DNA of 64,000 nucleotides from contig CACNLH010000004.1 in the NCBI GenBank assembly GCA_902621205.1, forward strand, positions 62,001-126,000. The letters run 5' to 3'. A program made the position numbers and the translations under genes. Below, one piece after another: positions 1 through 64,000 of the stretch. A model generated the notes under the pieces. It was not told the DNA's origin. It saw nothing but the letters and a program-made list of their open reading frames with translations, and searched no databases. Source of the stretch: an uncultured Alphaproteobacteria bacterium. Lineage in GTDB: Bacteria; Pseudomonadota; Alphaproteobacteria; HIMB59. The number at the start of each line of letters is the position of its first letter. The stretch's first letter is position 1.

Positions 1-616
1 TGTAACATTAGGTGGAGCAGGCATCCTATATGGTATTGGTGCATGGTGGAGTGATAACCTTGTAATAAACTTTACAAGACCTCATGATGCTGAATGGTTA
101 GGAACTGGTTCTTTTTTGGGTCTTCCAAGTATCACATGGTCTTTTATTTTAATTGCCATTGCAGCTGAGATAGTTTTAAGACATACAAATTTTGGAAGGA
201 AAGTTTATTTAGTTGGAGCAAACAAAGCTGCTGGAAAAGCCACTGGCCATGAAAATTTTTCTATGGCGATAATTGTTTTCACAATCTGTTCTGTTTGTTG
301 TGCATTTGTTGCAGTAGCTTTTGTTGCTCAAATGGATAGTGCTCAATCTAATTATTTTTCTGCAGAATTTGGATCATCAGGTGATATGACTATACTCGTT
401 ATAGCAACTGTCATGGTTGGTGGAAATTCAATAATGGGTGGTTATGGATCTACTTTAAGGACTAGTTTGGGAGCAATTTTTATTGCTATGGTTGATAATA
501 TGATGGTTTTACAAGGATTTAATAGCGGACCTAGAATAGTTGGTGTGGGCTTAATGATCGTGTTTAGTATCATTGTTTTTGGTTTATTTGCTAAAGGAAG
601 TAGGGCTCAGGAATAA
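1..616 (+). CDS. Sugar ABC transporter permease, 5' truncated by window edge
   Basis: Inner-membrane permease of the ribose/xylose type (BPD_transp_2 family). The reading frame is open from base 2 through to the stop at 614-616, so the gene begins before the window; a TTG at 116 is internal, not the start. Hydrophobic helices alternate with short loops. The segment GRKVYLVGANKAAGKATGHE is the conserved cytoplasmic loop that contacts the ATPase, and VMVGGNSIMGGYGS is the late glycine-rich signature of the family. The stop overlaps the next permease's ATG (TAATG), so the two are translationally coupled and probably form a heterodimeric channel. Its ATPase and binding protein presumably lie upstream, outside the window. 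The substrate cannot be read from sequence; downstream genes suggest a polyol, inositol or sugar. Confidence 0.88.
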   Translation, partial: VTLGGAGILYGIGAWWSDNLVINFTRPHDAEWLGTGSFLGLPSITWSFILIAIAAEIVLRHTNFGRKVYLVGANKAAGKATGHENFSMAIIVFTICSVCCAFVAVAFVAQMDSAQSNYFSAEFGSSGDMTILVIATVMVGGNSIMGGYGSTLRTSLGAIFIAMVDNMMVLQGFNSGPRIVGVGLMIVFSIIVFGLFAKGSRAQE

Positions 617-1650
617 TGGAAAATTTTATAAAAAAGATTACAAAAGATGTAGATCTCTCTTTTGCAATCTTATTATCATTTTGTGTTTACGTATTCTTTG
701 CAATTAATATTGAAGTTTTCTTTAGCCACAATATTAGTTTCGCTATTCTTGAAAGGTTTGCAGTCTTGGGTCTTGTAGGTTTAGCATTAACAATTTGTAT
801 AATAGCTGGAGAAATTGATTTATCAATTGGGTCTAACGCAGCCTTATGCGCTGTGATAGTTGTAAAATTAACAGACCCCTTGGGCGCACCATTAGCGATG
901 CTTATAGGACTTTCAGTTTCAACTTTAATCGGCGTAACACAAGGTTTTGTTATAGCATTCATAAGAATAAGAGCGATTGTGATTACAGTTGGTACTCTAA
1001 TGCTGCTTAGAGGAGTAGCTTTGCTAATTGCTGAAGAAAAAACAGTTATGTTAACGGATTTTAGAGTTCCTGATTTTATTACTACTAAAGTTTTAATGTA
1101 TTTTTCTCCTGCTAGTCTAACGGTTATCTTCATATTCATTTGCGTAGGAATTTTTATGCGTTACACAAAATATGGAAGGGAAATATATGCGATTGGTGGA
1201 GCAAGAAAAGAAGCACTCACTGCAGGTATACCTTTAAGACGCCCAATGATTATAGCCTTTGCGCTGTCAGGTTTTTGTGCCGGTTTTGCTGGAACTGTAA
1301 TTGGTTTGAAATCAGGAACGGCTCAAGGTTTAGGACTACAATACCTTCTTTTAGCAGGAACTGTTGCAGCTTTTGTTGGAGGTGTGAGCATACTAGGAGG
1401 AAAGGGTGGTGTTTTAGGAGCAGCTATCGGAGCTTTAACAGTTAATTTTTTGAATACTGGTCTCGTATTTTATGCACTTCAGGTTCATTTTGTTCAATTA
1501 TTCACATCAGTGCTTTTGGTTATCGTTATAGTTTTTCAAACTATGTCTAGGGTATTTGACTCGCGGCAAGCTAGGAAAGGTCTGCTTGCCACAATTGATG
1601 AACGAAAAACATCTTTGCTGGAAAAAAAGAGATCGGCTTTAGGTAGATAA
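616..1650 (+). CDS. Sugar ABC transporter permease (RbsC/XylH-like)
   Basis: A 344-residue integral membrane permease of the BPD_transp_2 family, the second channel subunit of the importer whose first permease ends here. It shows the family pattern: IIAGEIDLSIGS in the N-terminal half, the ATPase-contact loop YGREIYAIGGARKEALTAGI near residue 190, and FVGGVSILGGKGG near residue 255. The ATG overlaps the preceding stop by one base. The C-terminal tail is basic and cytoplasmic. No ATPase or binding protein follows; the next gene is a dehydrogenase after a 69-base gap with its own ribosome site, so this importer operon probably ends here. Family assignment is firm, the substrate is unknown. Confidence 0.9.
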   Translation: MENFIKKITKDVDLSFAILLSFCVYVFFAINIEVFFSHNISFAILERFAVLGLVGLALTICIIAGEIDLSIGSNAALCAVIVVKLTDPLGAPLAMLIGLSVSTLIGVTQGFVIAFIRIRAIVITVGTLMLLRGVALLIAEEKTVMLTDFRVPDFITTKVLMYFSPASLTVIFIFICVGIFMRYTKYGREIYAIGGARKEALTAGIPLRRPMIIAFALSGFCAGFAGTVIGLKSGTAQGLGLQYLLLAGTVAAFVGGVSILGGKGGVLGAAIGALTVNFLNTGLVFYALQVHFVQLFTSVLLVIVIVFQTMSRVFDSRQARKGLLATIDERKTSLLEKKRSALGR

Positions 1651-1690
1651 TATTCATTTTGAATATATTTGAAGTCAGTAATTTAATTAC

Positions 1691-1713
1691 ATATTATATA
1701 ATATAGTCGGAGG
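1691..1713 (+). promoter_or_regulatory. Possible -10 element and ribosome-binding site before the SDR operon
   Basis: The 69-base gap after the permease contains TATAAT at 1697-1702 in a very AT-rich context and GGAGG at 1709-1713, seven bases before the ATG at 1720. No convincing -35 box lies 17 bases upstream, so the promoter is tentative while the ribosome site is good. Confidence 0.35.
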
Positions 1714-1719
1714 AAATTT

Positions 1720-2523
1720 ATGGATAAAGAGAGACTAAAAGGGAAAAATGTCCTTATTACAGGCGCTGCTCAGGGCATGGGCGCTGCGGTAGGAGAGCAC
1801 TTTGCTGCCCAAGGAGCCAAAATTTGTCTAACAGATGTCAACCTTGACGGTTGTAAAGAGGTTGAAGAGAGAATTAGGTCAGCTGGAGGTGAGGCTATTT
1901 CATGTAAAGTAGACGTGCGAAATCGTGAAGATCACGTAGCTGCTGTAAAAGCAACAGTTGAAAATTTTGGTAGTCTAAATGTTTCTATAAATAATGCTGG
2001 AGTAAACAAACCACTCTTCTTCATGGATATTACTGAGGAAAATTATGATTTTATTATGGATATAAATGTTCGAGGTGCTCTTTTAGGTATGCAAGAACAA
2101 GCCCGACAAATGATTAAACAAGGTAAACAAAAAGAACCTTACAAAATTATTCATGTAGCTTCTATTTTATCTAGAGAAACTTTTGATGATGTTGTGGTTT
2201 ATGGAATGAGCAAACATGCCATAGCTGCTCTAATAAAAGGTGGTGCAAAAAGTTTAGTTGAGCATGGCATTACCGTTAATGGATATGGCCCTGGCGTAGT
2301 TAGAACAGAGCTATGGGAGCAATTAGATAAAGATTTAGTTGCAATTGGAAAATTCGACAAACCCGGAGAGTCAATGGACTCAATTGCAGAGAATATGATT
2401 TTGATGAAGAGGTATTCCTATCCTGAAGACGTAGTGGGCACAGCATCATTTTTAGCGTCTAGTGAGTCTGATTACATGACAGGACAAATACTTATGATTG
2501 ATGGAGGGATGGTAATTCAATAA
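1720..2523 (+). CDS. Short-chain dehydrogenase/reductase
   Basis: A 267-residue NAD(P)-dependent oxidoreductase of the classical SDR family, soluble and with a Rossmann fold. The cofactor motif TGAAQGMG lies near residue 15, NNAG near residue 91, and the catalytic pair Y161xxxK165 is in YGMSK, with an upstream Ser in the VASILS segment. An Asp at the end of the second strand (CLTDVN) favours NAD over NADP. The C-terminal MTGQILMIDGGM is typical of sugar or polyol dehydrogenases. It opens the catabolic run and its stop abuts the next ATG. It probably oxidises the imported polyol or sugar or an intermediate; which one cannot be told. Confidence 0.9.
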   Translation: MDKERLKGKNVLITGAAQGMGAAVGEHFAAQGAKICLTDVNLDGCKEVEERIRSAGGEAISCKVDVRNREDHVAAVKATVENFGSLNVSINNAGVNKPLFFMDITEENYDFIMDINVRGALLGMQEQARQMIKQGKQKEPYKIIHVASILSRETFDDVVVYGMSKHAIAALIKGGAKSLVEHGITVNGYGPGVVRTELWEQLDKDLVAIGKFDKPGESMDSIAENMILMKRYSYPEDVVGTASFLASSESDYMTGQILMIDGGMVIQ

Positions 2524-3813
2524 ATGAGTGAACCTTCAGTCATAAAACCAGAAGATATTAATCCAAATTACGATTGGCATAGAAGAGTACCTTCTCATGG
2601 AAGGACAAATGTAGATTATGAAGAGAGAATTAATTTTCCTAGACTTCACAAATATCGACTAGGAAGAGCCAGAGAAGCTCTAAAAAATTCAAAAGCCGGT
2701 TCACTCCTTTGTTTTGATAACAACAACATCCGATATCTCACAAGCACAGTTATTGGAGAGTGGTCAAGAGACAAAATATGTAGATATTCTCTATTAGCTC
2801 AAGATCATGATCCCGTGCTGTGGGATTTTGGTTCAGCGGCTAAACATCACCAATTATTTTCGCCTTGGCTTCCAAAAGAAAATTGGAAGGCAGGAATGGT
2901 AGGCCTGAGGGGTACGGTGCATCCTGATGCAGGATTAATGAAAAATGCCGCAAAAGAAATAAAATCAATGTTAAATGAAAAGGGACTGGCAAATGAACCT
3001 GTAGGTGTGGATCTTGTTGAGCCAGCAATGATGTTTGCTCTTCAAGCAGAGGGTTTAGAGATAATTGACGGACAGCAAATTCTTCTTGAGGCCAGGGAAA
3101 TAAAATCAAGAGATGAGCTAATGTTATTAAACCAGGCTGCATCGATGGTTGATGCAACTTATCATCAAATTTATGAGACTATGAAGCCAGGCGTTAGTGA
3201 AGCTCAAATAGTTGCTAATGCAAATAAGCTTTTATACGAACTTGGTTCAGATGATGTCGAGGCAATAAATGCCATTTCAGGTGAAAGATGTAATCCGCAT
3301 CCACATAATTTTACAGATAGAATTTTTAGACCTGGTGATCAAGCTTTCTTTGACATACTTCAATCTTATATGGGCTACAGGACCTGTTATTATAGAACCT
3401 TCAATATTGGAAGAGCATCAGACTCTCAAAATGATGCCTACAAGCAGTGTAGAGAGTGGCTAGACAAAGCCATTGAACTTGTAAAACCTGGAGTATCTAC
3501 AGATAAAATTGCATCAGTATGGCCGAAGGCTGAGGAATTTGGTTTTGCAAATGAAATGTCAGCATTCGCATTACAGTTTGGACATGGTTTAGGTTTGGCA
3601 ATTCATGAAAGACCAATAATCAGTAGATTGGTTTCAATGGACTCACCTGATGAAATTAAAGAAGGAATGGTTTTTGCTCTTGAAACCTATTGTCCTGCAA
3701 AAGATGGTTATTCTGCTGCGCGAATTGAAGAAGAATTGATTGTTACTGATAAAGGATGCCAAGTAATTTCCTTGTTCCCTGCTGAAGATCTACCTATTGC
3801 TAATAAATATTAA
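2524..3813 (+). CDS. M24-fold (creatinase/aminopeptidase-like) hydrolase lacking one metal ligand
   Basis: A 429-residue protein of the pita-bread fold (creatinase, Xaa-Pro peptidase and DddP superfamily). The N-terminal creatinase-type domain includes NIRYLTS and PVLWDFGSAAKH. The C-terminal catalytic domain keeps Asp277, His354 (in GHGLGLAIHERP), Glu387 and Glu402, but the position of the second Asp ligand (usually the D of SDxTRT) is Cys288 in TCYYRT. A normal dinuclear metal site is therefore doubtful, so it may act like creatinase (metal-free C-N hydrolysis) or bind one metal. The N-terminal half recalls the DMSP lyase DddP, but the changed ligand argues against assigning that role. It sits between the SDR and the E1 genes with no gaps. 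Confidence 0.8.
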   Translation: MSEPSVIKPEDINPNYDWHRRVPSHGRTNVDYEERINFPRLHKYRLGRAREALKNSKAGSLLCFDNNNIRYLTSTVIGEWSRDKICRYSLLAQDHDPVLWDFGSAAKHHQLFSPWLPKENWKAGMVGLRGTVHPDAGLMKNAAKEIKSMLNEKGLANEPVGVDLVEPAMMFALQAEGLEIIDGQQILLEAREIKSRDELMLLNQAASMVDATYHQIYETMKPGVSEAQIVANANKLLYELGSDDVEAINAISGERCNPHPHNFTDRIFRPGDQAFFDILQSYMGYRTCYYRTFNIGRASDSQNDAYKQCREWLDKAIELVKPGVSTDKIASVWPKAEEFGFANEMSAFALQFGHGLGLAIHERPIISRLVSMDSPDEIKEGMVFALETYCPAKDGYSAARIEEELIVTDKGCQVISLFPAEDLPIANKY

Positions 3814-4817
3814 TGGTAGATAAATTAAATGACGATATAGGAGAAGAGAAAAGACTTCAATTATGGGAAATGATGCTGAAATTAAGGTTAGTCGAAAAAA
3901 AAGCATATGATCTTTTTCTTCAAAATCTTATCAAAGGTACTAGCCATTTAGCTCTGGGTCAGGAAGCTATTGCAGGTGCCTTTGGAGTCGCCCTGAAACA
4001 AGGCGATTATACATTTTGCACATACCGTGGGCACGCACATACACTCGCAAGAGGATCCTCAATCGAAGGAGTTTTAGGAGAATTAATGGGTAGACAGTGT
4101 GGCTTGATGAAAGGTAAAGGAGGATCCATGCATCTTACAGATGTAGATAAAGGAGTTATGGGTTCATATGCTATTATAGGTGCTCATTTAACTATTGCCA
4201 ATGGAACTGCTTTAGCATCAAAATATAATAAAACAAATGAGGTAAGCGTTTGCTTTTTTGGAGACGGTACTACGAATATCGGAGCATTCCATGAGGCATT
4301 GAACATGGCAAAAATATGGAATTTACCCATAGTGTTTGTTTGTGAAAATAATTTATATATGGAATATACACCAATTCATGAAGTTACTGCTGTTGAGCAC
4401 CCAGCTGCTGATAGAGCAGGTGCATACGATTTAGATAAAATTATTGTGGACGGAAATGATGCTGATGAAATGCTTAGAACAGCAGAAAAAGCTATTTCAA
4501 AAGCGAGAGACGGTAAAGGTCCAAGTTTAATTGAAGCCAAGACTTATCGACATAGTGGGCATTCAAGAGCTGACCCAGGTAAGTACAGACCTGATGAGGA
4601 AGTAAAAGATTGGATGGAAAACAAAGACCCAATAAAAAATTACAGAGCAAAGTTATTAGATTTTAATATCAATGAAAAAATAATTTCTGAAATTGAGGAG
4701 AAAATTAAAGATCAAGTTGAAAAAGCAACTGAAATTTCCATGGCTTCTCCAATTCCAGAAATTAAAGAAATATATACTGATGTATGGGCTAATGGAGGTT
4801 CTGAGTGGCACAATTAA
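3813..4817 (+). CDS. Thiamine-dependent 2-oxoacid/acetoin dehydrogenase E1 alpha subunit
   Basis: A 334-residue E1 alpha subunit of the pyruvate/acetoin dehydrogenase family. It carries the thiamine diphosphate motif starting GDGTTNIGAFHEALNMA and ending VFVCENN, plus the family segments TYRGHAHTLARG and MHLTDVDKGVMGSYAIIG. The C-terminal SGHSRADPGKYRP is the region of the phosphorylation loop in eukaryotic homologues. It starts by a TAATG overlap with the M24 gene and its end overlaps the E1 beta start by 13 bases, so the heterotetramer subunits are made together. The length (about 330) and motifs fit acetoin dehydrogenase (AcoA) as well as PdhA. The true oxoacid is not determined. Confidence 0.9.
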   Translation: MVDKLNDDIGEEKRLQLWEMMLKLRLVEKKAYDLFLQNLIKGTSHLALGQEAIAGAFGVALKQGDYTFCTYRGHAHTLARGSSIEGVLGELMGRQCGLMKGKGGSMHLTDVDKGVMGSYAIIGAHLTIANGTALASKYNKTNEVSVCFFGDGTTNIGAFHEALNMAKIWNLPIVFVCENNLYMEYTPIHEVTAVEHPAADRAGAYDLDKIIVDGNDADEMLRTAEKAISKARDGKGPSLIEAKTYRHSGHSRADPGKYRPDEEVKDWMENKDPIKNYRAKLLDFNINEKIISEIEEKIKDQVEKATEISMASPIPEIKEIYTDVWANGGSEWHN

Positions 4818-5788
4818 CATACAGAGCAAGTGTTTCACTCGCTATAGCTCAATCCATGAGAAAAGATCAAAAAGTTTTTTTTATTGGTGAAGACGTAGGT
4901 GCTGCGGGTGGAGTATTTAAAGCGACGGTTGGTCTCTTAGAGGAGTTTGGAAAAGAGAGAGTCATGGATGCACCAATTTCAGAACAGGCGATTTTAGGTG
5001 CAGCTATGGGCGCAGCAATGACAGGCTTAAGACCAATAGCTGAAATAATGTTTTCAGATTTTTTAGCTGTTTGTTGGGATATTGTAGCAAATCAAATTGC
5101 TAAAACTAGATATATGTCAGATGGACAAATCAACATTCCATTGGTCATTAGGACTGCAAATGGTGGAGGTTCAAAATTTGGTGCACAACATTCTCAAAGT
5201 TTAGAAAATTGGTCTATGATGATACCAGGTTTAAAAGTAGTCGCACCAAGTTGCCCTAGTGACGTGTTAGGTTTGATGGATAGTGCTGTAAAGGACCCTG
5301 ATCCAGTTATATTTTATGAGCATAAATCACTTTATGCATTTAAAGAAGAAATTGAACAAACTGATATATCCATTCCTATCGGGGAAGCTAATACGCTTCA
5401 CGAGGGAAAAGATATTACTATTATTGGTTTAGCTTTAATGGCACAAAGAGCTAAAGAGGCTGCATTAATTTTGAAAGACAAACACGATATTAATGCAAAG
5501 GTAATCGATCTGAGATCTCTAGTGCCCCTAGATTTACAAACAATAAAAAAATCTGTAATCGATACTGGTCATGTCTTGACAGTAGAAGAAAATCCAAGAC
5601 TTTGTGGATGGGGAGCGGAAATATCATCTTTAATCTCAGAACATTGTTTTAAAAATTTAAAAGGTCCTGTCACTAGAGTTACTACACCACATGTACCATT
5701 ACCAAGTGCCGACATACTCGAAGATAATACAATTCCATCAGTGGAATTAATTGTAAATGAGGTTATAAAAAAACTAAAAGGAGAATAA
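4805..5788 (+). CDS. Thiamine-dependent 2-oxoacid/acetoin dehydrogenase E1 beta subunit
   Basis: A 327-residue E1 beta subunit (AcoB/PdhB type) with a GTG start at 4805 inside the alpha gene. Recognisable segments are FFIGEDVGAAGGVFKAT, the interface segment DAPISEQAILGAAMGAAM, RTANGGGSKFGAQHSQS and, in the C-terminal transketolase domain, VIDLRSLVPLD and TVEENPRLCGWG. It pairs with the alpha subunit to decarboxylate a 2-oxoacid or acetoin and load the acyl or acetyl group on a lipoyl arm. The next gene is only a lipoyl domain, not a full E2, which is unusual for this operon type. Confidence 0.92.
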   Translation: MAQLTYRASVSLAIAQSMRKDQKVFFIGEDVGAAGGVFKATVGLLEEFGKERVMDAPISEQAILGAAMGAAMTGLRPIAEIMFSDFLAVCWDIVANQIAKTRYMSDGQINIPLVIRTANGGGSKFGAQHSQSLENWSMMIPGLKVVAPSCPSDVLGLMDSAVKDPDPVIFYEHKSLYAFKEEIEQTDISIPIGEANTLHEGKDITIIGLALMAQRAKEAALILKDKHDINAKVIDLRSLVPLDLQTIKKSVIDTGHVLTVEENPRLCGWGAEISSLISEHCFKNLKGPVTRVTTPHVPLPSADILEDNTIPSVELIVNEVIKKLKGE

Positions 5789-5790
5789 TT

Positions 5791-6018
5791 ATGGAAATAA
5801 TAATGCCATCCCTTGGAGAAACTGTTGACGAGGGAAAAGTAGTAAAGTGGCTTAAAAAAGTCGGAGATGAAATTAAAGAGGGAGATATCCTTTGCGAAGT
5901 TGAGACTGATAAGACAGCTGCTGAGATACCTTCAACAGTTAATGGAAAATTAACAGAGATAATTGCACAAGAGGGAGATACGATCCCTGTAGGTGGTAAA
6001 ATTGCCACTATAGAATAA
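5791..6018 (+). CDS. Stand-alone lipoyl-domain carrier protein
   Basis: A 75-residue protein that is one complete lipoyl/biotinyl domain: it opens MEIIMPSLGETVDEGKVVKW and carries the lipoyl lysine K41 in ETDKTAAEIPS, the DKT context typical of lipoylation rather than the MKM context of biotinylation. There is no peripheral-subunit-binding domain and no acyltransferase. It starts two bases after E1 beta, with an AAAGGAG ribosome site in the end of that gene. Inference: it is the mobile acyl-carrying arm for the upstream E1, with E2 catalytic and E3 functions supplied from elsewhere, or the acyl group passed to another acceptor. A recent truncation of a longer E2 looks unlikely because the following DNA encodes a different complete gene. 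Confidence 0.85.
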   Translation: MEIIMPSLGETVDEGKVVKWLKKVGDEIKEGDILCEVETDKTAAEIPSTVNGKLTEIIAQEGDTIPVGGKIATIE

Positions 6019-6042
6019 GAATTAAAACTGTTATAAATATTT

Positions 6043-7500
6043 ATGGAAATTAAAGACTCAAAATTTTATAGAGATAAGTGCTTCATTAACGGTGAATGGG
6101 TTAATGCCGACTCAGGTGAGACAATATCTGTTAACAATCCAGCTAACTTGAAAGAGATCGGCACAGTACCTAAGTGCGGAACATCTGAAACTAGAAATGC
6201 TATAGAAGCTGCAAATAATGCTTGGCCTGAATGGAGGGCAAAATCTGCACGTCAAAGATCAGAAATACTCAGAAAATGGTTTGACTTAATGATTGAAAAT
6301 AAAGAGGAATTAGCTCAAATCATGACAGTTGAACAAGGAAAACCAATAAATGAGTCACGTGGAGAAATAGGCTATGGAGCCTCTTTTGTAGAATGGTTCT
6401 CAGAAGAAGCCAAGAGGGTTTATGGAGATACAATTCCAGATCCTATGACCGATCGAAGAATTGTTGTTTTGAAGCAACCAGTTGGTGTAGTGGCATCAAT
6501 TACACCATGGAATTTTCCTAATGCTATGATTACAAGAAAATGTGCACCAGCTTTAGCTGTTGGGTGCCCAGTTGTAATTAAACCAGCAAGTCAAACTCCT
6601 TATTCTGCACTTGCACTAGCTGTTTTGGCTGAGGAGGCAGGCTTCCCAAAAGGTACTTTAAATGTAATTACAGGAAAGGCCTCTGAAATAGGAGAGGAAT
6701 TAGCCACAAATCCAATTGTTAGAAAATTATCTTTTACAGGTTCAACAGAAATTGGAAAAATACTTTTACAGAAATGCTCTGGAACTGTAAAGAAAGTCTC
6801 AATGGAACTTGGTGGTCACGCACCCTTCATTGTATTTAATGATGCAAATATTGATGATGCAGTTGCCGGTGCAATCCAAAGCAAGTTTAGAAATACAGGA
6901 CAAACTTGTGTTTGTGCAAATAGAATTTATGTCCAAGAAAAAGTTCATGATGAGTTCTGTTCAAAATTTGTTGATGCTGTTTCTAAAATAAAAGTAGGAG
7001 ATGGTTTAAATGAGGAAAATGCCTCTGGACCCATGATTGATGAGCACTCTTTAAGTAAAGTAGAGGAGCACGTCCAAGATGCATTACAATATGGGGCAAA
7101 AGTTGCAATTGGTGGGTCTAAGCATTCTTTGGGAATGAACTTTTATCAGCCTACAATCCTAACTGAAGTCGCACCAGAAGCGAAAATTACAACTGAAGAA
7201 ACATTTGGACCAGTGGCTCCAATTTACAAATTTAAAGATGAAAAAGAAGTAATTAAACTTGCAAATAACTCACCATATGGACTTGCATCCTATTTTTATT
7301 CCAGAGATATCGGAAGAATATGGAGAGTTGCTGAGGCACTTGAATACGGTATGGTTGGAGTCAATACTGGATTAACTTCAAAAGCAGAGGCACCATTTGG
7401 AGGAATAAAAGAGTCTGGTCTTGGCAGAGAAGGCTCAAAGTATGGAATTGATGATTTTATTGAAATAAAATACATCAATATGTGCGGCCTAGACAAATAA
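6043..7500 (+). CDS. NAD(P)-dependent aldehyde dehydrogenase, succinate-semialdehyde type
   Basis: A 485-residue aldehyde dehydrogenase. It contains PWNFPNAMITRKCAPALAVG, the cofactor segment FTGSTEIGK, the general base Glu255 in ELGGHAPF and the catalytic Cys289 in GQTCVCANR. The C-terminal PFGGIKESGLGREGS is characteristic of the GabD/succinate-semialdehyde branch. In this operon it may oxidise the semialdehyde made by the IolJ-like aldolase or the product of the SDR. It does not look like the CoA-acylating methylmalonate-semialdehyde dehydrogenase IolA, whose job in inositol breakdown would be malonate semialdehyde to acetyl-CoA. Family is certain, substrate unknown. Confidence 0.92.
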   Translation: MEIKDSKFYRDKCFINGEWVNADSGETISVNNPANLKEIGTVPKCGTSETRNAIEAANNAWPEWRAKSARQRSEILRKWFDLMIENKEELAQIMTVEQGKPINESRGEIGYGASFVEWFSEEAKRVYGDTIPDPMTDRRIVVLKQPVGVVASITPWNFPNAMITRKCAPALAVGCPVVIKPASQTPYSALALAVLAEEAGFPKGTLNVITGKASEIGEELATNPIVRKLSFTGSTEIGKILLQKCSGTVKKVSMELGGHAPFIVFNDANIDDAVAGAIQSKFRNTGQTCVCANRIYVQEKVHDEFCSKFVDAVSKIKVGDGLNEENASGPMIDEHSLSKVEEHVQDALQYGAKVAIGGSKHSLGMNFYQPTILTEVAPEAKITTEETFGPVAPIYKFKDEKEVIKLANNSPYGLASYFYSRDIGRIWRVAEALEYGMVGVNTGLTSKAEAPFGGIKESGLGREGSKYGIDDFIEIKYINMCGLDK

Positions 7501-7509
7501 TTCATATTT

Positions 7510-8667
7510 ATGAACAAAGTCTTTAATGTTGGCTTAATAGGATGTGGTCATATTTCTGAAACATATTTTAGAGGACATGATTATTTTAATAATTTTCGCA
7601 TAATTAAATGTGCTGATATTAATCATGAAAATTCTAAAAAATGTGCCGAAATTTATAATATAAACTCTTGTTCTGTTGATGAAATATTAAATGATAGTGA
7701 AGTCGATATTATTTTAAATTTAACTATTCCAAAGGCTCATTACGAGGTAGCAAAAAATTCGCTGGAGAGCGGTAAACATGTTTATAGTGAGAAACCAATG
7801 GCTGTAAATTTTTTAGATGGTGAAAATCTCTTAAAATTATCTAAAAGTAAAAACTTATACATTGGCAATGCTCCAGATACTTTTTTAGGTGGTGGAATTC
7901 AAAAATCTATTGAATTAATAAAAGATAATAAAATTGGAAATGTTCGGCTTGGAAATGCTATTTTTGCTTATCCAGGAGTTCAATCTTATCATCCCAATCC
8001 TGAACCGTGGTTTGCAAATAATGAAGGTGGCCCAGTTATAGATATGGGACCATACTATTTAACAGCTTTAGTAAATTTACTTGGCCCTGCTAAAAGTGTT
8101 CATGGTATTTCTACCAAAGTTTTCGATAAAAGAGTGATAGGCATAGGTCCAAAAAAAGATCAGGAGTTTGATGTGGAATGTCAAACTAGCTATTTAGTTA
8201 ATTTAGAATTTCATAATGGGGCTTTAATTCAAATAACTTTATCGTTTGATGTTGTAGCTCACCAACGTAATCACATAGAGCTTTACGGCGATAAAGGTTC
8301 TATGATTGTGCCTGATCCAAATATGTTTGGAGGCTCAGTATACACAAGTAATGATGATAGTGGTGTTTGGCAAGAGCACAAAACTGATGATATGCCCCTT
8401 GGTAAAATTAATATTACATCTCATAGCGGTAGAGCTAATGAGTCGCCAACTAATGCGAACTACCGTGGTGTAGGATTAGCTGAAATGGCATACTGTATTG
8501 ATAATGAACTTGAGCACAGATGTAGCGGAGAATTATCGTTACATGTTTTGGATATTATACAATCAACAATGAAGGCAGCAGACACCAAAACACCCCAAGA
8601 GATAAAGACTACTTTTAAAAAGGCAGATTATTTTTCACTAGAGGAAATACAAAAAATTCTTAAGTAA
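7510..8667 (+). CDS. Gfo/Idh/MocA family sugar or inositol dehydrogenase
   Basis: A 385-residue NAD(P)-dependent oxidoreductase with an N-terminal Rossmann domain (VGLIGCGHISETYFRG) and the family motif EKPMAVNF near residue 95. The C-terminal alpha/beta domain contains GGPVIDMGPYYLTALVNLLG, where Asp and His/Tyr residues usually hold the sugar. Members oxidise or reduce hydroxyls on sugars, myo- or scyllo-inositol and related rings. Position next to iolC and iolB makes an inositol dehydrogenase-like first step (IolG role) plausible, but the family is too broad to assign by sequence. ATG at 7510, nine bases after the aldehyde dehydrogenase stop. Confidence 0.87.
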   Translation: MNKVFNVGLIGCGHISETYFRGHDYFNNFRIIKCADINHENSKKCAEIYNINSCSVDEILNDSEVDIILNLTIPKAHYEVAKNSLESGKHVYSEKPMAVNFLDGENLLKLSKSKNLYIGNAPDTFLGGGIQKSIELIKDNKIGNVRLGNAIFAYPGVQSYHPNPEPWFANNEGGPVIDMGPYYLTALVNLLGPAKSVHGISTKVFDKRVIGIGPKKDQEFDVECQTSYLVNLEFHNGALIQITLSFDVVAHQRNHIELYGDKGSMIVPDPNMFGGSVYTSNDDSGVWQEHKTDDMPLGKINITSHSGRANESPTNANYRGVGLAEMAYCIDNELEHRCSGELSLHVLDIIQSTMKAADTKTPQEIKTTFKKADYFSLEEIQKILK

Positions 8668-8701
8668 TTACAATAATTCCTCTAGACTTAATTTTCATTA
8701 A

Positions 8702-9664
8702 ATGAAATTTGACAATACAAAAAAAATTCTTGTAATAGGGAGGGCCGGATTAGATATTTACCCAGAGCCACCTGGCACAAAAATATCTGATGTAAATAAC
8801 TTTTCTTCTCATTTAGGAGGATCGGCCGCAAATACTTGTGTTGCTCTATCGAACTTGGGTGTCAGGACTGATTTACTTACTTGTATATCTGACGATGCAA
8901 TTGGAGAATACATAATTAACAAACTTAATGAATTCAAAGTTGGTATAGAGCACTGCAGAAAAGTCAATAAATCCTTTCAAACACAAATAGCTGTTGTTGA
9001 AACTATTTTAAAAAATAATCAATCTATTCTTTACAGAAGTAATCCTTGTGATCTGCAACTTAATAAGGAGGATATTAATAAAATTAATTTCAAAAATTAC
9101 GCTGCAGTATTCATCTCCGGAACTGCGCTTTCAGGAGAACCTTCAAGGAATGCTGTTTTGGTTGCCTCAAAACTAACTTCAGATCTTAAGATACCATTAA
9201 TAATCGATCTTGATTATCGCCCTTACAACTGGGAGTCTGATACAATTAAATCAGATGTATATAAGGAAATTATGAATGAAATGGATATTATCATTGGAAA
9301 CGATTTAGAATTTAATGTGGCTGATAATTCCACAAATGGACTTGAATTAGCAAAAGTGTATATTAAAAAAAAACCATCAGTGATTGTCTATAAAATGGGC
9401 GAAGAGGGATCCAAAGTATTTACTAAAGAAAATGAGAGCCAATACGGGACATTTAATGTCGAAGCTATTAAACCTACCGGTGCAGGAGACGCATTCAATG
9501 GAGGTTTTATAAGCTCCCTATACAATGGCCTTAGTTTAGAGGATGCAGTAATTCGGGGTTCCGCAAATGCTGCAATAGTTGTAACAAGAGTAGGATGTTC
9601 CTCAGCTATGCCCAATAATCAGGAATTAGAAAAATTTATTAACCAAAATCAAAAGGAGTTATAA
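8702..9664 (+). CDS. iolC: 5-dehydro-2-deoxygluconokinase (PfkB family)
   Basis: A 320-residue ribokinase-family sugar kinase. N-terminal LVIGRAGLDIYPEPPG and LGGSAANTCVALSNLG match the IolC form of the family; AVFISGTALSGEPSRNAV and LIIDLDYRPYNWES are particularly characteristic of IolC, and PTGAGDAFNGGFI is the ATP/anion-hole signature with the catalytic Asp. It phosphorylates 5-dehydro-2-deoxy-D-gluconate at C6 in inositol catabolism, feeding the aldolase encoded two genes downstream. The next gene is iolB, one base after this stop, which strongly supports the call. Slightly divergent from Bacillus IolC but same length and motif order. Confidence 0.87.
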   Translation: MKFDNTKKILVIGRAGLDIYPEPPGTKISDVNNFSSHLGGSAANTCVALSNLGVRTDLLTCISDDAIGEYIINKLNEFKVGIEHCRKVNKSFQTQIAVVETILKNNQSILYRSNPCDLQLNKEDINKINFKNYAAVFISGTALSGEPSRNAVLVASKLTSDLKIPLIIDLDYRPYNWESDTIKSDVYKEIMNEMDIIIGNDLEFNVADNSTNGLELAKVYIKKKPSVIVYKMGEEGSKVFTKENESQYGTFNVEAIKPTGAGDAFNGGFISSLYNGLSLEDAVIRGSANAAIVVTRVGCSSAMPNNQELEKFINQNQKEL

Positions 9665-10507
9665 ATGCACATCCCTTATTCAGATAATAAAAATCAAGCT
9701 TTATTTGGAGAAACAAATAAAACAGTACCTTTAGTTTATTTTAATATTATCAATTTAAAAAAAGGTGAGTCCTATGAATACCAACTATCGAGGCATGAAA
9801 GTAGCGTAGTTCCAGCAACAGGTATCGTCGAGATTACCGTGGAGGATAATAAGTTAGGACAGATTGGAAAAAGAACAACTGACGTATGGGATGGTGAACC
9901 TGAGGGTAGTTATATTCCTACAAATTCAAAATGTAAAATTACTTGTTTATCTGACTCCTCTGAGTGTTTCATAGCTGGTGGAATTTATGAAAAAAAATTA
10001 GAGCCATTTCTCGTTTTAAAAGAAGAACTAGATGTTGTTCAATATGGCTCAGACGATACTAAAACACACAGAAAAATTAAACATATCTTAGGTGCGAAAC
10101 ATCATGATCAAGTTGGTCGATTATTAGTAAATGAATTATATACTGTTGGCGCTGGAGGGTGGTCAGGCTTCCCCCCTCACAAACACGACACAGATGATCT
10201 CCCTCAAGAAACTCGTCATGATGAAGTTTATAATTATCGATTTAAACCAGGACATGGTTTTGGTGTTCAAATTATGCAATCAGAAGATGAAAAAGAGGGT
10301 CACGGTTATCAACTTTTTAATGGCTCTACTATTGCAATTAATAAAGGATATCATCCATGTGTTGTTGCCCCAGGATATGAGATGTATTATTTTACAATCC
10401 TAGTAGGTCTTTCTCAAAGATCACTTATTCAATCTTTCCAAAAAACCCATGCTTACCAATTAGAAACAATCCCAGGAATTAAGGATATGATAGCAAAATA
10501 TAAATGA
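9665..10507 (+). CDS. iolB: 5-deoxy-glucuronate isomerase
   Basis: A 280-residue bicupin of the IolB family, converting 5-deoxy-D-glucuronate to 5-dehydro-2-deoxy-D-gluconate. The metal-binding stretch GGWSGFPPHKHDTDDLPQET followed by RHDEVYNYRF is almost diagnostic: the His and Glu residues hold the metal. The C-terminal cupin ends in NKGYHPCVVAPGYEMYY. It lies between iolC and the aldolase gene, overlapping the latter by four bases (ATGA), so three consecutive steps of the pathway are encoded in order of need but without the upstream hydrolase IolD. Confidence 0.93.
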   Translation: MHIPYSDNKNQALFGETNKTVPLVYFNIINLKKGESYEYQLSRHESSVVPATGIVEITVEDNKLGQIGKRTTDVWDGEPEGSYIPTNSKCKITCLSDSSECFIAGGIYEKKLEPFLVLKEELDVVQYGSDDTKTHRKIKHILGAKHHDQVGRLLVNELYTVGAGGWSGFPPHKHDTDDLPQETRHDEVYNYRFKPGHGFGVQIMQSEDEKEGHGYQLFNGSTIAINKGYHPCVVAPGYEMYYFTILVGLSQRSLIQSFQKTHAYQLETIPGIKDMIAKYK

Positions 10508-11334
10508 CTATAGCTAGCCTCTCAGAAGTTTTACAAGAAGCAAAAAAAAAGAATTATGCCGTTGCAGGATTAGTAGTACTAGGTTGGGAAGATGCAAGAT
10601 GTTATGCAGAAACAGCCGAAGAGCTCAAGGTGCCTGTGATTCTTCAAGCAGGACCAGGTTGTAGAGCAAATACACCTCTGCCAGTTTTAGGTAAAATGTT
10701 TAGATACTTGGCTGAGCAATCATCTAGTCCAATAGTTTGTCATTTAGATCATGGCTATACGAAAGAAGAGTGTTTACAGGCAATTGACAACGGATTCACA
10801 TCTGTAATGTTTGATGGATCCAAGCTTTCATTTAATGAAAACGTTGATAAAACAAGTGAAATTGTTGAATTAGCTCATAAACAAAATATTTCCGTTGAGG
10901 GGGAAATTGGATTTGTTGGTTACAATGATGGTGCAAAGTCACAAAGTACAGATCCAGAAGAAGCGAAGACATTTGCTGAATTAACCAAATGTGATGCAAT
11001 GGCCATCAGTGCAGGAAACGTACACTTACAGACAAACAAATCCTCTTCTATTGATATGCAAGTCATAAAGAAGATAGAAACCTTAACCGAAGTACCATTG
11101 GTGCTTCACGGAAGTAGCGGTATCGACGATACACTTAAAAGAACGATAGCAAATACAACGAATGTTTGTAAGTTTAATATCGGCACTGAACTCAGAAAAA
11201 CTTTCGGCGATACTTTAAGAGAGGAAATTGCAAAAGATCCAAATATTTATGACCGTATTAAATTAATCAATTCAACTATACCAAGATTAAAAGAAGTAAC
11301 AAAAAAAGTTTTAGAGAATATTTCAAAAATTTAA
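10504..11334 (+). CDS. iolJ: Class II aldolase, probably 6-phospho-5-dehydro-2-deoxygluconate aldolase (IolJ-like)
   Basis: A 276-residue zinc-dependent class II fructose-bisphosphate-type aldolase. The zinc/catalytic motif HLDHG lies near residue 80, EGEIGFVGYNDG near residue 137, and VLHGSSGIDD near residue 205 forms the phosphate-binding loop. Immediate coupling to iolB (four-base overlap) and presence of iolC argue for the IolJ reaction: cleavage of 2-deoxy-5-keto-gluconate 6-phosphate to dihydroxyacetone phosphate plus malonate semialdehyde. By sequence alone a tagatose- or fructose-bisphosphate aldolase is possible. Confidence 0.84.
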   Translation: MTIASLSEVLQEAKKKNYAVAGLVVLGWEDARCYAETAEELKVPVILQAGPGCRANTPLPVLGKMFRYLAEQSSSPIVCHLDHGYTKEECLQAIDNGFTSVMFDGSKLSFNENVDKTSEIVELAHKQNISVEGEIGFVGYNDGAKSQSTDPEEAKTFAELTKCDAMAISAGNVHLQTNKSSSIDMQVIKKIETLTEVPLVLHGSSGIDDTLKRTIANTTNVCKFNIGTELRKTFGDTLREEIAKDPNIYDRIKLINSTIPRLKEVTKKVLENISKI

Positions 11335-11340
11335 TCATTA

Positions 11341-12294
11341 ATGATTAAATCACACACAATTGAAAATAAGTTTTTAAGAGTTAAGACTCTCAATATTGGT
11401 GCAACATTATTTGAAGTTTTTTATAAAAAGAAAAAAATCAATTTAATTCTAAATTTAGGAAATATCTCATCATATAAAAATAATAAAAATTACTTAGGTG
11501 CAATATGTGGCAGGTATGCAAATAGAATAAAAAAAGCTCAATTTCAGATCAAAGGAGTAAAATACAAATTAACTAAAAATGAGGGAAAAAATATACTACA
11601 TGGTGGTAAAAAAGGGTTTGACTCAAAAATTTGGCAAGTTAAGAGCTTCTCCAAATCTCATATTAGATATTATTGTATATCACCAGATAAAGATCAGGGT
11701 TTCCCAGGAGAATTATATTCCAGTTGTGATTACTCAATTACAAATTCGACTCTCAAAGTCAATATAAGTGCACAAACATCAAAAACTACTCACGTTAATT
11801 TGGTAAATCACGCCTATTGGAATTTAGATAAAATTAAAAAAGATATTTTTGATCACCACGTCCAAATCAATTCAAATCATTACTTAGAAAATGATAGAGA
11901 AAATATACCAACTGGTAGGGTAATGAGTGTAAAAGGAACACGTTTTGATTTTAAAAAATCAACTAGGATACGTGATAAGTTTACCAATAAATTCAAGGGA
12001 TTTGACGAAAATTTCATTATAAAAAAGAATTCTAAGTTTGTAGCTAAAATACAATCACCAAAAAGCAATATATCCCTAAAAATTTTTTCAAATCAACCTG
12101 GTGTTCAATTTTATACTGGTCAGCATTTAAAATATTCCAGTAATCGTATTAAAATTAAAAAATATCAAGGTATGTGTTTTGAAACTCAGGGTTTTCCAAA
12201 CGCACCCAATAATCGAAAATTTCCTTCAACGCAATTAAACCCATCACAAATTTATAAACATCAAATGAAGTTTGAAATTGGTGAAATTAAATAA
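11341..12294 (+). CDS. Aldose 1-epimerase family protein (GalM-like)
   Basis: A 317-residue galactose mutarotase-like protein. HGGKKGFDSKIWQV near residue 87 contains the first His of the active site, VNHAYWNLD near residue 155 the second catalytic His, and QPGVQFYTGQHL near the C-terminus the conserved sugar-binding tail; FDENFII carries the conserved Asp. It interconverts alpha and beta anomers of an aldose. Residues are notably Lys-rich, in keeping with the AT-rich coding. It is the last gene of the catabolic run and its stop abuts the stop of the opposing operon with no space for a terminator. Confidence 0.82.
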   Translation: MIKSHTIENKFLRVKTLNIGATLFEVFYKKKKINLILNLGNISSYKNNKNYLGAICGRYANRIKKAQFQIKGVKYKLTKNEGKNILHGGKKGFDSKIWQVKSFSKSHIRYYCISPDKDQGFPGELYSSCDYSITNSTLKVNISAQTSKTTHVNLVNHAYWNLDKIKKDIFDHHVQINSNHYLENDRENIPTGRVMSVKGTRFDFKKSTRIRDKFTNKFKGFDENFIIKKNSKFVAKIQSPKSNISLKIFSNQPGVQFYTGQHLKYSSNRIKIKKYQGMCFETQGFPNAPNNRKFPSTQLNPSQIYKHQMKFEIGEIK

Positions 12295-13299
12295 TTATTC
12301 GGTTTTTTCTCTTAATTTTATATTCAATGTATCAAAAAATATTTGAGGAACGCTAAAAGCAAAATTATTTAAAAAAGCAACCGAACTAACTTGTATTTGA
12401 TTTCCATCTAGTAATGGATCTATAAACTTTGATATTTGAACTTTGTCATCGACATAATTCCAATCAAAAGTAGCATGAACACCTTTACCCTCTATATCAT
12501 AAAAATTTACAAACATTACAGTTCCATTATTGAGTGTAAACCTAGTTTTTAAGTCTGGAGAGTTAGGTAATTCTGACTTAAGTATAAAGCCATTATGTTG
12601 AAGATCAGTTAATATATTTTGAGCATCAATAATTTTATCATTATCAATTTCATTAAATTGAGAGGTTAAATTTGTGTGTTCTAGCTCTCCTTCTTTCATA
12701 CTTAAATTAATCATATTCTGATTATAAATTTGAATTGATTTGATTTGAGTTTTACCAATATTTATTAAATCGGTGGGTACCCAATAGAAATCAGATACAT
12801 CGGCAGTTAAGTTTGTTGATACTAAATAAGATTGATTTGAGTCAGTAGCTTTTATGTAAGATCCTGGGATATTGTAATTATAAATACCAATATCTAGTGA
12901 ATATAAGACCTCATCGTCTTTTGATTTTAAAATTAATTGCATTTTATTTTCACCATCTAGACCCAATTTGTATAAAAGATCTTCGCGATTAGTTTTAGCA
13001 TCTAAAATATTTGCTTCACGAAGTTGAATAAAAAACCTACTTAAAAGCTCAGTATTTGCGGGAAAATTATTTGAGCTTGAAATAAGCCATTGATTATCAA
13101 TGATTTCAATAACAGATTTTCCATTTTGATTAGAAAATTCAATGTATGCTATTTCCGGTAAAACTTCATCAAAACTAGGAAATAATACTTCAGATGATGA
13201 CTTGTTAGAGATATTTTTGCCATCAAAATACATACCAAGGGCAATAATTAAAAATCCAAAAGATAGTAAAACCAATATTTTTAAATTTTTAATATACAT
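12295..13299 (-). CDS. DUF4340-domain membrane-anchored protein
   Basis: A 334-residue protein with one N-terminal transmembrane anchor (LVLLSFGFLIIALGMYF) and a large extracytoplasmic part. Strands such as VIEIIDNQWLISSS and YSLDIGIYNYNIPGSYIKA, repeated in style, are typical of DUF4340 proteins. It starts right after the GldG-like gene's stop, completing the known four-gene order ATPase, permease, GldG-like, DUF4340. The function of this subunit is not established; it probably forms the periplasmic part of the complex with the GldG-like protein. Confidence 0.8.
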   Translation of the reverse strand: MYIKNLKILVLLSFGFLIIALGMYFDGKNISNKSSSEVLFPSFDEVLPEIAYIEFSNQNGKSVIEIIDNQWLISSSNNFPANTELLSRFFIQLREANILDAKTNREDLLYKLGLDGENKMQLILKSKDDEVLYSLDIGIYNYNIPGSYIKATDSNQSYLVSTNLTADVSDFYWVPTDLINIGKTQIKSIQIYNQNMINLSMKEGELEHTNLTSQFNEIDNDKIIDAQNILTDLQHNGFILKSELPNSPDLKTRFTLNNGTVMFVNFYDIEGKGVHATFDWNYVDDKVQISKFIDPLLDGNQIQVSSVAFLNNFAFSVPQIFFDTLNIKLREKTE

Positions 13300-15135
13300 T
13301 TATCTGCTTTTTCTTTTTCTGATACCGAGTTGTCTTGGAATAAAAAACATTAGTAGAATTAAAAGAACAGGTATTAAAAAAGTATTTAATATGTTTATTT
13401 GATTTGCTAATCGATCTATGTCTTTACTTAAATTTCTTCTAACTTCTCTTAGTTGTTTACGAGTATTTTCTACTTGTAATTGAAAATTTGCTAATTCCAT
13501 TAATTGTTTGTCAGACAAATTGACACTTTCTACATCTCTACCGCCTGATAAATTTTGAATTTGATTTAATGTATTATCAAGTTGAGCTTGTAATTGCTGT
13601 TCTTGTCCTAGATACATCTGTTCTGCTTCTGCTTGAAGTTTTTGAACTACAACAAACGGTCTAAATGGAGCTTCTTTGTTTCTCAGATCAATAAATTCAT
13701 CATAACCCGTCATTGAGTCAAACACATTTGTAACTAAACTTCCATTATCAGATGTCGCCTCTATTACATTGGTATCTAAAAACTTTTGAATTCTTGCCCA
13801 AAAGGCATTTCTTATAAAATCAGCGTCACTGAAAACTACCACATTTATATTTTTTGAGGATATTTCTAAATGATTATCATTTTTAAATTCAAAATCATTA
13901 AAATTACTTTTTGCGATACCACTTAATTTTACACCAAAGTCATAGCTAATACCTGTTGGCTGAAAATTATTAATGAGCTTAATTGGATCATGTACCTCTT
14001 TCATAGGTAAATCCATTGTTACCTCACTGGAGGACATAATAGGAGTGTAAGAAATTTCACTTTCATCATTTAATGGGGAAAGACCACCCGGAGACACAAG
14101 TCTAATTAAAGATAAACCGTCTCCAATTTCCTCAGCTTGATTGATGAACTGTCCTCTGACTTCGGGCCAATTCAATTTTAACATAGTTTGCAAAGATGTA
14201 TTTTCAGTAATGTTTTGTTGTGTTTGCAGTCTTGTTGCTTGAGCACCATCTAAAATAACATTGCTATTATAGTTAATATTGAGGGTTTTTAAGACATTTT
14301 CTAAATTTGATGATTTATTTGAATGATCATTTTTCTCAAAAAATGGATCAACAAAAATAACTGATTTTCCCCCATTCAAGATAAATTGTTCAACTGCATA
14401 TTCAGTTTTGTCACTAATATCAGAGGGGTGATAAACTATTAATAAGTCTATACCCTCAAAACTCTCTATGTCTGTATCTAAAAACTCAAAATCATAAAAA
14501 TAACTAAGCTCCTCAAGTATTGTGTATTCTCCTTGTCCAAGTTGATTATTTGGCATCATTGGTGGTGTAGTGTCCACCCATGATAAAAAACCAATCATTG
14601 GTTTTTTTGATCTATTTAGTTTGTATACAATGTCAGTTAATTGTTTTTCTAATGTGCCAGCTTTTGAGGGATCAAAAAAGGGAACAGTTTCTATGTCATC
14701 TGTTGTATTTGAAGCAATTAATCCAAAATATACTTTGGACCCTTCTTGATCTATAGGAAAACCCTGCACACCATATCTATTTACATAATCTTCATCATCT
14801 GAATAAGGCTCTGGTTCAATAAAGTTTAATTCAATTTTACCTGAGGCTAGATCTGAATATCTGTTTAATAGACCTTGAACTTGATTAGCGTAATTTTGAA
14901 TAATTGGAATATTTTTAGACAAGTCTCTGCTGTACACAAAAGTAATTTTTATTGGCTCTTCTATTTCGTCTATAACTCTCTTAGTACCACTTGAAAGAGT
15001 AAAAGTTTTGGTAGAGGTAAAATCAACTCCCAAATTAAAGTTGATTTTTTGGATTATAAAATTAAAGGACAAAAATAAAATAACAGTGCTTAGTATAGAT
15101 ACTATAAGATAGTTTTTTTGTAAAAATTTATTCAT
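13300..15135 (-). CDS. GldG-family ABC-associated protein
   Basis: A 611-residue protein with an N-terminal membrane helix, a large periplasmic ABC-type_uncharacterised/GldG domain and a C-terminal helix followed by a basic tail (PRQLGIRKRKSR). Segments such as FTLSSGTKRVIDEIEEPIKI and GQGEYTILEELSYFYDFEFL are typical. A coiled coil precedes the last helix (roughly residues 515-585, including DRLANQINI). I chose the ATG at 15135, which gives a TAATG overlap with the permease gene, over one 14 codons upstream. Homologues in Bacteroidetes belong to gliding motility; in proteobacteria the same module occurs without gliding and its cargo is unknown. Confidence 0.83.
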   Translation of the reverse strand: MNKFLQKNYLIVSILSTVILFLSFNFIIQKINFNLGVDFTSTKTFTLSSGTKRVIDEIEEPIKITFVYSRDLSKNIPIIQNYANQVQGLLNRYSDLASGKIELNFIEPEPYSDDEDYVNRYGVQGFPIDQEGSKVYFGLIASNTTDDIETVPFFDPSKAGTLEKQLTDIVYKLNRSKKPMIGFLSWVDTTPPMMPNNQLGQGEYTILEELSYFYDFEFLDTDIESFEGIDLLIVYHPSDISDKTEYAVEQFILNGGKSVIFVDPFFEKNDHSNKSSNLENVLKTLNINYNSNVILDGAQATRLQTQQNITENTSLQTMLKLNWPEVRGQFINQAEEIGDGLSLIRLVSPGGLSPLNDESEISYTPIMSSSEVTMDLPMKEVHDPIKLINNFQPTGISYDFGVKLSGIAKSNFNDFEFKNDNHLEISSKNINVVVFSDADFIRNAFWARIQKFLDTNVIEATSDNGSLVTNVFDSMTGYDEFIDLRNKEAPFRPFVVVQKLQAEAEQMYLGQEQQLQAQLDNTLNQIQNLSGGRDVESVNLSDKQLMELANFQLQVENTRKQLREVRRNLSKDIDRLANQINILNTFLIPVLLILLMFFIPRQLGIRKRKSR

Positions 15136-15854
15136 TAGTCTCGATTTAAAAATTTTATAATTGTTAAATAATTCCAAAGAGCAATAAAGGATAAAAAGAA
15201 AAACAAACCTTTAATTGAGAAGAAACCCGTTTGGATACTTGAGAAGTGAGTCAAAAAGCTAAAACTAGAAATGAGTTCTACTATTTCAATAGGTAAAATC
15301 CCAGTTATAAAATTAATCATAAGAGGAAAACCACTTATGGTAAAAAGAAATGAGACTAAAATAGATAAAATAAAGGCAATTATTTGATTGTTAGTTAACG
15401 AAGAAAAGAAAATTCCAAGAGAGACATAAGCACCTGCCATGATAATAACACCAAGATATTGGCCAATAATTACAAGGTTATCAGGGTTTCCAAGATAATT
15501 TACTGTAATCCAAATAGGAAAGGTCAAAACAACAGAGAATACAACAAAAGCCCAAGTTGCAAAAAATTTACTCAACACTATCTTCCACAAAGGAATTGGC
15601 AAAGTCATTAATAATTCAATAGTACCGAGTCTTTTCTCCTCGGACCAACTCTTCATAGTAACTGCAGAGACAAAGAAAATAAAAACCCATGGAATAAAAC
15701 TAAAAAAAACCGTTAAGTCTGCAACTCCTGAGGAGAAAAATGAGCCAAAATAAAATGTTAAGGACATAGAGGTCAAAATAAATATTGCAGTAAAAATATA
15801 GGCGACAGGAGTAATAAAATATAATTTAAGTTCTCTTTTAATTAATGCCAACAT
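15135..15854 (-). CDS. ABC-2 type permease (GldF-like)
   Basis: A 239-residue integral membrane protein of the ABC-2 family with about six helices. KRELKLYFITPVAYIFTAIF at the N-terminus and EKRLGTIELLMTLPIPLWKI after the second helix are the standard family landmarks. It overlaps the ATPase gene upstream by one base (TAATG) and is followed by the GldG-like gene. It forms the channel of an exporter-type complex with unknown substrate. Confidence 0.88.
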   Translation of the reverse strand: MLALIKRELKLYFITPVAYIFTAIFILTSMSLTFYFGSFFSSGVADLTVFFSFIPWVFIFFVSAVTMKSWSEEKRLGTIELLMTLPIPLWKIVLSKFFATWAFVVFSVVLTFPIWITVNYLGNPDNLVIIGQYLGVIIMAGAYVSLGIFFSSLTNNQIIAFILSILVSFLFTISGFPLMINFITGILPIEIVELISSFSFLTHFSSIQTGFFSIKGLFFFLSFIALWNYLTIIKFLNRD

Positions 15855-16555
15855 TAGCTTACTAACTTTCTAAATTTTTCATCTAGGGATTTACCAATTT
15901 TTTTCTTAAGCTGTGATGGAGTTCCCTCAAAGACTTTTTGTCCATCATTAATAATAAGACACTTATTGCAAACCTCAGGAACTTCATCAAGTATGTGTGT
16001 AGAAATTATAATTGCTTTTGTTTTAGATAATTTTTTAATTAATTTTCTTACTTCAAACTTTTGAAGGGGGTCCAATCCATCAGTTGGCTCATCTAAGATC
16101 AGTAATTTGGGATTATGAATAAGAGCCTGTGCTATTCCAACACGTCTTTTAAAACCTTTTGATAAAGTTTCAATAGGAACATCTTTTACTTCTTCTAGTT
16201 GCAGATCATTAATTACCTTTTTGATTGCTGCTTTTGAATTTTTTATATTTCTTACCTGGCAAACGTAGTCTAGGTAAAGATATGGTGAAAAGTCCAAATA
16301 AAGTGGAACACCTTCAGGTAAGTAGCCAATCATTGACTTTGTGTGAATGGGATCTATTTCAATGTCCTTATTGTTTATGATAACGTTTCCACTGTCAGAT
16401 TTAAGATAACCTGTTATTACCCTCATGGAAGTTGTTTTGCCAGCACCATTAGGTCCAAGGAACCCCATCACATCACCAACTTTGACCTCAAAAGAGAGTT
16501 TATTAATGGCAGTAAAATCGCCAAAATTTTTAGAAATATCTATTACACTTAACAT
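15854..16555 (-). CDS. ABC transporter ATP-binding protein (GldA-like)
   Basis: A 233-residue ABC ATPase. Walker A is GPNGAGKTTSM, the signature is TLSKGFKRRVGIAQAL, Walker B is LLILDEPTDGLDP and the switch His is in ISTHILDEV. It is the first gene of the four-gene minus-strand operon; the operon shape and the KGFKRRVG signature fit the GldA/CcmA-type drug or lipid exporter branch. The 73 bases upstream separate it from the alcohol dehydrogenase gene, which reads the same way, and no clear terminator is visible there. Confidence 0.92.
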   Translation of the reverse strand: MLSVIDISKNFGDFTAINKLSFEVKVGDVMGFLGPNGAGKTTSMRVITGYLKSDSGNVIINNKDIEIDPIHTKSMIGYLPEGVPLYLDFSPYLYLDYVCQVRNIKNSKAAIKKVINDLQLEEVKDVPIETLSKGFKRRVGIAQALIHNPKLLILDEPTDGLDPLQKFEVRKLIKKLSKTKAIIISTHILDEVPEVCNKCLIINDGQKVFEGTPSQLKKKIGKSLDEKFRKLVS

Positions 16556-16628
16556 TTTTCATATTATTTAGTTTAAAATCTTAATAATTCAAGATGATAA
16601 ATTTACCATCTCTTATCAGATGAAGTTT

Positions 16629-17792
16629 TTACCATGCAGACCTATAAATATCAAAAGCATCTTTTTCAGATATTTCTCTTGGGTTATTGATTAGTAATCG
16701 GGTTTGTTTCATAGCATCTCTAGCCATTGTTTCACATGCAGTTTCAGGGATGTCGAGATCTCTTAATCTTTGTTCTAAACCTAATTCACTTGATAGATCT
16801 GACAACTTTTCAATGAATTTTGAAGAAATATCTTGAGTGCTGGTGCTCATATCAATATCTGGAAAAACAATTGGGGCTATTTCACTGTAAAGTTTTGATG
16901 CATTTTGATCAGATATATTAAATCTTAACACATATGGCAGGACAAGTGCGTTGGAAAGACCGTGAGGGACATGATAAGTGCCTCCAATCGGATATGCTAA
17001 AGCATGAACGCCAGCAACTGGAGAGTTTCCAAAGGAGACACCTGCTAACATAGAGCCAACAAGCATATTTGATCTTGCTTCAATATCTTTTCCGTTAATG
17101 ACAGCTTGTCTTATAGAACTACCTAAAAGCTTCAATGCTTCCTTTGCAAGTGTTTGGGAGATCAAATTATTGTTCACACTTTTTGAAGCATAAGACTCTA
17201 TCGCGTGGACCATTGCATCAATACCGGTAGCAGCAGTAATGTGAGGGGGAAGACCGAGTGTTAATGAAGGATCAAGAATTGCAAGGTCTGGAAGTATAAT
17301 AGGAGAGGAAACTCCTTTTTTTTCTAAATCTTCTTGTGTGATAATAGAAATTGGAGTTACTTCAGAACCAGTACCAGAAGTTGTTGGGTAAAGTGCAAGA
17401 GGGAGCCTAGGCCCTTTAGCATTAGCCACTCCCCAAGCTTCATGAATATTTTCGTTTGAGCCAATCAAAAGTGCAGTTAATTTCGACACGTCCATTGATG
17501 ATCCACCACCAAATCCAATTACACCTGTTGCATCAAAATCTCTTCCCTGTTGTACACAACTCATAAGTGTTTTTATAGATGGGTCAGCTTCAACATTATC
17601 AAAAATTAAAATTTCAGAGTATTTTTGAAGCTCAGTAATTGTTTTTTCGTGTAACCCAATTTTTACTAAACCCGGATCAGTTACAAATAGTATTTTGTTA
17701 CCAAGTTTTTTAGAAACTTCCTCTGCTGTGCCTACTGAATAGTCACTTCCAAATCTTATTCCAGGAGTAGTGTTGAATTGAAACGCTTTCAC
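16629..17792 (-). CDS. Iron-containing alcohol dehydrogenase
   Basis: A 387-residue group III (Fe-dependent) alcohol dehydrogenase. The NAD-binding motif GFGGGSSMDVSKL is near residue 95; the metal ligands are Asp and His in GIDAMVHAIE and two His in VHALAYPIGGTYHVPHG. YPTTSGTGSEVT is a further family landmark. The enzyme reduces aldehydes or oxidises alcohols; relatives act on 1,3-propanediol, lactaldehyde, maleylacetate or glycerol, so substrate is open. It stands alone with a 129-base divergent space separating it from the ParA-like gene. Confidence 0.93.
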   Translation of the reverse strand: MKAFQFNTTPGIRFGSDYSVGTAEEVSKKLGNKILFVTDPGLVKIGLHEKTITELQKYSEILIFDNVEADPSIKTLMSCVQQGRDFDATGVIGFGGGSSMDVSKLTALLIGSNENIHEAWGVANAKGPRLPLALYPTTSGTGSEVTPISIITQEDLEKKGVSSPIILPDLAILDPSLTLGLPPHITAATGIDAMVHAIESYASKSVNNNLISQTLAKEALKLLGSSIRQAVINGKDIEARSNMLVGSMLAGVSFGNSPVAGVHALAYPIGGTYHVPHGLSNALVLPYVLRFNISDQNASKLYSEIAPIVFPDIDMSTSTQDISSKFIEKLSDLSSELGLEQRLRDLDIPETACETMARDAMKQTRLLINNPREISEKDAFDIYRSAW

Positions 17793-17921
17793 GATAGCAA
17801 TATAGATGATATGAGGTTTATTTCCTATATAATTTTACCAAACCTATTCTAAGCACCTATCAACCCACAACTTTTTTTTAATAAGGCTTTCTTAAGAGTT
17901 TTTTATTTTTATACTTGAATT

Positions 17922-18560
17922 GTGTCTAAGGTTATTACCATCGCTCAACAAAAAGGAGGCTCTGGAAAAACCACTATAGCTGCAAATTTAGCTGCTGTTT
18001 ATTCTTTAAAAAATAATTTATCCACGACATTACTCGACACAGACCCTCAAGGCAGTTTAGGTAAGTGGTTTCTTACCAGAAATGAAAAACTTAAAAATAA
18101 AAATATGATTCAGTTTAAAACAGCAAGCCTCTGGGGCGCACAGTATGAGGCTAAAACGCTTAAAGAAAAATCTGATTTAGTAATAATTGACACTCCTCCC
18201 AAAATTGACGCTGATGGAAGACCAGCAATTGAAATAGCTGACCTTGTCATTATACCGATATCTCCCTCTCAAGTGGATTTTTGGGCCACGGAGTCCATAA
18301 TTGAATTAGCGAAAAGAGAAAAAAGAGAGATATTAATACTCATTAATAGAGCAAATGCAAAATCTAAACTTATTCAAGAAGCACATAAATTTGTTAATAA
18401 AATGAATGTTAAAAAAGCAAAGACGATTTTGGGTAATAGACAAATATTTGTATCAACTATGGGATTAGGGTTAACAGTAGTAGAAAAACAAAGAACTGGA
18501 AAAGGGTGTTTAGAAATGTTGGCTCTAGCAAAAGAGATACAGTCATTCTTGAAATTTTAA
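17922..18560 (+). CDS. ParA-family ATPase (orphan)
   Basis: A 212-residue MinD/ParA-type ATPase with the deviant Walker A motif QQKGGSGKTTIAAN, LDTDPQGSLGKW as switch I/A' region and VIIDTPPKID as Walker B. The start is GTG at 17922; no ATG exists before the motif. No parB or parS-like gene follows, so it is not an ordinary chromosome partition pair. Small ParA proteins of this size (about 210) often position protein clusters or plasmids. The two genes downstream are unknown, the first 15 bases away. Reading as a plasmid remnant is possible but there is no other plasmid signal. Confidence 0.88.
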   Translation: MSKVITIAQQKGGSGKTTIAANLAAVYSLKNNLSTTLLDTDPQGSLGKWFLTRNEKLKNKNMIQFKTASLWGAQYEAKTLKEKSDLVIIDTPPKIDADGRPAIEIADLVIIPISPSQVDFWATESIIELAKREKREILILINRANAKSKLIQEAHKFVNKMNVKKAKTILGNRQIFVSTMGLGLTVVEKQRTGKGCLEMLALAKEIQSFLKF

Positions 18561-18575
18561 ATTTTAATAAATTAT

Positions 18576-19025
18576 ATGAATGAAGAAATAGATAATGAAC
18601 AACTCCATGACATATGCTCAAGATTATTGAAAGGTTTTATTAATTGGATTGAAATAAATGACAGCAAAGAAAAAGCATCAATTCTCGATAATGCATTCCA
18701 ATTTAAAACATCTATCCTAGAACAAGATAAATCAACACTTCAAAAAAAATACTTTATATCACCACAGAATTTATCAAAAAAAGAAGCTGATGTTCTCTTA
18801 CTACAGTGGAAAGATACTTTTTCCACATTAGTTAATTCAAATGTCGATAGACTATCAAAGGACTCTTTTAAGATATGGTTTTTAAGCTTAGCATCATATT
18901 CGATCCCAGAATTAGAAAAGGATGCAAACGAACTATGGTCAAAACTTTTAGAGGGTGTTGAATATTGTCATAAATTTTCTATCAAAGATGTTCCATATCC
19001 GCTCAACACTATTTCAAAGAACTAA
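18576..19025 (+). CDS. Hypothetical protein downstream of ParA
   Basis: A 149-residue soluble, acidic and helix-rich protein that I do not recognise. It has no signal peptide or membrane segment. It follows the ParA-like gene by 15 bases in the same direction, so a partner or adaptor for that ATPase is a reasonable inference, not shown by any motif. Repeated short segments such as KDSFKIWFLSLASYS suggest packed helices. Confidence 0.6.
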   Translation: MNEEIDNEQLHDICSRLLKGFINWIEINDSKEKASILDNAFQFKTSILEQDKSTLQKKYFISPQNLSKKEADVLLLQWKDTFSTLVNSNVDRLSKDSFKIWFLSLASYSIPELEKDANELWSKLLEGVEYCHKFSIKDVPYPLNTISKN

Positions 19026-19029
19026 ATCA

Positions 19030-19632
19030 ATGTTAAAATTCCTTATGTTTAAGTCATTATTTACGGTAAGCATGTTTTTTTGTTTGAATGCACAATCAAT
19101 TGAGCTTTTTGGTTATAAATTGTACGAGGACATTCTTAGGTATGAAAATGATGGTAGAATAAAATTAAAGAAAGGTAATATTGAGAGCATTTCTATTAAA
19201 GAGGACAACGTCTTGATAGCAAACAAATATCTTACTGAATACACATTAAAATCAACAAAAACAGGAAATATTTACGAAATTCACGGCTCAAATAATCAAT
19301 TGCAACTCAGTCCTGTTGAGTGCCTTGACATTCAAGATAGCTTTATTAATTCATTTCAAAAGAAAAACACCGAATTATTTCAAACTGAAGTTAAACAATT
19401 TCCAAATAAACTTAAAAGTAAAACAACCTGGGAAATTTATCTTAGCAATAAATCTAATAGTAGTGAGTTAATTTTCTCAGTTACTTGTGATTATAGCTTT
19501 AATAATAGGAGAATGGATATAATTTTAACTGATAGTGCTTATTTAAGTAATGAAAATTCGAACTATGAAAATTTACTTGATGAAAATAAAGAAAATATTT
19601 CAAAAGAAGAAATTGATACTAGTGGAATTTAG
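19030..19632 (+). CDS. Hypothetical secreted protein
   Basis: A 200-residue protein with a probable signal peptide (MLKFLMFKSLFTVSMFFCLN, cut after AQS). A longer frame begins at 18955 inside the previous gene, but the ATG at 19030, four bases after that gene's stop, gives a clean signal peptide and is preferred. The mature part is rich in Ser, Asn and beta-forming residues with two cysteines that could pair. The C-terminal tail is Glu/Asn rich. No family recognised. Its end overlaps the opposing small gene by 14 bases. Confidence 0.58.
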   Translation: MLKFLMFKSLFTVSMFFCLNAQSIELFGYKLYEDILRYENDGRIKLKKGNIESISIKEDNVLIANKYLTEYTLKSTKTGNIYEIHGSNNQLQLSPVECLDIQDSFINSFQKKNTELFQTEVKQFPNKLKSKTTWEIYLSNKSNSSELIFSVTCDYSFNNRRMDIILTDSAYLSNENSNYENLLDENKENISKEEIDTSGI

Positions 19633-19846
19633 TAACTAGAGATAACATATTAATAATTATATAAGACTTTATTTCTGATTTCAGTTGATCATAAGTTTCA
19701 GGTAATTTATCACTAAGCTGGAAAGCAAAGTCTATAATTTCATAAGCTTCATCTTTACTCATATAAATCTCATTACATAGGTCATGGGCAAGTTTTTCTC
19801 TTATTAATATTAAAGAAGCTAATGATCTCTTTTGTTTTTTTTTCAA
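19619..19846 (-). CDS. Small hypothetical protein
   Basis: A 75-residue predicted soluble helical protein starting with a basic MKKKQKRSLASLILIREKLA. It begins one base after the next upstream gene's stop on the same strand, and its end overlaps a convergent gene by 14 bases. The tight coupling supports that it is real. No family recognised. Confidence 0.45.
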   Translation of the reverse strand: MKKKQKRSLASLILIREKLAHDLCNEIYMSKDEAYEIIDFAFQLSDKLPETYDQLKSEIKSYIIINMLSLVTKFH

Positions 19847-19847
19847 A

Positions 19848-20396
19848 CTATTTTTTTGTTGGTTTCTTAAGTTTCATTCCGGTTCCTCCAAGTTGCATGC
19901 CACCAGAACCTTTACACAAACTTTTCTTTTCTTTGTCACACTTTTCTATCTTCTTATCTTTTTTCTCTTCTTTTTTGACAACCTCTTTTTCTTCTTTCTT
20001 TTCTTCTGATTTTACTTCCTGATTTACAATTTTTGTATCTGAGGAAGGCTCAACATTTTGAACTGTGTTGACAGATCCAACCTGAATATTAGAGAGCATT
20101 TCTAATATTTGATCTTGTTTTGATAGTTTATCTTTCTGTTTTGCCTTCCAAGATTTTGGTAGTTTTAAATCGATACAACTCTCAGAACCGCAAAAAAGGA
20201 CATCCCCAGTTTCATTATCAAATAAAAAACCACCGCAATTTTCAACACCTTTTTGAGTACAATTTGGGATGTGCATCTCATACTCTGCATTCAAATTCAT
20301 CGACAATAATGGCAAACTTAGAAGAATTACAAAAATATATCTCATCAACTTATAATGTATCATTTGTAGAAAAAATTTTCTAAATCTTTTATTCAT
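19848..20396 (-). CDS. Hypothetical secreted protein with Lys/Glu-rich tail
   Basis: A 182-residue protein with a hydrophobic secretion signal (MRYIFVILLSLPLLSMNLNA). The start at 20396 has a good GGAGAG ribosome site but gives a signal with a long basic n-region; the alternative at 20345 gives a compact signal peptide but no ribosome site. The mature N-terminus has four cysteines in the first 50 residues (NCTQKGVENCGG, FCGSESC), likely disulphides, and the second half is a charged repeat-like segment (KSEEKKEEKEVVKKEEKKDK). Function unknown; possibly a periplasmic or envelope-linked protein. It overlaps the GST gene by eight bases. Confidence 0.6.
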   Translation of the reverse strand: MNKRFRKFFLQMIHYKLMRYIFVILLSLPLLSMNLNAEYEMHIPNCTQKGVENCGGFLFDNETGDVLFCGSESCIDLKLPKSWKAKQKDKLSKQDQILEMLSNIQVGSVNTVQNVEPSSDTKIVNQEVKSEEKKEEKEVVKKEEKKDKKIEKCDKEKKSLCKGSGGMQLGGTGMKLKKPTKK

Positions 20397-21003
20397 ACTT
20401 AAAACTCTCTCCAGGTAAGGTTGATTTCATAAAATCATTCTTGGTAATATTTTCTAACCATTTTTTTAATTTAATATTATTGTCTCCCCAAGCATCAGTA
20501 AATCTAAAAGATGTATAGTCTAATGCACAGGCAACAGATATTTGATCAATTGTTAACCTGTCAGTCACGAACTCATCATATTTTTTTTCAATCCAATCAA
20601 TGGATCTTAAAATTTTTTTCTCATATCGCTCTATAGATTTATGTCTTTGCTCTAATTCTGGTATGGCTGACATTTCTATATAACGATTAACTGCATTTTC
20701 CATAATTCCATTTGAAACACTTATCATTGTCATACTTTCCCAATAACGATCTTTTGGATATATAGAGTCTTTTTTTGAAATACTATCAAAGTACAAACAA
20801 ATATTATCACTGTCTGTGATCGTTTTATCACCAACTATTAAAGTAGGAACTTGTCTTAATGGATTAAATTCATCTAGAAATCTTGATTTATAGATATTTA
20901 TCTTTTCTTCTTTATGAGCAACATCTAATACAAGAGCAGATACTTTACATTTTCTTCCAAAAGGAGAAGTAGGCCCATTATATAAAAGTGGAGTATCTGT
21001 CAT
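20389..21003 (-). CDS. Glutathione S-transferase family protein
   Basis: A 204-residue GST-like protein: N-terminal thioredoxin-type domain (YNGPTSPFGRKCKVSALVLD, QVPTLIVGDKTITDSDNICLYFD with the cis-Pro before TL and the Ser/Asp glutathione-binding pair) and an all-helical C-terminal domain. It starts immediately after the biotin carrier gene, making it the last conserved member of the oxoprolinase operon. Role there unknown; one speculation is handling of glutathione-derived substrates, as 5-oxoproline is a glutathione-cycle product. Confidence 0.85.
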   Translation of the reverse strand: MTDTPLLYNGPTSPFGRKCKVSALVLDVAHKEEKINIYKSRFLDEFNPLRQVPTLIVGDKTITDSDNICLYFDSISKKDSIYPKDRYWESMTMISVSNGIMENAVNRYIEMSAIPELEQRHKSIERYEKKILRSIDWIEKKYDEFVTDRLTIDQISVACALDYTSFRFTDAWGDNNIKLKKWLENITKNDFMKSTLPGESFKYE

Positions 21004-21234
21004 TTAATCAATGATTATAGCAACAGTACCAGGGCTTACACCCTCTTGGTCGTTTCTAATGTTAACTTGAGTTATCGTTCCACTAACTGGAGCGTTATGA
21101 TTGACCTCTGATTTCATAACTTCCATAATAAATAATATATCCCCCTCACTTACTTCATCACCAACTTCTACTAAAACTTTCCATATGTTACCCGGAACTG
21201 ACGTTAAAACTTCTGTAGACATATTATATGACAC
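21004..21234 (-). CDS. Biotin carboxyl carrier-type protein
   Basis: A 76-residue single biotinyl domain with the biotin-lysine site K41 in FIMEVMKSEVNH and the C-terminal GVSPGTVAIIID. Start overlaps pxpC by 11 bases. In this locus it is the natural partner for the biotin carboxylase encoded at 27343 on the other side of the divergent promoter. The combination (biotin carrier, biotin carboxylase, PxpA, PxpB, PxpC) is a known gene association and resembles a urea-amidolyase-type carboxylase; it is separate from acetyl-CoA carboxylase by context, not by sequence proof. Confidence 0.87.
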   Translation of the reverse strand: MSYNMSTEVLTSVPGNIWKVLVEVGDEVSEGDILFIMEVMKSEVNHNAPVSGTITQVNIRNDQEGVSPGTVAIIID

Positions 21235-22192
21235 TTCCCATTGAGCAGATGGAGGTTTGTTCAGATCTCATTTCCTGTGCCTCTTGCACACTTATTTCTT
21301 TAAACTTAAATTTTTCATTTGGTTTAGCTTGACCTAATTTCCAAAAAGAGGCTGATGGAACAGTAAAAGGTACAATAAACCCACCCATGCTAGGCCCATC
21401 ATTTACAAGTATTATTGGCGTTTGACCCGCCAAATTAATACCACCTATTGGGTAGCCCTGATCTATTATATTTGAGGGTTCATAGCCATGTTCAGGAGAT
21501 TTATTTGTAGCTTTTTCGGTAAAACTTAAAGTGGGTCCATCCAACCTAAATCCGGTACGATCACTTCTTGCTTGCAGTTTCCACTCTGCTTTTAGAAAAG
21601 TGTCATATCCTTCATCGTCAAGCCAATCATCATTTGGACCACGTACAACCTCAATTTCCCAAATACCACTATTGCTAATCTCTGGAATTGAGTCAGTTCT
21701 AATTTTTCTGCCGATCTTCCCATTTGCTTGACCTAAAGGAATTCTTTGACCGTCTTTCAAAGCATGACCATCAATGCCACCAACGCCTGCTTTGTGAAAA
21801 GTTGATTGAGAGTTTAGCCATTTTTCTGACTCAATGCCACCAGCAAAAGACACATAAGATCTTGCACCAGATACTGTAAAACCCATTTCAAGAGTTTGTC
21901 CAGATTTTATTAAAACACTCTCCCACATAGGAATAGAATTACCATTTATTTTGGGTTGCATATCCGCACCACAGACTGCAATGATGTGATCTTTTTCAAA
22001 TTTTAAAGTTGGACCAGTGTACTGACATTCAAGTGCTGCAAAACTCTCCTCGTTACCTACAAGTAAATTGGCAAGTCGAAAAGACCAACTATCCATTGGC
22101 CCTGAGGGAGGAAACCCTTGGTTAAGATAACCGACTCTCCCAGGATAATCTTGCACTGATGTTTCTAGTCCTTGTTTAATAACTTCAAACAT
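21224..22192 (-). CDS. pxpC: 5-oxoprolinase subunit C family (KipA/AHS2) carboxyltransferase-like protein
   Basis: A 322-residue protein of the AHS2/KipA family (also annotated biotin-dependent carboxyltransferase). It opens MFEVIKQGLETSVQDYPGRV and contains YLNQGFPPSGPMDSWSFRLA, PEHGYEPSNIIDQGYPIGGI and ILVNDGPSMGGFIVP, all family landmarks. With PxpA and PxpB it forms the ATP-dependent enzyme that opens 5-oxoproline to glutamate; homologues join urea amidolyase in other organisms. It begins immediately after pxpB ends. Confidence 0.92.
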   Translation of the reverse strand: MFEVIKQGLETSVQDYPGRVGYLNQGFPPSGPMDSWSFRLANLLVGNEESFAALECQYTGPTLKFEKDHIIAVCGADMQPKINGNSIPMWESVLIKSGQTLEMGFTVSGARSYVSFAGGIESEKWLNSQSTFHKAGVGGIDGHALKDGQRIPLGQANGKIGRKIRTDSIPEISNSGIWEIEVVRGPNDDWLDDEGYDTFLKAEWKLQARSDRTGFRLDGPTLSFTEKATNKSPEHGYEPSNIIDQGYPIGGINLAGQTPIILVNDGPSMGGFIVPFTVPSASFWKLGQAKPNEKFKFKEISVQEAQEMRSEQTSICSMGSVI

Positions 22193-23455
22193 TTAAAACT
22201 TCTTATTGTAATCTAGTTTAGACAACCAGTTTTTATATTTTTTGATAGAAAATTTATGCTCCTCAATTAAATCATATCGATATGATTTATCTTCAACTTT
22301 TTTTTCAATCATTTCAAACTCATCATAATCACAAGGCACAAATTTAATTCTATCTCCTGGCCTAAATAGACAAATACTATCTTTGAAAACATCAAAATTT
22401 TTGTCAGGATCCCAAATGGGAACAGGGGTTCTTCCAAAAATTTGATAACCTCCAGGTAGCCTATCAGGATAAATAGCTGTGGACGATCCTCCCATGCCCA
22501 CGGTTCCTTTTGGTGTCCATGTTCTAGGTGGGTTATACTTTGGAGCGGTTAATTTGCACCTAGGGTCAAGAGGCATTGTAAATGGTAAACCAGGCCAAAA
22601 ACCAAGCGAAGCCACCCAATACTCAGTTCCAGAGTGAACTCTAACAAAATGATTAACATCATCTAATTGATTTAATTCTGTAATGAACTCAGGATCTGGC
22701 TTTTTCATTGTGATTTTAGCTATATAGTCTTCAATTGCTTCTTTAGTCCATTTGTCAAGATAGACAGTTGGGAAATGAAAAAGTCTGCTATTTACAACAG
22801 TATCATCATTATCTTTCATATCTTTAAGCAATGATTTCAATTCATTAATTAAATCTTGATAGCCGATATCATCTGGATTGTAATGAACTATCATCGAGGC
22901 AAAACATGGGAGTGTTTCGTAAACTCCCTTTATGTTTGCTGTCTTAATTAAGTTTGATAGCCCCTGAGCTTTAAAGTTCAATTCTAAATTCATCACATTA
23001 CCAAATTCTATTAATAAATATTTATCACCACCTGGTAAAAACTTTGGCTCAGGGTAAATTCCCTGAAATATCTCTGAGGTTTTATCTTTTGTATTCTTTG
23101 AAACTAAATTGGGATAAGAGCCATCCTCGTTTATATGTTTTTTTACAGAGAGTTTACTTACATTTAATTTAGGTTGAGAGATATTATGAGGGTACATATT
23201 TTTGAAACTAGCATAATCATCAACATCGAGTTGAGAGAATAAAATATCATCAAGTTTTTTTGATTTATCTTGAGATAAATGACTCTCTAAATTTTCAAAT
23301 TTTGAAATCTCGTGATTTAAATAATTAAATTTGATGTTATTGTTTTCTTGTTGCGATGAACCTATCTTATTTTTTTTTAATAACTCATCTTTAGGATTGG
23401 TTAAATCTATTTTCTGAAATAAATCTAAATCTGTATTTTTATATTCTTGAACCAT
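22193..23455 (-). CDS. pxpB: 5-oxoprolinase subunit B family (KipI/AHS1) with long N-terminal extension
   Basis: A 420-residue protein; the C-terminal 270 residues are a standard KipI/AHS1 domain (GGDKYLLIEFGNVMNLELNF, VHSGTEYWVASLGFWPGLPF, GMGGSSTAIYPDRLPGGYQI). The first 140 or so residues are low-complexity, rich in Asn, Lys, Ser and Asp (for example LDLFQKIDLTNPKDELLKKN) and are not part of the family, which is usually 210-240 residues. The extension lies directly next to the equally unusual low-complexity C-terminal tail of the ABC ATPase encoded just upstream (5-base gap). It acts with PxpC and PxpA. Confidence 0.88.
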   Translation of the reverse strand: MVQEYKNTDLDLFQKIDLTNPKDELLKKNKIGSSQQENNNIKFNYLNHEISKFENLESHLSQDKSKKLDDILFSQLDVDDYASFKNMYPHNISQPKLNVSKLSVKKHINEDGSYPNLVSKNTKDKTSEIFQGIYPEPKFLPGGDKYLLIEFGNVMNLELNFKAQGLSNLIKTANIKGVYETLPCFASMIVHYNPDDIGYQDLINELKSLLKDMKDNDDTVVNSRLFHFPTVYLDKWTKEAIEDYIAKITMKKPDPEFITELNQLDDVNHFVRVHSGTEYWVASLGFWPGLPFTMPLDPRCKLTAPKYNPPRTWTPKGTVGMGGSSTAIYPDRLPGGYQIFGRTPVPIWDPDKNFDVFKDSICLFRPGDRIKFVPCDYDEFEMIEKKVEDKSYRYDLIEEHKFSIKKYKNWLSKLDYNKKF

Positions 23456-23460
23456 TGAGT

Positions 23461-25242
23461 TTAAAAATATTTAACTTTAATTTTTTCATTGCTCTTAGGT
23501 TTATCTGTAAAATCTACTACTTTGACATTTGTAGGCACTGTCGGTTTAATAATTTTATTTTGAATTTCTGGATTATTATTAGCTTTGTGATCAGAATTTT
23601 GCCCAGTTGATAAATTATTATTAGATTTCTTTTGAGTATGACCAAACATTCCTTCAAGGATAGTATTTGGATTGATATCCTCTTTCTCAAATGTCTCAAA
23701 TATACTCCCATCCCTAAAAACTAAAACTCGATGACATAGTCCTATAAATTCCTCGAGTTCACTTGATAGAAATATCGCTGTACCACCTTCATTTACAAAA
23801 ATTCTTAAGTGTTTATATAAGTCTCGCTTTGCGCCAACATCAATACCTCTCGCTGGATCGTTAAGTATCAGTATTTTTGGAGTTGTTGTGAAAGCTCTGG
23901 CAATCATGACTTTTTGCTGATTTCCTCCACTCAATGAGGTAATTAGATTATTCTTTGGACCTGTCTTAATACTTAATCTTTCTACTTCCCAATCAAAAAT
24001 ACCGTTTAATTCCATCCATTTAATAAATCCAATAAATCCACCAGATGTTTTAGCTTGTTTTCCTTTATATAAGGGTATCACCATATTTTCATATATGCTC
24101 ATGTTAGGAAAAATACCCTCTTTTTTTCTATCCCCAGATACGTATCCAACTCCACTTTTCTTGGCATCTAACAAGCTATTTACAGTTGTGTAATCTTTCT
24201 TGGTTCTCTCTCGTTCCTCATCAGACTGTTTGACAATTACTTCTCCGCTAAGTGGTTGATCAATACCTGCCAGAGCCTTAACAAAATTATCTTGTCCTTG
24301 TCCATCAAGTCCTGTGACTCCAAGTATCTCACCTTTTGGAAGATCAAAATTAATAACATCTCCATTGTCCCAAACTTTTAAATCTTTAGCAGATAAAACT
24401 ATTTCATCTGAGATTGAGTTTGGAGGTGTAGCTTTTATTTCTGATGCTGTAGAAAATTTTTTATCACCCGTCATTAGTCCGAGAAGATTTTTTTCAGTAA
24501 TTTCCTCTCCTGCTAAAACTCCAACATCAACACCATCTCTCATAACCGTTGCTCTATCGCTTATTCTAACTAGCTCTGCAATTCTGTGAGTTACTATAAA
24601 AATTGCTGCACCTTGATCTCTTAATGTTCTCATTTTTGCAAAAAGTCTCTCTGTAGAGTCAAAATCGAGCGCAGCTGATGACTCATCTAAAATTAGTACT
24701 TTAGGATTTCTTAAAAATGCTCTACCAATAGTTATCCAAGCTTTCATACCAAGCGATAATTGACTTGCTATTGTATATGGATCGACAAATTCACCGGATA
24801 GCTCTAACATTATAGAGGCAGCTTTTTCGACCCTATCTCGATGTGCTAATTTTTTCCCAAAAAAAGAGTCATATCCAATAAATAAATTTTCATAAACAGT
24901 AGCCTCTTCAGCTATCATCACTTCTTGAAAAACTGTTGCTATACCAATTCTTTGAGCTTCAATTGGGGAATTGGGCGAATGCCCCATAATAGAGACTTTT
25001 CCTTTGTCCAAAGGTAAAACTCCTGAAATAACCTTTGCCAATGTGCTCTTACCACATCCATTACCACCGACAATGGCGTGTATTTCACCAAAGTTAGCTT
25101 TGAAATTTACACCGTTTAGGGCTTTTGTAACACCAAAGGACTTTGATGCATCTTGAACATAAATATCTCCTCCGACCTTAGAGGAGTTAGACTGTGCCCC
25201 ATTCCCGTTTGGGGCACTGTCCAAAGTTTTTTCTTCATTCAT
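23461..25242 (-). CDS. Sugar-type ABC transporter ATP-binding protein (RbsA/MglA-like, two ATPase domains)
   Basis: A 593-residue tandem ABC ATPase. The first domain has Walker A GGNGCGKSTLAKV, a degenerate signature (SQLSLGMKAWITIGRAF) and Walker B VLILDESSAALDF; the second has the degenerate Walker A of this family (GLDGQGQDNFVKAL), a canonical SLSGGNQQKVMIARAF and LILNDPARGIDVGAKRD. That arrangement is the RbsA/MglA pattern. A 65-residue Asn/Lys-rich C-terminal tail (from about residue 528) is extra. Upstream lies the binding protein (12-base gap), so both are coupled. Its permeases must be the two encoded at 28851 and 31128 on the opposite strand. Confidence 0.93.
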   Translation of the reverse strand: MNEEKTLDSAPNGNGAQSNSSKVGGDIYVQDASKSFGVTKALNGVNFKANFGEIHAIVGGNGCGKSTLAKVISGVLPLDKGKVSIMGHSPNSPIEAQRIGIATVFQEVMIAEEATVYENLFIGYDSFFGKKLAHRDRVEKAASIMLELSGEFVDPYTIASQLSLGMKAWITIGRAFLRNPKVLILDESSAALDFDSTERLFAKMRTLRDQGAAIFIVTHRIAELVRISDRATVMRDGVDVGVLAGEEITEKNLLGLMTGDKKFSTASEIKATPPNSISDEIVLSAKDLKVWDNGDVINFDLPKGEILGVTGLDGQGQDNFVKALAGIDQPLSGEVIVKQSDEERERTKKDYTTVNSLLDAKKSGVGYVSGDRKKEGIFPNMSIYENMVIPLYKGKQAKTSGGFIGFIKWMELNGIFDWEVERLSIKTGPKNNLITSLSGGNQQKVMIARAFTTTPKILILNDPARGIDVGAKRDLYKHLRIFVNEGGTAIFLSSELEEFIGLCHRVLVFRDGSIFETFEKEDINPNTILEGMFGHTQKKSNNNLSTGQNSDHKANNNPEIQNKIIKPTVPTNVKVVDFTDKPKSNEKIKVKYF

Positions 25243-25254
25243 TAATTACTTAAA

Positions 25255-26415
25255 TTAAAGTAATGCTTCTCCACGATCGAAGAAATTATTTAAGTATTCA
25301 TCACTAGCCCAGTTTTCAATTCCAACAGTTCTAAACTCACTTGAGTTTCTGTCACAATCTTCAGGAACAAATGACTGAATAGTCTCAACATCTTCTTCAT
25401 ATGGAGGAACTAAGATAGACTGGATTTTAAGACCCTGACCATACATAGTTCTTAAAAGAACATTCATCGCAAACTCTGCATCATCTCCAGGAGGCCATGC
25501 ATAGACCGCTCTGTCAATAAAGTCTGGATTATTTCTCCAATAGCAAAATGCACCAATTTCTCCACCCAAAGCCATAGGGACCATTGGTCTTCCAGATGAT
25601 TCTAGAGCGTTAAGTGCTCCGGATTCTCCTGAAGACTGAACAGCAAATCCGTCAACTTCAATTGTATTAGCTGATAACCATTTTTGAAGTTCAGCTTGAG
25701 CAATTTGTGGTGTCCACATGTGTGCAATTTCAGCAACAACGGTAATATCTGGATATTCTGCAAATCCATCTAGCATACCTTGGTGCTGTGAGTCAGATGC
25801 TGATGTTCCAGGAATTCCTTCCATGATAACAACATTACCTTCACCACCAATAGTTTCTGCTAACCATTGTGCAATATAATATCCGGTTAATTTATAGTTA
25901 ACAGATGTACTGATAGCATATTCTGAAGTTAAGTATCCTGTCATTGATGCAGTAGGAACACCTTTTCCATACGCATACTCAATAGTTGGATTTAATGCAA
26001 CAGGATTTGAGCAACAGACTATTAATCCATCAACTCCTTGATCAGTTAACTGTCTCATTTGTTGAATTTGAACCGCGTCTTTTAGGTTAGATTGTGTAAC
26101 AACGATATCATTAAGAATACCTGCTGCTTTCATTTTTGGTAAATAGTCTCCGTACAATCTCTCCATCACACCTTTTCTCCATAGATTACCTGCGTAAGAA
26201 CTTGCATAACCGATAGTCCAAGGAAGTGGTCTATCACTTTTCCAATTTCTGTATACACTTTCACCAAGCGGTTGGTTAGGATCCATAAAGTCAGGATTAT
26301 AAACGAAGTCTCTAATATCAGCTGGAATTTCGTCTAAAATGTCAGCATTTAAGTTACCTGCGACACCGACAAAACTAACAGCTAAAATAGCTATGAACTT
26401 TTTAAGCAATGTCAT
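25255..26415 (-). CDS. Periplasmic substrate-binding protein of a sugar-type ABC transporter
   Basis: A 386-residue Peripla_BP_4-type binding protein with a signal peptide (MTLLKKFIAILAVSFVGVAG, cut near LNA). The start at 26415 is decided by AAGGAGGA just upstream; a longer in-frame reading to 26562 would add an unlikely 49 residues over the divergent promoter. Landmarks: PWTIGYASSYAGNLWRKGVM, VTQSNLKDAVQIQQMRQLTD, DGLIVCCSNPVALNPTIEYA. The substrate is not decidable; the interleaved oxoprolinase genes suggest a lactam such as 5-oxoproline or a related amide, otherwise a sugar. Confidence 0.9.
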   Translation of the reverse strand: MTLLKKFIAILAVSFVGVAGNLNADILDEIPADIRDFVYNPDFMDPNQPLGESVYRNWKSDRPLPWTIGYASSYAGNLWRKGVMERLYGDYLPKMKAAGILNDIVVTQSNLKDAVQIQQMRQLTDQGVDGLIVCCSNPVALNPTIEYAYGKGVPTASMTGYLTSEYAISTSVNYKLTGYYIAQWLAETIGGEGNVVIMEGIPGTSASDSQHQGMLDGFAEYPDITVVAEIAHMWTPQIAQAELQKWLSANTIEVDGFAVQSSGESGALNALESSGRPMVPMALGGEIGAFCYWRNNPDFIDRAVYAWPPGDDAEFAMNVLLRTMYGQGLKIQSILVPPYEEDVETIQSFVPEDCDRNSSEFRTVGIENWASDEYLNNFFDRGEALL

Positions 26416-26560
26416 AGTTTTATCCTCCTTACTTATATAAGTATCTATAATAATACCTATATTCTGAAAAATATAAGCAAAATTGTTCCAACATGTGGAA
26501 AAGATTTTCACATAAAAGCCTGATTTTCTGTAAATTATAAATGAGAGGAATTTATTATTC
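26416..26560. promoter_or_regulatory. Divergent promoter region with an inverted-repeat candidate operator
   Basis: These 145 bases separate the binding-protein gene (minus) from pxpA (plus) and must carry both promoters. It is AT-rich. The 19-base imperfect palindrome at 26494-26512, with arms TGTGGAAAA and TTTTCACA, and the overlapping short repeat TTCCA(5)TGGAA at 26486-26500 are candidate binding sites for a local regulator. No regulator gene is encoded next to the locus. A ribosome site (AGAGGAA) precedes pxpA and AAGGAGG precedes the binding-protein gene. Confidence 0.5.
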
Positions 26561-27346
26561 ATGGTCGATTTGAATTGCGATATGGGTGAGGGTTTTGGTA
26601 TTTACTCCTTCGCAGATGACGAAGAAATAATGCCTTATATAGATGCTGCTAATGTAGCTTGTGGGTTTCACGCCTCAGACCCAAACACAATGAGGAAAAC
26701 TGTCGAGCTTGCAAAAAAATATGATGTGAAAGTTGGATCGCACCCTGCCTATCCTGACTTAGTAGGATTTGGAAGAAGGCCAATGAAAATGAAACGTGAT
26801 GAAATCAAAAATCTTGTGATGTATCAAACTGGTGCCATCAAAGCCTTTCTAGATGAGTATGGAATGCCATTAAACCATATCAAACCTCATGGATCTTTAT
26901 ATGGTGTCTCCGCGAAAGAGGAAGATGTAGCTCATGGAATTGCTGACGCAGCTGAAATTTTTAATGTCGGTATTTTCGGAATGGTTAATACCTTTCACGA
27001 AAAAGTATACAAAGAAAGAGGAATAAAATTTTACGGAGAATTTTATTCTGACTTGGAATATGATGAAACAGGTTATTTGGTTATAGCTAAGGGTCGAAAT
27101 AAATATTATCCAACTGATAGAGCTGTGGAGCGTTGTTTAAGAGCAATGAATGAAAATAAAGTTAAAACTGTTCAAGGAAACGATGTAGTTGTAGGATGTG
27201 AAACGATTTGTGTCCACTCTGACACTCCTAATGCTGTAGAAATCTTAAAGGCTCTGAGAGAAAAAGTTTCCTCTGATAAAAAAATTCCACAAAAAACTTC
27301 AAACGGCAATCATACTAAAATGCCTTATATCGTTGATAAGAAATGA
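26561..27346 (+). CDS. pxpA: 5-oxoprolinase subunit A (LamB/YcsF family)
   Basis: A 261-residue LamB/YcsF protein. The hallmark start MVDLNCDMGEGFGIYSFADD and the segments ANVACGFHASDPNTMRKTV, VGSHPAYPDLVGFGRR and HIKPHGSLYG carry the conserved Asp, His and Glu residues of the active site. It hydrolyses the 5-oxoproline ring with the PxpBC subunits. A basic 20-residue C-terminal extension (IPQKTSNGNHTKMPYIVDKK) goes beyond the usual end. It overlaps the biotin carboxylase gene by four bases (ATGA) and is the first gene of the plus-strand arm of the divergon. Confidence 0.94.
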   Translation: MVDLNCDMGEGFGIYSFADDEEIMPYIDAANVACGFHASDPNTMRKTVELAKKYDVKVGSHPAYPDLVGFGRRPMKMKRDEIKNLVMYQTGAIKAFLDEYGMPLNHIKPHGSLYGVSAKEEDVAHGIADAAEIFNVGIFGMVNTFHEKVYKERGIKFYGEFYSDLEYDETGYLVIAKGRNKYYPTDRAVERCLRAMNENKVKTVQGNDVVVGCETICVHSDTPNAVEILKALREKVSSDKKIPQKTSNGNHTKMPYIVDKK

Positions 27347-28845
27347 AAAAAATTTTAATTGCTAATCGCGGTGAAATAGCAAATAGAATTATAAAAAGTT
27401 GTAAAATATTAGGTCACAAATCTGTAGCTGTATATTCAGATGCAGATAAGAATTCAAAGCATGTAAGATTATCTGACGAGTCTTATTATATAGGACCTAG
27501 TAAAGCTCAGGAAAGTTATCTTTCTTATAGTAAGATTTTAGATATAGCAACAAAATCAAATGTGGATGCTATTCATCCTGGTTTTGGTTTTTTATCAGAA
27601 AACGACACTTTTGCTCAAGAGGTCATAAACAGAGGTATCACATGGATTGGCCCTAAACCAAAATCAATAAAATCAATGGGAAATAAGGATATTGCTCGTG
27701 AATTAGCCCTAAATTCCAATATACCTATATGTCCGGGCATAAATAATGTTCATAAATTAAGCGATGAACAACTTAAGACAAAATGTGAAGCAATAGGTTA
27801 CCCTTTACTTGTAAAATCAAGTGCTGGTGGTGGGGGGATAGGCATGAGCGTCGTCCAAAACTTTAAAGACCTAGCTAATGCAATTGAAAAAACTAGTAAT
27901 CTTGCTGCAAAATCTTTTGGTAACGGAGATATTTTTATTGAGAAATTTATCACCAACGCCCGACATATTGAAATACAAGTTTTTGGATTTGGTGCAAAAG
28001 GATCTGTGCATCTGTTCGAAAGAGATTGCTCTATGCAAAGAAGATATCAAAAGATAATTGAGGAGTCTCCAGCACCAGAAGTAGATAGGGAATTAATTAA
28101 CAATATGGCTCAAGCCGCTGTAAAATTATCTTCTGATGTAAAATACGAAGGAGCAGGTACTGTAGAGTTTATATATGATGTGCAAGAAATGAAATATTAT
28201 TTTCTTGAGATGAATACTAGAATTCAAGTTGAACATCCTGTTACAGAGTTAGTTACAAATAATGATTTAATTTCCATGCAAATAAATTTTGCTTTTAATA
28301 GAAAAAATAAATTTTTAAATCAAAGTAAAATTAAAACTTATGGACATTCAATTGAGTGCAGAGTTTATGCAGAGGATCCTTCTCAAAATTTCTTACCATC
28401 TCCAGGGAAAATAAATAAATTAAAATTTCCTAAAATACCAAATGGCATAAGATTAGATTGGGGATATGATGAAAGAGATGAAGTAAGTTTCTATTATGAT
28501 CCGATGATTGGAAAAATTATATCTCACGACTTAATTCGAGACGATGCAATATCCAAATTAATAAAATTTTTAGAGGGCACCCAGATTGAAGGTATTAAGA
28601 CAAACATCCCCTTTTTAATTTGTCTTCTCAAAGACAAAAACTTTATAGAGGGTAAACACAACACAAAATATATCGAAAATAATTTAAACACTCTTATTAG
28701 TAAGACATCTTTTAAAAATGGTTTTACTAAAAATATTGATTTGGATTCAAAGAGAATTAAAATTGTTGAAACAGATAAGCTTAAAGTAGGTCATGGAAGA
28801 TCGCAGTCTGACAGAGGGGGTATCAAAGTCGTATATTTTGACTAA
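27343..28845 (+). CDS. Biotin carboxylase (ATP-grasp)
   Basis: A 500-residue biotin carboxylase: N-terminal MKKILIANRGEIANRIIKS, HPGFGFLSEN, the glycine-rich ATP loop KSSAGGGGIGM (the usual Arg before GM is Ile here), FIEKFITNARHIEIQVFG, the Glu/Asn metal ligands FLEMNTRIQVEHPVTE, and the C-terminal domain IECRVYAEDPSQNFLPSPGK. The last 60 residues after the family end are divergent. It would carboxylate the biotin carrier encoded at 21004. Overlap with pxpA and the LamB/Kip context mark it as a dedicated paralogue rather than the acetyl-CoA carboxylase subunit; that is context inference. Confidence 0.9.
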   Translation: MKKILIANRGEIANRIIKSCKILGHKSVAVYSDADKNSKHVRLSDESYYIGPSKAQESYLSYSKILDIATKSNVDAIHPGFGFLSENDTFAQEVINRGITWIGPKPKSIKSMGNKDIARELALNSNIPICPGINNVHKLSDEQLKTKCEAIGYPLLVKSSAGGGGIGMSVVQNFKDLANAIEKTSNLAAKSFGNGDIFIEKFITNARHIEIQVFGFGAKGSVHLFERDCSMQRRYQKIIEESPAPEVDRELINNMAQAAVKLSSDVKYEGAGTVEFIYDVQEMKYYFLEMNTRIQVEHPVTELVTNNDLISMQINFAFNRKNKFLNQSKIKTYGHSIECRVYAEDPSQNFLPSPGKINKLKFPKIPNGIRLDWGYDERDEVSFYYDPMIGKIISHDLIRDDAISKLIKFLEGTQIEGIKTNIPFLICLLKDKNFIEGKHNTKYIENNLNTLISKTSFKNGFTKNIDLDSKRIKIVETDKLKVGHGRSQSDRGGIKVVYFD

Positions 28846-28850
28846 TAATA

Positions 28851-31124
28851 ATGGTTAATCAACTTGTAGCAGCAATAAAACCCTCTCAAATTCCAGGTTC
28901 TGATCCTCAGTCAACAAAATACTTAATCGTCCCAATATTTATATTTTTTGCCCTAATGATTTTTGCGATGATTAGAGGACCTCAAATTATTTCAGGCTCG
29001 GGTATTGGAACCGCAATTATGGTTTCAACACCCCTTATTCTTGCTACTTATGCTCTTACTGCATTGGCTTTAGCCGGCAGAGTAACAGTCGATTTATCAA
29101 TAGGACCACTTATTGGTTTCATTAATGTAACGACAATACAACTTTATGCTGCAGGTTATATTCAATCGCCAGTTGCGTATTTCATATGTGCTCTTGCAAT
29201 AGGAGTAATTTACCAATTTCTTTATGCTTTAATCGTAATTTTTATCAGAGTTCAACCAATAATAGTTGCCTTAAGTATGTTTCTTGCTTTCTCTGGTATC
29301 AATTTAGTTATTTTACCAAGACCAGGAGGAAGAGCACCTGATTGGATGTTATCTTGGAGTGCTGGAACTGAGGTAGTACAGCCCACACTAATACTTTTAA
29401 TTTTCTCGACACTTATTTGGTATGCACTAACTCATACTGCTTACTGGCAACACTTAAAATTAATGGGTTCAGATGAAAAGTCTGCTTACACAAGTGGAGT
29501 GAGAATTTACGTTGTAAGAATTGGTGCTCATATTATTGGTGGAGTATACGCTGCACTCGCAGCTATTGCATTCACAGGTTTAATTGGTTCTGGAGACCCA
29601 ACTCAAGGTACTACTTATACATTGATGGCAGTTACGGCACTTGTATTAGGTGGGTCAAGTTTAATTGGTGGAAGAGGCGGAGCGTTTGGAGCAATTCTAG
29701 GTTCAGTTAACATTTATTTGATAAATTTTATTCTATCAACTTTCAGGTTTGAAAGATTTCAAAGTTTTGTAACAGACTTATCATACGGTGCGGTATTAGT
29801 GGCTTCTCTTTTAATACTTATAGCACTTCCCTATATTCAAAAAGCATTTAAAAATTTATCAGTTTTTGTATTTTTTATTATTGGAACATTAAGTGCTGCT
29901 GCTGTTCAAATTCATATGAAATTTGATCAAGTAACCAGAGGGACTGTGGGAGGTTTTGGAGGTAAATCTAAAGATGCTGAGATTTTTGAAAAAGCTCTTG
30001 AGTCCGGGAGTGATTGTTTAATCACAGGTAAGGCATGCGCAGAGGGTGGAAATTCTACAGTGTGGATGTTTATTGCTATCGGAATAGCAGCCTTGATTTA
30101 TCTCGTTTATTTGCTTGTTAAACATAGAGATGGCCCAACAGTGTCTTTTATTATTGCAGCAATTGTGATTTTTTTCGGTTGCGTTTGGAGTGGCACGAGA
30201 GAGGCTTATTTCGTTAACGCTGATTTGGGTACCAACTTACAATATATTTTAAATTATGCTCCTCAGTATTTTACATCTGAATATCTAAGAGTTGGTGCAG
30301 GATTACCTGATTTTTCATCTTCCTCGAGTGCTTTGGTTGGCCTCGCTTACGCTGTCGCAACTTTAGGAGGAATAGTTTTCTTTACATCTGCGATAGTAAT
30401 AATTGCTATGCCAAGATTTAGAAAAGAAATCAAAACACAAACACTTGTATTATTTGCAATAGCAATTTCATTTATTGTATTTGCTGCAATATCTTATTAC
30501 GGAATTGAGTCAAATAGACAGAGTTTCTTCGGCATAGATGGATACGCTGTAATACTAATTTTATTTTTACTTTTTTTACTTACGGCGCCAACTCTTTTCT
30601 CGAATATCAATTTGAATAATGTTTTCATTATTTTCCTCGGTGTATTAGCAATACTCGCTGTATACTTTTTGGCCTCACCATCTGGAACAATTATTACTGA
30701 TGATGGAAGTAAGTTTTACTCTCCAATTATTACAGAATTAATTGTTGGCGATACATCATCAATAAACTATACAAGGCCTATCCGCGGTGAATTTATCACA
30801 AGTGATGTAACTTGGCTTAAAGAGGCAGCTCTAATTATATTTGCAATATTTGTATTTCAATTTTTTACATATTTAACAATGGGAGCAAAAATATCATTTG
30901 CAAGGTTTAGACCTTACATTGCTATTTTAAGTATAGCTGCATTAACATGGTCAGCGATGTTCTTCGCAATTGGTTATCCTTATTGGAAAATGATTTTAAT
31001 TACTGCAATTGGAATAGCTATTTCGCCTCTGATATGGCAAGCCTTTGGTGTTTATAAAATAAAGTTAAAATCTCAAGAAGGACTTGAAAAATGGGGAGGT
31101 CTATCAGAAGATAGAAAAGTTTAG
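28851..31124 (+). CDS. Unusually long sugar-type ABC permease with extra C-terminal membrane domain
   Basis: A 757-residue integral membrane protein. Residues 1 to about 335 form a BPD_transp_2 permease (AGRVTVDLSIGPLIGF, MGSDEKSAYTSGVRIYVVRI as the ATPase-contact loop, TALVLGGSSLIGGRGG). The remaining 420 residues add roughly ten predicted membrane segments separated by short loops and two longer soluble loops (about 365-400 and 450-490), with no resemblance to a second permease domain that I can recognise. The normal family length is 310-350. Starts five bases after the biotin carboxylase stop, so it is co-transcribed with pxpA; the second permease follows after three bases. Confidence 0.85.
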   Translation: MVNQLVAAIKPSQIPGSDPQSTKYLIVPIFIFFALMIFAMIRGPQIISGSGIGTAIMVSTPLILATYALTALALAGRVTVDLSIGPLIGFINVTTIQLYAAGYIQSPVAYFICALAIGVIYQFLYALIVIFIRVQPIIVALSMFLAFSGINLVILPRPGGRAPDWMLSWSAGTEVVQPTLILLIFSTLIWYALTHTAYWQHLKLMGSDEKSAYTSGVRIYVVRIGAHIIGGVYAALAAIAFTGLIGSGDPTQGTTYTLMAVTALVLGGSSLIGGRGGAFGAILGSVNIYLINFILSTFRFERFQSFVTDLSYGAVLVASLLILIALPYIQKAFKNLSVFVFFIIGTLSAAAVQIHMKFDQVTRGTVGGFGGKSKDAEIFEKALESGSDCLITGKACAEGGNSTVWMFIAIGIAALIYLVYLLVKHRDGPTVSFIIAAIVIFFGCVWSGTREAYFVNADLGTNLQYILNYAPQYFTSEYLRVGAGLPDFSSSSSALVGLAYAVATLGGIVFFTSAIVIIAMPRFRKEIKTQTLVLFAIAISFIVFAAISYYGIESNRQSFFGIDGYAVILILFLLFLLTAPTLFSNINLNNVFIIFLGVLAILAVYFLASPSGTIITDDGSKFYSPIITELIVGDTSSINYTRPIRGEFITSDVTWLKEAALIIFAIFVFQFFTYLTMGAKISFARFRPYIAILSIAALTWSAMFFAIGYPYWKMILITAIGIAISPLIWQAFGVYKIKLKSQEGLEKWGGLSEDRKV

Positions 31125-31127
31125 TAA

Positions 31128-32519
31128 ATGGAGAAAAGAACTCATAATTTTTTAAAAGGACTTGGAATTCTATTTGCTGTTGCTGCTGGGATAGGTACCG
31201 CAGTTCTTGGTTATGTGGATAGAACTGATTGGATACAAGTTGCATTTTACTCGGTAGCAGTTGTTGCAATTATTCTTTGGGGATGGCATTTTTTCTTAGT
31301 TAGATGGTCTTATAGATCTCTAGTAAAGGAGGATGGATCTCAACCTCCTGAAACCACTGAAACAACAGGTAAAAGAAGCCTTTTTTGGGACCTTATTGCA
31401 AAGAACTGGATAGCCGTTACGGGATTTTTACTTCTTTTAGGTCTTTTTATATTGTTATGTTTTTTGGTACCTGGGTTCTTCTCAGGTAGAACGGTTGTAT
31501 CAGCAATCATACTATTAGGTTTCTTAATCTTAGCATTTCTTGCTTACAAATTTTTAAACATCAATAAGAGCGTAATAATAGGAGTCGCCGTACTTGTTGG
31601 TCTTTTTATAATAGGATCAGTTTCTATTGATGGCTTCTTATCACTACAGAATATTAAATCTATGTTAGTTTTTGCTTCTTTCTTAGGACTTGCAACTATT
31701 GGACAAACATTAGTTGTGATGTTAGGTGGCCTCGATTTATCAATACCATTTTTAATTGGCGCAACTAATTTAGGATTAATGTCACTTATTTCACTTGGAG
31801 TTCCCCCATGGCTAGCGTTTATAGTTATTCTTGCTTTTGGTACGATCGTCGGGCTCTTCAATGGTTTGATAAGTTTTAATCTCCAAGGACAATCATTAAT
31901 AGTCACGCTTGGAGTTGGGTTCATGGTGGTTGGGGGAGTACAGATATTGGTATCACTTCCTACTGTTACAGGTGGAACTGTGTTCGGTGTTGTTCCAGAC
32001 TGGTTAAAAAACCTAGCTTCATTAAATGGAAAATTTTTTGGTCTTCCAATACCTCCAGTTATCTTAATTTGGATATTGATTTCAATTTTATTAATTGTTG
32101 GACTAAGACACACTAAGTGGGGAAGAAACTTATATGCTGTTGGTGGAAAAAGGTTATCTGCTGACAGATTATCAATTTCTGAGAGAGCATATTGGGTTGG
32201 TGTTTATGTCATTAGTGGGTTTACTTCTGCAGCAACTGGAGCAATGTTACTGGGTTGGAGTGGTGGAGGGTTCATTGGTGTAGGAGATCAATATTTATTT
32301 TTAACAGTGGCAGCTGTGGCTGTAGGAGGAACTTCCTTATTAGGTGGATATGGAGGATACGGATTTACAGTAATCGGTGTTCTTGCACTTCAAGTCATTA
32401 GTACATTTTTGGCAGGACTAGGTTTAAGTTTTGAGGGTCAACAATTTATTTTTGGTCTTCTTATTCTACCTCTAGTTGCTCTTTATTCTAGAGCACCGCA
32501 TATTAGGGAGCAAATATAA
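31128..32519 (+). CDS. Sugar-type ABC permease with N-terminal extension
   Basis: A 463-residue BPD_transp_2 permease. The first 160 residues carry three or four additional helices and the basic/acidic loop EDGSQPPETTETTGK; the standard permease runs from about residue 165 (TLVVMLGGLDLSIPFLIGAT, WGRNLYAVGGKRLSADRLSI, AVAVGGTSLLGGYGGYG). It pairs with the 757-residue permease encoded three bases upstream, and with the ATPase and binding protein of the opposite arm. It ends the plus-strand arm; a weak hairpin follows. Confidence 0.9.
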   Translation: MEKRTHNFLKGLGILFAVAAGIGTAVLGYVDRTDWIQVAFYSVAVVAIILWGWHFFLVRWSYRSLVKEDGSQPPETTETTGKRSLFWDLIAKNWIAVTGFLLLLGLFILLCFLVPGFFSGRTVVSAIILLGFLILAFLAYKFLNINKSVIIGVAVLVGLFIIGSVSIDGFLSLQNIKSMLVFASFLGLATIGQTLVVMLGGLDLSIPFLIGATNLGLMSLISLGVPPWLAFIVILAFGTIVGLFNGLISFNLQGQSLIVTLGVGFMVVGGVQILVSLPTVTGGTVFGVVPDWLKNLASLNGKFFGLPIPPVILIWILISILLIVGLRHTKWGRNLYAVGGKRLSADRLSISERAYWVGVYVISGFTSAATGAMLLGWSGGGFIGVGDQYLFLTVAAVAVGGTSLLGGYGGYGFTVIGVLALQVISTFLAGLGLSFEGQQFIFGLLILPLVALYSRAPHIREQI

Positions 32520-32535
32520 AAAAAATGTCTTTAAT

Positions 32536-32555
32536 CAACAGGTTTTGTTGTTTTT
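32536..32555 (+). terminator. Possible weak terminator after the permease operon
   Basis: A five-pair stem CAACA (32536-32540) and TGTTG (32546-32550) followed by TTTTT (32551-32555). The stem is short and AT-rich, so termination may be partial. The 124-base gap, AT-rich downstream, is where a rhodopsin promoter should be; GAGGAAT near 32629 is the ribosome site for the gene starting at 32644. Confidence 0.35.
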
Positions 32556-32643
32556 ACAATGAATATTTATTTCAAAATATGAAACAAAAATTATTATTAG
32601 TTAAAGATGACGGGTAGTATGTACACAAGAGGAATAAGTTTAA

Positions 32644-33345
32644 ATGAATAAAATGCTTCTCCCTTACGACATTGTAGGGGGGTCTTTCTGGTTGATTTCT
32701 GTCGGCATGATTGGTGCCACCTTATTTTTCTTTTTTGAGCGCAGTAAAGTAAGCACAAGATTTCATACACCTATGACAATGATAGCTGTTGTATGCTTGA
32801 TGTCCTCTATACATTATTTCTTCGTAAAAAATCTCTGGGTAGTTAGCGGTACCGCCCCAACTTTATTAAGATATATAGATTGGTTTCTTAACTTTCCAAT
32901 GCTTGTACTTATTTTTTATGCAATGCTTATGTCAGTTGTCAAAGTTAAACAAGGCATGTTCTGGAGATTATTAGTTGGAACTTTAGTTTTCGTTGTAGCA
33001 GGGTTCTTAGGTGCAGCAGGTTACATGAGTAAGACATTAGGTTTCATTGTTTGGTTGGCTGGATGGTTATACATCCTCGGTGAGTTATATGTCGGAGAGG
33101 CTGGAAGAGCAAATGCGAGATGTGGAAATGAAAATGTACAAATGGTTTTCTTCTCAAACAGACTTATTATTACAATTGGATGGGCTATATACCCAATGGG
33201 ATATTTCATAGAGCATTTGGGTGGGGGTATTGACCCCAACAGTGTTAATGTGATCTATAATTTAGCAGACTTTTTAAATAAAATAGTTTTTGGTTTAATA
33301 ATTTACAAAGCAGCAATACAAGACATGAGAGTTAATGGACAATAA
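32644..33345 (+). CDS. Proteorhodopsin-like microbial rhodopsin with DNI motif
   Basis: A 233-residue seven-helix retinal protein. The retinal Schiff-base lysine is K213 in NLADFLNKIVFG, with D209 as its counter-ion partner (D227 of proteorhodopsin). In helix C, RYIDWFLNFPMLVLIF aligns without gaps to proteorhodopsin: R76 and D79 (proton acceptor D97) are kept, but the T101 position is N83 and the donor E108 position is I90, a Asp-Asn-Ile triad. H57 matches His75. L87 matches position 105, where Leu goes with green absorption. There is no long signal sequence as in classic proteorhodopsin. No retinal or carotenoid genes lie in the window. It is followed by a flotillin-like gene. Function as a pump is uncertain without the donor carboxylate. 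Confidence 0.93.
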   Translation: MNKMLLPYDIVGGSFWLISVGMIGATLFFFFERSKVSTRFHTPMTMIAVVCLMSSIHYFFVKNLWVVSGTAPTLLRYIDWFLNFPMLVLIFYAMLMSVVKVKQGMFWRLLVGTLVFVVAGFLGAAGYMSKTLGFIVWLAGWLYILGELYVGEAGRANARCGNENVQMVFFSNRLIITIGWAIYPMGYFIEHLGGGIDPNSVNVIYNLADFLNKIVFGLIIYKAAIQDMRVNGQ

Positions 33346-33354
33346 CATCAATTT

Positions 33355-33364
33355 AGGAGGTGAT
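33355..33364 (+). promoter_or_regulatory. Near-perfect Shine-Dalgarno site before the flotillin-like gene
   Basis: AGGAGGTGAT is a ten-base match to the anti-Shine-Dalgarno end of 16S rRNA, eight bases before the ATG at 33373. It sets that start and implies strong translation in the same transcript as the rhodopsin, whose stop lies only 27 bases upstream of the ATG. Confidence 0.75.
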
Positions 33365-33372
33365 AAATAGGT

Positions 33373-35361
33373 ATGAACATAACTAGTGGTGCAGATATTA
33401 TTGCGATAATAATCTTAATAGCGTTAGCAATAGCAATTATAGTTTACTTGCTACATTGGTTGTACAGGCGTTCTTCAAAGGAAATAGCGTTTGTTAGAAC
33501 CGGTATGGGAGGTGAACAAGTTGTTATCAGCGGAGGTGCCTTCGTTTTGCCTATTATTCATAACATTACCTCAGTGGGTATGAAAACTCTTTGTATAGAG
33601 GTTCAACGAAACGGCAGTAAATCTTTTATTACAAAAAATAGAATGAGGGCAGAAGTAACAGCTGAATTCTATGTTAGAGTAGCTCCAACAACTGAGGCTG
33701 TCTCAATAGCTGCGCAAACACTGGGAAATAGAACATTAGAACCTGATCATTTAAAGGAGCTTGTTCAAGGTCGATTTGTTGATGGATTAGGTGTGGTAGC
33801 CGCAAAAATGAGCCTTGATGAAATTCAAGAGAATAGATCTGAGTACATTAAAAATGTTGCAGCTCATGTTGAAGAAGCAATTAAGCACACTGGTTTGGAG
33901 TTAGAGACTGTCTCTTTGACATCTCTTAACCAAGCACCCGTGGGTGTATTCGACCCTTCAAATACATTTGATGCTGAGGGTTTAACTCAAATAACAGAAT
34001 TTACTCAGTCACGTAAAAAGAAAAGAAATGATATTGAGAAAGATACAGAGGTAAGTATTCGAAATAAAAACCTCCAATCTATCAAGCAAACTCTTGAAAT
34101 TGAAAAAGAGGAAGAATTTTCAAAGTATCAACAAAAACGTGAAATCGAACAACAAAGAGCCATTGAAAATACTGAGACAGTAAAAACAAAAGCTGAGAAA
34201 GACAAAGAGTCTGAGCTAGCTGAAATCTCTTCAGAAAAAGATATTGAGATCGCCAAGATTAGCAAGAAAGACTTTGTTGAGATGGAAAAAAGTTTACAAG
34301 AAACTAAACTTATCCAAGAAATTGAGAAAAGAAGAAAAGAACAAAATGAGTTTAAACAACAAACTTCTATCGAGATTAAACAGAAAGATATCGAGACAGA
34401 AAAAACTATTCTTGAACTGGAAAGAGATGTTGAATTCAGTCGTTTAGAAAAACAAAGATCAGTTGATATTAAACTTGCTGAGGAAAAAGCTCAAACAGCA
34501 AAAGAAGAAGCTAGAAAAAGGTATGAGTCTGAAGAGGCTTATATTATGGCTGAGGAGCAAATTAAAAATGCAAAAACTGCTCAACAGAAAAATGTTGATG
34601 CGTTCAAAATTGCTGCGGAGCAAGAGACAAGAGTCTTAGATATTGAAAAGGCAAAAAGAATAGAAATTGAAGAAAAGCAAAAACAAATGGAAGTCCTAGA
34701 AAAATCTAAGTCAGTCCTAAAAACTAAAATGGAAGAAGAAAATGCTCGAGCTAAAGCAGTAGAAGCTGAGGAAAAAGTCAACACCATTCGAGATGTCGAA
34801 CAGGCTGAGAAGACAAAAGCTCTAGGAGTAATAGATGCTAGTAAAAATGCTGAGAGAGAAAAATTAGCATCTATGGCTGCGAAAATTAGATATGAAATTG
34901 AAGCAGCTGGCAAAAAAGCCCTAAATGAAGCGGAAAATGCTAGAAGTGATGCAAGTAGAAGAAGTGCTCTTAGACAAAAACTCGCTGAAAAAATAGAGGG
35001 TATTATTAGAGAATGGGTTAGACCAATGCAAAATATTGACTCAATTAAAGTTGTAGATGTAAATGGATTACCTGGATTTAGTCAAGGAGGAGGAGCTGAA
35101 GGAAGCGGCAACGCTGATAACCCCTCTGCGTCCTCAGGTGGATATTCAAAAAAAGGATCTTTAGCAGATAATGTTGTAAATTCAGCACTTAGATACAGAG
35201 CACAACAGCCGTTCTTAGATAGTCTTTTAAAAGAAATTGGTATGTCCCCTGGCGAGGCAAGTAACATCAGGAATATTCTCGGTGACTATGATGATCCTAA
35301 GAAGGACAAGCATATGAGATTTGATGAACAAGCAACAAAGACACCCAGGAAAAAGAAATAG
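33373..35361 (+). CDS. Flotillin/YqiK-like SPFH-domain membrane protein
   Basis: A 662-residue protein with an N-terminal membrane helix (about residues 8-28), a band-7/SPFH domain (residues 35-200: AFVRTGMGGEQVVISGGAFV, MRAEVTAEFYVRVAP, LKELVQGRFVDGLGVVA) and a long charged coiled coil from about 210 to 530 made of Glu/Lys heptads. The last 100 residues include a Gly/Ser-rich linker (GGGAEGSGNADNPSASSGG) and a short helical end. This is the flotillin/YqiK layout; relatives assemble into membrane microdomain scaffolds. It follows the rhodopsin by 27 bases with a strong ribosome site, suggesting the scaffold acts on the rhodopsin or shares its membrane context. That link is inference. Confidence 0.88.
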   Translation: MNITSGADIIAIIILIALAIAIIVYLLHWLYRRSSKEIAFVRTGMGGEQVVISGGAFVLPIIHNITSVGMKTLCIEVQRNGSKSFITKNRMRAEVTAEFYVRVAPTTEAVSIAAQTLGNRTLEPDHLKELVQGRFVDGLGVVAAKMSLDEIQENRSEYIKNVAAHVEEAIKHTGLELETVSLTSLNQAPVGVFDPSNTFDAEGLTQITEFTQSRKKKRNDIEKDTEVSIRNKNLQSIKQTLEIEKEEEFSKYQQKREIEQQRAIENTETVKTKAEKDKESELAEISSEKDIEIAKISKKDFVEMEKSLQETKLIQEIEKRRKEQNEFKQQTSIEIKQKDIETEKTILELERDVEFSRLEKQRSVDIKLAEEKAQTAKEEARKRYESEEAYIMAEEQIKNAKTAQQKNVDAFKIAAEQETRVLDIEKAKRIEIEEKQKQMEVLEKSKSVLKTKMEEENARAKAVEAEEKVNTIRDVEQAEKTKALGVIDASKNAEREKLASMAAKIRYEIEAAGKKALNEAENARSDASRRSALRQKLAEKIEGIIREWVRPMQNIDSIKVVDVNGLPGFSQGGGAEGSGNADNPSASSGGYSKKGSLADNVVNSALRYRAQQPFLDSLLKEIGMSPGEASNIRNILGDYDDPKKDKHMRFDEQATKTPRKKK

Positions 35362-35370
35362 GTATAACTC

Positions 35371-35760
35371 ATGAGTATAGATGTAAAATCCTGGGCAAAA
35401 AAATATAAAGAGCTTACTGAAAAAGATGAAACCATAAAAGCGATGGCGAAATATTACACTTGTTCATTTCTTTTCGACATGGGTAGTGTGAAAGTGATTA
35501 TCGAGATGCACGATGGAAAGGTTAAAAATATTAATACTAACCCTGGAGGTTTAGATCCATACGACTTTGCATTAAGGGCATCAGAGCAAACATGGAGAGA
35601 GTTTGCAAAGCCTGTTCCAAAACCTATGTTTCATGGAATCTATGCAGCCTCATTTAGAGAAGACCTTAAAATCGAGGGCAATCATTTAGTCTTAATGCAA
35701 AATCTTAGAAACTTTACTGTTCAATTTGAATTGCTAAGACAATCGGGAGTTCCAGTATGA
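35371..35760 (+). CDS. Small SCP2-like protein
   Basis: A 129-residue soluble protein, nine bases after the flotillin-like gene. The pattern of a helix, strands SVKVIIEMHDGKVKNINTN, then TWREFAKPVPKPMFHGIYAA and LKIEGNHLVLMQNLRNFTVQ resembles the sterol-carrier-protein-2 fold, which binds lipids or acyl chains, but this is a pattern judgement. If right, it would be a lipid-binding partner of a membrane-scaffold operon. Otherwise an unknown protein. Confidence 0.6.
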   Translation: MSIDVKSWAKKYKELTEKDETIKAMAKYYTCSFLFDMGSVKVIIEMHDGKVKNINTNPGGLDPYDFALRASEQTWREFAKPVPKPMFHGIYAASFREDLKIEGNHLVLMQNLRNFTVQFELLRQSGVPV

Positions 35761-35785
35761 TTAAGAAAATTGAAAGGAAAAATTT

Positions 35786-36649
35786 ATGGCAGTAAAACAT
35801 CATGACCCAATAGGTAGATATGTTACCATCGAGGTAGATGGTCAACAGTATAAAGTCTTTTATCTTTCTAATGGAAAAGGCACTCCATTAGTATGTCAGC
35901 ATACTGCTGGATGCCATAATCATCAGTGGAGAGGATTACTGGAAGATGAAGAAATTACTCAAAATTATCAAGTTATCGCTTACGACCTTCCAAGACATGG
36001 TAAATCAGATCCACCTCACAATACAGAATGGTGGAAAGAGGAGTACAAATTAACAGCAGAGCATTACTGTAATTTTATTGTAGAACTTTGTAAGGCCCTA
36101 GACCTTGAAAACCCTATATTTATGGGATCTTCTTTTGGAGGGAACGTGGCTCTCCAATTAGCTCTGAAGTATCCTAACAAATTTAAAGCTGTGATCCCTG
36201 TCGAGGCTGCGCATTACTCCCCTGGTTTTTATATTGATTGGTGGAGGCATCCTCATGCCAATGCAGCTCAAGTGTGTGGTAGTGGTGTTTGGGATTTAAT
36301 GGCCCCACAATCTCCAGATATGGATAGATGGTTAACTTGGCATTATTACACTCAAGGATCAGAGGCTTTTAAAGGAGACCTTCATTTTTATTCAGTTGAT
36401 CATGATTTAAGAGATGAGCTACAAAATATCGATGGTCACAAGTGCCCTGTTATCATGCTGACTGGTACTTATGACTACCTAACCCCTCCCGAAGCAACAG
36501 AAGATACTGCCAGACAAATAAAAGGAGGAGTTTATATTGAAATGAGAGATATTGGTCATTTCCCGATGAGTGAAAACCATGAAGTCTTTAGAGTATATTT
36601 ATTAGAGGCACTCAGAATTATTAAGGAAAAGACTGATTACAACTCTTAA
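35786..36649 (+). CDS. Alpha/beta-hydrolase fold protein
   Basis: A 287-residue alpha/beta hydrolase. The nucleophile Ser is in MGSSFGGNVALQLA near residue 114, the acid Asp in LTGTYDYLTPP near residue 230, the base His in DIGHFPMSENHEVF near residue 260; HTAGCHNHQWRG near residue 45 forms the oxyanion region. It has no signal peptide. It is the last gene of the rhodopsin-flotillin run, 25 bases downstream of the SCP2-like gene with its own AAGGAAA site. Substrate unknown; an ester or lactone is likely by family. Confidence 0.87.
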   Translation: MAVKHHDPIGRYVTIEVDGQQYKVFYLSNGKGTPLVCQHTAGCHNHQWRGLLEDEEITQNYQVIAYDLPRHGKSDPPHNTEWWKEEYKLTAEHYCNFIVELCKALDLENPIFMGSSFGGNVALQLALKYPNKFKAVIPVEAAHYSPGFYIDWWRHPHANAAQVCGSGVWDLMAPQSPDMDRWLTWHYYTQGSEAFKGDLHFYSVDHDLRDELQNIDGHKCPVIMLTGTYDYLTPPEATEDTARQIKGGVYIEMRDIGHFPMSENHEVFRVYLLEALRIIKEKTDYNS

Positions 36650-36663
36650 TTCAAGTTTGAGTT

Positions 36664-38718
36664 ATGGTCGCTAATCTATATTGGTTTTTTTTCTTTCTTG
36701 TCCTTTATATAAGCTTTTGTCTTTTTTGGGGAGCTAGAACTCTTAGAAAAAATAAAACCCCTGAGGCTTACTATTTAGCAGATAGAAGTGTATCTCCTTG
36801 GGTATTCTTTTTCTCTGCAACAGTAACTACATTTGCAGGTATAACTATCATTTCTTTTCCATCATTAATTTATGCAGATGGATACTCTTTTCTAGCTACT
36901 GCTGCAATTGTAATAACAATTCCTCTCGGAAGTATACTATTTTTTAAAAGGCAGTGGATGCTAAGTAGAAAATTTAATTTTATTACTCCAGGAGAGATGT
37001 ATTATAAATATTATCAAAGTAATACTCTTAGAATTGTAGTCCTAATAATCGGATTATTTTTTGCTGTTCCATTTCTTGGTATAATTATTGGATCAACAGG
37101 TAATGTTGTAGAGTTTATTAGCGGAGGTGAAATAACCAGAGACTCTGCAATGTGGGCACTAACTGCTGTTGTCTTATTTTATATAGTATCTGGTGGATTT
37201 AAACCCATGGTGAGTGTAAGCGTTGTTCAATCATGGTTATTTTTTGTTTTTTTCTTAGCGCTTGGTGTTGGTGTATTTAATTACTTAGGAGGTTTAAGTT
37301 TTTTTGAAGACCTATCTATGGCGAATAGCTTTATATCTTTCGGAGCTTGGGGAACTACTGGAGGTTATGGAGGCGGCGATATTTCAGGATATTTCAACGT
37401 TCCTGGTGTAATTCAGTGGGTCGCAGGTATTGGAAAAAATAACCCGTTAGGAGGCCCTTGGACAGCAGTTATGATTTTATCCTTTACTCTCTCTTATATG
37501 GGTATTGTGCTTTCTCCTACATTTTCGATGTGGAGCTATTCAGTAAAATCACCAAGGTCATTTTACTTTTATCAAGTTTGGGGGTCAGGTGCTGTAGTTG
37601 GTATATTTTTATTTATATTCGCCCCTTTATTAGGTGTTGGAGCACATCTTCTTGGAGCCAATAGTATTGTTAATTCAAATGGTTTTGCCATTAACCAAAT
37701 ATTCCCTGAGCTAAGTCTACAAAATATATCATCTTTAATTTATGTGTTTGTTGAAAGCTTCAGTAATCTTTCACCAATCATTGTTGGATTTTTAGCAATA
37801 TCCATAATTGCTGCTCTTCAATCTACATTATCTGCTTTTTTAATGACTTCAGGTAGCATGGTGGCAAGAGATCTCTATAGACCATATATCGATAGTAACC
37901 CTACATGGAAAAGGGAGTTATTAGTTGCCAGGTTAGCGATGTTGTTATTAAGCCTAGCGGCACTATATCTTGCAACTTTTTTTGAAACCTCTCTAATACT
38001 ACTTGGTGGATTAGCAATCGCTTTTGGTTTCCAATTGTTTCCTGTTTTACTTGGAATGCTTTGGTTTAAATGGATCACAAGAGGTGGGGCAATTCTTGGA
38101 CTCATCACCGGATTAGGTTTTGTAACTTTAGCTGAAACTTTTGGTCATAAGCTAACAGGAAATTCTCTTCCTTGGGGGCGATGGCCACTAACAATCTACT
38201 CTGGTTTATGGGGTTTATTCTTTAATGTAATTGTATGTTTTTTATCCTCTATATTTGCAAGTAATGATATAGATAAAGAACATCGAGCATCATTCCACAA
38301 TTTTTTAAATGAACATATGGGTATTCACCCATCAAGAAAAAAAATAAAATCTCTCGCTTATGTTTTCTTTTTAATTTGGGCATTCTTTTCTATCGGCCCG
38401 GGTTTAATTTTCGGAAACTTAATATTTGGTAGTGCGGATCAAAGTTATGATAATTGGGTGATGGGAGTTCCTTCACTGTGGGCTTATCAAATAATTTGGT
38501 GGGTAGCGGGTATATTTCTAATTTGGTTTTTAGCCAATAAGATGGACTTATCGACTTTGCCAAAAAAACCCATACTAAATGGTGATGAATATTTGGCACC
38601 TGACGATGTTGAGGAGCAAGGAAACTATATTGATAGAATGGGAGGAGGGTATGGTTGGCCACTTATATTAATAGGTATGGCTGTGGCAACTGTAATACTT
38701 TCCGTTTATGCATTATGA
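36664..38718 (+). CDS. Sodium:solute symporter family protein
   Basis: A 684-residue integral membrane transporter of the SSS (SLC5-like) family with about 14 predicted helices. N-terminal ARTLRKNKTPEAYYLADRSV and helix two SATVTTFAGITIISFPSLIY are landmarks, and residues 290-450 contain the conserved helices around SIIAALQSTLSAFLMTSGSM. The C-terminal 140 residues are an extra cytoplasmic/membrane part. It precedes the dimethylformamidase-like genes, so it may import their substrate or a related small solute with Na+. Family firm, substrate unknown. Confidence 0.9.
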   Translation: MVANLYWFFFFLVLYISFCLFWGARTLRKNKTPEAYYLADRSVSPWVFFFSATVTTFAGITIISFPSLIYADGYSFLATAAIVITIPLGSILFFKRQWMLSRKFNFITPGEMYYKYYQSNTLRIVVLIIGLFFAVPFLGIIIGSTGNVVEFISGGEITRDSAMWALTAVVLFYIVSGGFKPMVSVSVVQSWLFFVFFLALGVGVFNYLGGLSFFEDLSMANSFISFGAWGTTGGYGGGDISGYFNVPGVIQWVAGIGKNNPLGGPWTAVMILSFTLSYMGIVLSPTFSMWSYSVKSPRSFYFYQVWGSGAVVGIFLFIFAPLLGVGAHLLGANSIVNSNGFAINQIFPELSLQNISSLIYVFVESFSNLSPIIVGFLAISIIAALQSTLSAFLMTSGSMVARDLYRPYIDSNPTWKRELLVARLAMLLLSLAALYLATFFETSLILLGGLAIAFGFQLFPVLLGMLWFKWITRGGAILGLITGLGFVTLAETFGHKLTGNSLPWGRWPLTIYSGLWGLFFNVIVCFLSSIFASNDIDKEHRASFHNFLNEHMGIHPSRKKIKSLAYVFFLIWAFFSIGPGLIFGNLIFGSADQSYDNWVMGVPSLWAYQIIWWVAGIFLIWFLANKMDLSTLPKKPILNGDEYLAPDDVEEQGNYIDRMGGGYGWPLILIGMAVATVILSVYAL

Positions 38719-38823
38719 TGGTAAAGTACTTAAAACTGAGGAGGAATAAGAATTTTTCGTATTGTGTTTCATTATTTGGAACAAAAAACTGTGCGAAAGG
38801 TTATCTATATCTAAAATAGAATT

Positions 38824-39252
38824 ATGTCTGATTACAGCTACAAGCATCCCTCAAACGTCCAATTAAATAAAGGACATAAACACACTGATGATTTTATTAC
38901 CAAAAAATACATTTTAAAAATGTTGAGAGATCCTCAAAAATTAAAATCTTTAATTGAAGAGCATAGAGCAACTCCAGTTGGAAGGGCTGCTACTCGAGAC
39001 CATGGTGTCATTCAGCATAGCCAAGATCTCCAAACATTATTAGATAAGTTAAGAAGAGGAAGTAAAGAAAATGGTTTTGTAACTGTTTGTTTAAGAAGGC
39101 ATGAAGATTATAGAGTTGGAATAACAACAGGAGTTAGAGGTGAGCCAGTTGAAATAACTGAAGACTCTTATTCATCTGAAGAGGCATGTGAACATGCAAT
39201 ATTTTTAAAAAGAATTAACAGACTTCTTGAGGAGTATAGCGGGGAAGAGTAA
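38824..39252 (+). CDS. Probable N,N-dimethylformamidase small (alpha) subunit
   Basis: A 142-residue soluble, charged protein that overlaps the large-subunit gene by one base (TAATG). The size (known alpha subunits are about 130 residues), position and composition match the alpha subunit of dimethylformamidase, which packs on the large subunit. Segments such as GFVTVCLRRHEDYRVGITTG and EEACEHAIFLKRINRLLEEY are conserved-looking. The call relies on the neighbour; by itself I would call it hypothetical. Confidence 0.68.
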   Translation: MSDYSYKHPSNVQLNKGHKHTDDFITKKYILKMLRDPQKLKSLIEEHRATPVGRAATRDHGVIQHSQDLQTLLDKLRRGSKENGFVTVCLRRHEDYRVGITTGVRGEPVEITEDSYSSEEACEHAIFLKRINRLLEEYSGEE

Positions 39253-41606
39253 TGTTAAAAATAACAGGTTATAGCGATAAGTACTCAGCTCATCCAGGTG
39301 AAGAAGTTAAATTTTATATTAATGCAGAATACAATGATAGTTATGAAGTTCAATTAGTCCGTCTTATACACGGTGATACAAATCCTGAAGGCCCTGGGTA
39401 TAAAGAAGCTGAAATAGATGCCAGTTGTAATGGAACTTATCAAGGGAAAAACCAGAGAATACATGGTGGATCGTACATCATCATGCCTCAGCATGATAAT
39501 TTAAATTTAGAGAGCTTTACTATGCAAGCTTATATTTTTCCTACAACGCCAGATAAAGGTAGACAAGGAATTTTCACTAAATTTAATGAAGAAGAAAAAA
39601 AAGGCTATGGTCTCTTCATTAATGATGAGGGATGTTTATCTGTAGAAATAGGAGATGGATCTCAGGTTGTTACTGTCTCCTCAGAAAAAAAACTTTTAAG
39701 AAAAGTTTGGTATCTGGTAATTGCAACATTTGATGCACAATCAAGAAGGCTTACCCTTCACCAAGAACCTAGGGTTACATCCACAAATGGTGGTTTAGGT
39801 ATGGCTATTTTGAATCCAATTGAAGAAACCTCAGCTATTATTGAGACCACTAGCTCAGTTTTACCTGCTGCTAATGATGCTCCATTGTTAATTGCAGCTA
39901 CTACATTAAATAATAGATCTGGTAGGCACATTTCCGGAGGTCATTTTAAAGAAGTACCTCATCCCATTGAATTACCTGAGCAAACCAAGACTTTTAATGG
40001 CAAGATAGACAGACCTAGATTATCTAATATTGCGCTATCGAAGGCTGAAATTGAAACACTTGCATCAAGCTATGATGAGTGTAATACCACTGTCAGGTCA
40101 ACAGTCGTAGGTGCCTGGGATTTTCATGCGAATATTGGTAAAAACATTGCCTCAACAAAGATTGTTGATACTTCTCCAAATAATCACCACGGATTTATTA
40201 TTAATATGCCAAACAGAGGTATGACAGGACATAACTGGACAGCGGATGAAATGGTTTTCCATCATAAACCTGAGGAATACGGTGCAATTCATTTTCATGA
40301 CGATGATATAGACGATGCAAGATGGGATGTAGACTTTACTTTAAAAGTACCTGAGGGATTAAAAAGTGGTGTCTACGCTGCAAGACTAAGAGTAGACGGA
40401 CGAGAGGAATCAGAAAATGAGGACTATATTCCATTTTGTGTTAAACCTCCCAAGGGGACAGCAACTGCAAAAACTTTATTCTTATTGCCTACTAATAGTT
40501 ACATGGCTTACTCCAATGATAATCTTGGAACCAACTCTGTGGTAGCACAATTGCTTGCAGGTAAAGTGCCTGTGCTTGAGCCAGCAGATTTATATTTAAA
40601 TGAACATAGAGAATACGGGCTATCAACTTATTCACTTCACTCAGACGGACATGGTGTATCAATATCATCAAGACTAAGACCAATCCTTAATATGAGACCT
40701 AAATATAGACATTGGCTTTCTCCTTCATTATGGCAACTCAATGCCGACTTACATCTTACTGATTGGTTAGAAGAAAAAGGTTTTGATTTTGATGTTCTGA
40801 CAGACGAGGATTTGGAACATGAAGGTATAAATTTATTAAATCGTTATAAAGTTGTGATGACTGGAAGTCACCCTGAGTATTCATCTGAGAAATATATGGA
40901 TGCTCTAGAGTCATATCAAATGCAGGGTGGTAGATGTTTTTATCTAGGATCAGATGGATTTTATTGGATTAGTGAGTATCATCCTGACAACCCTAATATT
41001 ACCGAAGTTAGAAAAGGTGAAGCAGGCACAAGAGCATGGACATCTAACCCAGGTGAATACAATAATGCTTTTGATGGTAAATATGGAGGTATGTGGAGAG
41101 CTCGAGGAAGAATACCTTCTAAAGTTTGTGGGTTAACTTTCACATCTTATGGATTTGACGTATCCTCATACTACAAAAGAGAAGAAGATAGTTTTAAACC
41201 TGAATGTTCATGGATCTTTGAGGGGATTGGAGCAGATGAGGTGATTGGTGATTTTGGTTTAGTTGGTGGAGGAGCTGCCGGTTTGGAGTTAGACAGATAC
41301 GACTTAGAATTTGGAACCCCACATAATGCTTATTATTTGGCTCGCTCGCAGGATCACTCTAATATGATGTTGCAAGTTAACGAGGAAATACATTTTGCTG
41401 TTCGTGGTTACTATGGTGGTGGTCATGAAAATCCAATGGTCAGAGCTGATATGATTTACTATAAAACACCTAACAATGGAGCAATGTTTGCACCAGGGTC
41501 TTTGGCTTGGTGCGGTAGTCTCTCACATAATAATTACAATAATAATGTCTCTAGAATAATGGAAAATACGCTTAAAGGTTTCTTAAAGGACGGGCCTTTA
41601 CCTTAA
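39252..41606 (+). CDS. N,N-dimethylformamidase beta-subunit-like iron amidohydrolase
   Basis: A 784-residue protein. An N-terminal beta domain and a LamG/concanavalin-like domain (residues about 70-270, NLESFTMQAYIFPTTPDKGR) precede the C-terminal DMFase domain (about 400-770). In Paracoccus DMFase, as I recall, Fe is held by Tyr399, Tyr440 and Glu521 with a His519 nearby; here Tyr420, Tyr460 and Glu542 (in GSHPEYSS, with His540) line up at a near-constant offset of 20-21. So the metal site is intact. Known enzymes split dimethylformamide to formate and dimethylamine; the marine substrate could be another small amide. Co-translated with the small subunit. Confidence 0.87.
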   Translation: MLKITGYSDKYSAHPGEEVKFYINAEYNDSYEVQLVRLIHGDTNPEGPGYKEAEIDASCNGTYQGKNQRIHGGSYIIMPQHDNLNLESFTMQAYIFPTTPDKGRQGIFTKFNEEEKKGYGLFINDEGCLSVEIGDGSQVVTVSSEKKLLRKVWYLVIATFDAQSRRLTLHQEPRVTSTNGGLGMAILNPIEETSAIIETTSSVLPAANDAPLLIAATTLNNRSGRHISGGHFKEVPHPIELPEQTKTFNGKIDRPRLSNIALSKAEIETLASSYDECNTTVRSTVVGAWDFHANIGKNIASTKIVDTSPNNHHGFIINMPNRGMTGHNWTADEMVFHHKPEEYGAIHFHDDDIDDARWDVDFTLKVPEGLKSGVYAARLRVDGREESENEDYIPFCVKPPKGTATAKTLFLLPTNSYMAYSNDNLGTNSVVAQLLAGKVPVLEPADLYLNEHREYGLSTYSLHSDGHGVSISSRLRPILNMRPKYRHWLSPSLWQLNADLHLTDWLEEKGFDFDVLTDEDLEHEGINLLNRYKVVMTGSHPEYSSEKYMDALESYQMQGGRCFYLGSDGFYWISEYHPDNPNITEVRKGEAGTRAWTSNPGEYNNAFDGKYGGMWRARGRIPSKVCGLTFTSYGFDVSSYYKREEDSFKPECSWIFEGIGADEVIGDFGLVGGGAAGLELDRYDLEFGTPHNAYYLARSQDHSNMMLQVNEEIHFAVRGYYGGGHENPMVRADMIYYKTPNNGAMFAPGSLAWCGSLSHNNYNNNVSRIMENTLKGFLKDGPLP

Positions 41607-41609
41607 ACT

Positions 41610-41969
41610 ATGAAAAAACAAAATATGCAGGAGATTCCATGGGGGAAAGAGACACTTGGCGCTCTGGATACTCCGTTAAATGAATTAGAAAAAAAAGCAC
41701 TTCAAAATCTAGACATCGATAAACTAAACGATATGGCAGAGTGCCTTTTTGCTTTGAATAATAGACATTATGGTCCTATTCCTGGGACATATATGGTCAT
41801 GTGTGTTGAACCCGGTAAAACCTGGTGTGTTGGACAGCTCAGTGCTGATAGAGCAAAACCCTTTGTTCTTTTTCCTGAACTTGTTTTCGACTCAGTTGAA
41901 AAAGCAACAAAAGCTGCCGAAGCTCTTAAGGCTGAAAAAGCTGAGAGCGTACCCTGTAGAAATATCTAA
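41610..41969 (+). CDS. Hypothetical protein in the amidohydrolase operon
   Basis: A 119-residue soluble protein starting three bases after the large amidohydrolase subunit. It is acidic/basic mixed, with a central segment YGPIPGTYMVMCVEPGKTWC and a helical Lys/Glu-rich end. I do not recognise a family. Its position suggests a small accessory of the amidase. The following cupin begins four bases later. Confidence 0.6.
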   Translation: MKKQNMQEIPWGKETLGALDTPLNELEKKALQNLDIDKLNDMAECLFALNNRHYGPIPGTYMVMCVEPGKTWCVGQLSADRAKPFVLFPELVFDSVEKATKAAEALKAEKAESVPCRNI

Positions 41970-41973
41970 CGAC

Positions 41974-42249
41974 ATGGCTAAAGCCAATGTCATGATTGAT
42001 AATCAAAAAACTAGAGTTACAGAGTGGTCTTTTGAAGTTGGGGACTCAACTGGCCAGCATATTCATGAATACGATTATGTGGTAGTGCCCTTGTTAGATG
42101 GGGAGCTAAAAATTGTTAATCATGATGGTGAGGAGACAATTTCAAAACTAGCAAAAGGTGGATCCTACTTTAGAGAAAAGGGAGTTAACCACAATGTATT
42201 TAATAACAATGATTTTATTTATAAATTTATTGAGATAGAATTTAAGTAG
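41974..42249 (+). CDS. Small cupin-domain protein
   Basis: A 91-residue single-cupin protein. The first motif is GQHIHEYDYVVVPLLDG, with two His and an acidic residue for metal, and the second is KGVNHNVFNNND. A longer frame from 41770 runs inside the previous gene and lacks family support, so the ATG at 41974, four bases after that gene's stop, is chosen. Such cupins bind or isomerise small molecules or act as sensors; role unknown. The next gene abuts with no gap. Confidence 0.78.
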   Translation: MAKANVMIDNQKTRVTEWSFEVGDSTGQHIHEYDYVVVPLLDGELKIVNHDGEETISKLAKGGSYFREKGVNHNVFNNNDFIYKFIEIEFK

Positions 42250-43203
42250 ATGGAAAAAAAATTAAGCGTTAGTTACAAAAAATCTGATTTAGATCAATTT
42301 GATAAAATTATTACAAATAAACAAACAGATCAAAAAGTAAAAGAATATTCCATAAAAGAAGCAATTGAAGAGTCAAAAAAAGAATATAGTCACTTAACGA
42401 ACTCACAAGTTTCTACTGACATGAGGCTCTATATGTTCCAGACCGGAACTCTAAAAACGAAAATGAAATATATTAAAATGAATCAATCTAATGAGGACTT
42501 TGAGATACCTGTTCCATGGTTTTTGATAAGACACCCAAAAGGGGATGTGGTCATTGACGGAGGCAATGCAAAAGAGGTCAGTGAAGATAAACATGCTCAT
42601 TGGGGTTCTGTTGTTGCGGCTTATGATCCAATTATGGGAAAAACTGAAAATTGTATTGATCAACTTAACTCTATTGGGGTTAATCCAGCAGGTATAAGAT
42701 ATGTCTTACATTCTCATCTTCACCTCGATCACTCAGGTGGTGTTGGAAGGTTTCCTAATGCAACACACCTAGTTCAACAAAAGGAATATGATTATGCTTT
42801 TAATCCTGATTGGTTCTCAAAGCCTGCATATATTAGAAAAGACTTTGATAAACCTGGAGTTAATTGGAAATTTTTAAGAGATAAAAATGATGATTTTTAT
42901 GACTTATATGGCGACGGATCAATAATTGTAATTTTTACTCCGGGGCATGCACCGGGCCATCAGTCTTTTTTAGTTAATTTACCAAATTCAGGTTATGTAT
43001 TGCTTACTATAGATGCAGCTTACACAATGGATCATTGGAACAATTTAACACTACCAGGTCTTGTTTGCTCTGCTGTTGACGTTGTTGACTCTGTAAAAAA
43101 ACTCAAAAAAATTGCAAAAGACAAAAATGCTACAGTAGTCACAGGGCACGACCCGCATGCTTGGGAAGAATTTAAAAAAGCCCCAATGTTTTATTACGAC
43201 TAA
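42250..43203 (+). CDS. Metallo-beta-lactamase-fold hydrolase (lactonase-like)
   Basis: A 317-residue MBL-fold enzyme. The zinc motif is H156-L-H158-L-D160-H161 in SHLHLDHSGGVG; further His ligands are in FTPGHAPGHQSF and VTGHDPHAWEEF. The layout resembles N-acyl-homoserine lactonases of the AttM type (HSHLHLDHSGG), which hydrolyse lactone rings, and is soluble. In this cluster of sugar enzymes it could open a sugar lactone. The N-terminal 60 residues are Lys-rich and divergent. Confidence 0.86.
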   Translation: MEKKLSVSYKKSDLDQFDKIITNKQTDQKVKEYSIKEAIEESKKEYSHLTNSQVSTDMRLYMFQTGTLKTKMKYIKMNQSNEDFEIPVPWFLIRHPKGDVVIDGGNAKEVSEDKHAHWGSVVAAYDPIMGKTENCIDQLNSIGVNPAGIRYVLHSHLHLDHSGGVGRFPNATHLVQQKEYDYAFNPDWFSKPAYIRKDFDKPGVNWKFLRDKNDDFYDLYGDGSIIVIFTPGHAPGHQSFLVNLPNSGYVLLTIDAAYTMDHWNNLTLPGLVCSAVDVVDSVKKLKKIAKDKNATVVTGHDPHAWEEFKKAPMFYYD

Positions 43204-43206
43204 TTT

Positions 43207-44514
43207 ATGTCTGATTATTTCAAAGATATACCTACAATTAAATATGAAGGTAGAGACTCTACAAATCCACTTTCATTTAAATTTTATGATGCTAATAAAA
43301 AAATTCTAGGAAAAACATTAGAGGAACATCTGAGAATGGCAGTATGTTACTGGCACACTTTTAATTGGCCAGGGGGTGACCCTTTTGGAGGACAGACATT
43401 TTTAAGACCATGGATGGAAGCAGGAGATAAAATAGAACAAGCAAAAGATAAGCTCAATAATGCATTCGAATTTTTTGAAAAATTAGGAATACCATATTTC
43501 TGTTTTCATGATGTAGATGTTGCTCCAGAGGGTGAAAGTTTTTCAGAGACAGAAAAAATTCAAAAAACTATTATTGATGAAATTTCAAAAAAACTTGAAA
43601 CAAGTAAAGTAAAACTTCTTTGGGGAACAGCAAATTTATTCAGCCATCGCAGATACATGTCTGGTGCTGCTACTAACCCTGATCCTGATGTTTTTCAATA
43701 TGCAGCTGCTCAAGTGAAGATGTGTATGGAAAACACAATGTTTTTAGGTGGACAAAATTATGTTTTATGGGGAGGCAGAGAGGGTTACGAAACAATTCTA
43801 AATACTAATATGAAACAAGAATATGATCAGCTTGGTAGATTTTTGAACATGGTAGCTGAGCATAAGCACAAAATTGGTTTTAAGGGTCTACTCCTCATTG
43901 AGCCGAAACCCCATGAGCCAACGAAACATCAATATGATTTTGACTCTGCTAATGTTTTCGCATTTCTTCAAAAATATGGTTTAGAAAAAGAATTCAAGCT
44001 AAATATCGAGCAAAATCACGCTATTTTAGCAAAACATTCATTCGAGCACGAGATTGCATATGCACTTTCCAATGACATCTTTGGGAGTATTGATATTAAC
44101 AGAGGAGACTACTTAGTAGGATGGGATACAGACCAATTCCCTAACAATGTAGAAGAATTAGTTTTGCCTTTTTACTATATTTTTAAAAATGGAGGTTTTT
44201 CCTCAGGAGGTCTTAACATGGATGCTAAGATTAGAAGGCAATCAATAGATCCTGAGGATCTATTCTATGCACATATTGGCTCTATGGATACTTGTGCTAG
44301 AACTCTTATTGCTGTTGAAAAAATGATTAATGATGGTGGTTATGAGAATTTTTTAAAACAAAGATATGAACAGTGGGCCTCTGAAAAACAACTAATGACT
44401 TCAATGTCTCTTGAAGATATTCATAAAAATGTCATTGCTAAAAATATAAACCCTCAACCAAAGTCCGGTCGCCAAGAATATCTTGAAAATCTAATAAATT
44501 CTTTTGTCGATTAA
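43207..44514 (+). CDS. xylA: Xylose isomerase
   Basis: A 435-residue sugar isomerase of the XylA family, the usual length. Landmarks are [62 protein letters not shown] and [20 protein letters not shown], which carry the metal-binding Glu, Asp and His residues and the catalytic His. It interconverts D-xylose and D-xylulose (also glucose and fructose). No xylulokinase is next to it; a HAD-type phosphatase and an aldo/keto reductase follow, making a D-xylulose or pentitol route plausible. Confidence 0.95.
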
Positions 44515-44518
44515 GTCG

Positions 44519-45124
44519 ATGAAAATTACAAAATTTCTATTTGATTTAGGTAATGTTTTTTTTGATTGGGATCCACATTATGTATTTAAAAATATCATTC
44601 CTGATCAAACTAAAAGAGAATATTTTATGAATACAATCGCATTTCCTCATCTAGATATGAGATGCGATGCTGGAGTAAAAATTAATGATGCAGTTAAAGA
44701 TGCAATAAAAAATTTCCCTAATTATGAGAATGAAATAAAGCAATATTATCCAAATCATAGGAATATGGTTAATGGGGTTTATCAAGATACAGTTGATATT
44801 TTTCGAAAAATAAAATCAAGTGGTTACCCCTGCTATGTCTTGTCAAACTGGTCAGATGAGACTTATGAGGGTATGGAAGATCAACACCCATTCCTGAAAG
44901 AATTTGATGATAAAATTATCTCTGGTAGAGAGTTTTTAGTAAAACCAGACCCTGAAATTTATAAATTAGCGATTTCAAGATTTAATTTAACACCTGAACA
45001 AACTCTTTTCATTGATGATCGTATTGAAAATATTGAGGCGGGGGAATCACTTGGCTTTCAAACTATTCATTTAACCGACCCACTGACCATAAAAAGTCAA
45101 ATAGCAAATCATATAATTGTTTAA
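44519..45124 (+). CDS. HAD-superfamily hydrolase
   Basis: A 201-residue HAD phosphatase. Motif I is FLFDLGNVFFDWD with the nucleophilic Asp, motif II LSNWSD, motif III includes Lys in FLVKPDPEIYK, and motif IV FIDDRIENIEAGE. The ATG at 44519 (four bases after the xylA stop) is preferred to an upstream TTG. The family fits YihX-like sugar-phosphate phosphatases and haloacid dehalogenases; exact substrate open. It overlaps the next gene's TTG start by eight bases. Confidence 0.87.
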   Translation: MKITKFLFDLGNVFFDWDPHYVFKNIIPDQTKREYFMNTIAFPHLDMRCDAGVKINDAVKDAIKNFPNYENEIKQYYPNHRNMVNGVYQDTVDIFRKIKSSGYPCYVLSNWSDETYEGMEDQHPFLKEFDDKIISGREFLVKPDPEIYKLAISRFNLTPEQTLFIDDRIENIEAGESLGFQTIHLTDPLTIKSQIANHIIV

Positions 45125-46070
45125 ATTAGACAATAAAATAGGCCTAGGATTGGCTTCTCTTGGGAGGCCCGGATATATAAACATTGGTCATAGTTCAGAT
45201 TTAGGCAGCAACATATCAAAAAATTCTATGAGATCTCATTGTCACGAAGTACTTAGTCATGCTTACAAGAGAGGTATTCGATATTTCGATGCGGCAAGGG
45301 TATATGGAGATGCTGAGGAATTTTTATCTAGTTGGATTAGAGCTCAAAAACAATTTGATGGTTTTGTGGGGTCTAAGTGGGGCTATGAATATTTAGCAAA
45401 TTGGGAAGTTCAGGCAGATCAACATGAAAGAAAAGATCACTCAGTTGAATTTTTAAAACAACAATGGGTGGAGACAAGACTTAATTTAGGAAAAAGTATT
45501 GATCTATATCACATTCATTCTGTCAATTCAGAAAGTAAAGTCTTAGATGATATTAATGTTCTAAAGGAGCTTGAGACAATAAAAAAAAATGGAATAGAAA
45601 TAGGAATCTCAACAAGTGGCCCAGATCAAGAGAAAACTATTAATGACCTTTTAATTAAGAATGAAAAACTTAATCTATTTTCTTATTTACAAACGACCAT
45701 TAATATCTTTGACCAATCTTGTATTTCCATTTTAAAAGAAGTATCTGAAAAAAAGATCAATGTAATTGCAAAAGAGATTTTCTCAAATGGAAGACTAACT
45801 AATTCAAATAGAGAATTTCATCAAAACAAAATTAAAGAATTAAAGTCAGTTGCCTCATCTATGGATTTAACTTTGGAGCAATTGTCTTATCTTTGGGTTT
45901 ATCAACTACCGTTTGTTAAAATTTGCCTAACAGGAGCATCAACAATCAAACAGTTAGATGAAAATTTAAGTTGTCTTGAAAAAATAGATACCGAATTGCC
46001 CTCTCTTGAGTCTTTTAGTTTGTCCACTCAAGATTATTGGGATACACGTAAAAAACTTAGTTGGAATTAA
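45117..46070 (+). CDS. Aldo/keto reductase family oxidoreductase
   Basis: A 317-residue AKR with a (beta/alpha)8 fold. The catalytic Asp/Tyr pair lies in YFDAARVYGDAEEFL, the Lys in GSKWGYEY and the His in DLYHIHSVNSESK. The start is TTG at 45117, overlapping the HAD stop, as no ATG precedes the first strand (KIGLGLASLGRPGYIN). It reduces sugar aldehydes or ketones with NADPH. Its stop overlaps the convergent dehydrogenase's stop by four bases. Confidence 0.85.
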   Translation: MFKLDNKIGLGLASLGRPGYINIGHSSDLGSNISKNSMRSHCHEVLSHAYKRGIRYFDAARVYGDAEEFLSSWIRAQKQFDGFVGSKWGYEYLANWEVQADQHERKDHSVEFLKQQWVETRLNLGKSIDLYHIHSVNSESKVLDDINVLKELETIKKNGIEIGISTSGPDQEKTINDLLIKNEKLNLFSYLQTTINIFDQSCISILKEVSEKKINVIAKEIFSNGRLTNSNREFHQNKIKELKSVASSMDLTLEQLSYLWVYQLPFVKICLTGASTIKQLDENLSCLEKIDTELPSLESFSLSTQDYWDTRKKLSWN

Positions 46071-47224
46071 TTGAAATTTACCCAGCTTGAATTTGATGAG
46101 CTTGATGCGATTGACCTTTCGATAAATTTAATACCCTCAAGTCCATCTTCTACACTTGGAAAATGATGATTTTCCTCATTAAATTTGCCATTTTTCTGAT
46201 CAATTAGTGCATTAGCTACATCTGTATATATATTTGCAAAGCCCTCTAAATATCCCTCGGGGTGTCCGGCAGGAATTCTAGTAACATCTCCCGCATCGCT
46301 CATAGCGCCTGATCCACCTCTTGTAATTTTTTGTTTGGGTTCTCCAAATTTTGTAAAGTAAAGGTAATTTGGATCTTCTTGACACCATTCTAGTCCGGCC
46401 TTATTACCATAAATTCTTATTTGTAAATGATTTTCATTTCCTGGGGCTACTTGTGAAGACCAGATAGTGCCTTTTGCTCCTCCTTTAAATCGTAAAGATA
46501 TTTGAGCATTATCATCTAATTTTCTCCCAGGCACAAATGATGTTAACTCTGCAGATATCTCCTCTGTATTGAGATCAGTTATAAACCTAATCAGATTGTA
46601 AGCATGAGTTCCAATGTCACCAATACATCCACCAGCACCTGATTGATTAGGATCAGTTCTCCAAGAGGCCTGTTTGTTTCCCCCATCATTAATTCTATTT
46701 TCTAAATCTTCGGTCAGCCAATCTTGAGCATACTCTGCTTGAATTATCCTTATTTCACCTAAGTCACCTCTCTTACAAAGAGCTCTGGCATTCCTAATCA
46801 TGGGATAACCAGTGTAGTTATGAGTTAAAGCAAAAAGAACATTATTGTCTTTTTTGCATTTTATTAGTTCCTCACATTGATTAACATTCATGGCAAGGGG
46901 TTTGTCACAAATTATGTTAAAGCCTTTCTCCATGAAAGCTTTTGCGATCGGATGGTGCATATGATTTGGTGTAACTATAGCTACAACATCTATTTTATCC
47001 TCTCTGATCAATTCTTTTTCGACCATTTCAAGGTAGTCCTTATAATTCCTTTCATCTGCTATTCCAATATCTCTTCCAGAGGCTTGAGCTTTTTCAGGAT
47101 TAGATGAAAAGGCACCAGCGACCAGTTCAAAGCGGTCATCAATTCTAGATGCAATACGGTGAACCTCTCCAATAAATGCTCCTGACCCGCCACCAACCAT
47201 TCCTAATTTTAATTTTTTGGTCAT
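46067..47224 (-). CDS. Gfo/Idh/MocA family oxidoreductase
   Basis: A 385-residue NAD(P)-dependent sugar dehydrogenase: Rossmann motif KLGMVGGGSGAFIGEVH, DKPLAMNVNQCEELI, and the segment GAGGCIGDIGTHAYNLIRF with Asp and His for catalysis. The ATG at 47224, four bases after the upstream gene, is chosen over a reading that extends across that gene. It is an operon partner of the TIM-barrel isomerase next to it; such pairs handle sugars or cyclitols (inosose-type ketones). Paralogous in family, but not close in sequence, to the one at 7510. Confidence 0.88.
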   Translation of the reverse strand: MTKKLKLGMVGGGSGAFIGEVHRIASRIDDRFELVAGAFSSNPEKAQASGRDIGIADERNYKDYLEMVEKELIREDKIDVVAIVTPNHMHHPIAKAFMEKGFNIICDKPLAMNVNQCEELIKCKKDNNVLFALTHNYTGYPMIRNARALCKRGDLGEIRIIQAEYAQDWLTEDLENRINDGGNKQASWRTDPNQSGAGGCIGDIGTHAYNLIRFITDLNTEEISAELTSFVPGRKLDDNAQISLRFKGGAKGTIWSSQVAPGNENHLQIRIYGNKAGLEWCQEDPNYLYFTKFGEPKQKITRGGSGAMSDAGDVTRIPAGHPEGYLEGFANIYTDVANALIDQKNGKFNEENHHFPSVEDGLEGIKFIERSIASSSSNSSWVNFN

Positions 47225-47228
47225 ATTA

Positions 47229-48281
47229 TCATTCAATTCCAAGCATTTTTTTGTTCGCATCTTGATCAGTACCAGCATCGGCAAAATCATCGAAAGCATT
47301 CTCGGTAACTCTAATTAAATGATCTTTAATAAATACAGAGCCCTCCTTAGCTCCGTCTTCAGGGTGTTTCAAAGCACACTCCCATTCTAAAACAGCCCAT
47401 CCATCAAAGCCGTAAGTAGTAAGTTTGGAGAAAATTGACTTGAAATCTACTTGCCCGTCTCCTAAAGACCTAAATCGACCTGCTCTGTTTTTCCAAGATT
47501 GAAATCCACTATAGACCCCTTGTTTACCAGTGGGATTGAGTTCTGCGTCTTTGACATGAAACATTTTTATTTTCTCGTGATAAATATCAATATGCTGCAA
47601 ATAATCTAAATGTTGCAAAACAAAGTGGCTTGGATCATATAACATGTTGCAGCGTTCATGATTACCTACTTTATCTAGAAACATTTCAAAAGTTATTCCA
47701 TCAAAAAGATCCTCGCCTGGATGAATTTCATAACACAAATTCACCCCACACTCATCAAATTCATTAAGAATTGGTTTCCACCTTTTAGCAAGTTCATCAA
47801 ATGCAGTTTCAACTAACCCTTCTGGTCTTTGAGGCCATGGATAAACATATGGCCAAGCCAATGCTCCTGAAAAAGTAACATGTTCAGTCAATCCAAAATT
47901 TTTTGAAGCTTTAGCAGCCATCATTAATTGATCGACTGCCCATTGCTGCCTTGCAGATGGATTTCCTCTAACCTCTGAGGCTGCAAAACCATCAAATACT
48001 GAGTCATATGCAGGATGAACGGCTACAAGCTGACCTTGAAGATGTGTCGATAGCTCAGTTAGATTTAAATTAAAACTTTTAAGAGTCCCTTTTATCTCGT
48101 CACAGTAATCTTTGCTTTCAGATGCTTGTTTTAGATTAATTAACCTCTCATCCCAACTAGGTATTTGAACACCTAGGTATCCTAAATCACTAGCCCATTT
48201 TGATATATTCTCTAAATTGTTAAATGGAGCATCATCACCTGCAAATTGAGCTAAAAATATAGCTGGACCTTTAATAGACAT
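47229..48281 (-). CDS. Sugar phosphate isomerase/epimerase (AP-endonuclease-2 TIM barrel)
   Basis: A 350-residue TIM-barrel protein of the IolE/IolH/xylose isomerase-like superfamily. Metal-binding residues are expected in CYEIHPGEDLFDG (Glu), MLYDPSHFVLQ (Asp, His), MFHVKDAE and VLEWECALKHPEDG (Glu). It starts 147 bases from the oppositely oriented transporter operon with an AGGAGG ribosome site. Its dehydrogenase partner follows, suggesting oxidation plus isomerisation of a sugar or cyclitol. It might serve as the IolE-like step missing at 9-11 kb, but nothing proves it. Confidence 0.87.
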   Translation of the reverse strand: MSIKGPAIFLAQFAGDDAPFNNLENISKWASDLGYLGVQIPSWDERLINLKQASESKDYCDEIKGTLKSFNLNLTELSTHLQGQLVAVHPAYDSVFDGFAASEVRGNPSARQQWAVDQLMMAAKASKNFGLTEHVTFSGALAWPYVYPWPQRPEGLVETAFDELAKRWKPILNEFDECGVNLCYEIHPGEDLFDGITFEMFLDKVGNHERCNMLYDPSHFVLQHLDYLQHIDIYHEKIKMFHVKDAELNPTGKQGVYSGFQSWKNRAGRFRSLGDGQVDFKSIFSKLTTYGFDGWAVLEWECALKHPEDGAKEGSVFIKDHLIRVTENAFDDFADAGTDQDANKKMLGIE

Positions 48282-48428
48282 CGCTTAACCCCCTCCTGCG
48301 ACAAACTATAATATTACAGTTAACTGCTATTTAAAATGTTTTTAAAACTATGAATAATCTGCATTTATAAATATGTAAAAAGACTGTATAATCAGCCAGT
48401 TTTGTTATTAAAGAGGAGGAATAATAAC
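48282..48428. promoter_or_regulatory. Divergent promoter region before the transporter operon
   Basis: 147 bases between the isomerase gene (minus) and the binding-protein gene (plus). TATAAT at 48387-48392 is a good -10 candidate for the plus operon. CAGTTAACTG at 48317-48326 is a perfect ten-base palindrome, a candidate operator. GAGGAGGA at 48413-48420 is the ribosome site for the gene starting at 48429. The isomerase start carries AGGAGG on the minus strand. Confidence 0.5.
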
Positions 48429-49739
48429 ATGAGAAAAATACTATCTGTATTTCTAGTTCCTGTTTTTGCCTTACTTTTTTCTTTGAATGCTAAATCTGAG
48501 TCTTTGACTTTGGGCTGGGCCGCTTGGGATCCTGCTAATGCCTTACAAGAATTAAGTAAAGAATTTACAGCTGAAACAGGCGTTGAAATGAACTTCGAAT
48601 TTGTGCCATGGCCAAATTTTGCTGAGAGAATGCTTAACGAGTTAAATAACCAAGGTAAAACTTTTGACTTGTTAATTGGTGACTCACAGTGGATTGGACA
48701 AGGTGCTGAATATGGTCACTATGTTAAGTTAAATGATTTCTTTGATGCTAACGGAATTTCAATGGATGATTTTAACCCAGCAACTGTTTACGCATATTCA
48801 ACATGGCCAAAAGGATCACCTAACTATTACGCTCTTCCAGCAATGGGTGATGCTTTAGCATGGGCTTATCGAAAAGACTGGTTTGATAGACCAGAGCTTC
48901 AAGCTGAATTTAAAAGTAAGCATGGATATGATCTAGGTGTTCCAAAAACTTGGGATGAGTTATATGACATGTGTACTTTCTTCCAAGGAAGAGAAATTGA
49001 TGGACAAGTAAGATATGGTGCAGCTATCAATACAGAGCGTGGATCTGAAGGTATCACCATGGGTGTAACAGCAGCCATGTATGCATGGGGTATGCAGTAC
49101 GAAAATCCTGATAACCCATACGAGATGGACGGTTATTTTAACTCAGATGCTTCTGTAGAGGCTGTTGAATTTTATAGAAAAATGTACGAAGATTGTGCAC
49201 CTCCAGGGCATTCAGATGCTTATATGGTCGCAAATCTTGATGCATATAAATCAGGACAGGTTGCATTTCAAATGAACTGGTATGCTTTCTGGCCTGGCGT
49301 TTCTAAAGAAGACAGTGACGGAAGAGTTTCTGGTTTCTTTGCTAACCCATGTCAAAACGTATGTGCAGCTACTCTTGGTGGTCAAGGTATCTCAGTTGTG
49401 AGTTACTCTGACAAACAAGACTTGGCTCTTGAATACATGAAGTGGTTTGCAAAGCCAGATATTCAACAAAAATGGTGGGATTTAGGAGGATATTCATGTC
49501 ATATGGATGTTCTTGGATCACCTGATTTCGTTGACTCAGCTGTTTACGCACAAGGCTTCCTTGACTCAATGGGCATCGTCAAAGACTTTTGGCAAGAGCC
49601 TACATTTGTTGAATTAATGCTTCCAATGCAGGAGAGAATTCATGACTACGTTGTGAATGGAAAAGGTTCTGCAAAAGACGCATTAGACAAAATTATTGAT
49701 GATTGGACTGAAGTCTTCGAAGACGACGGTAAAATTTAA
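48429..49739 (+). CDS. Carbohydrate ABC transporter substrate-binding protein (family 1)
   Basis: A 436-residue extracellular solute-binding protein (UgpB/MalE type) with a signal peptide (MRKILSVFLVPVFALLFSLN, cut near AKSES). The start at 48429 is set by a GAGGAGGA ribosome site, eight bases away; a longer frame to 48402 is not needed. The mature protein opens LTLGWAAWDPANALQELSKE and contains TFDLLIGDSQWIGQGAEYG. It is the first gene of the importer operon, followed by an inverted repeat that may allow its mRNA to accumulate. Substrate unknown; the downstream DHA-kinase pair suggests a triose, tetrose or polyol. Confidence 0.92.
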   Translation: MRKILSVFLVPVFALLFSLNAKSESLTLGWAAWDPANALQELSKEFTAETGVEMNFEFVPWPNFAERMLNELNNQGKTFDLLIGDSQWIGQGAEYGHYVKLNDFFDANGISMDDFNPATVYAYSTWPKGSPNYYALPAMGDALAWAYRKDWFDRPELQAEFKSKHGYDLGVPKTWDELYDMCTFFQGREIDGQVRYGAAINTERGSEGITMGVTAAMYAWGMQYENPDNPYEMDGYFNSDASVEAVEFYRKMYEDCAPPGHSDAYMVANLDAYKSGQVAFQMNWYAFWPGVSKEDSDGRVSGFFANPCQNVCAATLGGQGISVVSYSDKQDLALEYMKWFAKPDIQQKWWDLGGYSCHMDVLGSPDFVDSAVYAQGFLDSMGIVKDFWQEPTFVELMLPMQERIHDYVVNGKGSAKDALDKIIDDWTEVFEDDGKI

Positions 49740-49755
49740 TCACTAAATTAATATA

Positions 49756-49779
49756 AAGGGTGGGATCAATCCCACCCTT
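49756..49779 (+). terminator. Strong intra-operon stem-loop after the binding-protein gene
   Basis: A perfect ten-pair stem AAGGGTGGGA / TCCCACCCTT around a TCAA loop, between the binding-protein gene and the first permease. There is no T run, so full termination is unlikely; such hairpins protect the 3' end of the upstream mRNA and raise binding protein over channel subunits. Confidence 0.65.
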
Positions 49780-49794
49780 CAATCTAAAACATAT

Positions 49795-50697
49795 ATGAAA
49801 AGTGCTGTTAAAAAGTTCAAAGGCTTATCTGATAAAGCAATAGCCTGGATTTTCATAGCACCAACTTTAATTCTATTACTTGCTATAAATATTTATCCTC
49901 TCATCTATGCCATAAGGATGTCATTCACCAACTTTTATGCCAATAAAATAGGCAGAGAAGTAAAATTTGTGGGTTTAAAAAACTATAAAAAGATATTAGG
50001 TAAAGAAGAGATATGGGAAAAGATGCAGATAACTGCCCATTTCGTTTGTTGGACATTAGTCTTACAAGCATTAATTGGATTGGGTCTTGCTCTTCTTTTA
50101 AACAAAAAATTTAAAGGTAATGAATTACTCACTACTTTAATAGTTTTACCAATGATGCTTTCTCCTGCAGTCGTAGGTGTATTTTGGACATACTTATATA
50201 ATCCTCAAGTAGGTTTGTTTAATTACGTAGTTAATTTTTTCTATGACTTTGGTATTTTTGATATGATTGGTTCAAGCACTTTAGCCCCTTGGTCAATTGT
50301 GATTGTCGACACATGGATGTGGACACCTTTTACCATGTTAATTTGTCTGGCAGGATTAAGATCAATCCCAAATTATTTGTACGAGGCTGCAGAAGTTGAC
50401 CGAGCTAGTAAGTGGCAGCAATTTATCCATATAACATTGCCATCTGTCCTTCCTTTTCTACTTCTTGCATTATTATTTAGAGGGATCGAGAATTTCAAAA
50501 TGTTTGATCTGGTCGCTGAGCTTACTTCAGGTGGCCCAGGATCGGCGACTGAACTAGCATCAATCAATTTAAAACGTGAAGCATTTGAAAAATGGAAAAC
50601 AGGTTACAGCTCTGCTTTTGCTGTAATATTATTTGTCACCATATTCGGCTTTGGAAATGTGTATGTAAAAGTTATGAACAAAATTAAAGAGAGATAA
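49795..50697 (+). CDS. Carbohydrate ABC transporter permease (UgpA/MalF-like)
   Basis: A 300-residue binding-protein-dependent transport permease with six membrane helices. The cytoplasmic EAA loop for ATPase contact is YEAAEVDRASKWQQFIHITL near residue 200, and LVAELTSGGPGSATELASI follows. Starts 55 bases after the binding-protein stop and overlaps the second permease by one base (TAATG). Confidence 0.93.
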   Translation: MKSAVKKFKGLSDKAIAWIFIAPTLILLLAINIYPLIYAIRMSFTNFYANKIGREVKFVGLKNYKKILGKEEIWEKMQITAHFVCWTLVLQALIGLGLALLLNKKFKGNELLTTLIVLPMMLSPAVVGVFWTYLYNPQVGLFNYVVNFFYDFGIFDMIGSSTLAPWSIVIVDTWMWTPFTMLICLAGLRSIPNYLYEAAEVDRASKWQQFIHITLPSVLPFLLLALLFRGIENFKMFDLVAELTSGGPGSATELASINLKREAFEKWKTGYSSAFAVILFVTIFGFGNVYVKVMNKIKER

Positions 50698-51641
50698 TGG
50701 ACACTTCAAGATCACCACTAGAAGCAACAGGATTTTCAAGAAAATTAGCTGCCACTATCATAATCGTTTACATGATTGTAACCCTTATACCGATCACATG
50801 GATGGTTGCTACAAGCTTTAAAAGTGTTGATAGTGCTATCTCTTACCCACCAGAGGTCTTTTTTGAACCATCTTTAGAGGGTTATGTGAATTTATTTACA
50901 AATCGATCAAGACAACCGAAGGATTATTTGGACTCTCTTCCACCACCAGATACATGGTATGAGGAGTTAGTTCGCAGTAGAGAAATGGTCATAACAGGTC
51001 CATCGAAATTTTTACCGAGGTATTCCAATTCTTTGATAATTGGATTTGGTGCAACGTTCTTTTCGGTATTTTTAGGCTCCTTAGCTGCCTATGCTCTTTC
51101 AAGATTTAAAGTCCCACTGAAAGATGATTTATTATTTTTTATTTTATCTACGAGAATGTTCCCACCAATAGCAGTGGCAGTACCTATATTTATTATGTAC
51201 AGAAAACTTGGTCTTGGTGATACTCACGTTGGCATGATTATTCTGTACACTGTTGTAAATTTAAGTTTGTCAGTTTGGCTGTTAAAAGGCTTTATGGATG
51301 AGATACCGAGAGAGTATGAGGAGGCTGCGATGATAGATGGTTACTCTAGAATGCAAGCATTTTTTAAAGTAGTCCTTCCGCAAGCAACTACAGGTATTGC
51401 AGCAACAGCAATTTTCTGCATGATATTCTCTTGGAATGAATATGCATTTGCTGTTTTACTAACACAATTTAATGCGCAAACTGCACCACCATTTATCCCA
51501 ACAATTATAGGAGAGGGTGGTCTTGATTGGCCTGCTATTGGAGCAGGGACAACATTATTTTTAATCCCAGTGATGATATTTACAGTTGTATTGAGAAAGC
51601 ATCTTCTAAGGGGAATAACATTTGGAGCGGTAAGAAAATAA
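50697..51641 (+). CDS. Carbohydrate ABC transporter permease (UgpE/MalG-like)
   Basis: A 314-residue partner permease. The EAA loop is EIPREYEEAAMIDGYSRMQA near residue 205, with the standard end FFKVVLPQATTGIAATAIF. The first periplasmic loop is long (residues 40-95, about 55 residues including NRSRQPKDYLDSLPPPD), more than in MalG. Start and stop are both TAATG overlaps, coupling it to the permease before and the small membrane protein after it. Confidence 0.93.
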   Translation: MDTSRSPLEATGFSRKLAATIIIVYMIVTLIPITWMVATSFKSVDSAISYPPEVFFEPSLEGYVNLFTNRSRQPKDYLDSLPPPDTWYEELVRSREMVITGPSKFLPRYSNSLIIGFGATFFSVFLGSLAAYALSRFKVPLKDDLLFFILSTRMFPPIAVAVPIFIMYRKLGLGDTHVGMIILYTVVNLSLSVWLLKGFMDEIPREYEEAAMIDGYSRMQAFFKVVLPQATTGIAATAIFCMIFSWNEYAFAVLLTQFNAQTAPPFIPTIIGEGGLDWPAIGAGTTLFLIPVMIFTVVLRKHLLRGITFGAVRK

Positions 51642-51832
51642 TGGCTGAGAAAAAAAGTTTATTGAGAAGAATTTTTAGAAGATCTATTTGGGAAAATGCA
51701 TCAACCGTTTTAATTTTATTGGGTGTATTTATGCTGATGCAGCCTTTTGCTATGTGGATGTATACATATTCTTTTATCGTTATTTTGGTGGGAACTATCG
51801 GATTTGTGATCACAAGTCATTTCCCAGATTAG
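51641..51832 (+). CDS. Small two-helix membrane protein inside the ABC operon
   Basis: A 63-residue protein with a basic N-terminus (KKSLLRRIFRRSIWENAS) and two hydrophobic helices (VLILLGVFMLMQPFAMWMY and IVILVGTIGFVIT). It overlaps the permease by one base and lies two bases before the first ATPase, so it is a genuine operon member. Small proteins in the same slot occur in glycerol-type importers with two ATPases; function unknown, perhaps stabilising the complex. Confidence 0.7.
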   Translation: MAEKKSLLRRIFRRSIWENASTVLILLGVFMLMQPFAMWMYTYSFIVILVGTIGFVITSHFPD

Positions 51833-51834
51833 CC

Positions 51835-52917
51835 ATGGCAGAAATAGAAATTAAAAATTTACATAAATCTTTTGGAGATTTCGTAGCAGTGAAAAACTCC
51901 AATCTTATTATTGAAAATAAAGAATTCTTCGTTTTACTCGGTCCTTCAGGTTGTGGAAAAACTACCACTTTAAGAATGATTGCTGGTTTAGAGCTACCAA
52001 CTTCTGGAAATATATATTTGGATAAGGAAGATGTGGGCTATCTAAGGGCCTCTCAGCGAGATATAGCCTTTGTTTTTCAGCTTTTTGCACTCTATCCACA
52101 CATGAATGTAAGAAATAATCTGGCTTTCCCACTGAAAATGCAAAAGCTCTCACGAAGCGAAGTAGATGCTAAAGTTCTGGAAGCTGCAAAGCTTCTTAGA
52201 ATTGATCACTTATTAAAATCAAAAGTATCCTCTTTAGCAGGAGGTGATCGCCAACGTGTTGCACTCGGAAGAGCGCTAGTCAGAAGACCTAAAGCATTTT
52301 TAATGGATGAACCTTTGGGCACACTTGATGCAGAATTTAGAGAATTGATGTGTTTGGAATTAAGAAAACTTCACGATGATATTGATGCAACTACAGTTTA
52401 TGTAACGCACGATCAACAAGAGGCAATGTCGATGGCTGATCGAATAGCAGTAATGAATGAGGGAGTGGTGTTGCAGGCAGACTCACCAAAAGTTATTTAT
52501 AATAAACCTAAAACAAAGTTTGTTGCCAATTTTATTGGATCACCAGGAATGAACTTCATACCCATAAATGAGAAAATTTCTCCAAGTCAATCGAGTATTA
52601 AATTATTAGACTCATCATTAAATATCCCTGAACAAAAAGAAGGAACAGACTCCAATGAAAATTTTTTAGGTGTAAGGCCAGAGAATTTAAAATTAGTTTC
52701 TGAAAATGGCGTAAAAGGCAATGTCTTTGGTGTTGAATACTTAGGTTCAAGAAAAATTCTTACAATTGAAACTCAACTCGGAAATATAAAAATTAGAGTT
52801 GATAGTGACACACAAGTTAATATTAATGAGCAAATTCAATTTGATACTCTTAATAATAACCAAATAATTTTTGATGGTTCAAATGACAAGGCACTTCAAA
52901 GTGAGTTTATGAGTTAA
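51835..52917 (+). CDS. ABC transporter ATP-binding protein (MalK/UgpC-like), first of two
   Basis: A 360-residue ATPase with a regulatory TOBE-type C-terminus. Walker A is LLGPSGCGKTTTLR, Q-loop FVFQLFALYPHMNV, Walker B FLMDEPLGTLDAE and the switch His is in VTHDQQEAMSMADR. The signature is LAGGDRQRVALGRAL, where most members have LSGGQQQR, a degenerate C-loop. The ATG at 51835 is chosen; a longer frame overlaps the small membrane gene. Stop overlaps the second ATPase by one base. The pair probably forms an asymmetric heterodimer. Confidence 0.92.
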   Translation: MAEIEIKNLHKSFGDFVAVKNSNLIIENKEFFVLLGPSGCGKTTTLRMIAGLELPTSGNIYLDKEDVGYLRASQRDIAFVFQLFALYPHMNVRNNLAFPLKMQKLSRSEVDAKVLEAAKLLRIDHLLKSKVSSLAGGDRQRVALGRALVRRPKAFLMDEPLGTLDAEFRELMCLELRKLHDDIDATTVYVTHDQQEAMSMADRIAVMNEGVVLQADSPKVIYNKPKTKFVANFIGSPGMNFIPINEKISPSQSSIKLLDSSLNIPEQKEGTDSNENFLGVRPENLKLVSENGVKGNVFGVEYLGSRKILTIETQLGNIKIRVDSDTQVNINEQIQFDTLNNNQIIFDGSNDKALQSEFMS

Positions 52918-53927
52918 TGTCTAAAGTAGAACTACAAAATATTACAAAAATATATGATAAAACTATTAAGGCTTTAGATGATATTAGCTTTACAGTAAAT
53001 GATGGAGAGTTTTTTGTATTATTGGGTCCAACCGGTGCAGGTAAAACAACAACATTAAGATCAATAGCAGGTTTAGAAAAAATTGATAAAGGAAAGATCC
53101 TTTTTGATGATGAAGATTTCTCAGAGGCTCAGCCTGCAGCAAGAGACACAGCGTTTGTATTTCAACAATACTCTTTATACCCTCATTATAAGGTTTACGA
53201 CAATTTAGCTTTTCCTCTTCGGTCTCCTCTTAGAAAAATCCCAGAAGACAAGATTAGAGAAAAAGTCACAAAAATAGCGGAAATGTTGAAGATTTCAGCT
53301 AAATTAGACAACAAAGCTACTGAATTATCAGGGGGAGAAATGCAAAGAGTTGCGATAGGTCGTGCTTTAGTTAGAGACCCAAGTATATATTTAATGGATG
53401 AGCCTCTTTCATCCCTTGATGCAAAATTAAGGGAAAGTTTGAGAGTCGAACTGAAAAAAATTCAATTAAATTTAGGCTCCACAATTCTCTACGTCACACA
53501 TGATCAAGCTGAAGCTACAACTATGGCAGATCGCATCGGAGTATTAGAAAATGGTAAGATCGCCCAGATTGATAAACCAGAAGATATATATAATAATCCA
53601 AAATCTATTTATGTTGCAAATAGATTAGGTTCACCAAAAATAAATATTCTCAACAGAGCTTCTTTAAATACTTCATCACCAGATAAAGCAAGTCAACTTG
53701 GTCTAAGACCTGAGCACATTAAGATAGGAGAAGGTGAACTTTCAGGCTCAATTAAAACTGTTGAGTCTCTCGGTGCAGAAACTGTGGTAGAGTTAGACTT
53801 TAATGGAGCAGAAATTTTATCCTTATATCAAGGAGCATTCCAAGGACAAAAAGGGGACAAAGTAAATTTTGCAATAGATCAAAATAAAATTTTATTTTTT
53901 GACGAAAAAGGAATGAGCGTGCAATGA
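52917..53927 (+). CDS. ABC transporter ATP-binding protein (MalK/UgpC-like), second of two
   Basis: A 336-residue ATPase with Walker A LLGPTGAGKTTTLRS, Q-loop FVFQQYSLYPHYKV, canonical signature LSGGEMQRVAIGRALV, Walker B YLMDEPLSSLDAK and switch VTHDQAEATTMADR. The C-terminal TOBE region binds regulators. Because its signature is canonical while that of its partner is degenerate, one of the two composite ATP sites may be less active. It overlaps dhaL by four bases (ATGA), linking import to phosphorylation. Confidence 0.93.
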   Translation: MSKVELQNITKIYDKTIKALDDISFTVNDGEFFVLLGPTGAGKTTTLRSIAGLEKIDKGKILFDDEDFSEAQPAARDTAFVFQQYSLYPHYKVYDNLAFPLRSPLRKIPEDKIREKVTKIAEMLKISAKLDNKATELSGGEMQRVAIGRALVRDPSIYLMDEPLSSLDAKLRESLRVELKKIQLNLGSTILYVTHDQAEATTMADRIGVLENGKIAQIDKPEDIYNNPKSIYVANRLGSPKINILNRASLNTSSPDKASQLGLRPEHIKIGEGELSGSIKTVESLGAETVVELDFNGAEILSLYQGAFQGQKGDKVNFAIDQNKILFFDEKGMSVQ

Positions 53928-54553
53928 GTGTTAATTTTTTAATCCATAGAGCAAAAGAAATTCAAGCTGTAATTGATGCAAATGCAAGTGAAATAGAAAA
54001 ATTGGATCAAGAAATAGGAGATGGGGATCATATTTTTAATGTCCAAAGAGGAATCAAGCTGGTTATAGAATTAGAAGCTGTAATTAAAGATTTGCCAATG
54101 TCTAAAGCTCTAAATCAAATAGCAATGAAAGTTCTTTCTGGTATTGGTGGCTCATCTGGAGCCCTGTTTGGCACATTATTTATGACCATGGCCAAAGGAA
54201 ACGATATAGATAATGGTGTTGATTATAAAAAGGCAATCGAAATTTTTGCAGATGGTGTGGAAGCTGTAAAACAAAGAGGTAAAGCAGATGTAGGTGAAAA
54301 AACAATGATGGATGTTCTCATACCTGTATCTAACTGCCTTAAAAAAGGTGTCGAGGATAACAAAGATGTTAAAGAGATACTTCAAGAAGCTATAGAAGTG
54401 GCGGAAAAAGGGATGTTTTCAACAAAAGATCTTTTAGCTACAAAAGGGAGAGCTTCTTTTTTAGGAGAGCGAGCGAAAGGTCATATCGATCCTGGAGCCA
54501 GGTCTTCACAATTAATGATAAAAACTGTCTGTGAGTCAGTGTTAAATAGTTAG
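53924..54553 (+). CDS. dhaL: Dihydroxyacetone kinase subunit DhaL
   Basis: A 209-residue ADP/ATP-binding lid subunit. Signatures are LDQEIGDGDHIFNVQRG near residue 24 (metal-binding Asp cluster), LSGIGGSSGALFGTLFMTMA near residue 70, and GRASFLGERAKGHIDPGARS near residue 175. It transfers phosphate to the substrate held by DhaK. No DhaM phosphotransferase gene is present, so ATP rather than PEP may be the donor. Overlaps the ABC gene by four bases; nine bases before dhaK. Confidence 0.93.
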   Translation: MSVNFLIHRAKEIQAVIDANASEIEKLDQEIGDGDHIFNVQRGIKLVIELEAVIKDLPMSKALNQIAMKVLSGIGGSSGALFGTLFMTMAKGNDIDNGVDYKKAIEIFADGVEAVKQRGKADVGEKTMMDVLIPVSNCLKKGVEDNKDVKEILQEAIEVAEKGMFSTKDLLATKGRASFLGERAKGHIDPGARSSQLMIKTVCESVLNS

Positions 54554-54562
54554 GAGGATACT

Positions 54563-55555
54563 ATGAAAAAATTTATGAATTCAGCGGATGATTTTCTAAA
54601 GGAGAGTCTGCAAGGTTTTGGTGCTGCGCATCAAGATATTGTTAACTGCCACTACGACCCCAACTTCATCACCAGAGCCACTCCCACAAAAGAGGGGAAA
54701 GTAGCTCTGATCAGTGGAGGGGGGAGTGGACACGAACCCATGCATGGTGGCCTAGTCGGCTACGGTATGCTGGATGCAGCCTGCCCCGGATTTGTTTTTT
54801 CATCACCCACACCTGATCAAATGTTAGCTGCTGCTGAAAAAGTAGACAGCGGAGCTGGAGTTTTATTTATCGTTAAAAACTATTCTGGAGATGTAATGAA
54901 TTTCCAAATGGCAGCTGAGATGATGCAAGGTCCAAATGAGTCTGTATTAACAAATGATGACGTTGCTGTGGAGGACTCTTCATTTACAACTGGTAGAAGA
55001 GGTGTTGCCGCTACTGTTGTTGTTGAAAAAATAGTTGGTTCTTTAGCTGAGCACGGAGGTAGCTTACAAGAATGTAAAGCCTTAGGGGATAAGGTAAATA
55101 AAAATTCAGGTTCTATGGGAGTTGCATTTTCAAGTTGCACTGTCCCGGCTGCAGGAAAACCAAATTTTGATATAGGCGATGATGAAATGGAATTTGGTGT
55201 TGGAATTCATGGTGAACCTGGAAGAAGAAGAGATAAAATGAAATCTGCACAAGAGATTACAAACGAGTTATTAGAGGCAATTAATGAGGATTTAAAGCCT
55301 GAGACAAACGAAGAAATTCTTTTATTCGTCAATGGTATGGGAGGTACTCCTTTAACAGAGCTATACCTAATTTTTGATAACGCTAAAAATATGTTAGACA
55401 AAAAAAATATAAAGATATCAAGGTCTCTTGTTGGAAATTATTGTACTTCTCTTGAGATGCAGGGTGCCTCTATTACTCTTACAAAGCTTGATGAAGAGCT
55501 TTTAAAGCATTGGGACTCATCTGTTCACACAGCAGCTATGAGATGGGGTGTCTAA
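54563..55555 (+). CDS. dhaK: Dihydroxyacetone kinase subunit DhaK
   Basis: A 330-residue subunit that binds its substrate covalently. The landmark block is ALISGGGSGHEPMHGGLVGY near residue 50 followed by AACPGFVFSSPTPDQML; the substrate-binding His is in GVGIHGEPGRRRDKM near residue 215. With DhaL it phosphorylates dihydroxyacetone or a related ketose such as erythrulose. In this operon it is the first intracellular enzyme after import. A GGAGG site lies in front of its ATG, and the gene is closed by a strong hairpin six bases later. Confidence 0.94.
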   Translation: MKKFMNSADDFLKESLQGFGAAHQDIVNCHYDPNFITRATPTKEGKVALISGGGSGHEPMHGGLVGYGMLDAACPGFVFSSPTPDQMLAAAEKVDSGAGVLFIVKNYSGDVMNFQMAAEMMQGPNESVLTNDDVAVEDSSFTTGRRGVAATVVVEKIVGSLAEHGGSLQECKALGDKVNKNSGSMGVAFSSCTVPAAGKPNFDIGDDEMEFGVGIHGEPGRRRDKMKSAQEITNELLEAINEDLKPETNEEILLFVNGMGGTPLTELYLIFDNAKNMLDKKNIKISRSLVGNYCTSLEMQGASITLTKLDEELLKHWDSSVHTAAMRWGV

Positions 55556-55560
55556 AAATC

Positions 55561-55592
55561 ATAAAGCCTTTAGACTGATCTAAAGGCTTTAT
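55561..55592. terminator. Bidirectional terminator hairpin after dhaK
   Basis: A perfect 14-pair stem (ATAAAGCCTTTAGA and TCTAAAGGCTTTAT) around a CTGA loop, six bases after the dhaK stop. It serves the plus-strand transporter-kinase operon and can also act for the small minus-strand gene ending at 55615. Confidence 0.85.
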
Positions 55593-55614
55593 ATTCGTCT
55601 GATTACCCTCATAA

Positions 55615-55902
55615 TTAGTGATTATGATGATCTAATGTAACTTCGCCAACTACTGTCTCGACTGAGACCCTATTTTCTATATTAGTATTTAATCTTTTTT
55701 CTCGTGCTGCATCTGCTGCTTTCATAGTTTCAGCATCAGGATAAATTGTAACCGCCATCAATGTAACATCATCAATTCTAATGCCAATTAACTGACTTGC
55801 TTGTGGAAATTCTGATGGCGCACTTTGTACGTACCCTTGTGTTTGTTCGTCAGCTGCCTCCTTTGAGTCCATTTTTACTGTTGTTACTCTTGCTATGCTC
55901 AT
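55615..55902 (-). CDS. Small hypothetical protein (possible dimeric alpha/beta barrel)
   Basis: A 95-residue soluble protein with strand-helix-strand pattern (IDDVTLMAVTIYPDAETMKA, AAREKRLNTN) and a His-rich C-terminus (DHHNH) that might bind metal. It has a strong GAGGG ribosome site. Resembles the stress-related dimeric barrel (ABM-like) proteins; family not certain. No conserved neighbours on the same strand close by. Confidence 0.62.
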   Translation of the reverse strand: MSIARVTTVKMDSKEAADEQTQGYVQSAPSEFPQASQLIGIRIDDVTLMAVTIYPDAETMKAADAAREKRLNTNIENRVSVETVVGEVTLDHHNH

Positions 55903-56046
55903 TTATTACCCTCCTTCATTGTTACCTAAATAGTTTAGTTTATTAGTTAACAGTACACTCTATTAACAATTAAATTAAATATTTTATAGACTAATTGACC
56001 TGACTATTTTGCATATCAAAAGATAAAATAATTTTTGTTAGCTAAT

Positions 56047-56253
56047 TTAACTATAGAAGTATATTAAGAAGCCGAAAATAAATATAAAAATTAAAAAATA
56101 GCTGATTGCTGATTTTTTAAAGTATATCTCTGACTTAAACAGAATATTAAATATTTTATAACTAGCAAAAATTACTAATGCTATTACTGCTAGAGTAACA
56201 AGCCATGTTCCTAAAAAGTTAATTGAAAAAAGTTTATCTAAGTTTTGTTCCAT
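56047..56253 (-). CDS. Small two-helix membrane protein
   Basis: A 68-residue protein with two hydrophobic segments (FLGTWLVTLAVIALVIFAS and SYFLIFIFIFGFLIYF) joined by a short basic loop. It reads the same way as tRNA-Ala and starts 15 bases after it. No family recognised; codon use is like the neighbours, so it may be real. Confidence 0.45.
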   Translation of the reverse strand: MEQNLDKLFSINFLGTWLVTLAVIALVIFASYKIFNILFKSEIYFKKSAISYFLIFIFIFGFLIYFYS

Positions 56254-56268
56254 TTTTTAATTTCATCT

Positions 56269-56344
56269 TGGTGGAGCCAAGGGGGATCGAACCCCTGACC
56301 TCTACGCTGCCAGCGTAGCGCTCTCCCAGCTGAGCTATGGCCCC
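56269..56344 (-). tRNA. tRNA-Ala (anticodon GGC)
   Basis: On the minus strand the 76 bases read GGGGCCATAGCTCAGCTGGG at the 5' end and GGTTCGATCCCCCTTGGCTC with encoded CCA at the 3' end. Acceptor GGGGCCA pairs with TGGCTCC (one G-T pair), the D arm is GCTC/GAGC, the anticodon stem CTACG/CGTAG encloses the loop CTGGCAG (anticodon GGC), and the T arm GGGG/CCCC holds the loop TTCGATC. It decodes GCC and GCT alanine. It is a possible phage/island attachment site, but no integrase lies nearby. Confidence 0.97.
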
Positions 56345-56456
56345 AATCATGCGTAGAATAAGCATAATAGAGTATTCGGTAGTTAGTTCAAATCATATAA
56401 CCGAGAAAAAACCGAGAATAAATACAAAAAAGGGAACTATTTGATAAGTTAAAATT

Positions 56457-56780
56457 ATGAGACTCGTTCTAATATTTATATTCTCATTAATTTCTATTTC
56501 CTCTCATAGCTATCATGAAAAAGATATAATTTATGATGAAGGGGAAATAATCTGTATTGCAACCTATGAGCTAGCCGAAGATTTTTTTTTACAAATGAAA
56601 GACCCTAACACTTCTGAAGAAATGAATAAAAGAAAACAAGCTCTATTGGATAAATACGATGAGGGTCACTTTCCTCAGGAGGATATAGAATTTTATACTC
56701 TTGAAATTCATTATGCATGGACTGCTAATTTTGATTTTTTACCACCAATTTTAAAAAATTGTCGTGAAAATATCCGTTGA
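56457..56780 (+). CDS. Small secreted hypothetical protein
   Basis: A 107-residue protein with a signal peptide (MRLVLIFIFSLISISSHSYH). The mature part has two cysteines near its two ends (IICIAT and LKNCRENI) that may pair, and is acidic. No family recognised. The 112 bases upstream to the tRNA would hold its promoter; no obvious ribosome site (AAAATT before the ATG). Confidence 0.5.
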   Translation: MRLVLIFIFSLISISSHSYHEKDIIYDEGEIICIATYELAEDFFLQMKDPNTSEEMNKRKQALLDKYDEGHFPQEDIEFYTLEIHYAWTANFDFLPPILKNCRENIR

Positions 56781-56795
56781 TCAATTTGGGTATTA

Positions 56796-57050
56796 CTACA
56801 TTTTTTCCAACTTATATACGTCATCTACATTATTAAATTTAGCATCAAATTCCTTTGATCTTGGATCTTCAAACAAAGCATAAAATTTTTCCTCATCGGT
56901 GACATTTGCTACAATTATCACTTTTCCATCTCTGACAAACCCCATCTCAAATCCATCAGTATATTTCGCAATGTCATCTTTAAAAGAGTCATACAATTTT
57001 AAGTAGTCTTCTTTAGTTCCGTTATAAGTAGATACAACACATAAATTCAT
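56796..57050 (-). CDS. Small alpha/beta-barrel-like protein
   Basis: An 84-residue soluble protein (MNLCVVSTYNGTKEDYLKLY, DGKVIIVANVTDEEKFYALF) with the beta-alpha-beta pattern of small dimeric ferredoxin-like barrels. An AAGGAGA ribosome site precedes its ATG. It is arranged head-to-head with the gene at 57162, which has the same general plan, as if they were diverged partners. No family name given with confidence. Confidence 0.6.
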   Translation of the reverse strand: MNLCVVSTYNGTKEDYLKLYDSFKDDIAKYTDGFEMGFVRDGKVIIVANVTDEEKFYALFEDPRSKEFDAKFNNVDDVYKLEKM

Positions 57051-57161
57051 AATTATTTTCTCCTTTAAACTAATTTACGTATTGTTCAATTTTAGAGATC
57101 AATATCTTTTGAATGAATTATTTTTAAATAAACTTTATAATAACTTATAGAGAGGACAGCT

Positions 57162-57437
57162 ATGAAAATTATTACAAATGCAAAAATAACTAAAGGTTAT
57201 GAACATTGGAAACAAATGTTTGAAGAAAATGAAAATCTGAGACAGGAATATGGTCTTAATGTATTAGCCTATGGACATCCAAAAGATAACAATGAAGAAA
57301 TTTATACAGTTATTGAAGTAGAGTCGATGGATAAAATGCAAGAAATGTTAAAACTTCCTGAAATGATAAAACTTAGAACAGAAGCTGGAGTTGATCTTGA
57401 TACACAAAAATTTATTTTACTTGAGGGTGGAAACTAA
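57162..57437 (+). CDS. Small alpha/beta-barrel-like protein (DUF3764-like)
   Basis: A 91-residue soluble protein: ITNAKITKGYEHWKQMFEEN, VIEVESMDKMQEMLKLPEMI, KLRTEAGVDLDTQKFILLEG. The pattern resembles DUF3764 small alpha/beta barrels seen in marine bacteria. TATAAT at 57136-57141 and AGAGGA at 57151-57156 give a credible promoter and ribosome site. It is divergent from the 84-residue gene at 56796 and overlaps the next minus-strand gene by four bases at the ends. Confidence 0.68.
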   Translation: MKIITNAKITKGYEHWKQMFEENENLRQEYGLNVLAYGHPKDNNEEIYTVIEVESMDKMQEMLKLPEMIKLRTEAGVDLDTQKFILLEGGN

Positions 57438-57622
57438 GATTGTGTAAGTAAGAAATATAAGCTTAAAAATATTAAAATTATTGATACAGATAAACCCAAT
57501 TTGAAGGTTTTATCTATAATAGAGTATTCCTTTTTACCTACATACCTCTTTTTAATAATGTAAATAGCTGCTGTAAAAATCGAAAAAAACCAAAATGTAT
57601 TTACCACTAATTCTATGTTCAT
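57434..57622 (-). CDS. Small two-helix membrane protein
   Basis: A 62-residue protein with two hydrophobic helices (LVVNTFWFFSIFTAAIYII and LSVSIILIFLSLYFLL) and a basic middle (KKRYVGKKEYS). Its start overlaps the 113-residue gene's stop by four bases, so they form a small operon. Unknown. Confidence 0.5.
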   Translation of the reverse strand: MNIELVVNTFWFFSIFTAAIYIIKKRYVGKKEYSIIDKTFKLGLSVSIILIFLSLYFLLTQS

Positions 57623-57960
57623 GTGCTCTTGTATGAATTTCTCTCTAAATATTTTTCACCGTTCTCAGACAAATACCAAAGATACCTCTTTTCATTATTT
57701 TGATCGTCTTCCCACATAATTTTATTTGCTAGATTCTTTCTTAATAGTTTTGCCCCGGTATCACTCACAATATTGAAATTTAATCCTGTTAAAAATGAAA
57801 TTTCATCTAAGCCAAAAGCATTAATCACAATATTTGAAATTAAAGACTTATCATTTATCTGTTTACCTGTTGTTTTTAGTGTGACATGTCTTTTACATAT
57901 TTTTTCCTGGAGACACTTCATAAATATGTAATCTTGAGTTTCTATATCATCACTATTCAT
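57619..57960 (-). CDS. Hypothetical protein, possible winged-helix fold
   Basis: A 113-residue soluble protein. Its C-terminal half (LLRKNLANKIMWEDDQNNEK followed by RYLWYLSENGEKYLERN) has the helix-turn-wing-like spacing seen in MarR-type DNA-binding proteins, but the match is weak. It lies between two small membrane-protein genes. Overlaps the downstream gene by four bases. Treat as unknown. Confidence 0.48.
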   Translation of the reverse strand: MNSDDIETQDYIFMKCLQEKICKRHVTLKTTGKQINDKSLISNIVINAFGLDEISFLTGLNFNIVSDTGAKLLRKNLANKIMWEDDQNNEKRYLWYLSENGEKYLERNSYKST

Positions 57961-57969
57961 AAGTTTTGA

Positions 57970-58179
57970 TTATTTAAACCAATCGCTATAAACACTAATT
58001 AAGACTAGTGAGAAAGTCCCGTACCCTAAAACGATTATAATGAAATATTTGATATATATTCTTTTGGAACTAACATTTTTTGTTAATTTACCAAATTTTT
58101 TTTGAGTATAGATAAAAGCTGCCCATAGTAAAATTGCAAAGCCGTATGATGATAATAATACTTTAATTACTTCTGACAT
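57970..58179 (-). CDS. Small two-helix membrane protein
   Basis: A 69-residue protein with hydrophobic helices VLLSSYGFAILLWAAFIYT and YFIIIVLGYGTFSLVLISV joined by a basic loop (QKKFGKLTKNVSSKR). It abuts the 217-residue gene upstream (stop/start one base apart), so it is part of the same operon. No family recognised. Confidence 0.52.
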   Translation of the reverse strand: MSEVIKVLLSSYGFAILLWAAFIYTQKKFGKLTKNVSSKRIYIKYFIIIVLGYGTFSLVLISVYSDWFK

Positions 58180-58833
58180 TTAAAAAGACAATGATCCTGA
58201 CAATAAGTTTTCATTCAAGGGGCCTAAATTTTTAGGGTAGGTTAGTATACCATCAGATATATATTTATCATCAAATTGTGACACACACCAAGATAGCGAA
58301 GCTGGTTTGGGCACTAGAGTTTTATTATCTCTAATAGAGTAAAGTAAATTATCTCTAACAGCTAAGTCACCCATATATACTAAATAAGCAACTTTTGTCC
58401 GCCTTGTAATAAAGTTACTTTCGCCTTGGTTGAGACTTTTAGGAGGATTGTAGATCACTGGCTTTTTTTTGACATACTCATCTTTGAGTCTCTTTATTAA
58501 CCAATTTCTCATTATTTTTCTAACCGCATGATAAGCTGCAAATTGTGGTTTAATTAAATATGTGGTTTGGTGCCCAATATTCAAAATTGTATTATTTTCA
58601 GAAAACTTGAAAGAGTAGCCGTCTTTATATCTTTGATGAAACTTTGAGAATTCTTTAGCCCAAGTTACTCCCTCAATTACCCTATCTTTAGTTTGAGAGG
58701 TGTACTTTTCTCTTGTTGAAGTGTCATGTAAAACTACATCCCGGAAAAAAGATAAGTAATCTGACTCATTTTTAAATTTTTCCTTATGAATTTGTTTTAA
58801 TTCTTCCCAAGGTTTGATTTTTATATCTTGCAC
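58180..58833 (-). CDS. Hypothetical protein
   Basis: A 217-residue soluble, basic protein without recognised family. It is Lys/Tyr-rich with segments such as TKDRVIEGVTWAKEFSKFHQ and YLIKPQFAAYHAVRKIMRNW, and has no signal peptide. It is the first gene of a minus-strand run of four small genes (to 57434). The upstream 309 bases are unusually AT-rich. Confidence 0.55.
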   Translation of the reverse strand: MQDIKIKPWEELKQIHKEKFKNESDYLSFFRDVVLHDTSTREKYTSQTKDRVIEGVTWAKEFSKFHQRYKDGYSFKFSENNTILNIGHQTTYLIKPQFAAYHAVRKIMRNWLIKRLKDEYVKKKPVIYNPPKSLNQGESNFITRRTKVAYLVYMGDLAVRDNLLYSIRDNKTLVPKPASLSWCVSQFDDKYISDGILTYPKNLGPLNENLLSGSLSF

Positions 58834-59142
58834 TTCTTTTCAACTTATATTATTTTTAATTTATACACAAACTATTAAATAATCTATGTGTAATTTATAA
58901 AAAAAATAGAAAAATTATCAATAAAATCAACAATTTTTCAATAAAATAGAAAAATTAGAAAAAGTTTCAAATTTAAGTCAAATTTAAAAAAAATCATGAT
59001 TAATTTTTTTTTAACTTTGGTTTCCATTTTAAAGATTTTTTTTTGATTATTAAAAATTTCTTAACACTAAATTTAATTAATTTTGTGTGTAAATTACAAA
59101 GCTTAAAAAATACTTGAATTTACTTGTAAATATTTAATTTTT
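58834..59142. other. Gene-free, extremely AT-rich stretch
   Basis: This 309-base gap is almost only A and T, with runs such as AAAAAAATAG. The twelve-base word ATAGAAAAATTA occurs at 58906 and 58946, 40 bases apart. It must hold the promoter of the gene starting at 58833 on the minus strand. I see no RNA gene or long open frame. Confidence 0.5.
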
Positions 59143-59550
59143 TTAGAGATAACCCCTAAATTTACTAGGTTTCCAATTTTTAGGAGCTATTTCTAAATCC
59201 TCAAATTCAAAAGCTGGAGCAACTGTGCAACCAATTAAACTAAATAATCCAGTCGATTCCAAAGAAAACCATATATTACTTTCTACGCTGTAAATAAATC
59301 TATTTTCAGATCCTATTTCATTTATTTCATATTCTTCGCCATTTTTCGAAGTATATATTCTCAAAGGACTACCAGTATAGAAGTGTATTGTTTCGTTTTT
59401 TTTAATGCGATGCCAATGTGAATATTGCCCTTTTTCTAATAAATAGTAAATGTGACTAACATCCTTATTTTTGAAAACTTCGACGTAATGACCACCTTCA
59501 GGATGAGCTATCATTTTATGACTTTTTATGAGGGATTTAATTGTATCCAT
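59143..59550 (-). CDS. DUF985 cupin-family protein
   Basis: A 135-residue single-domain cupin of the DUF985 type. Typical elements in order: MIAHPEGGHYVEVF, IYYLLEKGQYSHWHRIKKNE, HFYTGSPLRIYTSKNGEEYE and LIGCTVAPAFEFEDLEIA; the His pair and Glu/His form the metal site. Function in the family is not settled. It is a stand-alone gene at the edge of the AT-rich stretch and is the best-defined protein among its small neighbours. Confidence 0.9.
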   Translation of the reverse strand: MDTIKSLIKSHKMIAHPEGGHYVEVFKNKDVSHIYYLLEKGQYSHWHRIKKNETIHFYTGSPLRIYTSKNGEEYEINEIGSENRFIYSVESNIWFSLESTGLFSLIGCTVAPAFEFEDLEIAPKNWKPSKFRGYL

Positions 59551-59687
59551 TCAAACTAAAAGTACATTTTTATTTCGATCAATCAAAATAGAAACTTATT
59601 AAGCAAAAATACTGAATTTATTGATTATTAATTGTTTTTCGTAATTTATTCCATTTTTCATCTAAAAGGGTATTATAGCAGTAATAA

Positions 59688-59873
59688 ATGGCAATGGAAA
59701 ACGCTCAAACAATATCTTGTCCGAAGTGTGACTTATCTGTTTCTTCTATTTGTTCTAAGTGTAACAAAGAAGTAGAGGTATCTCAATTAGCTGATGGATG
59801 TGTAGTTCAAATCACAAAATGTGTTGAGTGCACTAATACACCAGTTATTAAGGATATCTGCGCGGAAAACTAG
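59688..59873 (+). CDS. Small cysteine-rich (zinc-ribbon-like) protein
   Basis: A 61-residue protein with eight cysteines: CPKC at 11-14, CSKC at 22-25, a lone Cys38, CVEC at 45-48 and Cys58. This could bind two metals as a zinc ribbon or rubredoxin-like fold. Start at 59688, with a second ATG two codons later. Unknown role. Confidence 0.6.
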   Translation: MAMENAQTISCPKCDLSVSSICSKCNKEVEVSQLADGCVVQITKCVECTNTPVIKDICAEN

Positions 59874-59965
59874 ACTTCACTTTTAGCTGACATTAAACCT
59901 TAAATTGCTCTGTTAAGATCCAAAGATTACTTTGATACTAAAAAGTAGTATTGGAGATATAATTA

Positions 59966-60157
59966 ATGAAAATATTAAAAATTTTGGATGGTGCAGAATT
60001 AATTCTTGTAGACTTAGAGGTGAATTTGGGAAAGGAAGTAAGAAACGCCCCAACTTTATGTGTAAGGTATAAAGGTAAAATTATACCTTTAAATACCGCG
60101 CATGATGGTCGACCTATTTTGATGAGAGAAGAAAACGCCATCCCAAGTGAAAATTAA
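59966..60157 (+). CDS. Small hypothetical protein
   Basis: A 63-residue soluble protein (MKILKILDGAELILVDLEVN) with GGAGAT ahead of its ATG. Content is like the neighbouring genes. An antisense reading of similar length covers the same bases, but the plus strand has the ribosome site and same-strand neighbours. No family recognised. Confidence 0.42.
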   Translation: MKILKILDGAELILVDLEVNLGKEVRNAPTLCVRYKGKIIPLNTAHDGRPILMREENAIPSEN

Positions 60158-60163
60158 AATTAT

Positions 60164-60250
60164 ATGTTTACTGGTACTCTTTGGGTAGATTTAACAATCT
60201 CTCTCATACTTCTAGCTACTTTTTTTATGTGGATAATGAGGGGGGATTAA
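60164..60250 (+). CDS. Possible tiny membrane protein
   Basis: A 28-codon frame that would make a single membrane helix (LTISLILLATFFMWIM), seven bases after the 63-residue gene and 17 before the next ATG. Too short for certainty; the tight packing and the hydrophobic run are the only support. Confidence 0.35.
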   Translation: MFTGTLWVDLTISLILLATFFMWIMRGD

Positions 60251-60267
60251 ATAAAATTAACTCCTTA

Positions 60268-60555
60268 ATGGAAATATTAACCAATAAAGAGGAAGTAAGA
60301 GAAAAACTCAAAAACAACCCCTTACAAGCTGCCCATTTACTCAGACTCAATGGATATGGTTCTATTAAATACGAATGTGCCTGTGGTGAAACACATGATG
60401 CTAATGGTAAAGATGTAAGTTGTAAAGGATCTGCTAAACCTTTTAAAGCTCTTCTTAAATGTTCAAACAATTTTGTAACGATGATAAAAATTGAGGGTTT
60501 TTTTCGAAAAAAAGCTATCTCAGAGTATGGATTTAAAGCAAGTATAATGGATTAA
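60268..60555 (+). CDS. Hypothetical protein with cysteine cluster
   Basis: A 95-residue soluble protein beginning MEILTNKEEVREKLKNNPLQ, with cysteines in YECACGETH, VSCKGS and LLKCSNN that might bind zinc. A reading starting from TTG at 60181 would overlap the tiny membrane frame; the ATG at 60268 is preferred. The next gene starts three bases after its stop. No family recognised. Confidence 0.5.
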   Translation: MEILTNKEEVREKLKNNPLQAAHLLRLNGYGSIKYECACGETHDANGKDVSCKGSAKPFKALLKCSNNFVTMIKIEGFFRKKAISEYGFKASIMD

Positions 60556-60558
60556 ATT

Positions 60559-60951
60559 ATGAGGTTTTTTTTTATATTATTTTTTATTCCAACTTTATCT
60601 TTCGGCCAGAGTATAAAATTAGCTTGTCAAGAAACATCTCTTATTGATTACTCAAAAGTACAAATTATTGAATTTAAAAATGAGGATATAAATGAATTTG
60701 AATACTCATTTGACCAAAACCTCTTTGTATTAAAGGAGAGATTTCAAGATTTACAATATGAGTACATGGGGGAAGATGAAGTAAGCTATCATTTTAGAAT
60801 TGAGACAGACTTCTCCTTTAACACCCTTATCCTTTATAAAAAAATCCTTAGATATGAGAGAAACATATTTTATCCTGATACTGTAAATTTGAAAAAAACT
60901 TATTACGGGGATTGTAATCAATCAGATAATTTTTTTGCTGCTTTGAAATAG
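60559..60951 (+). CDS. Small secreted hypothetical protein
   Basis: A 130-residue protein with a signal peptide (MRFFFILFFIPTLSFGQSIK, cut near FGQ). The mature part has two cysteines (KLACQ and YGDCNQ, near the two ends) likely joined by a disulphide. Coupled to the preceding gene by three bases. Unknown function. Confidence 0.55.
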   Translation: MRFFFILFFIPTLSFGQSIKLACQETSLIDYSKVQIIEFKNEDINEFEYSFDQNLFVLKERFQDLQYEYMGEDEVSYHFRIETDFSFNTLILYKKILRYERNIFYPDTVNLKKTYYGDCNQSDNFFAALK

Positions 60952-61040
60952 AATACAGAAAAATCCTCATTTATTAATATTTTAGGCAATACATTTTCAC
61001 GAACTAGACTTAAATACTATTTTTTGTATAGTTTTTCTAT

Positions 61041-61247
61041 ATGTCCGATGTTTATAGTTTAATGAAATATTTAACGCCCTATGAATTAGATCATATTAAG
61101 TTCTTGGCACATAACGACGAGATACCATACCAAATAATAAATTCTCAATATAATATTAATAAAAATGATGTAAAAAACTTGATGAGATTTATGTTAAATG
61201 ACCAAGACTATTTAAAATGGAAAAAAATTTATAATAAAACGCATTGA
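61041..61247 (+). CDS. Small DUF2805-like protein
   Basis: A 68-residue protein whose order of elements (LTPYELDHIKFLAHNDEIPY, QYNINKNDVKNLMRFML, DYLKWKKIYNK) resembles the DUF2805/TIGR03643 family of small helix-turn-helix-like proteins, where V-x-x-L/I-M-R and a late Trp are conserved. The call is a pattern match; I cannot verify it. It converges on the FAD oxidoreductase gene, a neighbour seen with this family elsewhere as I recall. Confidence 0.5.
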   Translation: MSDVYSLMKYLTPYELDHIKFLAHNDEIPYQIINSQYNINKNDVKNLMRFMLNDQDYLKWKKIYNKTH

Positions 61248-61282
61248 GGAACTTCCTAAATTTTATTATTCACAATCTTTAT

Positions 61283-62263
61283 TTAATTTTTAAGTCTCAT
61301 TTCACTGAAATGCTGAGCTAATTTCTTACCAGATAACCAAGCATCTTGCATACTTGGACCTTCACACCAATCTCCAAAAGCATATAGACGCTGATCTATG
61401 GACTCAATGAATCTTTTAGAGTTTTGATCTCTCAGACTTTTCTTTGTATAAGAGTATCTCCATCTATGTGACTTCTTAAAAACAGCATCAGCTTTTGATT
61501 GAAAAGACTTTTTCATTTGATTTACCACATAGTCCTCTAAAACATAATTTTCTATGTTGTAATACTCTTTTGTCCAATCAGCTCTCATATTTACAACCCA
61601 GCACTCTTCATTAAAAAATTCGTGTTTAAAATTTTGATTCATTAAGAAACTAATTTCAGGTGTTAAGTGATATCCAAATTGAAACGGAGCTCCCAATCTT
61701 TTATTAAATGCAATCATGACTGTCCAAATGGAGTCAAACTCTATTTCAGGAATATCACTATAATCTATAAATTGATCTAACAATTTTTTTGATTGTTCAT
61801 AGGGCATGCTACAAAAAACATAATCATAAGGTCCAAATTTCTCATCTGCTGCGATTAAGAAATATTCATTATTACGGCTTTCAATGTTAGTTATCTGTTT
61901 TGAAAAATGCGTAGGGTAGTGCAGTGATTTATGTATCTTTATAGGAATTGATTCATTTCCATCTTTACCAACAATGACCTCTTTATCTTCAATTGGAGAA
62001 TTTTGTGAGATATTTGAACAAAATTGACCTTTTAAAATTTTAATAGCATCAATTTTTTTTAAAAATTCATTTAAGCCAATAACACCATGATCTAATTTCA
62101 AATAGTGAGCACCATGATCAAAAGCATATTGTTCATGTTTTCTTGTGCTTATTCTTCCACCTGGTCTCCAGGATTTCTCAAAAAATGTAATATCAAGTGC
62201 AGGCAAGTGATATGCCAAAGAAAGCGCACTAAGCCCAGTTCCAATGACTGCAATTTTTTTCAA
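61283..62263 (-). CDS. FAD/NAD(P)-dependent oxidoreductase (renalase-like)
   Basis: A 326-residue flavoprotein: the N-terminal FAD motif is VIGTGLSALSLAYHL, followed by FFEKSWRPGGRIST and FDHGAHYLKLDH, and the C-terminal LYAFGDWCEGPSMQDAWLSG is the second FAD-contact region. The layout is that of the renalase-type amine oxidase-like family with NAD(P)H oxidase activity in relatives. It is followed by psiE with a five-base gap. Confidence 0.85.
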   Translation of the reverse strand: MKKIAVIGTGLSALSLAYHLPALDITFFEKSWRPGGRISTRKHEQYAFDHGAHYLKLDHGVIGLNEFLKKIDAIKILKGQFCSNISQNSPIEDKEVIVGKDGNESIPIKIHKSLHYPTHFSKQITNIESRNNEYFLIAADEKFGPYDYVFCSMPYEQSKKLLDQFIDYSDIPEIEFDSIWTVMIAFNKRLGAPFQFGYHLTPEISFLMNQNFKHEFFNEECWVVNMRADWTKEYYNIENYVLEDYVVNQMKKSFQSKADAVFKKSHRWRYSYTKKSLRDQNSKRFIESIDQRLYAFGDWCEGPSMQDAWLSGKKLAQHFSEMRLKN

Positions 62264-62268
62264 TTTTA

Positions 62269-62685
62269 TTACTTTTTTGTGCTTCTAGGTTTAATTTCAT
62301 CAACATCTTCAATAGGACGAAGTATTGGGACATACCTAAGTCGAAGAATGATGACTGCAATCGCAACTAAGACTATTGCTCCTGCTTCGTAAAGAAGAAG
62401 CTCTGGGTTTGAGTCTTTACCTTGAAGTATAATAAGACGAGATAAAGCGGTAATAGCAATAAATAACGGATATGTCATTCTAACACGATTGGAAACATAG
62501 TAGACTCGAACCATTCCAATGACCTCAACATAAATGAACAAGAGGAGTAGATCAGCTAACTCTACATACTGAACTTCTATCATTCTCATTATCTCAAACA
62601 TAATGGCTGTAATAGTAGCTACTAATATTATTGCAATAACTGCTTTTTCAATAAACCCTACGAGATTTTCAACATCAGTCTTCAT
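62269..62685 (-). CDS. PsiE-family membrane protein
   Basis: A 138-residue membrane protein with four helices. The family block is LLLLFIYVEVIGMVRVYYVS followed by RMTYPLFIAITALSRLII and the end RYVPILRP. PsiE is linked to phosphate starvation in Escherichia coli, function unknown. The ATG at 62685 gives a TAATG overlap with ung; one two codons upstream (62691) is also possible. Confidence 0.87.
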   Translation of the reverse strand: MKTDVENLVGFIEKAVIAIILVATITAIMFEIMRMIEVQYVELADLLLLFIYVEVIGMVRVYYVSNRVRMTYPLFIAITALSRLIILQGKDSNPELLLYEAGAIVLVAIAVIILRLRYVPILRPIEDVDEIKPRSTKK

Positions 62686-63362
62686 TACCATTCAACCATA
62701 TCAATTTGTTTTGATTTTAGAAAGGTATTTGTCTTAGAAAAAGGCTTACTCCCAAAAAAACCGCGGTGAGCCGATAATGGGGAAGGGTGCGGTGCAGATA
62801 AAATAAGATGTTTATTCGAATCAATTATCTCTTTCTTTGATTGAGCAAACGAACCCCATAATATGAAAACAATATTTTCTAATTCATTACTGATAACTGA
62901 GATAACTTTGTCTGTAAAAATATCCCAACCAAACTTTTGATGTGATAGAGGTTTTGATTTTTCTACTGTAAGAGTTGTGTTTAAAAGAAATACTCCCTGC
63001 TTAGCCCACTTATCTAAATTACCATTGTTGTAATTCACCTCTTTTTTTAAGTCATCTTGAAGTTCTTTATAAATATTCAACAGTGAGGGCGGAGGTTTTA
63101 TATTTTCTGGTACAGAAAAACTGAGCCCATGAGCTTGGCCAGGTCCATGGTAGGGATCTTGACCTAATATCACTACCTTCACCTTATCTAAAGGAGTTAA
63201 ATTAAATGCATTAAAAATTTGTTTTCCTGGAGGATAAAAAATAATTTTATTTTTTTTTAATTCTAAAAGTTTGCTTTTGAGTTTAATCATATAATCTTGA
63301 TTAAATTCCTCTTTTAAATGTTCAAGCCAAGTATCAGGAAGTTGAATGGTAGATTTTTCCAT
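62685..63362 (-). CDS. ung: Uracil-DNA glycosylase (family 1)
   Basis: A 225-residue UNG with full catalytic motifs: GQDPYHGPGQAHGLSFSVP with the water-activating Asp, LLNTTLTVE, and the DNA-intercalation loop HPSPLSAHRGFFGSKPFSKT with its catalytic His. It removes uracil from DNA by base excision. Length is standard. It overlaps the PsiE gene downstream and is 11 bases from the small TPR-like gene. Confidence 0.97.
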   Translation of the reverse strand: MEKSTIQLPDTWLEHLKEEFNQDYMIKLKSKLLELKKNKIIFYPPGKQIFNAFNLTPLDKVKVVILGQDPYHGPGQAHGLSFSVPENIKPPPSLLNIYKELQDDLKKEVNYNNGNLDKWAKQGVFLLNTTLTVEKSKPLSHQKFGWDIFTDKVISVISNELENIVFILWGSFAQSKKEIIDSNKHLILSAPHPSPLSAHRGFFGSKPFSKTNTFLKSKQIDMVEW

Positions 63363-63373
63363 TCAGATTTTAG

Positions 63374-63619
63374 TTAATTTAAAGTTGCGTCTTTACTTCT
63401 GCCGTATTTTTCAAGCTTGTAAATAATCTTTTCCTTAAGTTCATGATTTTCTTCTAAAGCCATGACTAAGGCTTGTGTATAGAAAAAACATGCTGCTTCA
63501 ATATCAGCCTTATCTTCGAAGTAATTTGCTGCTTCATAGTAGAGAGAACATACTTTATCCATTTGCTTTTTTTGAAAAGCATCAGCAATATCGCTATCTA
63601 ATTGAAAAGTGTCTTTCAT
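63374..63619 (-). CDS. Small helical (TPR-like) hypothetical protein
   Basis: An 81-residue soluble protein (MKDTFQLDSDIADAFQKKQM, YYEAANYFEDKADIEAACFF) with helix pairs like a single TPR unit: an A-A-Y-F-x(4)-A-x-x-E spacing. An alternative start at 63646 adds nine residues; no clear ribosome site decides. It lies between ung and gloB on the same strand. Confidence 0.55.
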   Translation of the reverse strand: MKDTFQLDSDIADAFQKKQMDKVCSLYYEAANYFEDKADIEAACFFYTQALVMALEENHELKEKIIYKLEKYGRSKDATLN

Positions 63620-63672
63620 AAGTATTCTGAAACTAGCACATTTCATTAAAACACCAAGATTAAAATAATTTT

Positions 63673-64000
63673 CTAGAAATTATCCTTTGCAGAGCGCATT
63701 TTAGCAAATACCTCTGTTGCATCTTGTGTGTCAAAAAATTTCATAAATTGATCTGTGTCACATCTCAAAAATGGATTGCATAGCAATTGGTCTGAGAGAG
63801 TTGTTGGAATTGTTGGTCGATGCTCTTTTTCTTGGTGTGAGGCCCATTTATAATATTCATTAAGCTTTTCATTATCAGGGTCTATGTTTAGGGCGAATTT
63901 TAAATTAGCCATCGTATATTCATGCCCACAATATACTTTTGTATCTTCAGGTAATTGTTTTAACTTAGACAAACTGTTCCAAAAAACTTCAGGATTTCCC
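63673..64000 (-). CDS. gloB: Hydroxyacylglutathione hydrolase (glyoxalase II), truncated at window edge
   Basis: The C-terminal about 109 residues of glyoxalase II; the frame is open through 64000, so the N-terminal metal-binding half lies outside. GNPEVFWNSLSKLKQLPEDT and VYCGHEYTMANLKFALNIDP are the landmark segments, with the metal-ligand His in CGHEYT. The C-terminal helical domain includes HRPTIPTTLSDQLLCNPFLR, which binds glutathione. It turns S-lactoylglutathione into lactate and glutathione. Confidence 0.93.
   Translation of the reverse strand, partial: GNPEVFWNSLSKLKQLPEDTKVYCGHEYTMANLKFALNIDPDNEKLNEYYKWASHQEKEHRPTIPTTLSDQLLCNPFLRCDTDQFMKFFDTQDATEVFAKMRSAKDNF

Follow-up and report, generated by a model that had tools for sequence, protein, structure and literature searches.

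The window, by which we mean the whole 64,000-nucleotide stretch of DNA analyzed here, carries at 32644-33345 on the forward strand an open reading frame of 233 residues, with an ATG start and a TAA stop, that matches the Pfam family Bac_rhodopsin (E 1.1e-31). A flotillin gene (33373-35361, forward strand, 662 residues) starts 27 nt past the rhodopsin stop codon, with AGGAGG just 5' of its start. The flotillin contains Flot (E 2.1e-29) and Band_7 domains and is the sole Flot match in the genome of the window, which is 86% complete. Downstream and on the same strand are found the genes of a small protein of 129 residues (35371-35760), an alpha/beta hydrolase (35786-36649), a Sodium:solute symporter (36664-38718), and an N,N-dimethylformamidase-like large subunit (39252-41606; DMFA2_C, E 3.7e-91). 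The small protein is possibly SCP2-like, although its SCP2 match (E 0.043) is under the Pfam gathering score and an equally weak PoNi_C match (E 0.018) counts against this assignment. A search of NCBIfam gave no match for the rhodopsins, the flotillin, or the 129-residue protein. Upstream of the rhodopsin, the forward strand encodes a PxpA-like protein (LamB/YcsF, 26561-27346), a biotin carboxylase-like protein (27343-28845), and two ABC permeases of the inner-membrane translocator kind (28851-31124 and 31128-32519, both BPD_transp_2). The reverse strand encodes the two carboxyltransferases CT_A_B (21224-22192) and CT_C_D (22193-23455), a PxpC/PxpB or urea-carboxylase-like pair, together with an ABC ATPase (23461-25242) and a sugar-type binding protein (25255-26562). 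Despite the biotin carboxylase, the split carboxyltransferases, and PxpA, no biotin-carrier domain was listed among the scanned proteins; urea, oxoproline, or another amide are candidate substrates for these carboxylase genes (21224-28845).

We aligned 19 proteins taken from the window and from related genomes; helix C of the window protein matched the proteorhodopsins without any gap. D79, N83, and I90 occupy the triad columns, which we take to be D97, T101, and E108 in the numbering of the green proteorhodopsin GPR, and H57, R76, W80, L87, W180, Y183, P184, D209, N212, and K213 fill the columns expected of them. The residue numbers and the gap-free helix C given in an earlier note on this DNA are thus right. 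The alignment also bears out its claim that the acceptor Asp, the second Asp, and the Schiff-base lysine are kept while the cytoplasmic donor is gone: a careful alignment placed no carboxylate at the donor position, where Ile90 stands. With a D79-N83-I90 triad, the protein is indeed not a standard DTE pump. Sodium and chloride pumps carry NDQ and NTQ triads, respectively, and the window triad fits neither, so both were rejected on the basis of the triad. The suggestion of green absorption from L87 holds as far as a Leu is present at the tuning column, and the color call itself would be valid only with retinal bound. When rows are drawn from stop to stop, the protein begins one column past a leader-like stretch that is found in five of the six proteorhodopsin rows, the exception (L095) having no long leader; judged from these open frames, its N-terminus is shortened compared with proteorhodopsin.

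The window protein is a flotillin-associated rhodopsin (FArhodopsin, or FAR) of the HIMB59 type, and both the group and its DNI variant are already known. Haro-Moreno et al. 2023 (PMC10308929) named the flotillin-associated rhodopsins and described them in Pelagibacterales, HIMB59, and Pseudothioglobus. As described there, their triads are DTT, DTL, or DNI, the DTE triad being replaced by Asp-Asn-Ile in HIMB59 members, and the tuning site is Gln or Leu in HIMB59 and Pseudothioglobus members. A group of possible rhodopsin homologs devoid of functional prediction was also mentioned for the AEGEAN-169/HIMB59 clade (PMC10308909). The idea that the triad was unknown is therefore not upheld, and an undescribed triad is ruled out, since PMC10308929 gives DNI for the FArhodopsins of HIMB59. 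The same variant suggests HIMB59 as the host. Description and characterization of the same triad had been mentioned together in the earlier note; the first is found in PMC10308929, but our literature search returned no biochemically characterized DNI protein.

Set against the description of HIMB59-type FArhodopsins in PMC10308929, the window shows no distinguishing feature: it shares the DNI triad, the Leu tuning residue, the short N-terminus, the flotillin neighbor, the kinds of cluster genes, and a second, DTE rhodopsin in the genome. The published cluster contains PxpA, carboxylase and carboxyltransferases, translocator, SCP2, hydrolase, Na symporter, and dimethylformamidase, and no transducer gene appears in its description (PMC10308929). 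Compared by kind, every one of these genes is present around the window rhodopsin, SCP2 weakly; the gene of the 129-residue protein occupies the place of the sterol-carrier gene in the published cluster (PMC10308929). The rhodopsin-flotillin spacer is 27 nt in the window versus 16 nt quoted for Pelagibacterales (PMC10308929). FArhodopsins are found in ocean bacteria that are abundant, and the window contributes no further kind. An odd triad in a flotillin-adjoining marine rhodopsin belongs to a known group.

A scan of genome contigs yielded 48 FAR loci, with 36 DNI, 1 DNV, 10 DTT, and 1 ETT triads, so that position 83 is Asn in 37 loci and Thr in 11. In one locus (L034), the frame is broken near the start; its DNI triad was read separately, and the misframed row does not enter the column counts. 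A lone sequencing error does not account for an Asn found in 37 of 48 loci, and sequencing error or pseudogene is ruled out since many genomes share the triad and dN/dS is far below 1. We counted a rhodopsin as FAR-like at E 1e-100 or below, a cut of our own; 40 of the order's 162 genomes have one, 38 of 52 within the genus and 2 of 110 outside it. All 40 FAR-like genomes have a Flot match versus 4 of the 122 others; among these four, the match lies at the very contig start in G139 and G143, is in a short open frame in G146, and is of a shorter type in G112. Within the genus, this second type of flotillin, which is shorter (580-582 residues as an open frame), lies apart from the FAR gene in three genomes (G119:C1:43626-44000, G120:C1:90412-90780, and G112:C52:7637-8017). 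At 47 of the 48 loci, a long open reading frame begins 28-36 nt past the last matched codon, and it looks like the same flotillin in the 8 of these loci for which the start of the frame was printed.

A tree of 23 proteins separated 14 FAR rows, including PsFAR, from 9 proteorhodopsins by a 100/100 branch; the tree was rooted at midpoint, and PsFAR, GPR, and 4jq6 were flagged as long, making their exact place unsure. The DTT FArhodopsins of Pelagibacterales, whose motif was reported in Olson et al. 2018 (PMC5864233), share about 65-69% identity with the window protein over the aligned rows, and they also adjoin a flotillin-like open reading frame. They differ from it by the DTT triad, W116, Q120, F180, and H184.

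The nearest solved sequences are those of PsFAR (PDB 9r23, E 1.6e-91, and 9r21, E 9.7e-91), followed by an ordinary pump (9r22, E 1.8e-58). Structure searches with the predicted model of the window protein, whose confidence is medium (mean pLDDT 77.4), also placed the PsFAR entries at the top (Z 28.3 and 28.0, 56-57% identity). However, 4kly followed at Z 27.9, a gap of less than 1 Z unit; structure alone thus hardly tells FAR from proteorhodopsin, which counts against our reading. We found no relevant PsFAR paper in open-licence PubMed Central, preprints excluded, and what is said here of PsFAR comes from entry titles and sequences. PsFAR and the window protein share numbering and clade, but PsFAR has T83/M90, F57, H84, S85, M116, E120, and G137 where the window protein has N83/I90, H57, F84, P85, F116, G120, and W137. 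According to its title, entry 9r23 is the PsFAR double mutant H84V/E120G (V102 and G138 in GPR numbering), which puts proteorhodopsin residues at two pocket positions of PsFAR.

Three of the substitutions seen in the alignment of the window protein, V102F, M134F, and G155W in GPR numbering (F84, F116, and W137), fall on positions that we take to be retinal contacts from what is known of proteorhodopsin and bacteriorhodopsin, and Ala replaces E142. In alignment A1, V102 is replaced by F, E142 by A, and M134 by F or W throughout the 13 FAR rows, while all 9 proteorhodopsin rows have V102, E142, and M134; PsFAR has H, A, and M. On the other hand, the window protein keeps Lys213, Asp79, Asp209, Arg76, W80, W141, W180, Y183, Y187, and P184. 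Across the 47 loci in the correct frame, Lys213, Asp79, Asp209, and Arg76 never vary, save for one D79E. The DTT FArhodopsins carry W180F and P184H, and Gly120 of the window is the proteorhodopsin residue. The window pocket is less altered than theirs because W180, P184, and the other pocket aromatics are kept. With the window added and L034 omitted, 48 rows are readable: 32, the window's among them, combine G120 with W137, and 5 other DNI or DNV rows combine E120 with G137. Q120 with G137 is the combination in all 11 rows of the DTT or ETT type. Gly120/Trp137 thus sets the subclade of the window off from the Glu120/Gly137 of other HIMB59-type rows, which is a small addition to what was known. 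Judging from these two columns, W137 may take over the plug role of E120. Marine FArhodopsins, HIMB59 type included, are predicted to clash with retinal (PMC10308929); Haro-Moreno et al. also state that the AlphaFold pocket may be wrong, and that the lysine is absent from most freshwater FArhodopsins (PMC10308929). For the window protein, a clash with retinal is suggested by our alignment, by this published prediction, and by the contact positions assumed above.

We then compared the FAR gene with the proteorhodopsin gene across 21 genomes, namely the genome of the window and 20 others chosen for having both genes listed. For FAR, the median pairwise dN/dS comes to 0.0105, and for proteorhodopsin to 0.0362; these pairs are not independent, and dS exceeds 0.05 in 184 of 210 FAR pairs and 57 of 210 proteorhodopsin pairs. 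Purifying selection on the FAR gene is very strong. Compared with the window, 28 of 32 rows (the 32 come from 31 genomes, L029 and L091 sharing one) have 0 to 5 amino-acid-changing differences and 25 to 63 silent ones, and in the remaining four (L027, L028, L029, and L091, with 97% identity), silent changes are saturated or nearly so. Close relatives thus share nearly every residue of the DNI form. Relative to the genome of the window, 17 of the 20 genomes show 25-37 silent changes in FAR and 0-5 in proteorhodopsin (L001 in the window's genome), and the other three show 57-58 and 30-31, respectively. Since silent divergence is higher for FAR than for proteorhodopsin in the same genomes, the two loci have different histories, the gap reflecting either a different exchange history or a codon constraint on proteorhodopsin.

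The proteorhodopsin in question lies on another contig of the same genome (G000:C2:45414-46058), with a DTE triad and a Gln tuning residue. A gene of the beta-carotene dioxygenase type (retinal-forming oxygenase) lies some 3.6 kb away, so the genome can probably make retinal. The window protein shares with ordinary proteorhodopsins (this copy, GPR 2l6x, and 4jq6) the fold, the retinal lysine, both Asp, the Arg, and the His, and is about 44-49% identical to the copies of the order. It differs from them by the loss of the donor and E142, a bulkier pocket, a shorter N-terminus, and the flotillin neighbor. A second, bona fide DTE rhodopsin was reported to be 'always' present in FAR genomes (PMC10308929). 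By our own count, 32 of the 40 FAR-like genomes have a further rhodopsin match outside the FAR-like set (in G117 it was counted without a listing). The eight others are G123, G132, G138, G140, G161, G001, and G004 (single match) and G118 (both matches FAR-like); they are mostly incomplete, but G140 is 94% complete. These genomes, some of them incomplete, therefore do not fully bear out 'always'.

Taken with the sequence and the predicted fold, the lost donor, the bulkier pocket, the flotillin, the cluster genes, and the purifying selection are the observations from which we interpret the protein. We consider it likely that this HIMB59-type FArhodopsin is a proteorhodopsin paralog that has lost pumping, has probably lost retinal binding as well, and acts with flotillin. 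The bulkier pocket residues favor such a non-pumping, retinal-free protein. A retinal-free membrane protein would then partner the neighboring flotillin in a membrane microdomain, perhaps one in which the transporters of the cluster or the ordinary proteorhodopsin are held; alternatively, a small hydrophobic ligand might be bound in the remnant pocket near Lys213. Decanoate was present in a retinal-free proteorhodopsin (PMC11322631). As a role, flotillin partner or scaffold, or ligand binding, is the one we favor first. The DTT relatives gave neither acidification nor color in E. coli (Olson et al., PMC5864233), although the same authors name misfolding or a wrong membrane as possible reasons for this result and write that a retinal pocket is present in the DTT sequences (PMC5864233). 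The retained lysine, Asp, Arg, and aromatic residues, Gly120, and the retinal-forming oxygenase-type gene of the genome speak against a retinal-free protein.

A more specific version of the retinal-free reading, which we put forward tentatively, is that FArhodopsins have closed their pocket differently by lineage and that the filled pocket itself is kept by selection, for a flotillin-bound structural or ligand-sensing role. Closure would be achieved by Glu120 in PsFAR and the Q-type HIMB59 rows, by Gln120 and Trp116 in Pelagibacterales, and by Trp137 with Gly120 in the subclade of the window. A space-filling swap, in a protein whose amino acids hardly change while silent divergence is high, would make the filled pocket a selected feature. 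Gly120/Trp137 versus Glu120/Gly137 offers a natural contrast for testing the closed pocket as a conserved feature.

The earlier note had proposed slow pumping, light sensing, or transport of another ion. That the protein binds retinal and works as a slow-cycling pump or a light sensor agrees with Lys213, Asp79, Asp209, and Arg76 being so nearly invariant, with Gly120 and W180/P184 being the same as in proteorhodopsin, with the retinal-forming gene, and with the best recruitment of HIMB59 members in the upper photic layer (PMC10308929). We nevertheless regard it as unlikely: Val, Met, and Gly at retinal contacts have given way to F84, F116, and W137, E142 and the donor are lost, the cluster as described is without a transducer (PMC10308929), a DTE pump is already encoded in the genome, and the DTT relatives show no pigment or pH change (PMC5864233). 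The flotillin linkage likewise disfavors these proposals, the other ion included. Another explanation, an idea of Haro-Moreno et al. (PMC10308929), would be a helper or spectral tuner of the ordinary proteorhodopsin in a mixed, flotillin-organized complex; the DTE proteorhodopsin of the same genome, the flotillin linkage, and the second rhodopsin in 32 of 40 genomes fit with it, but its lack in the remaining genomes, G140 among them, and the differing silent divergence of both genes across the same genomes make it improbable.

Two further cases deserve mention next to the retinal-free, flotillin-linked FArhodopsin that we prefer for the window. In a Pelagibacteraceae FArhodopsin (L045:4001-4669), Glu replaces the primary counterion Asp79, giving the ETT triad. 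G118, a genome of 150 contigs, has two FArhodopsins (L087 and L089), with a DTT triad in one and DNV in the other. Each of them shares its contig with a flotillin match, and G118 is probably a mixed assembly.
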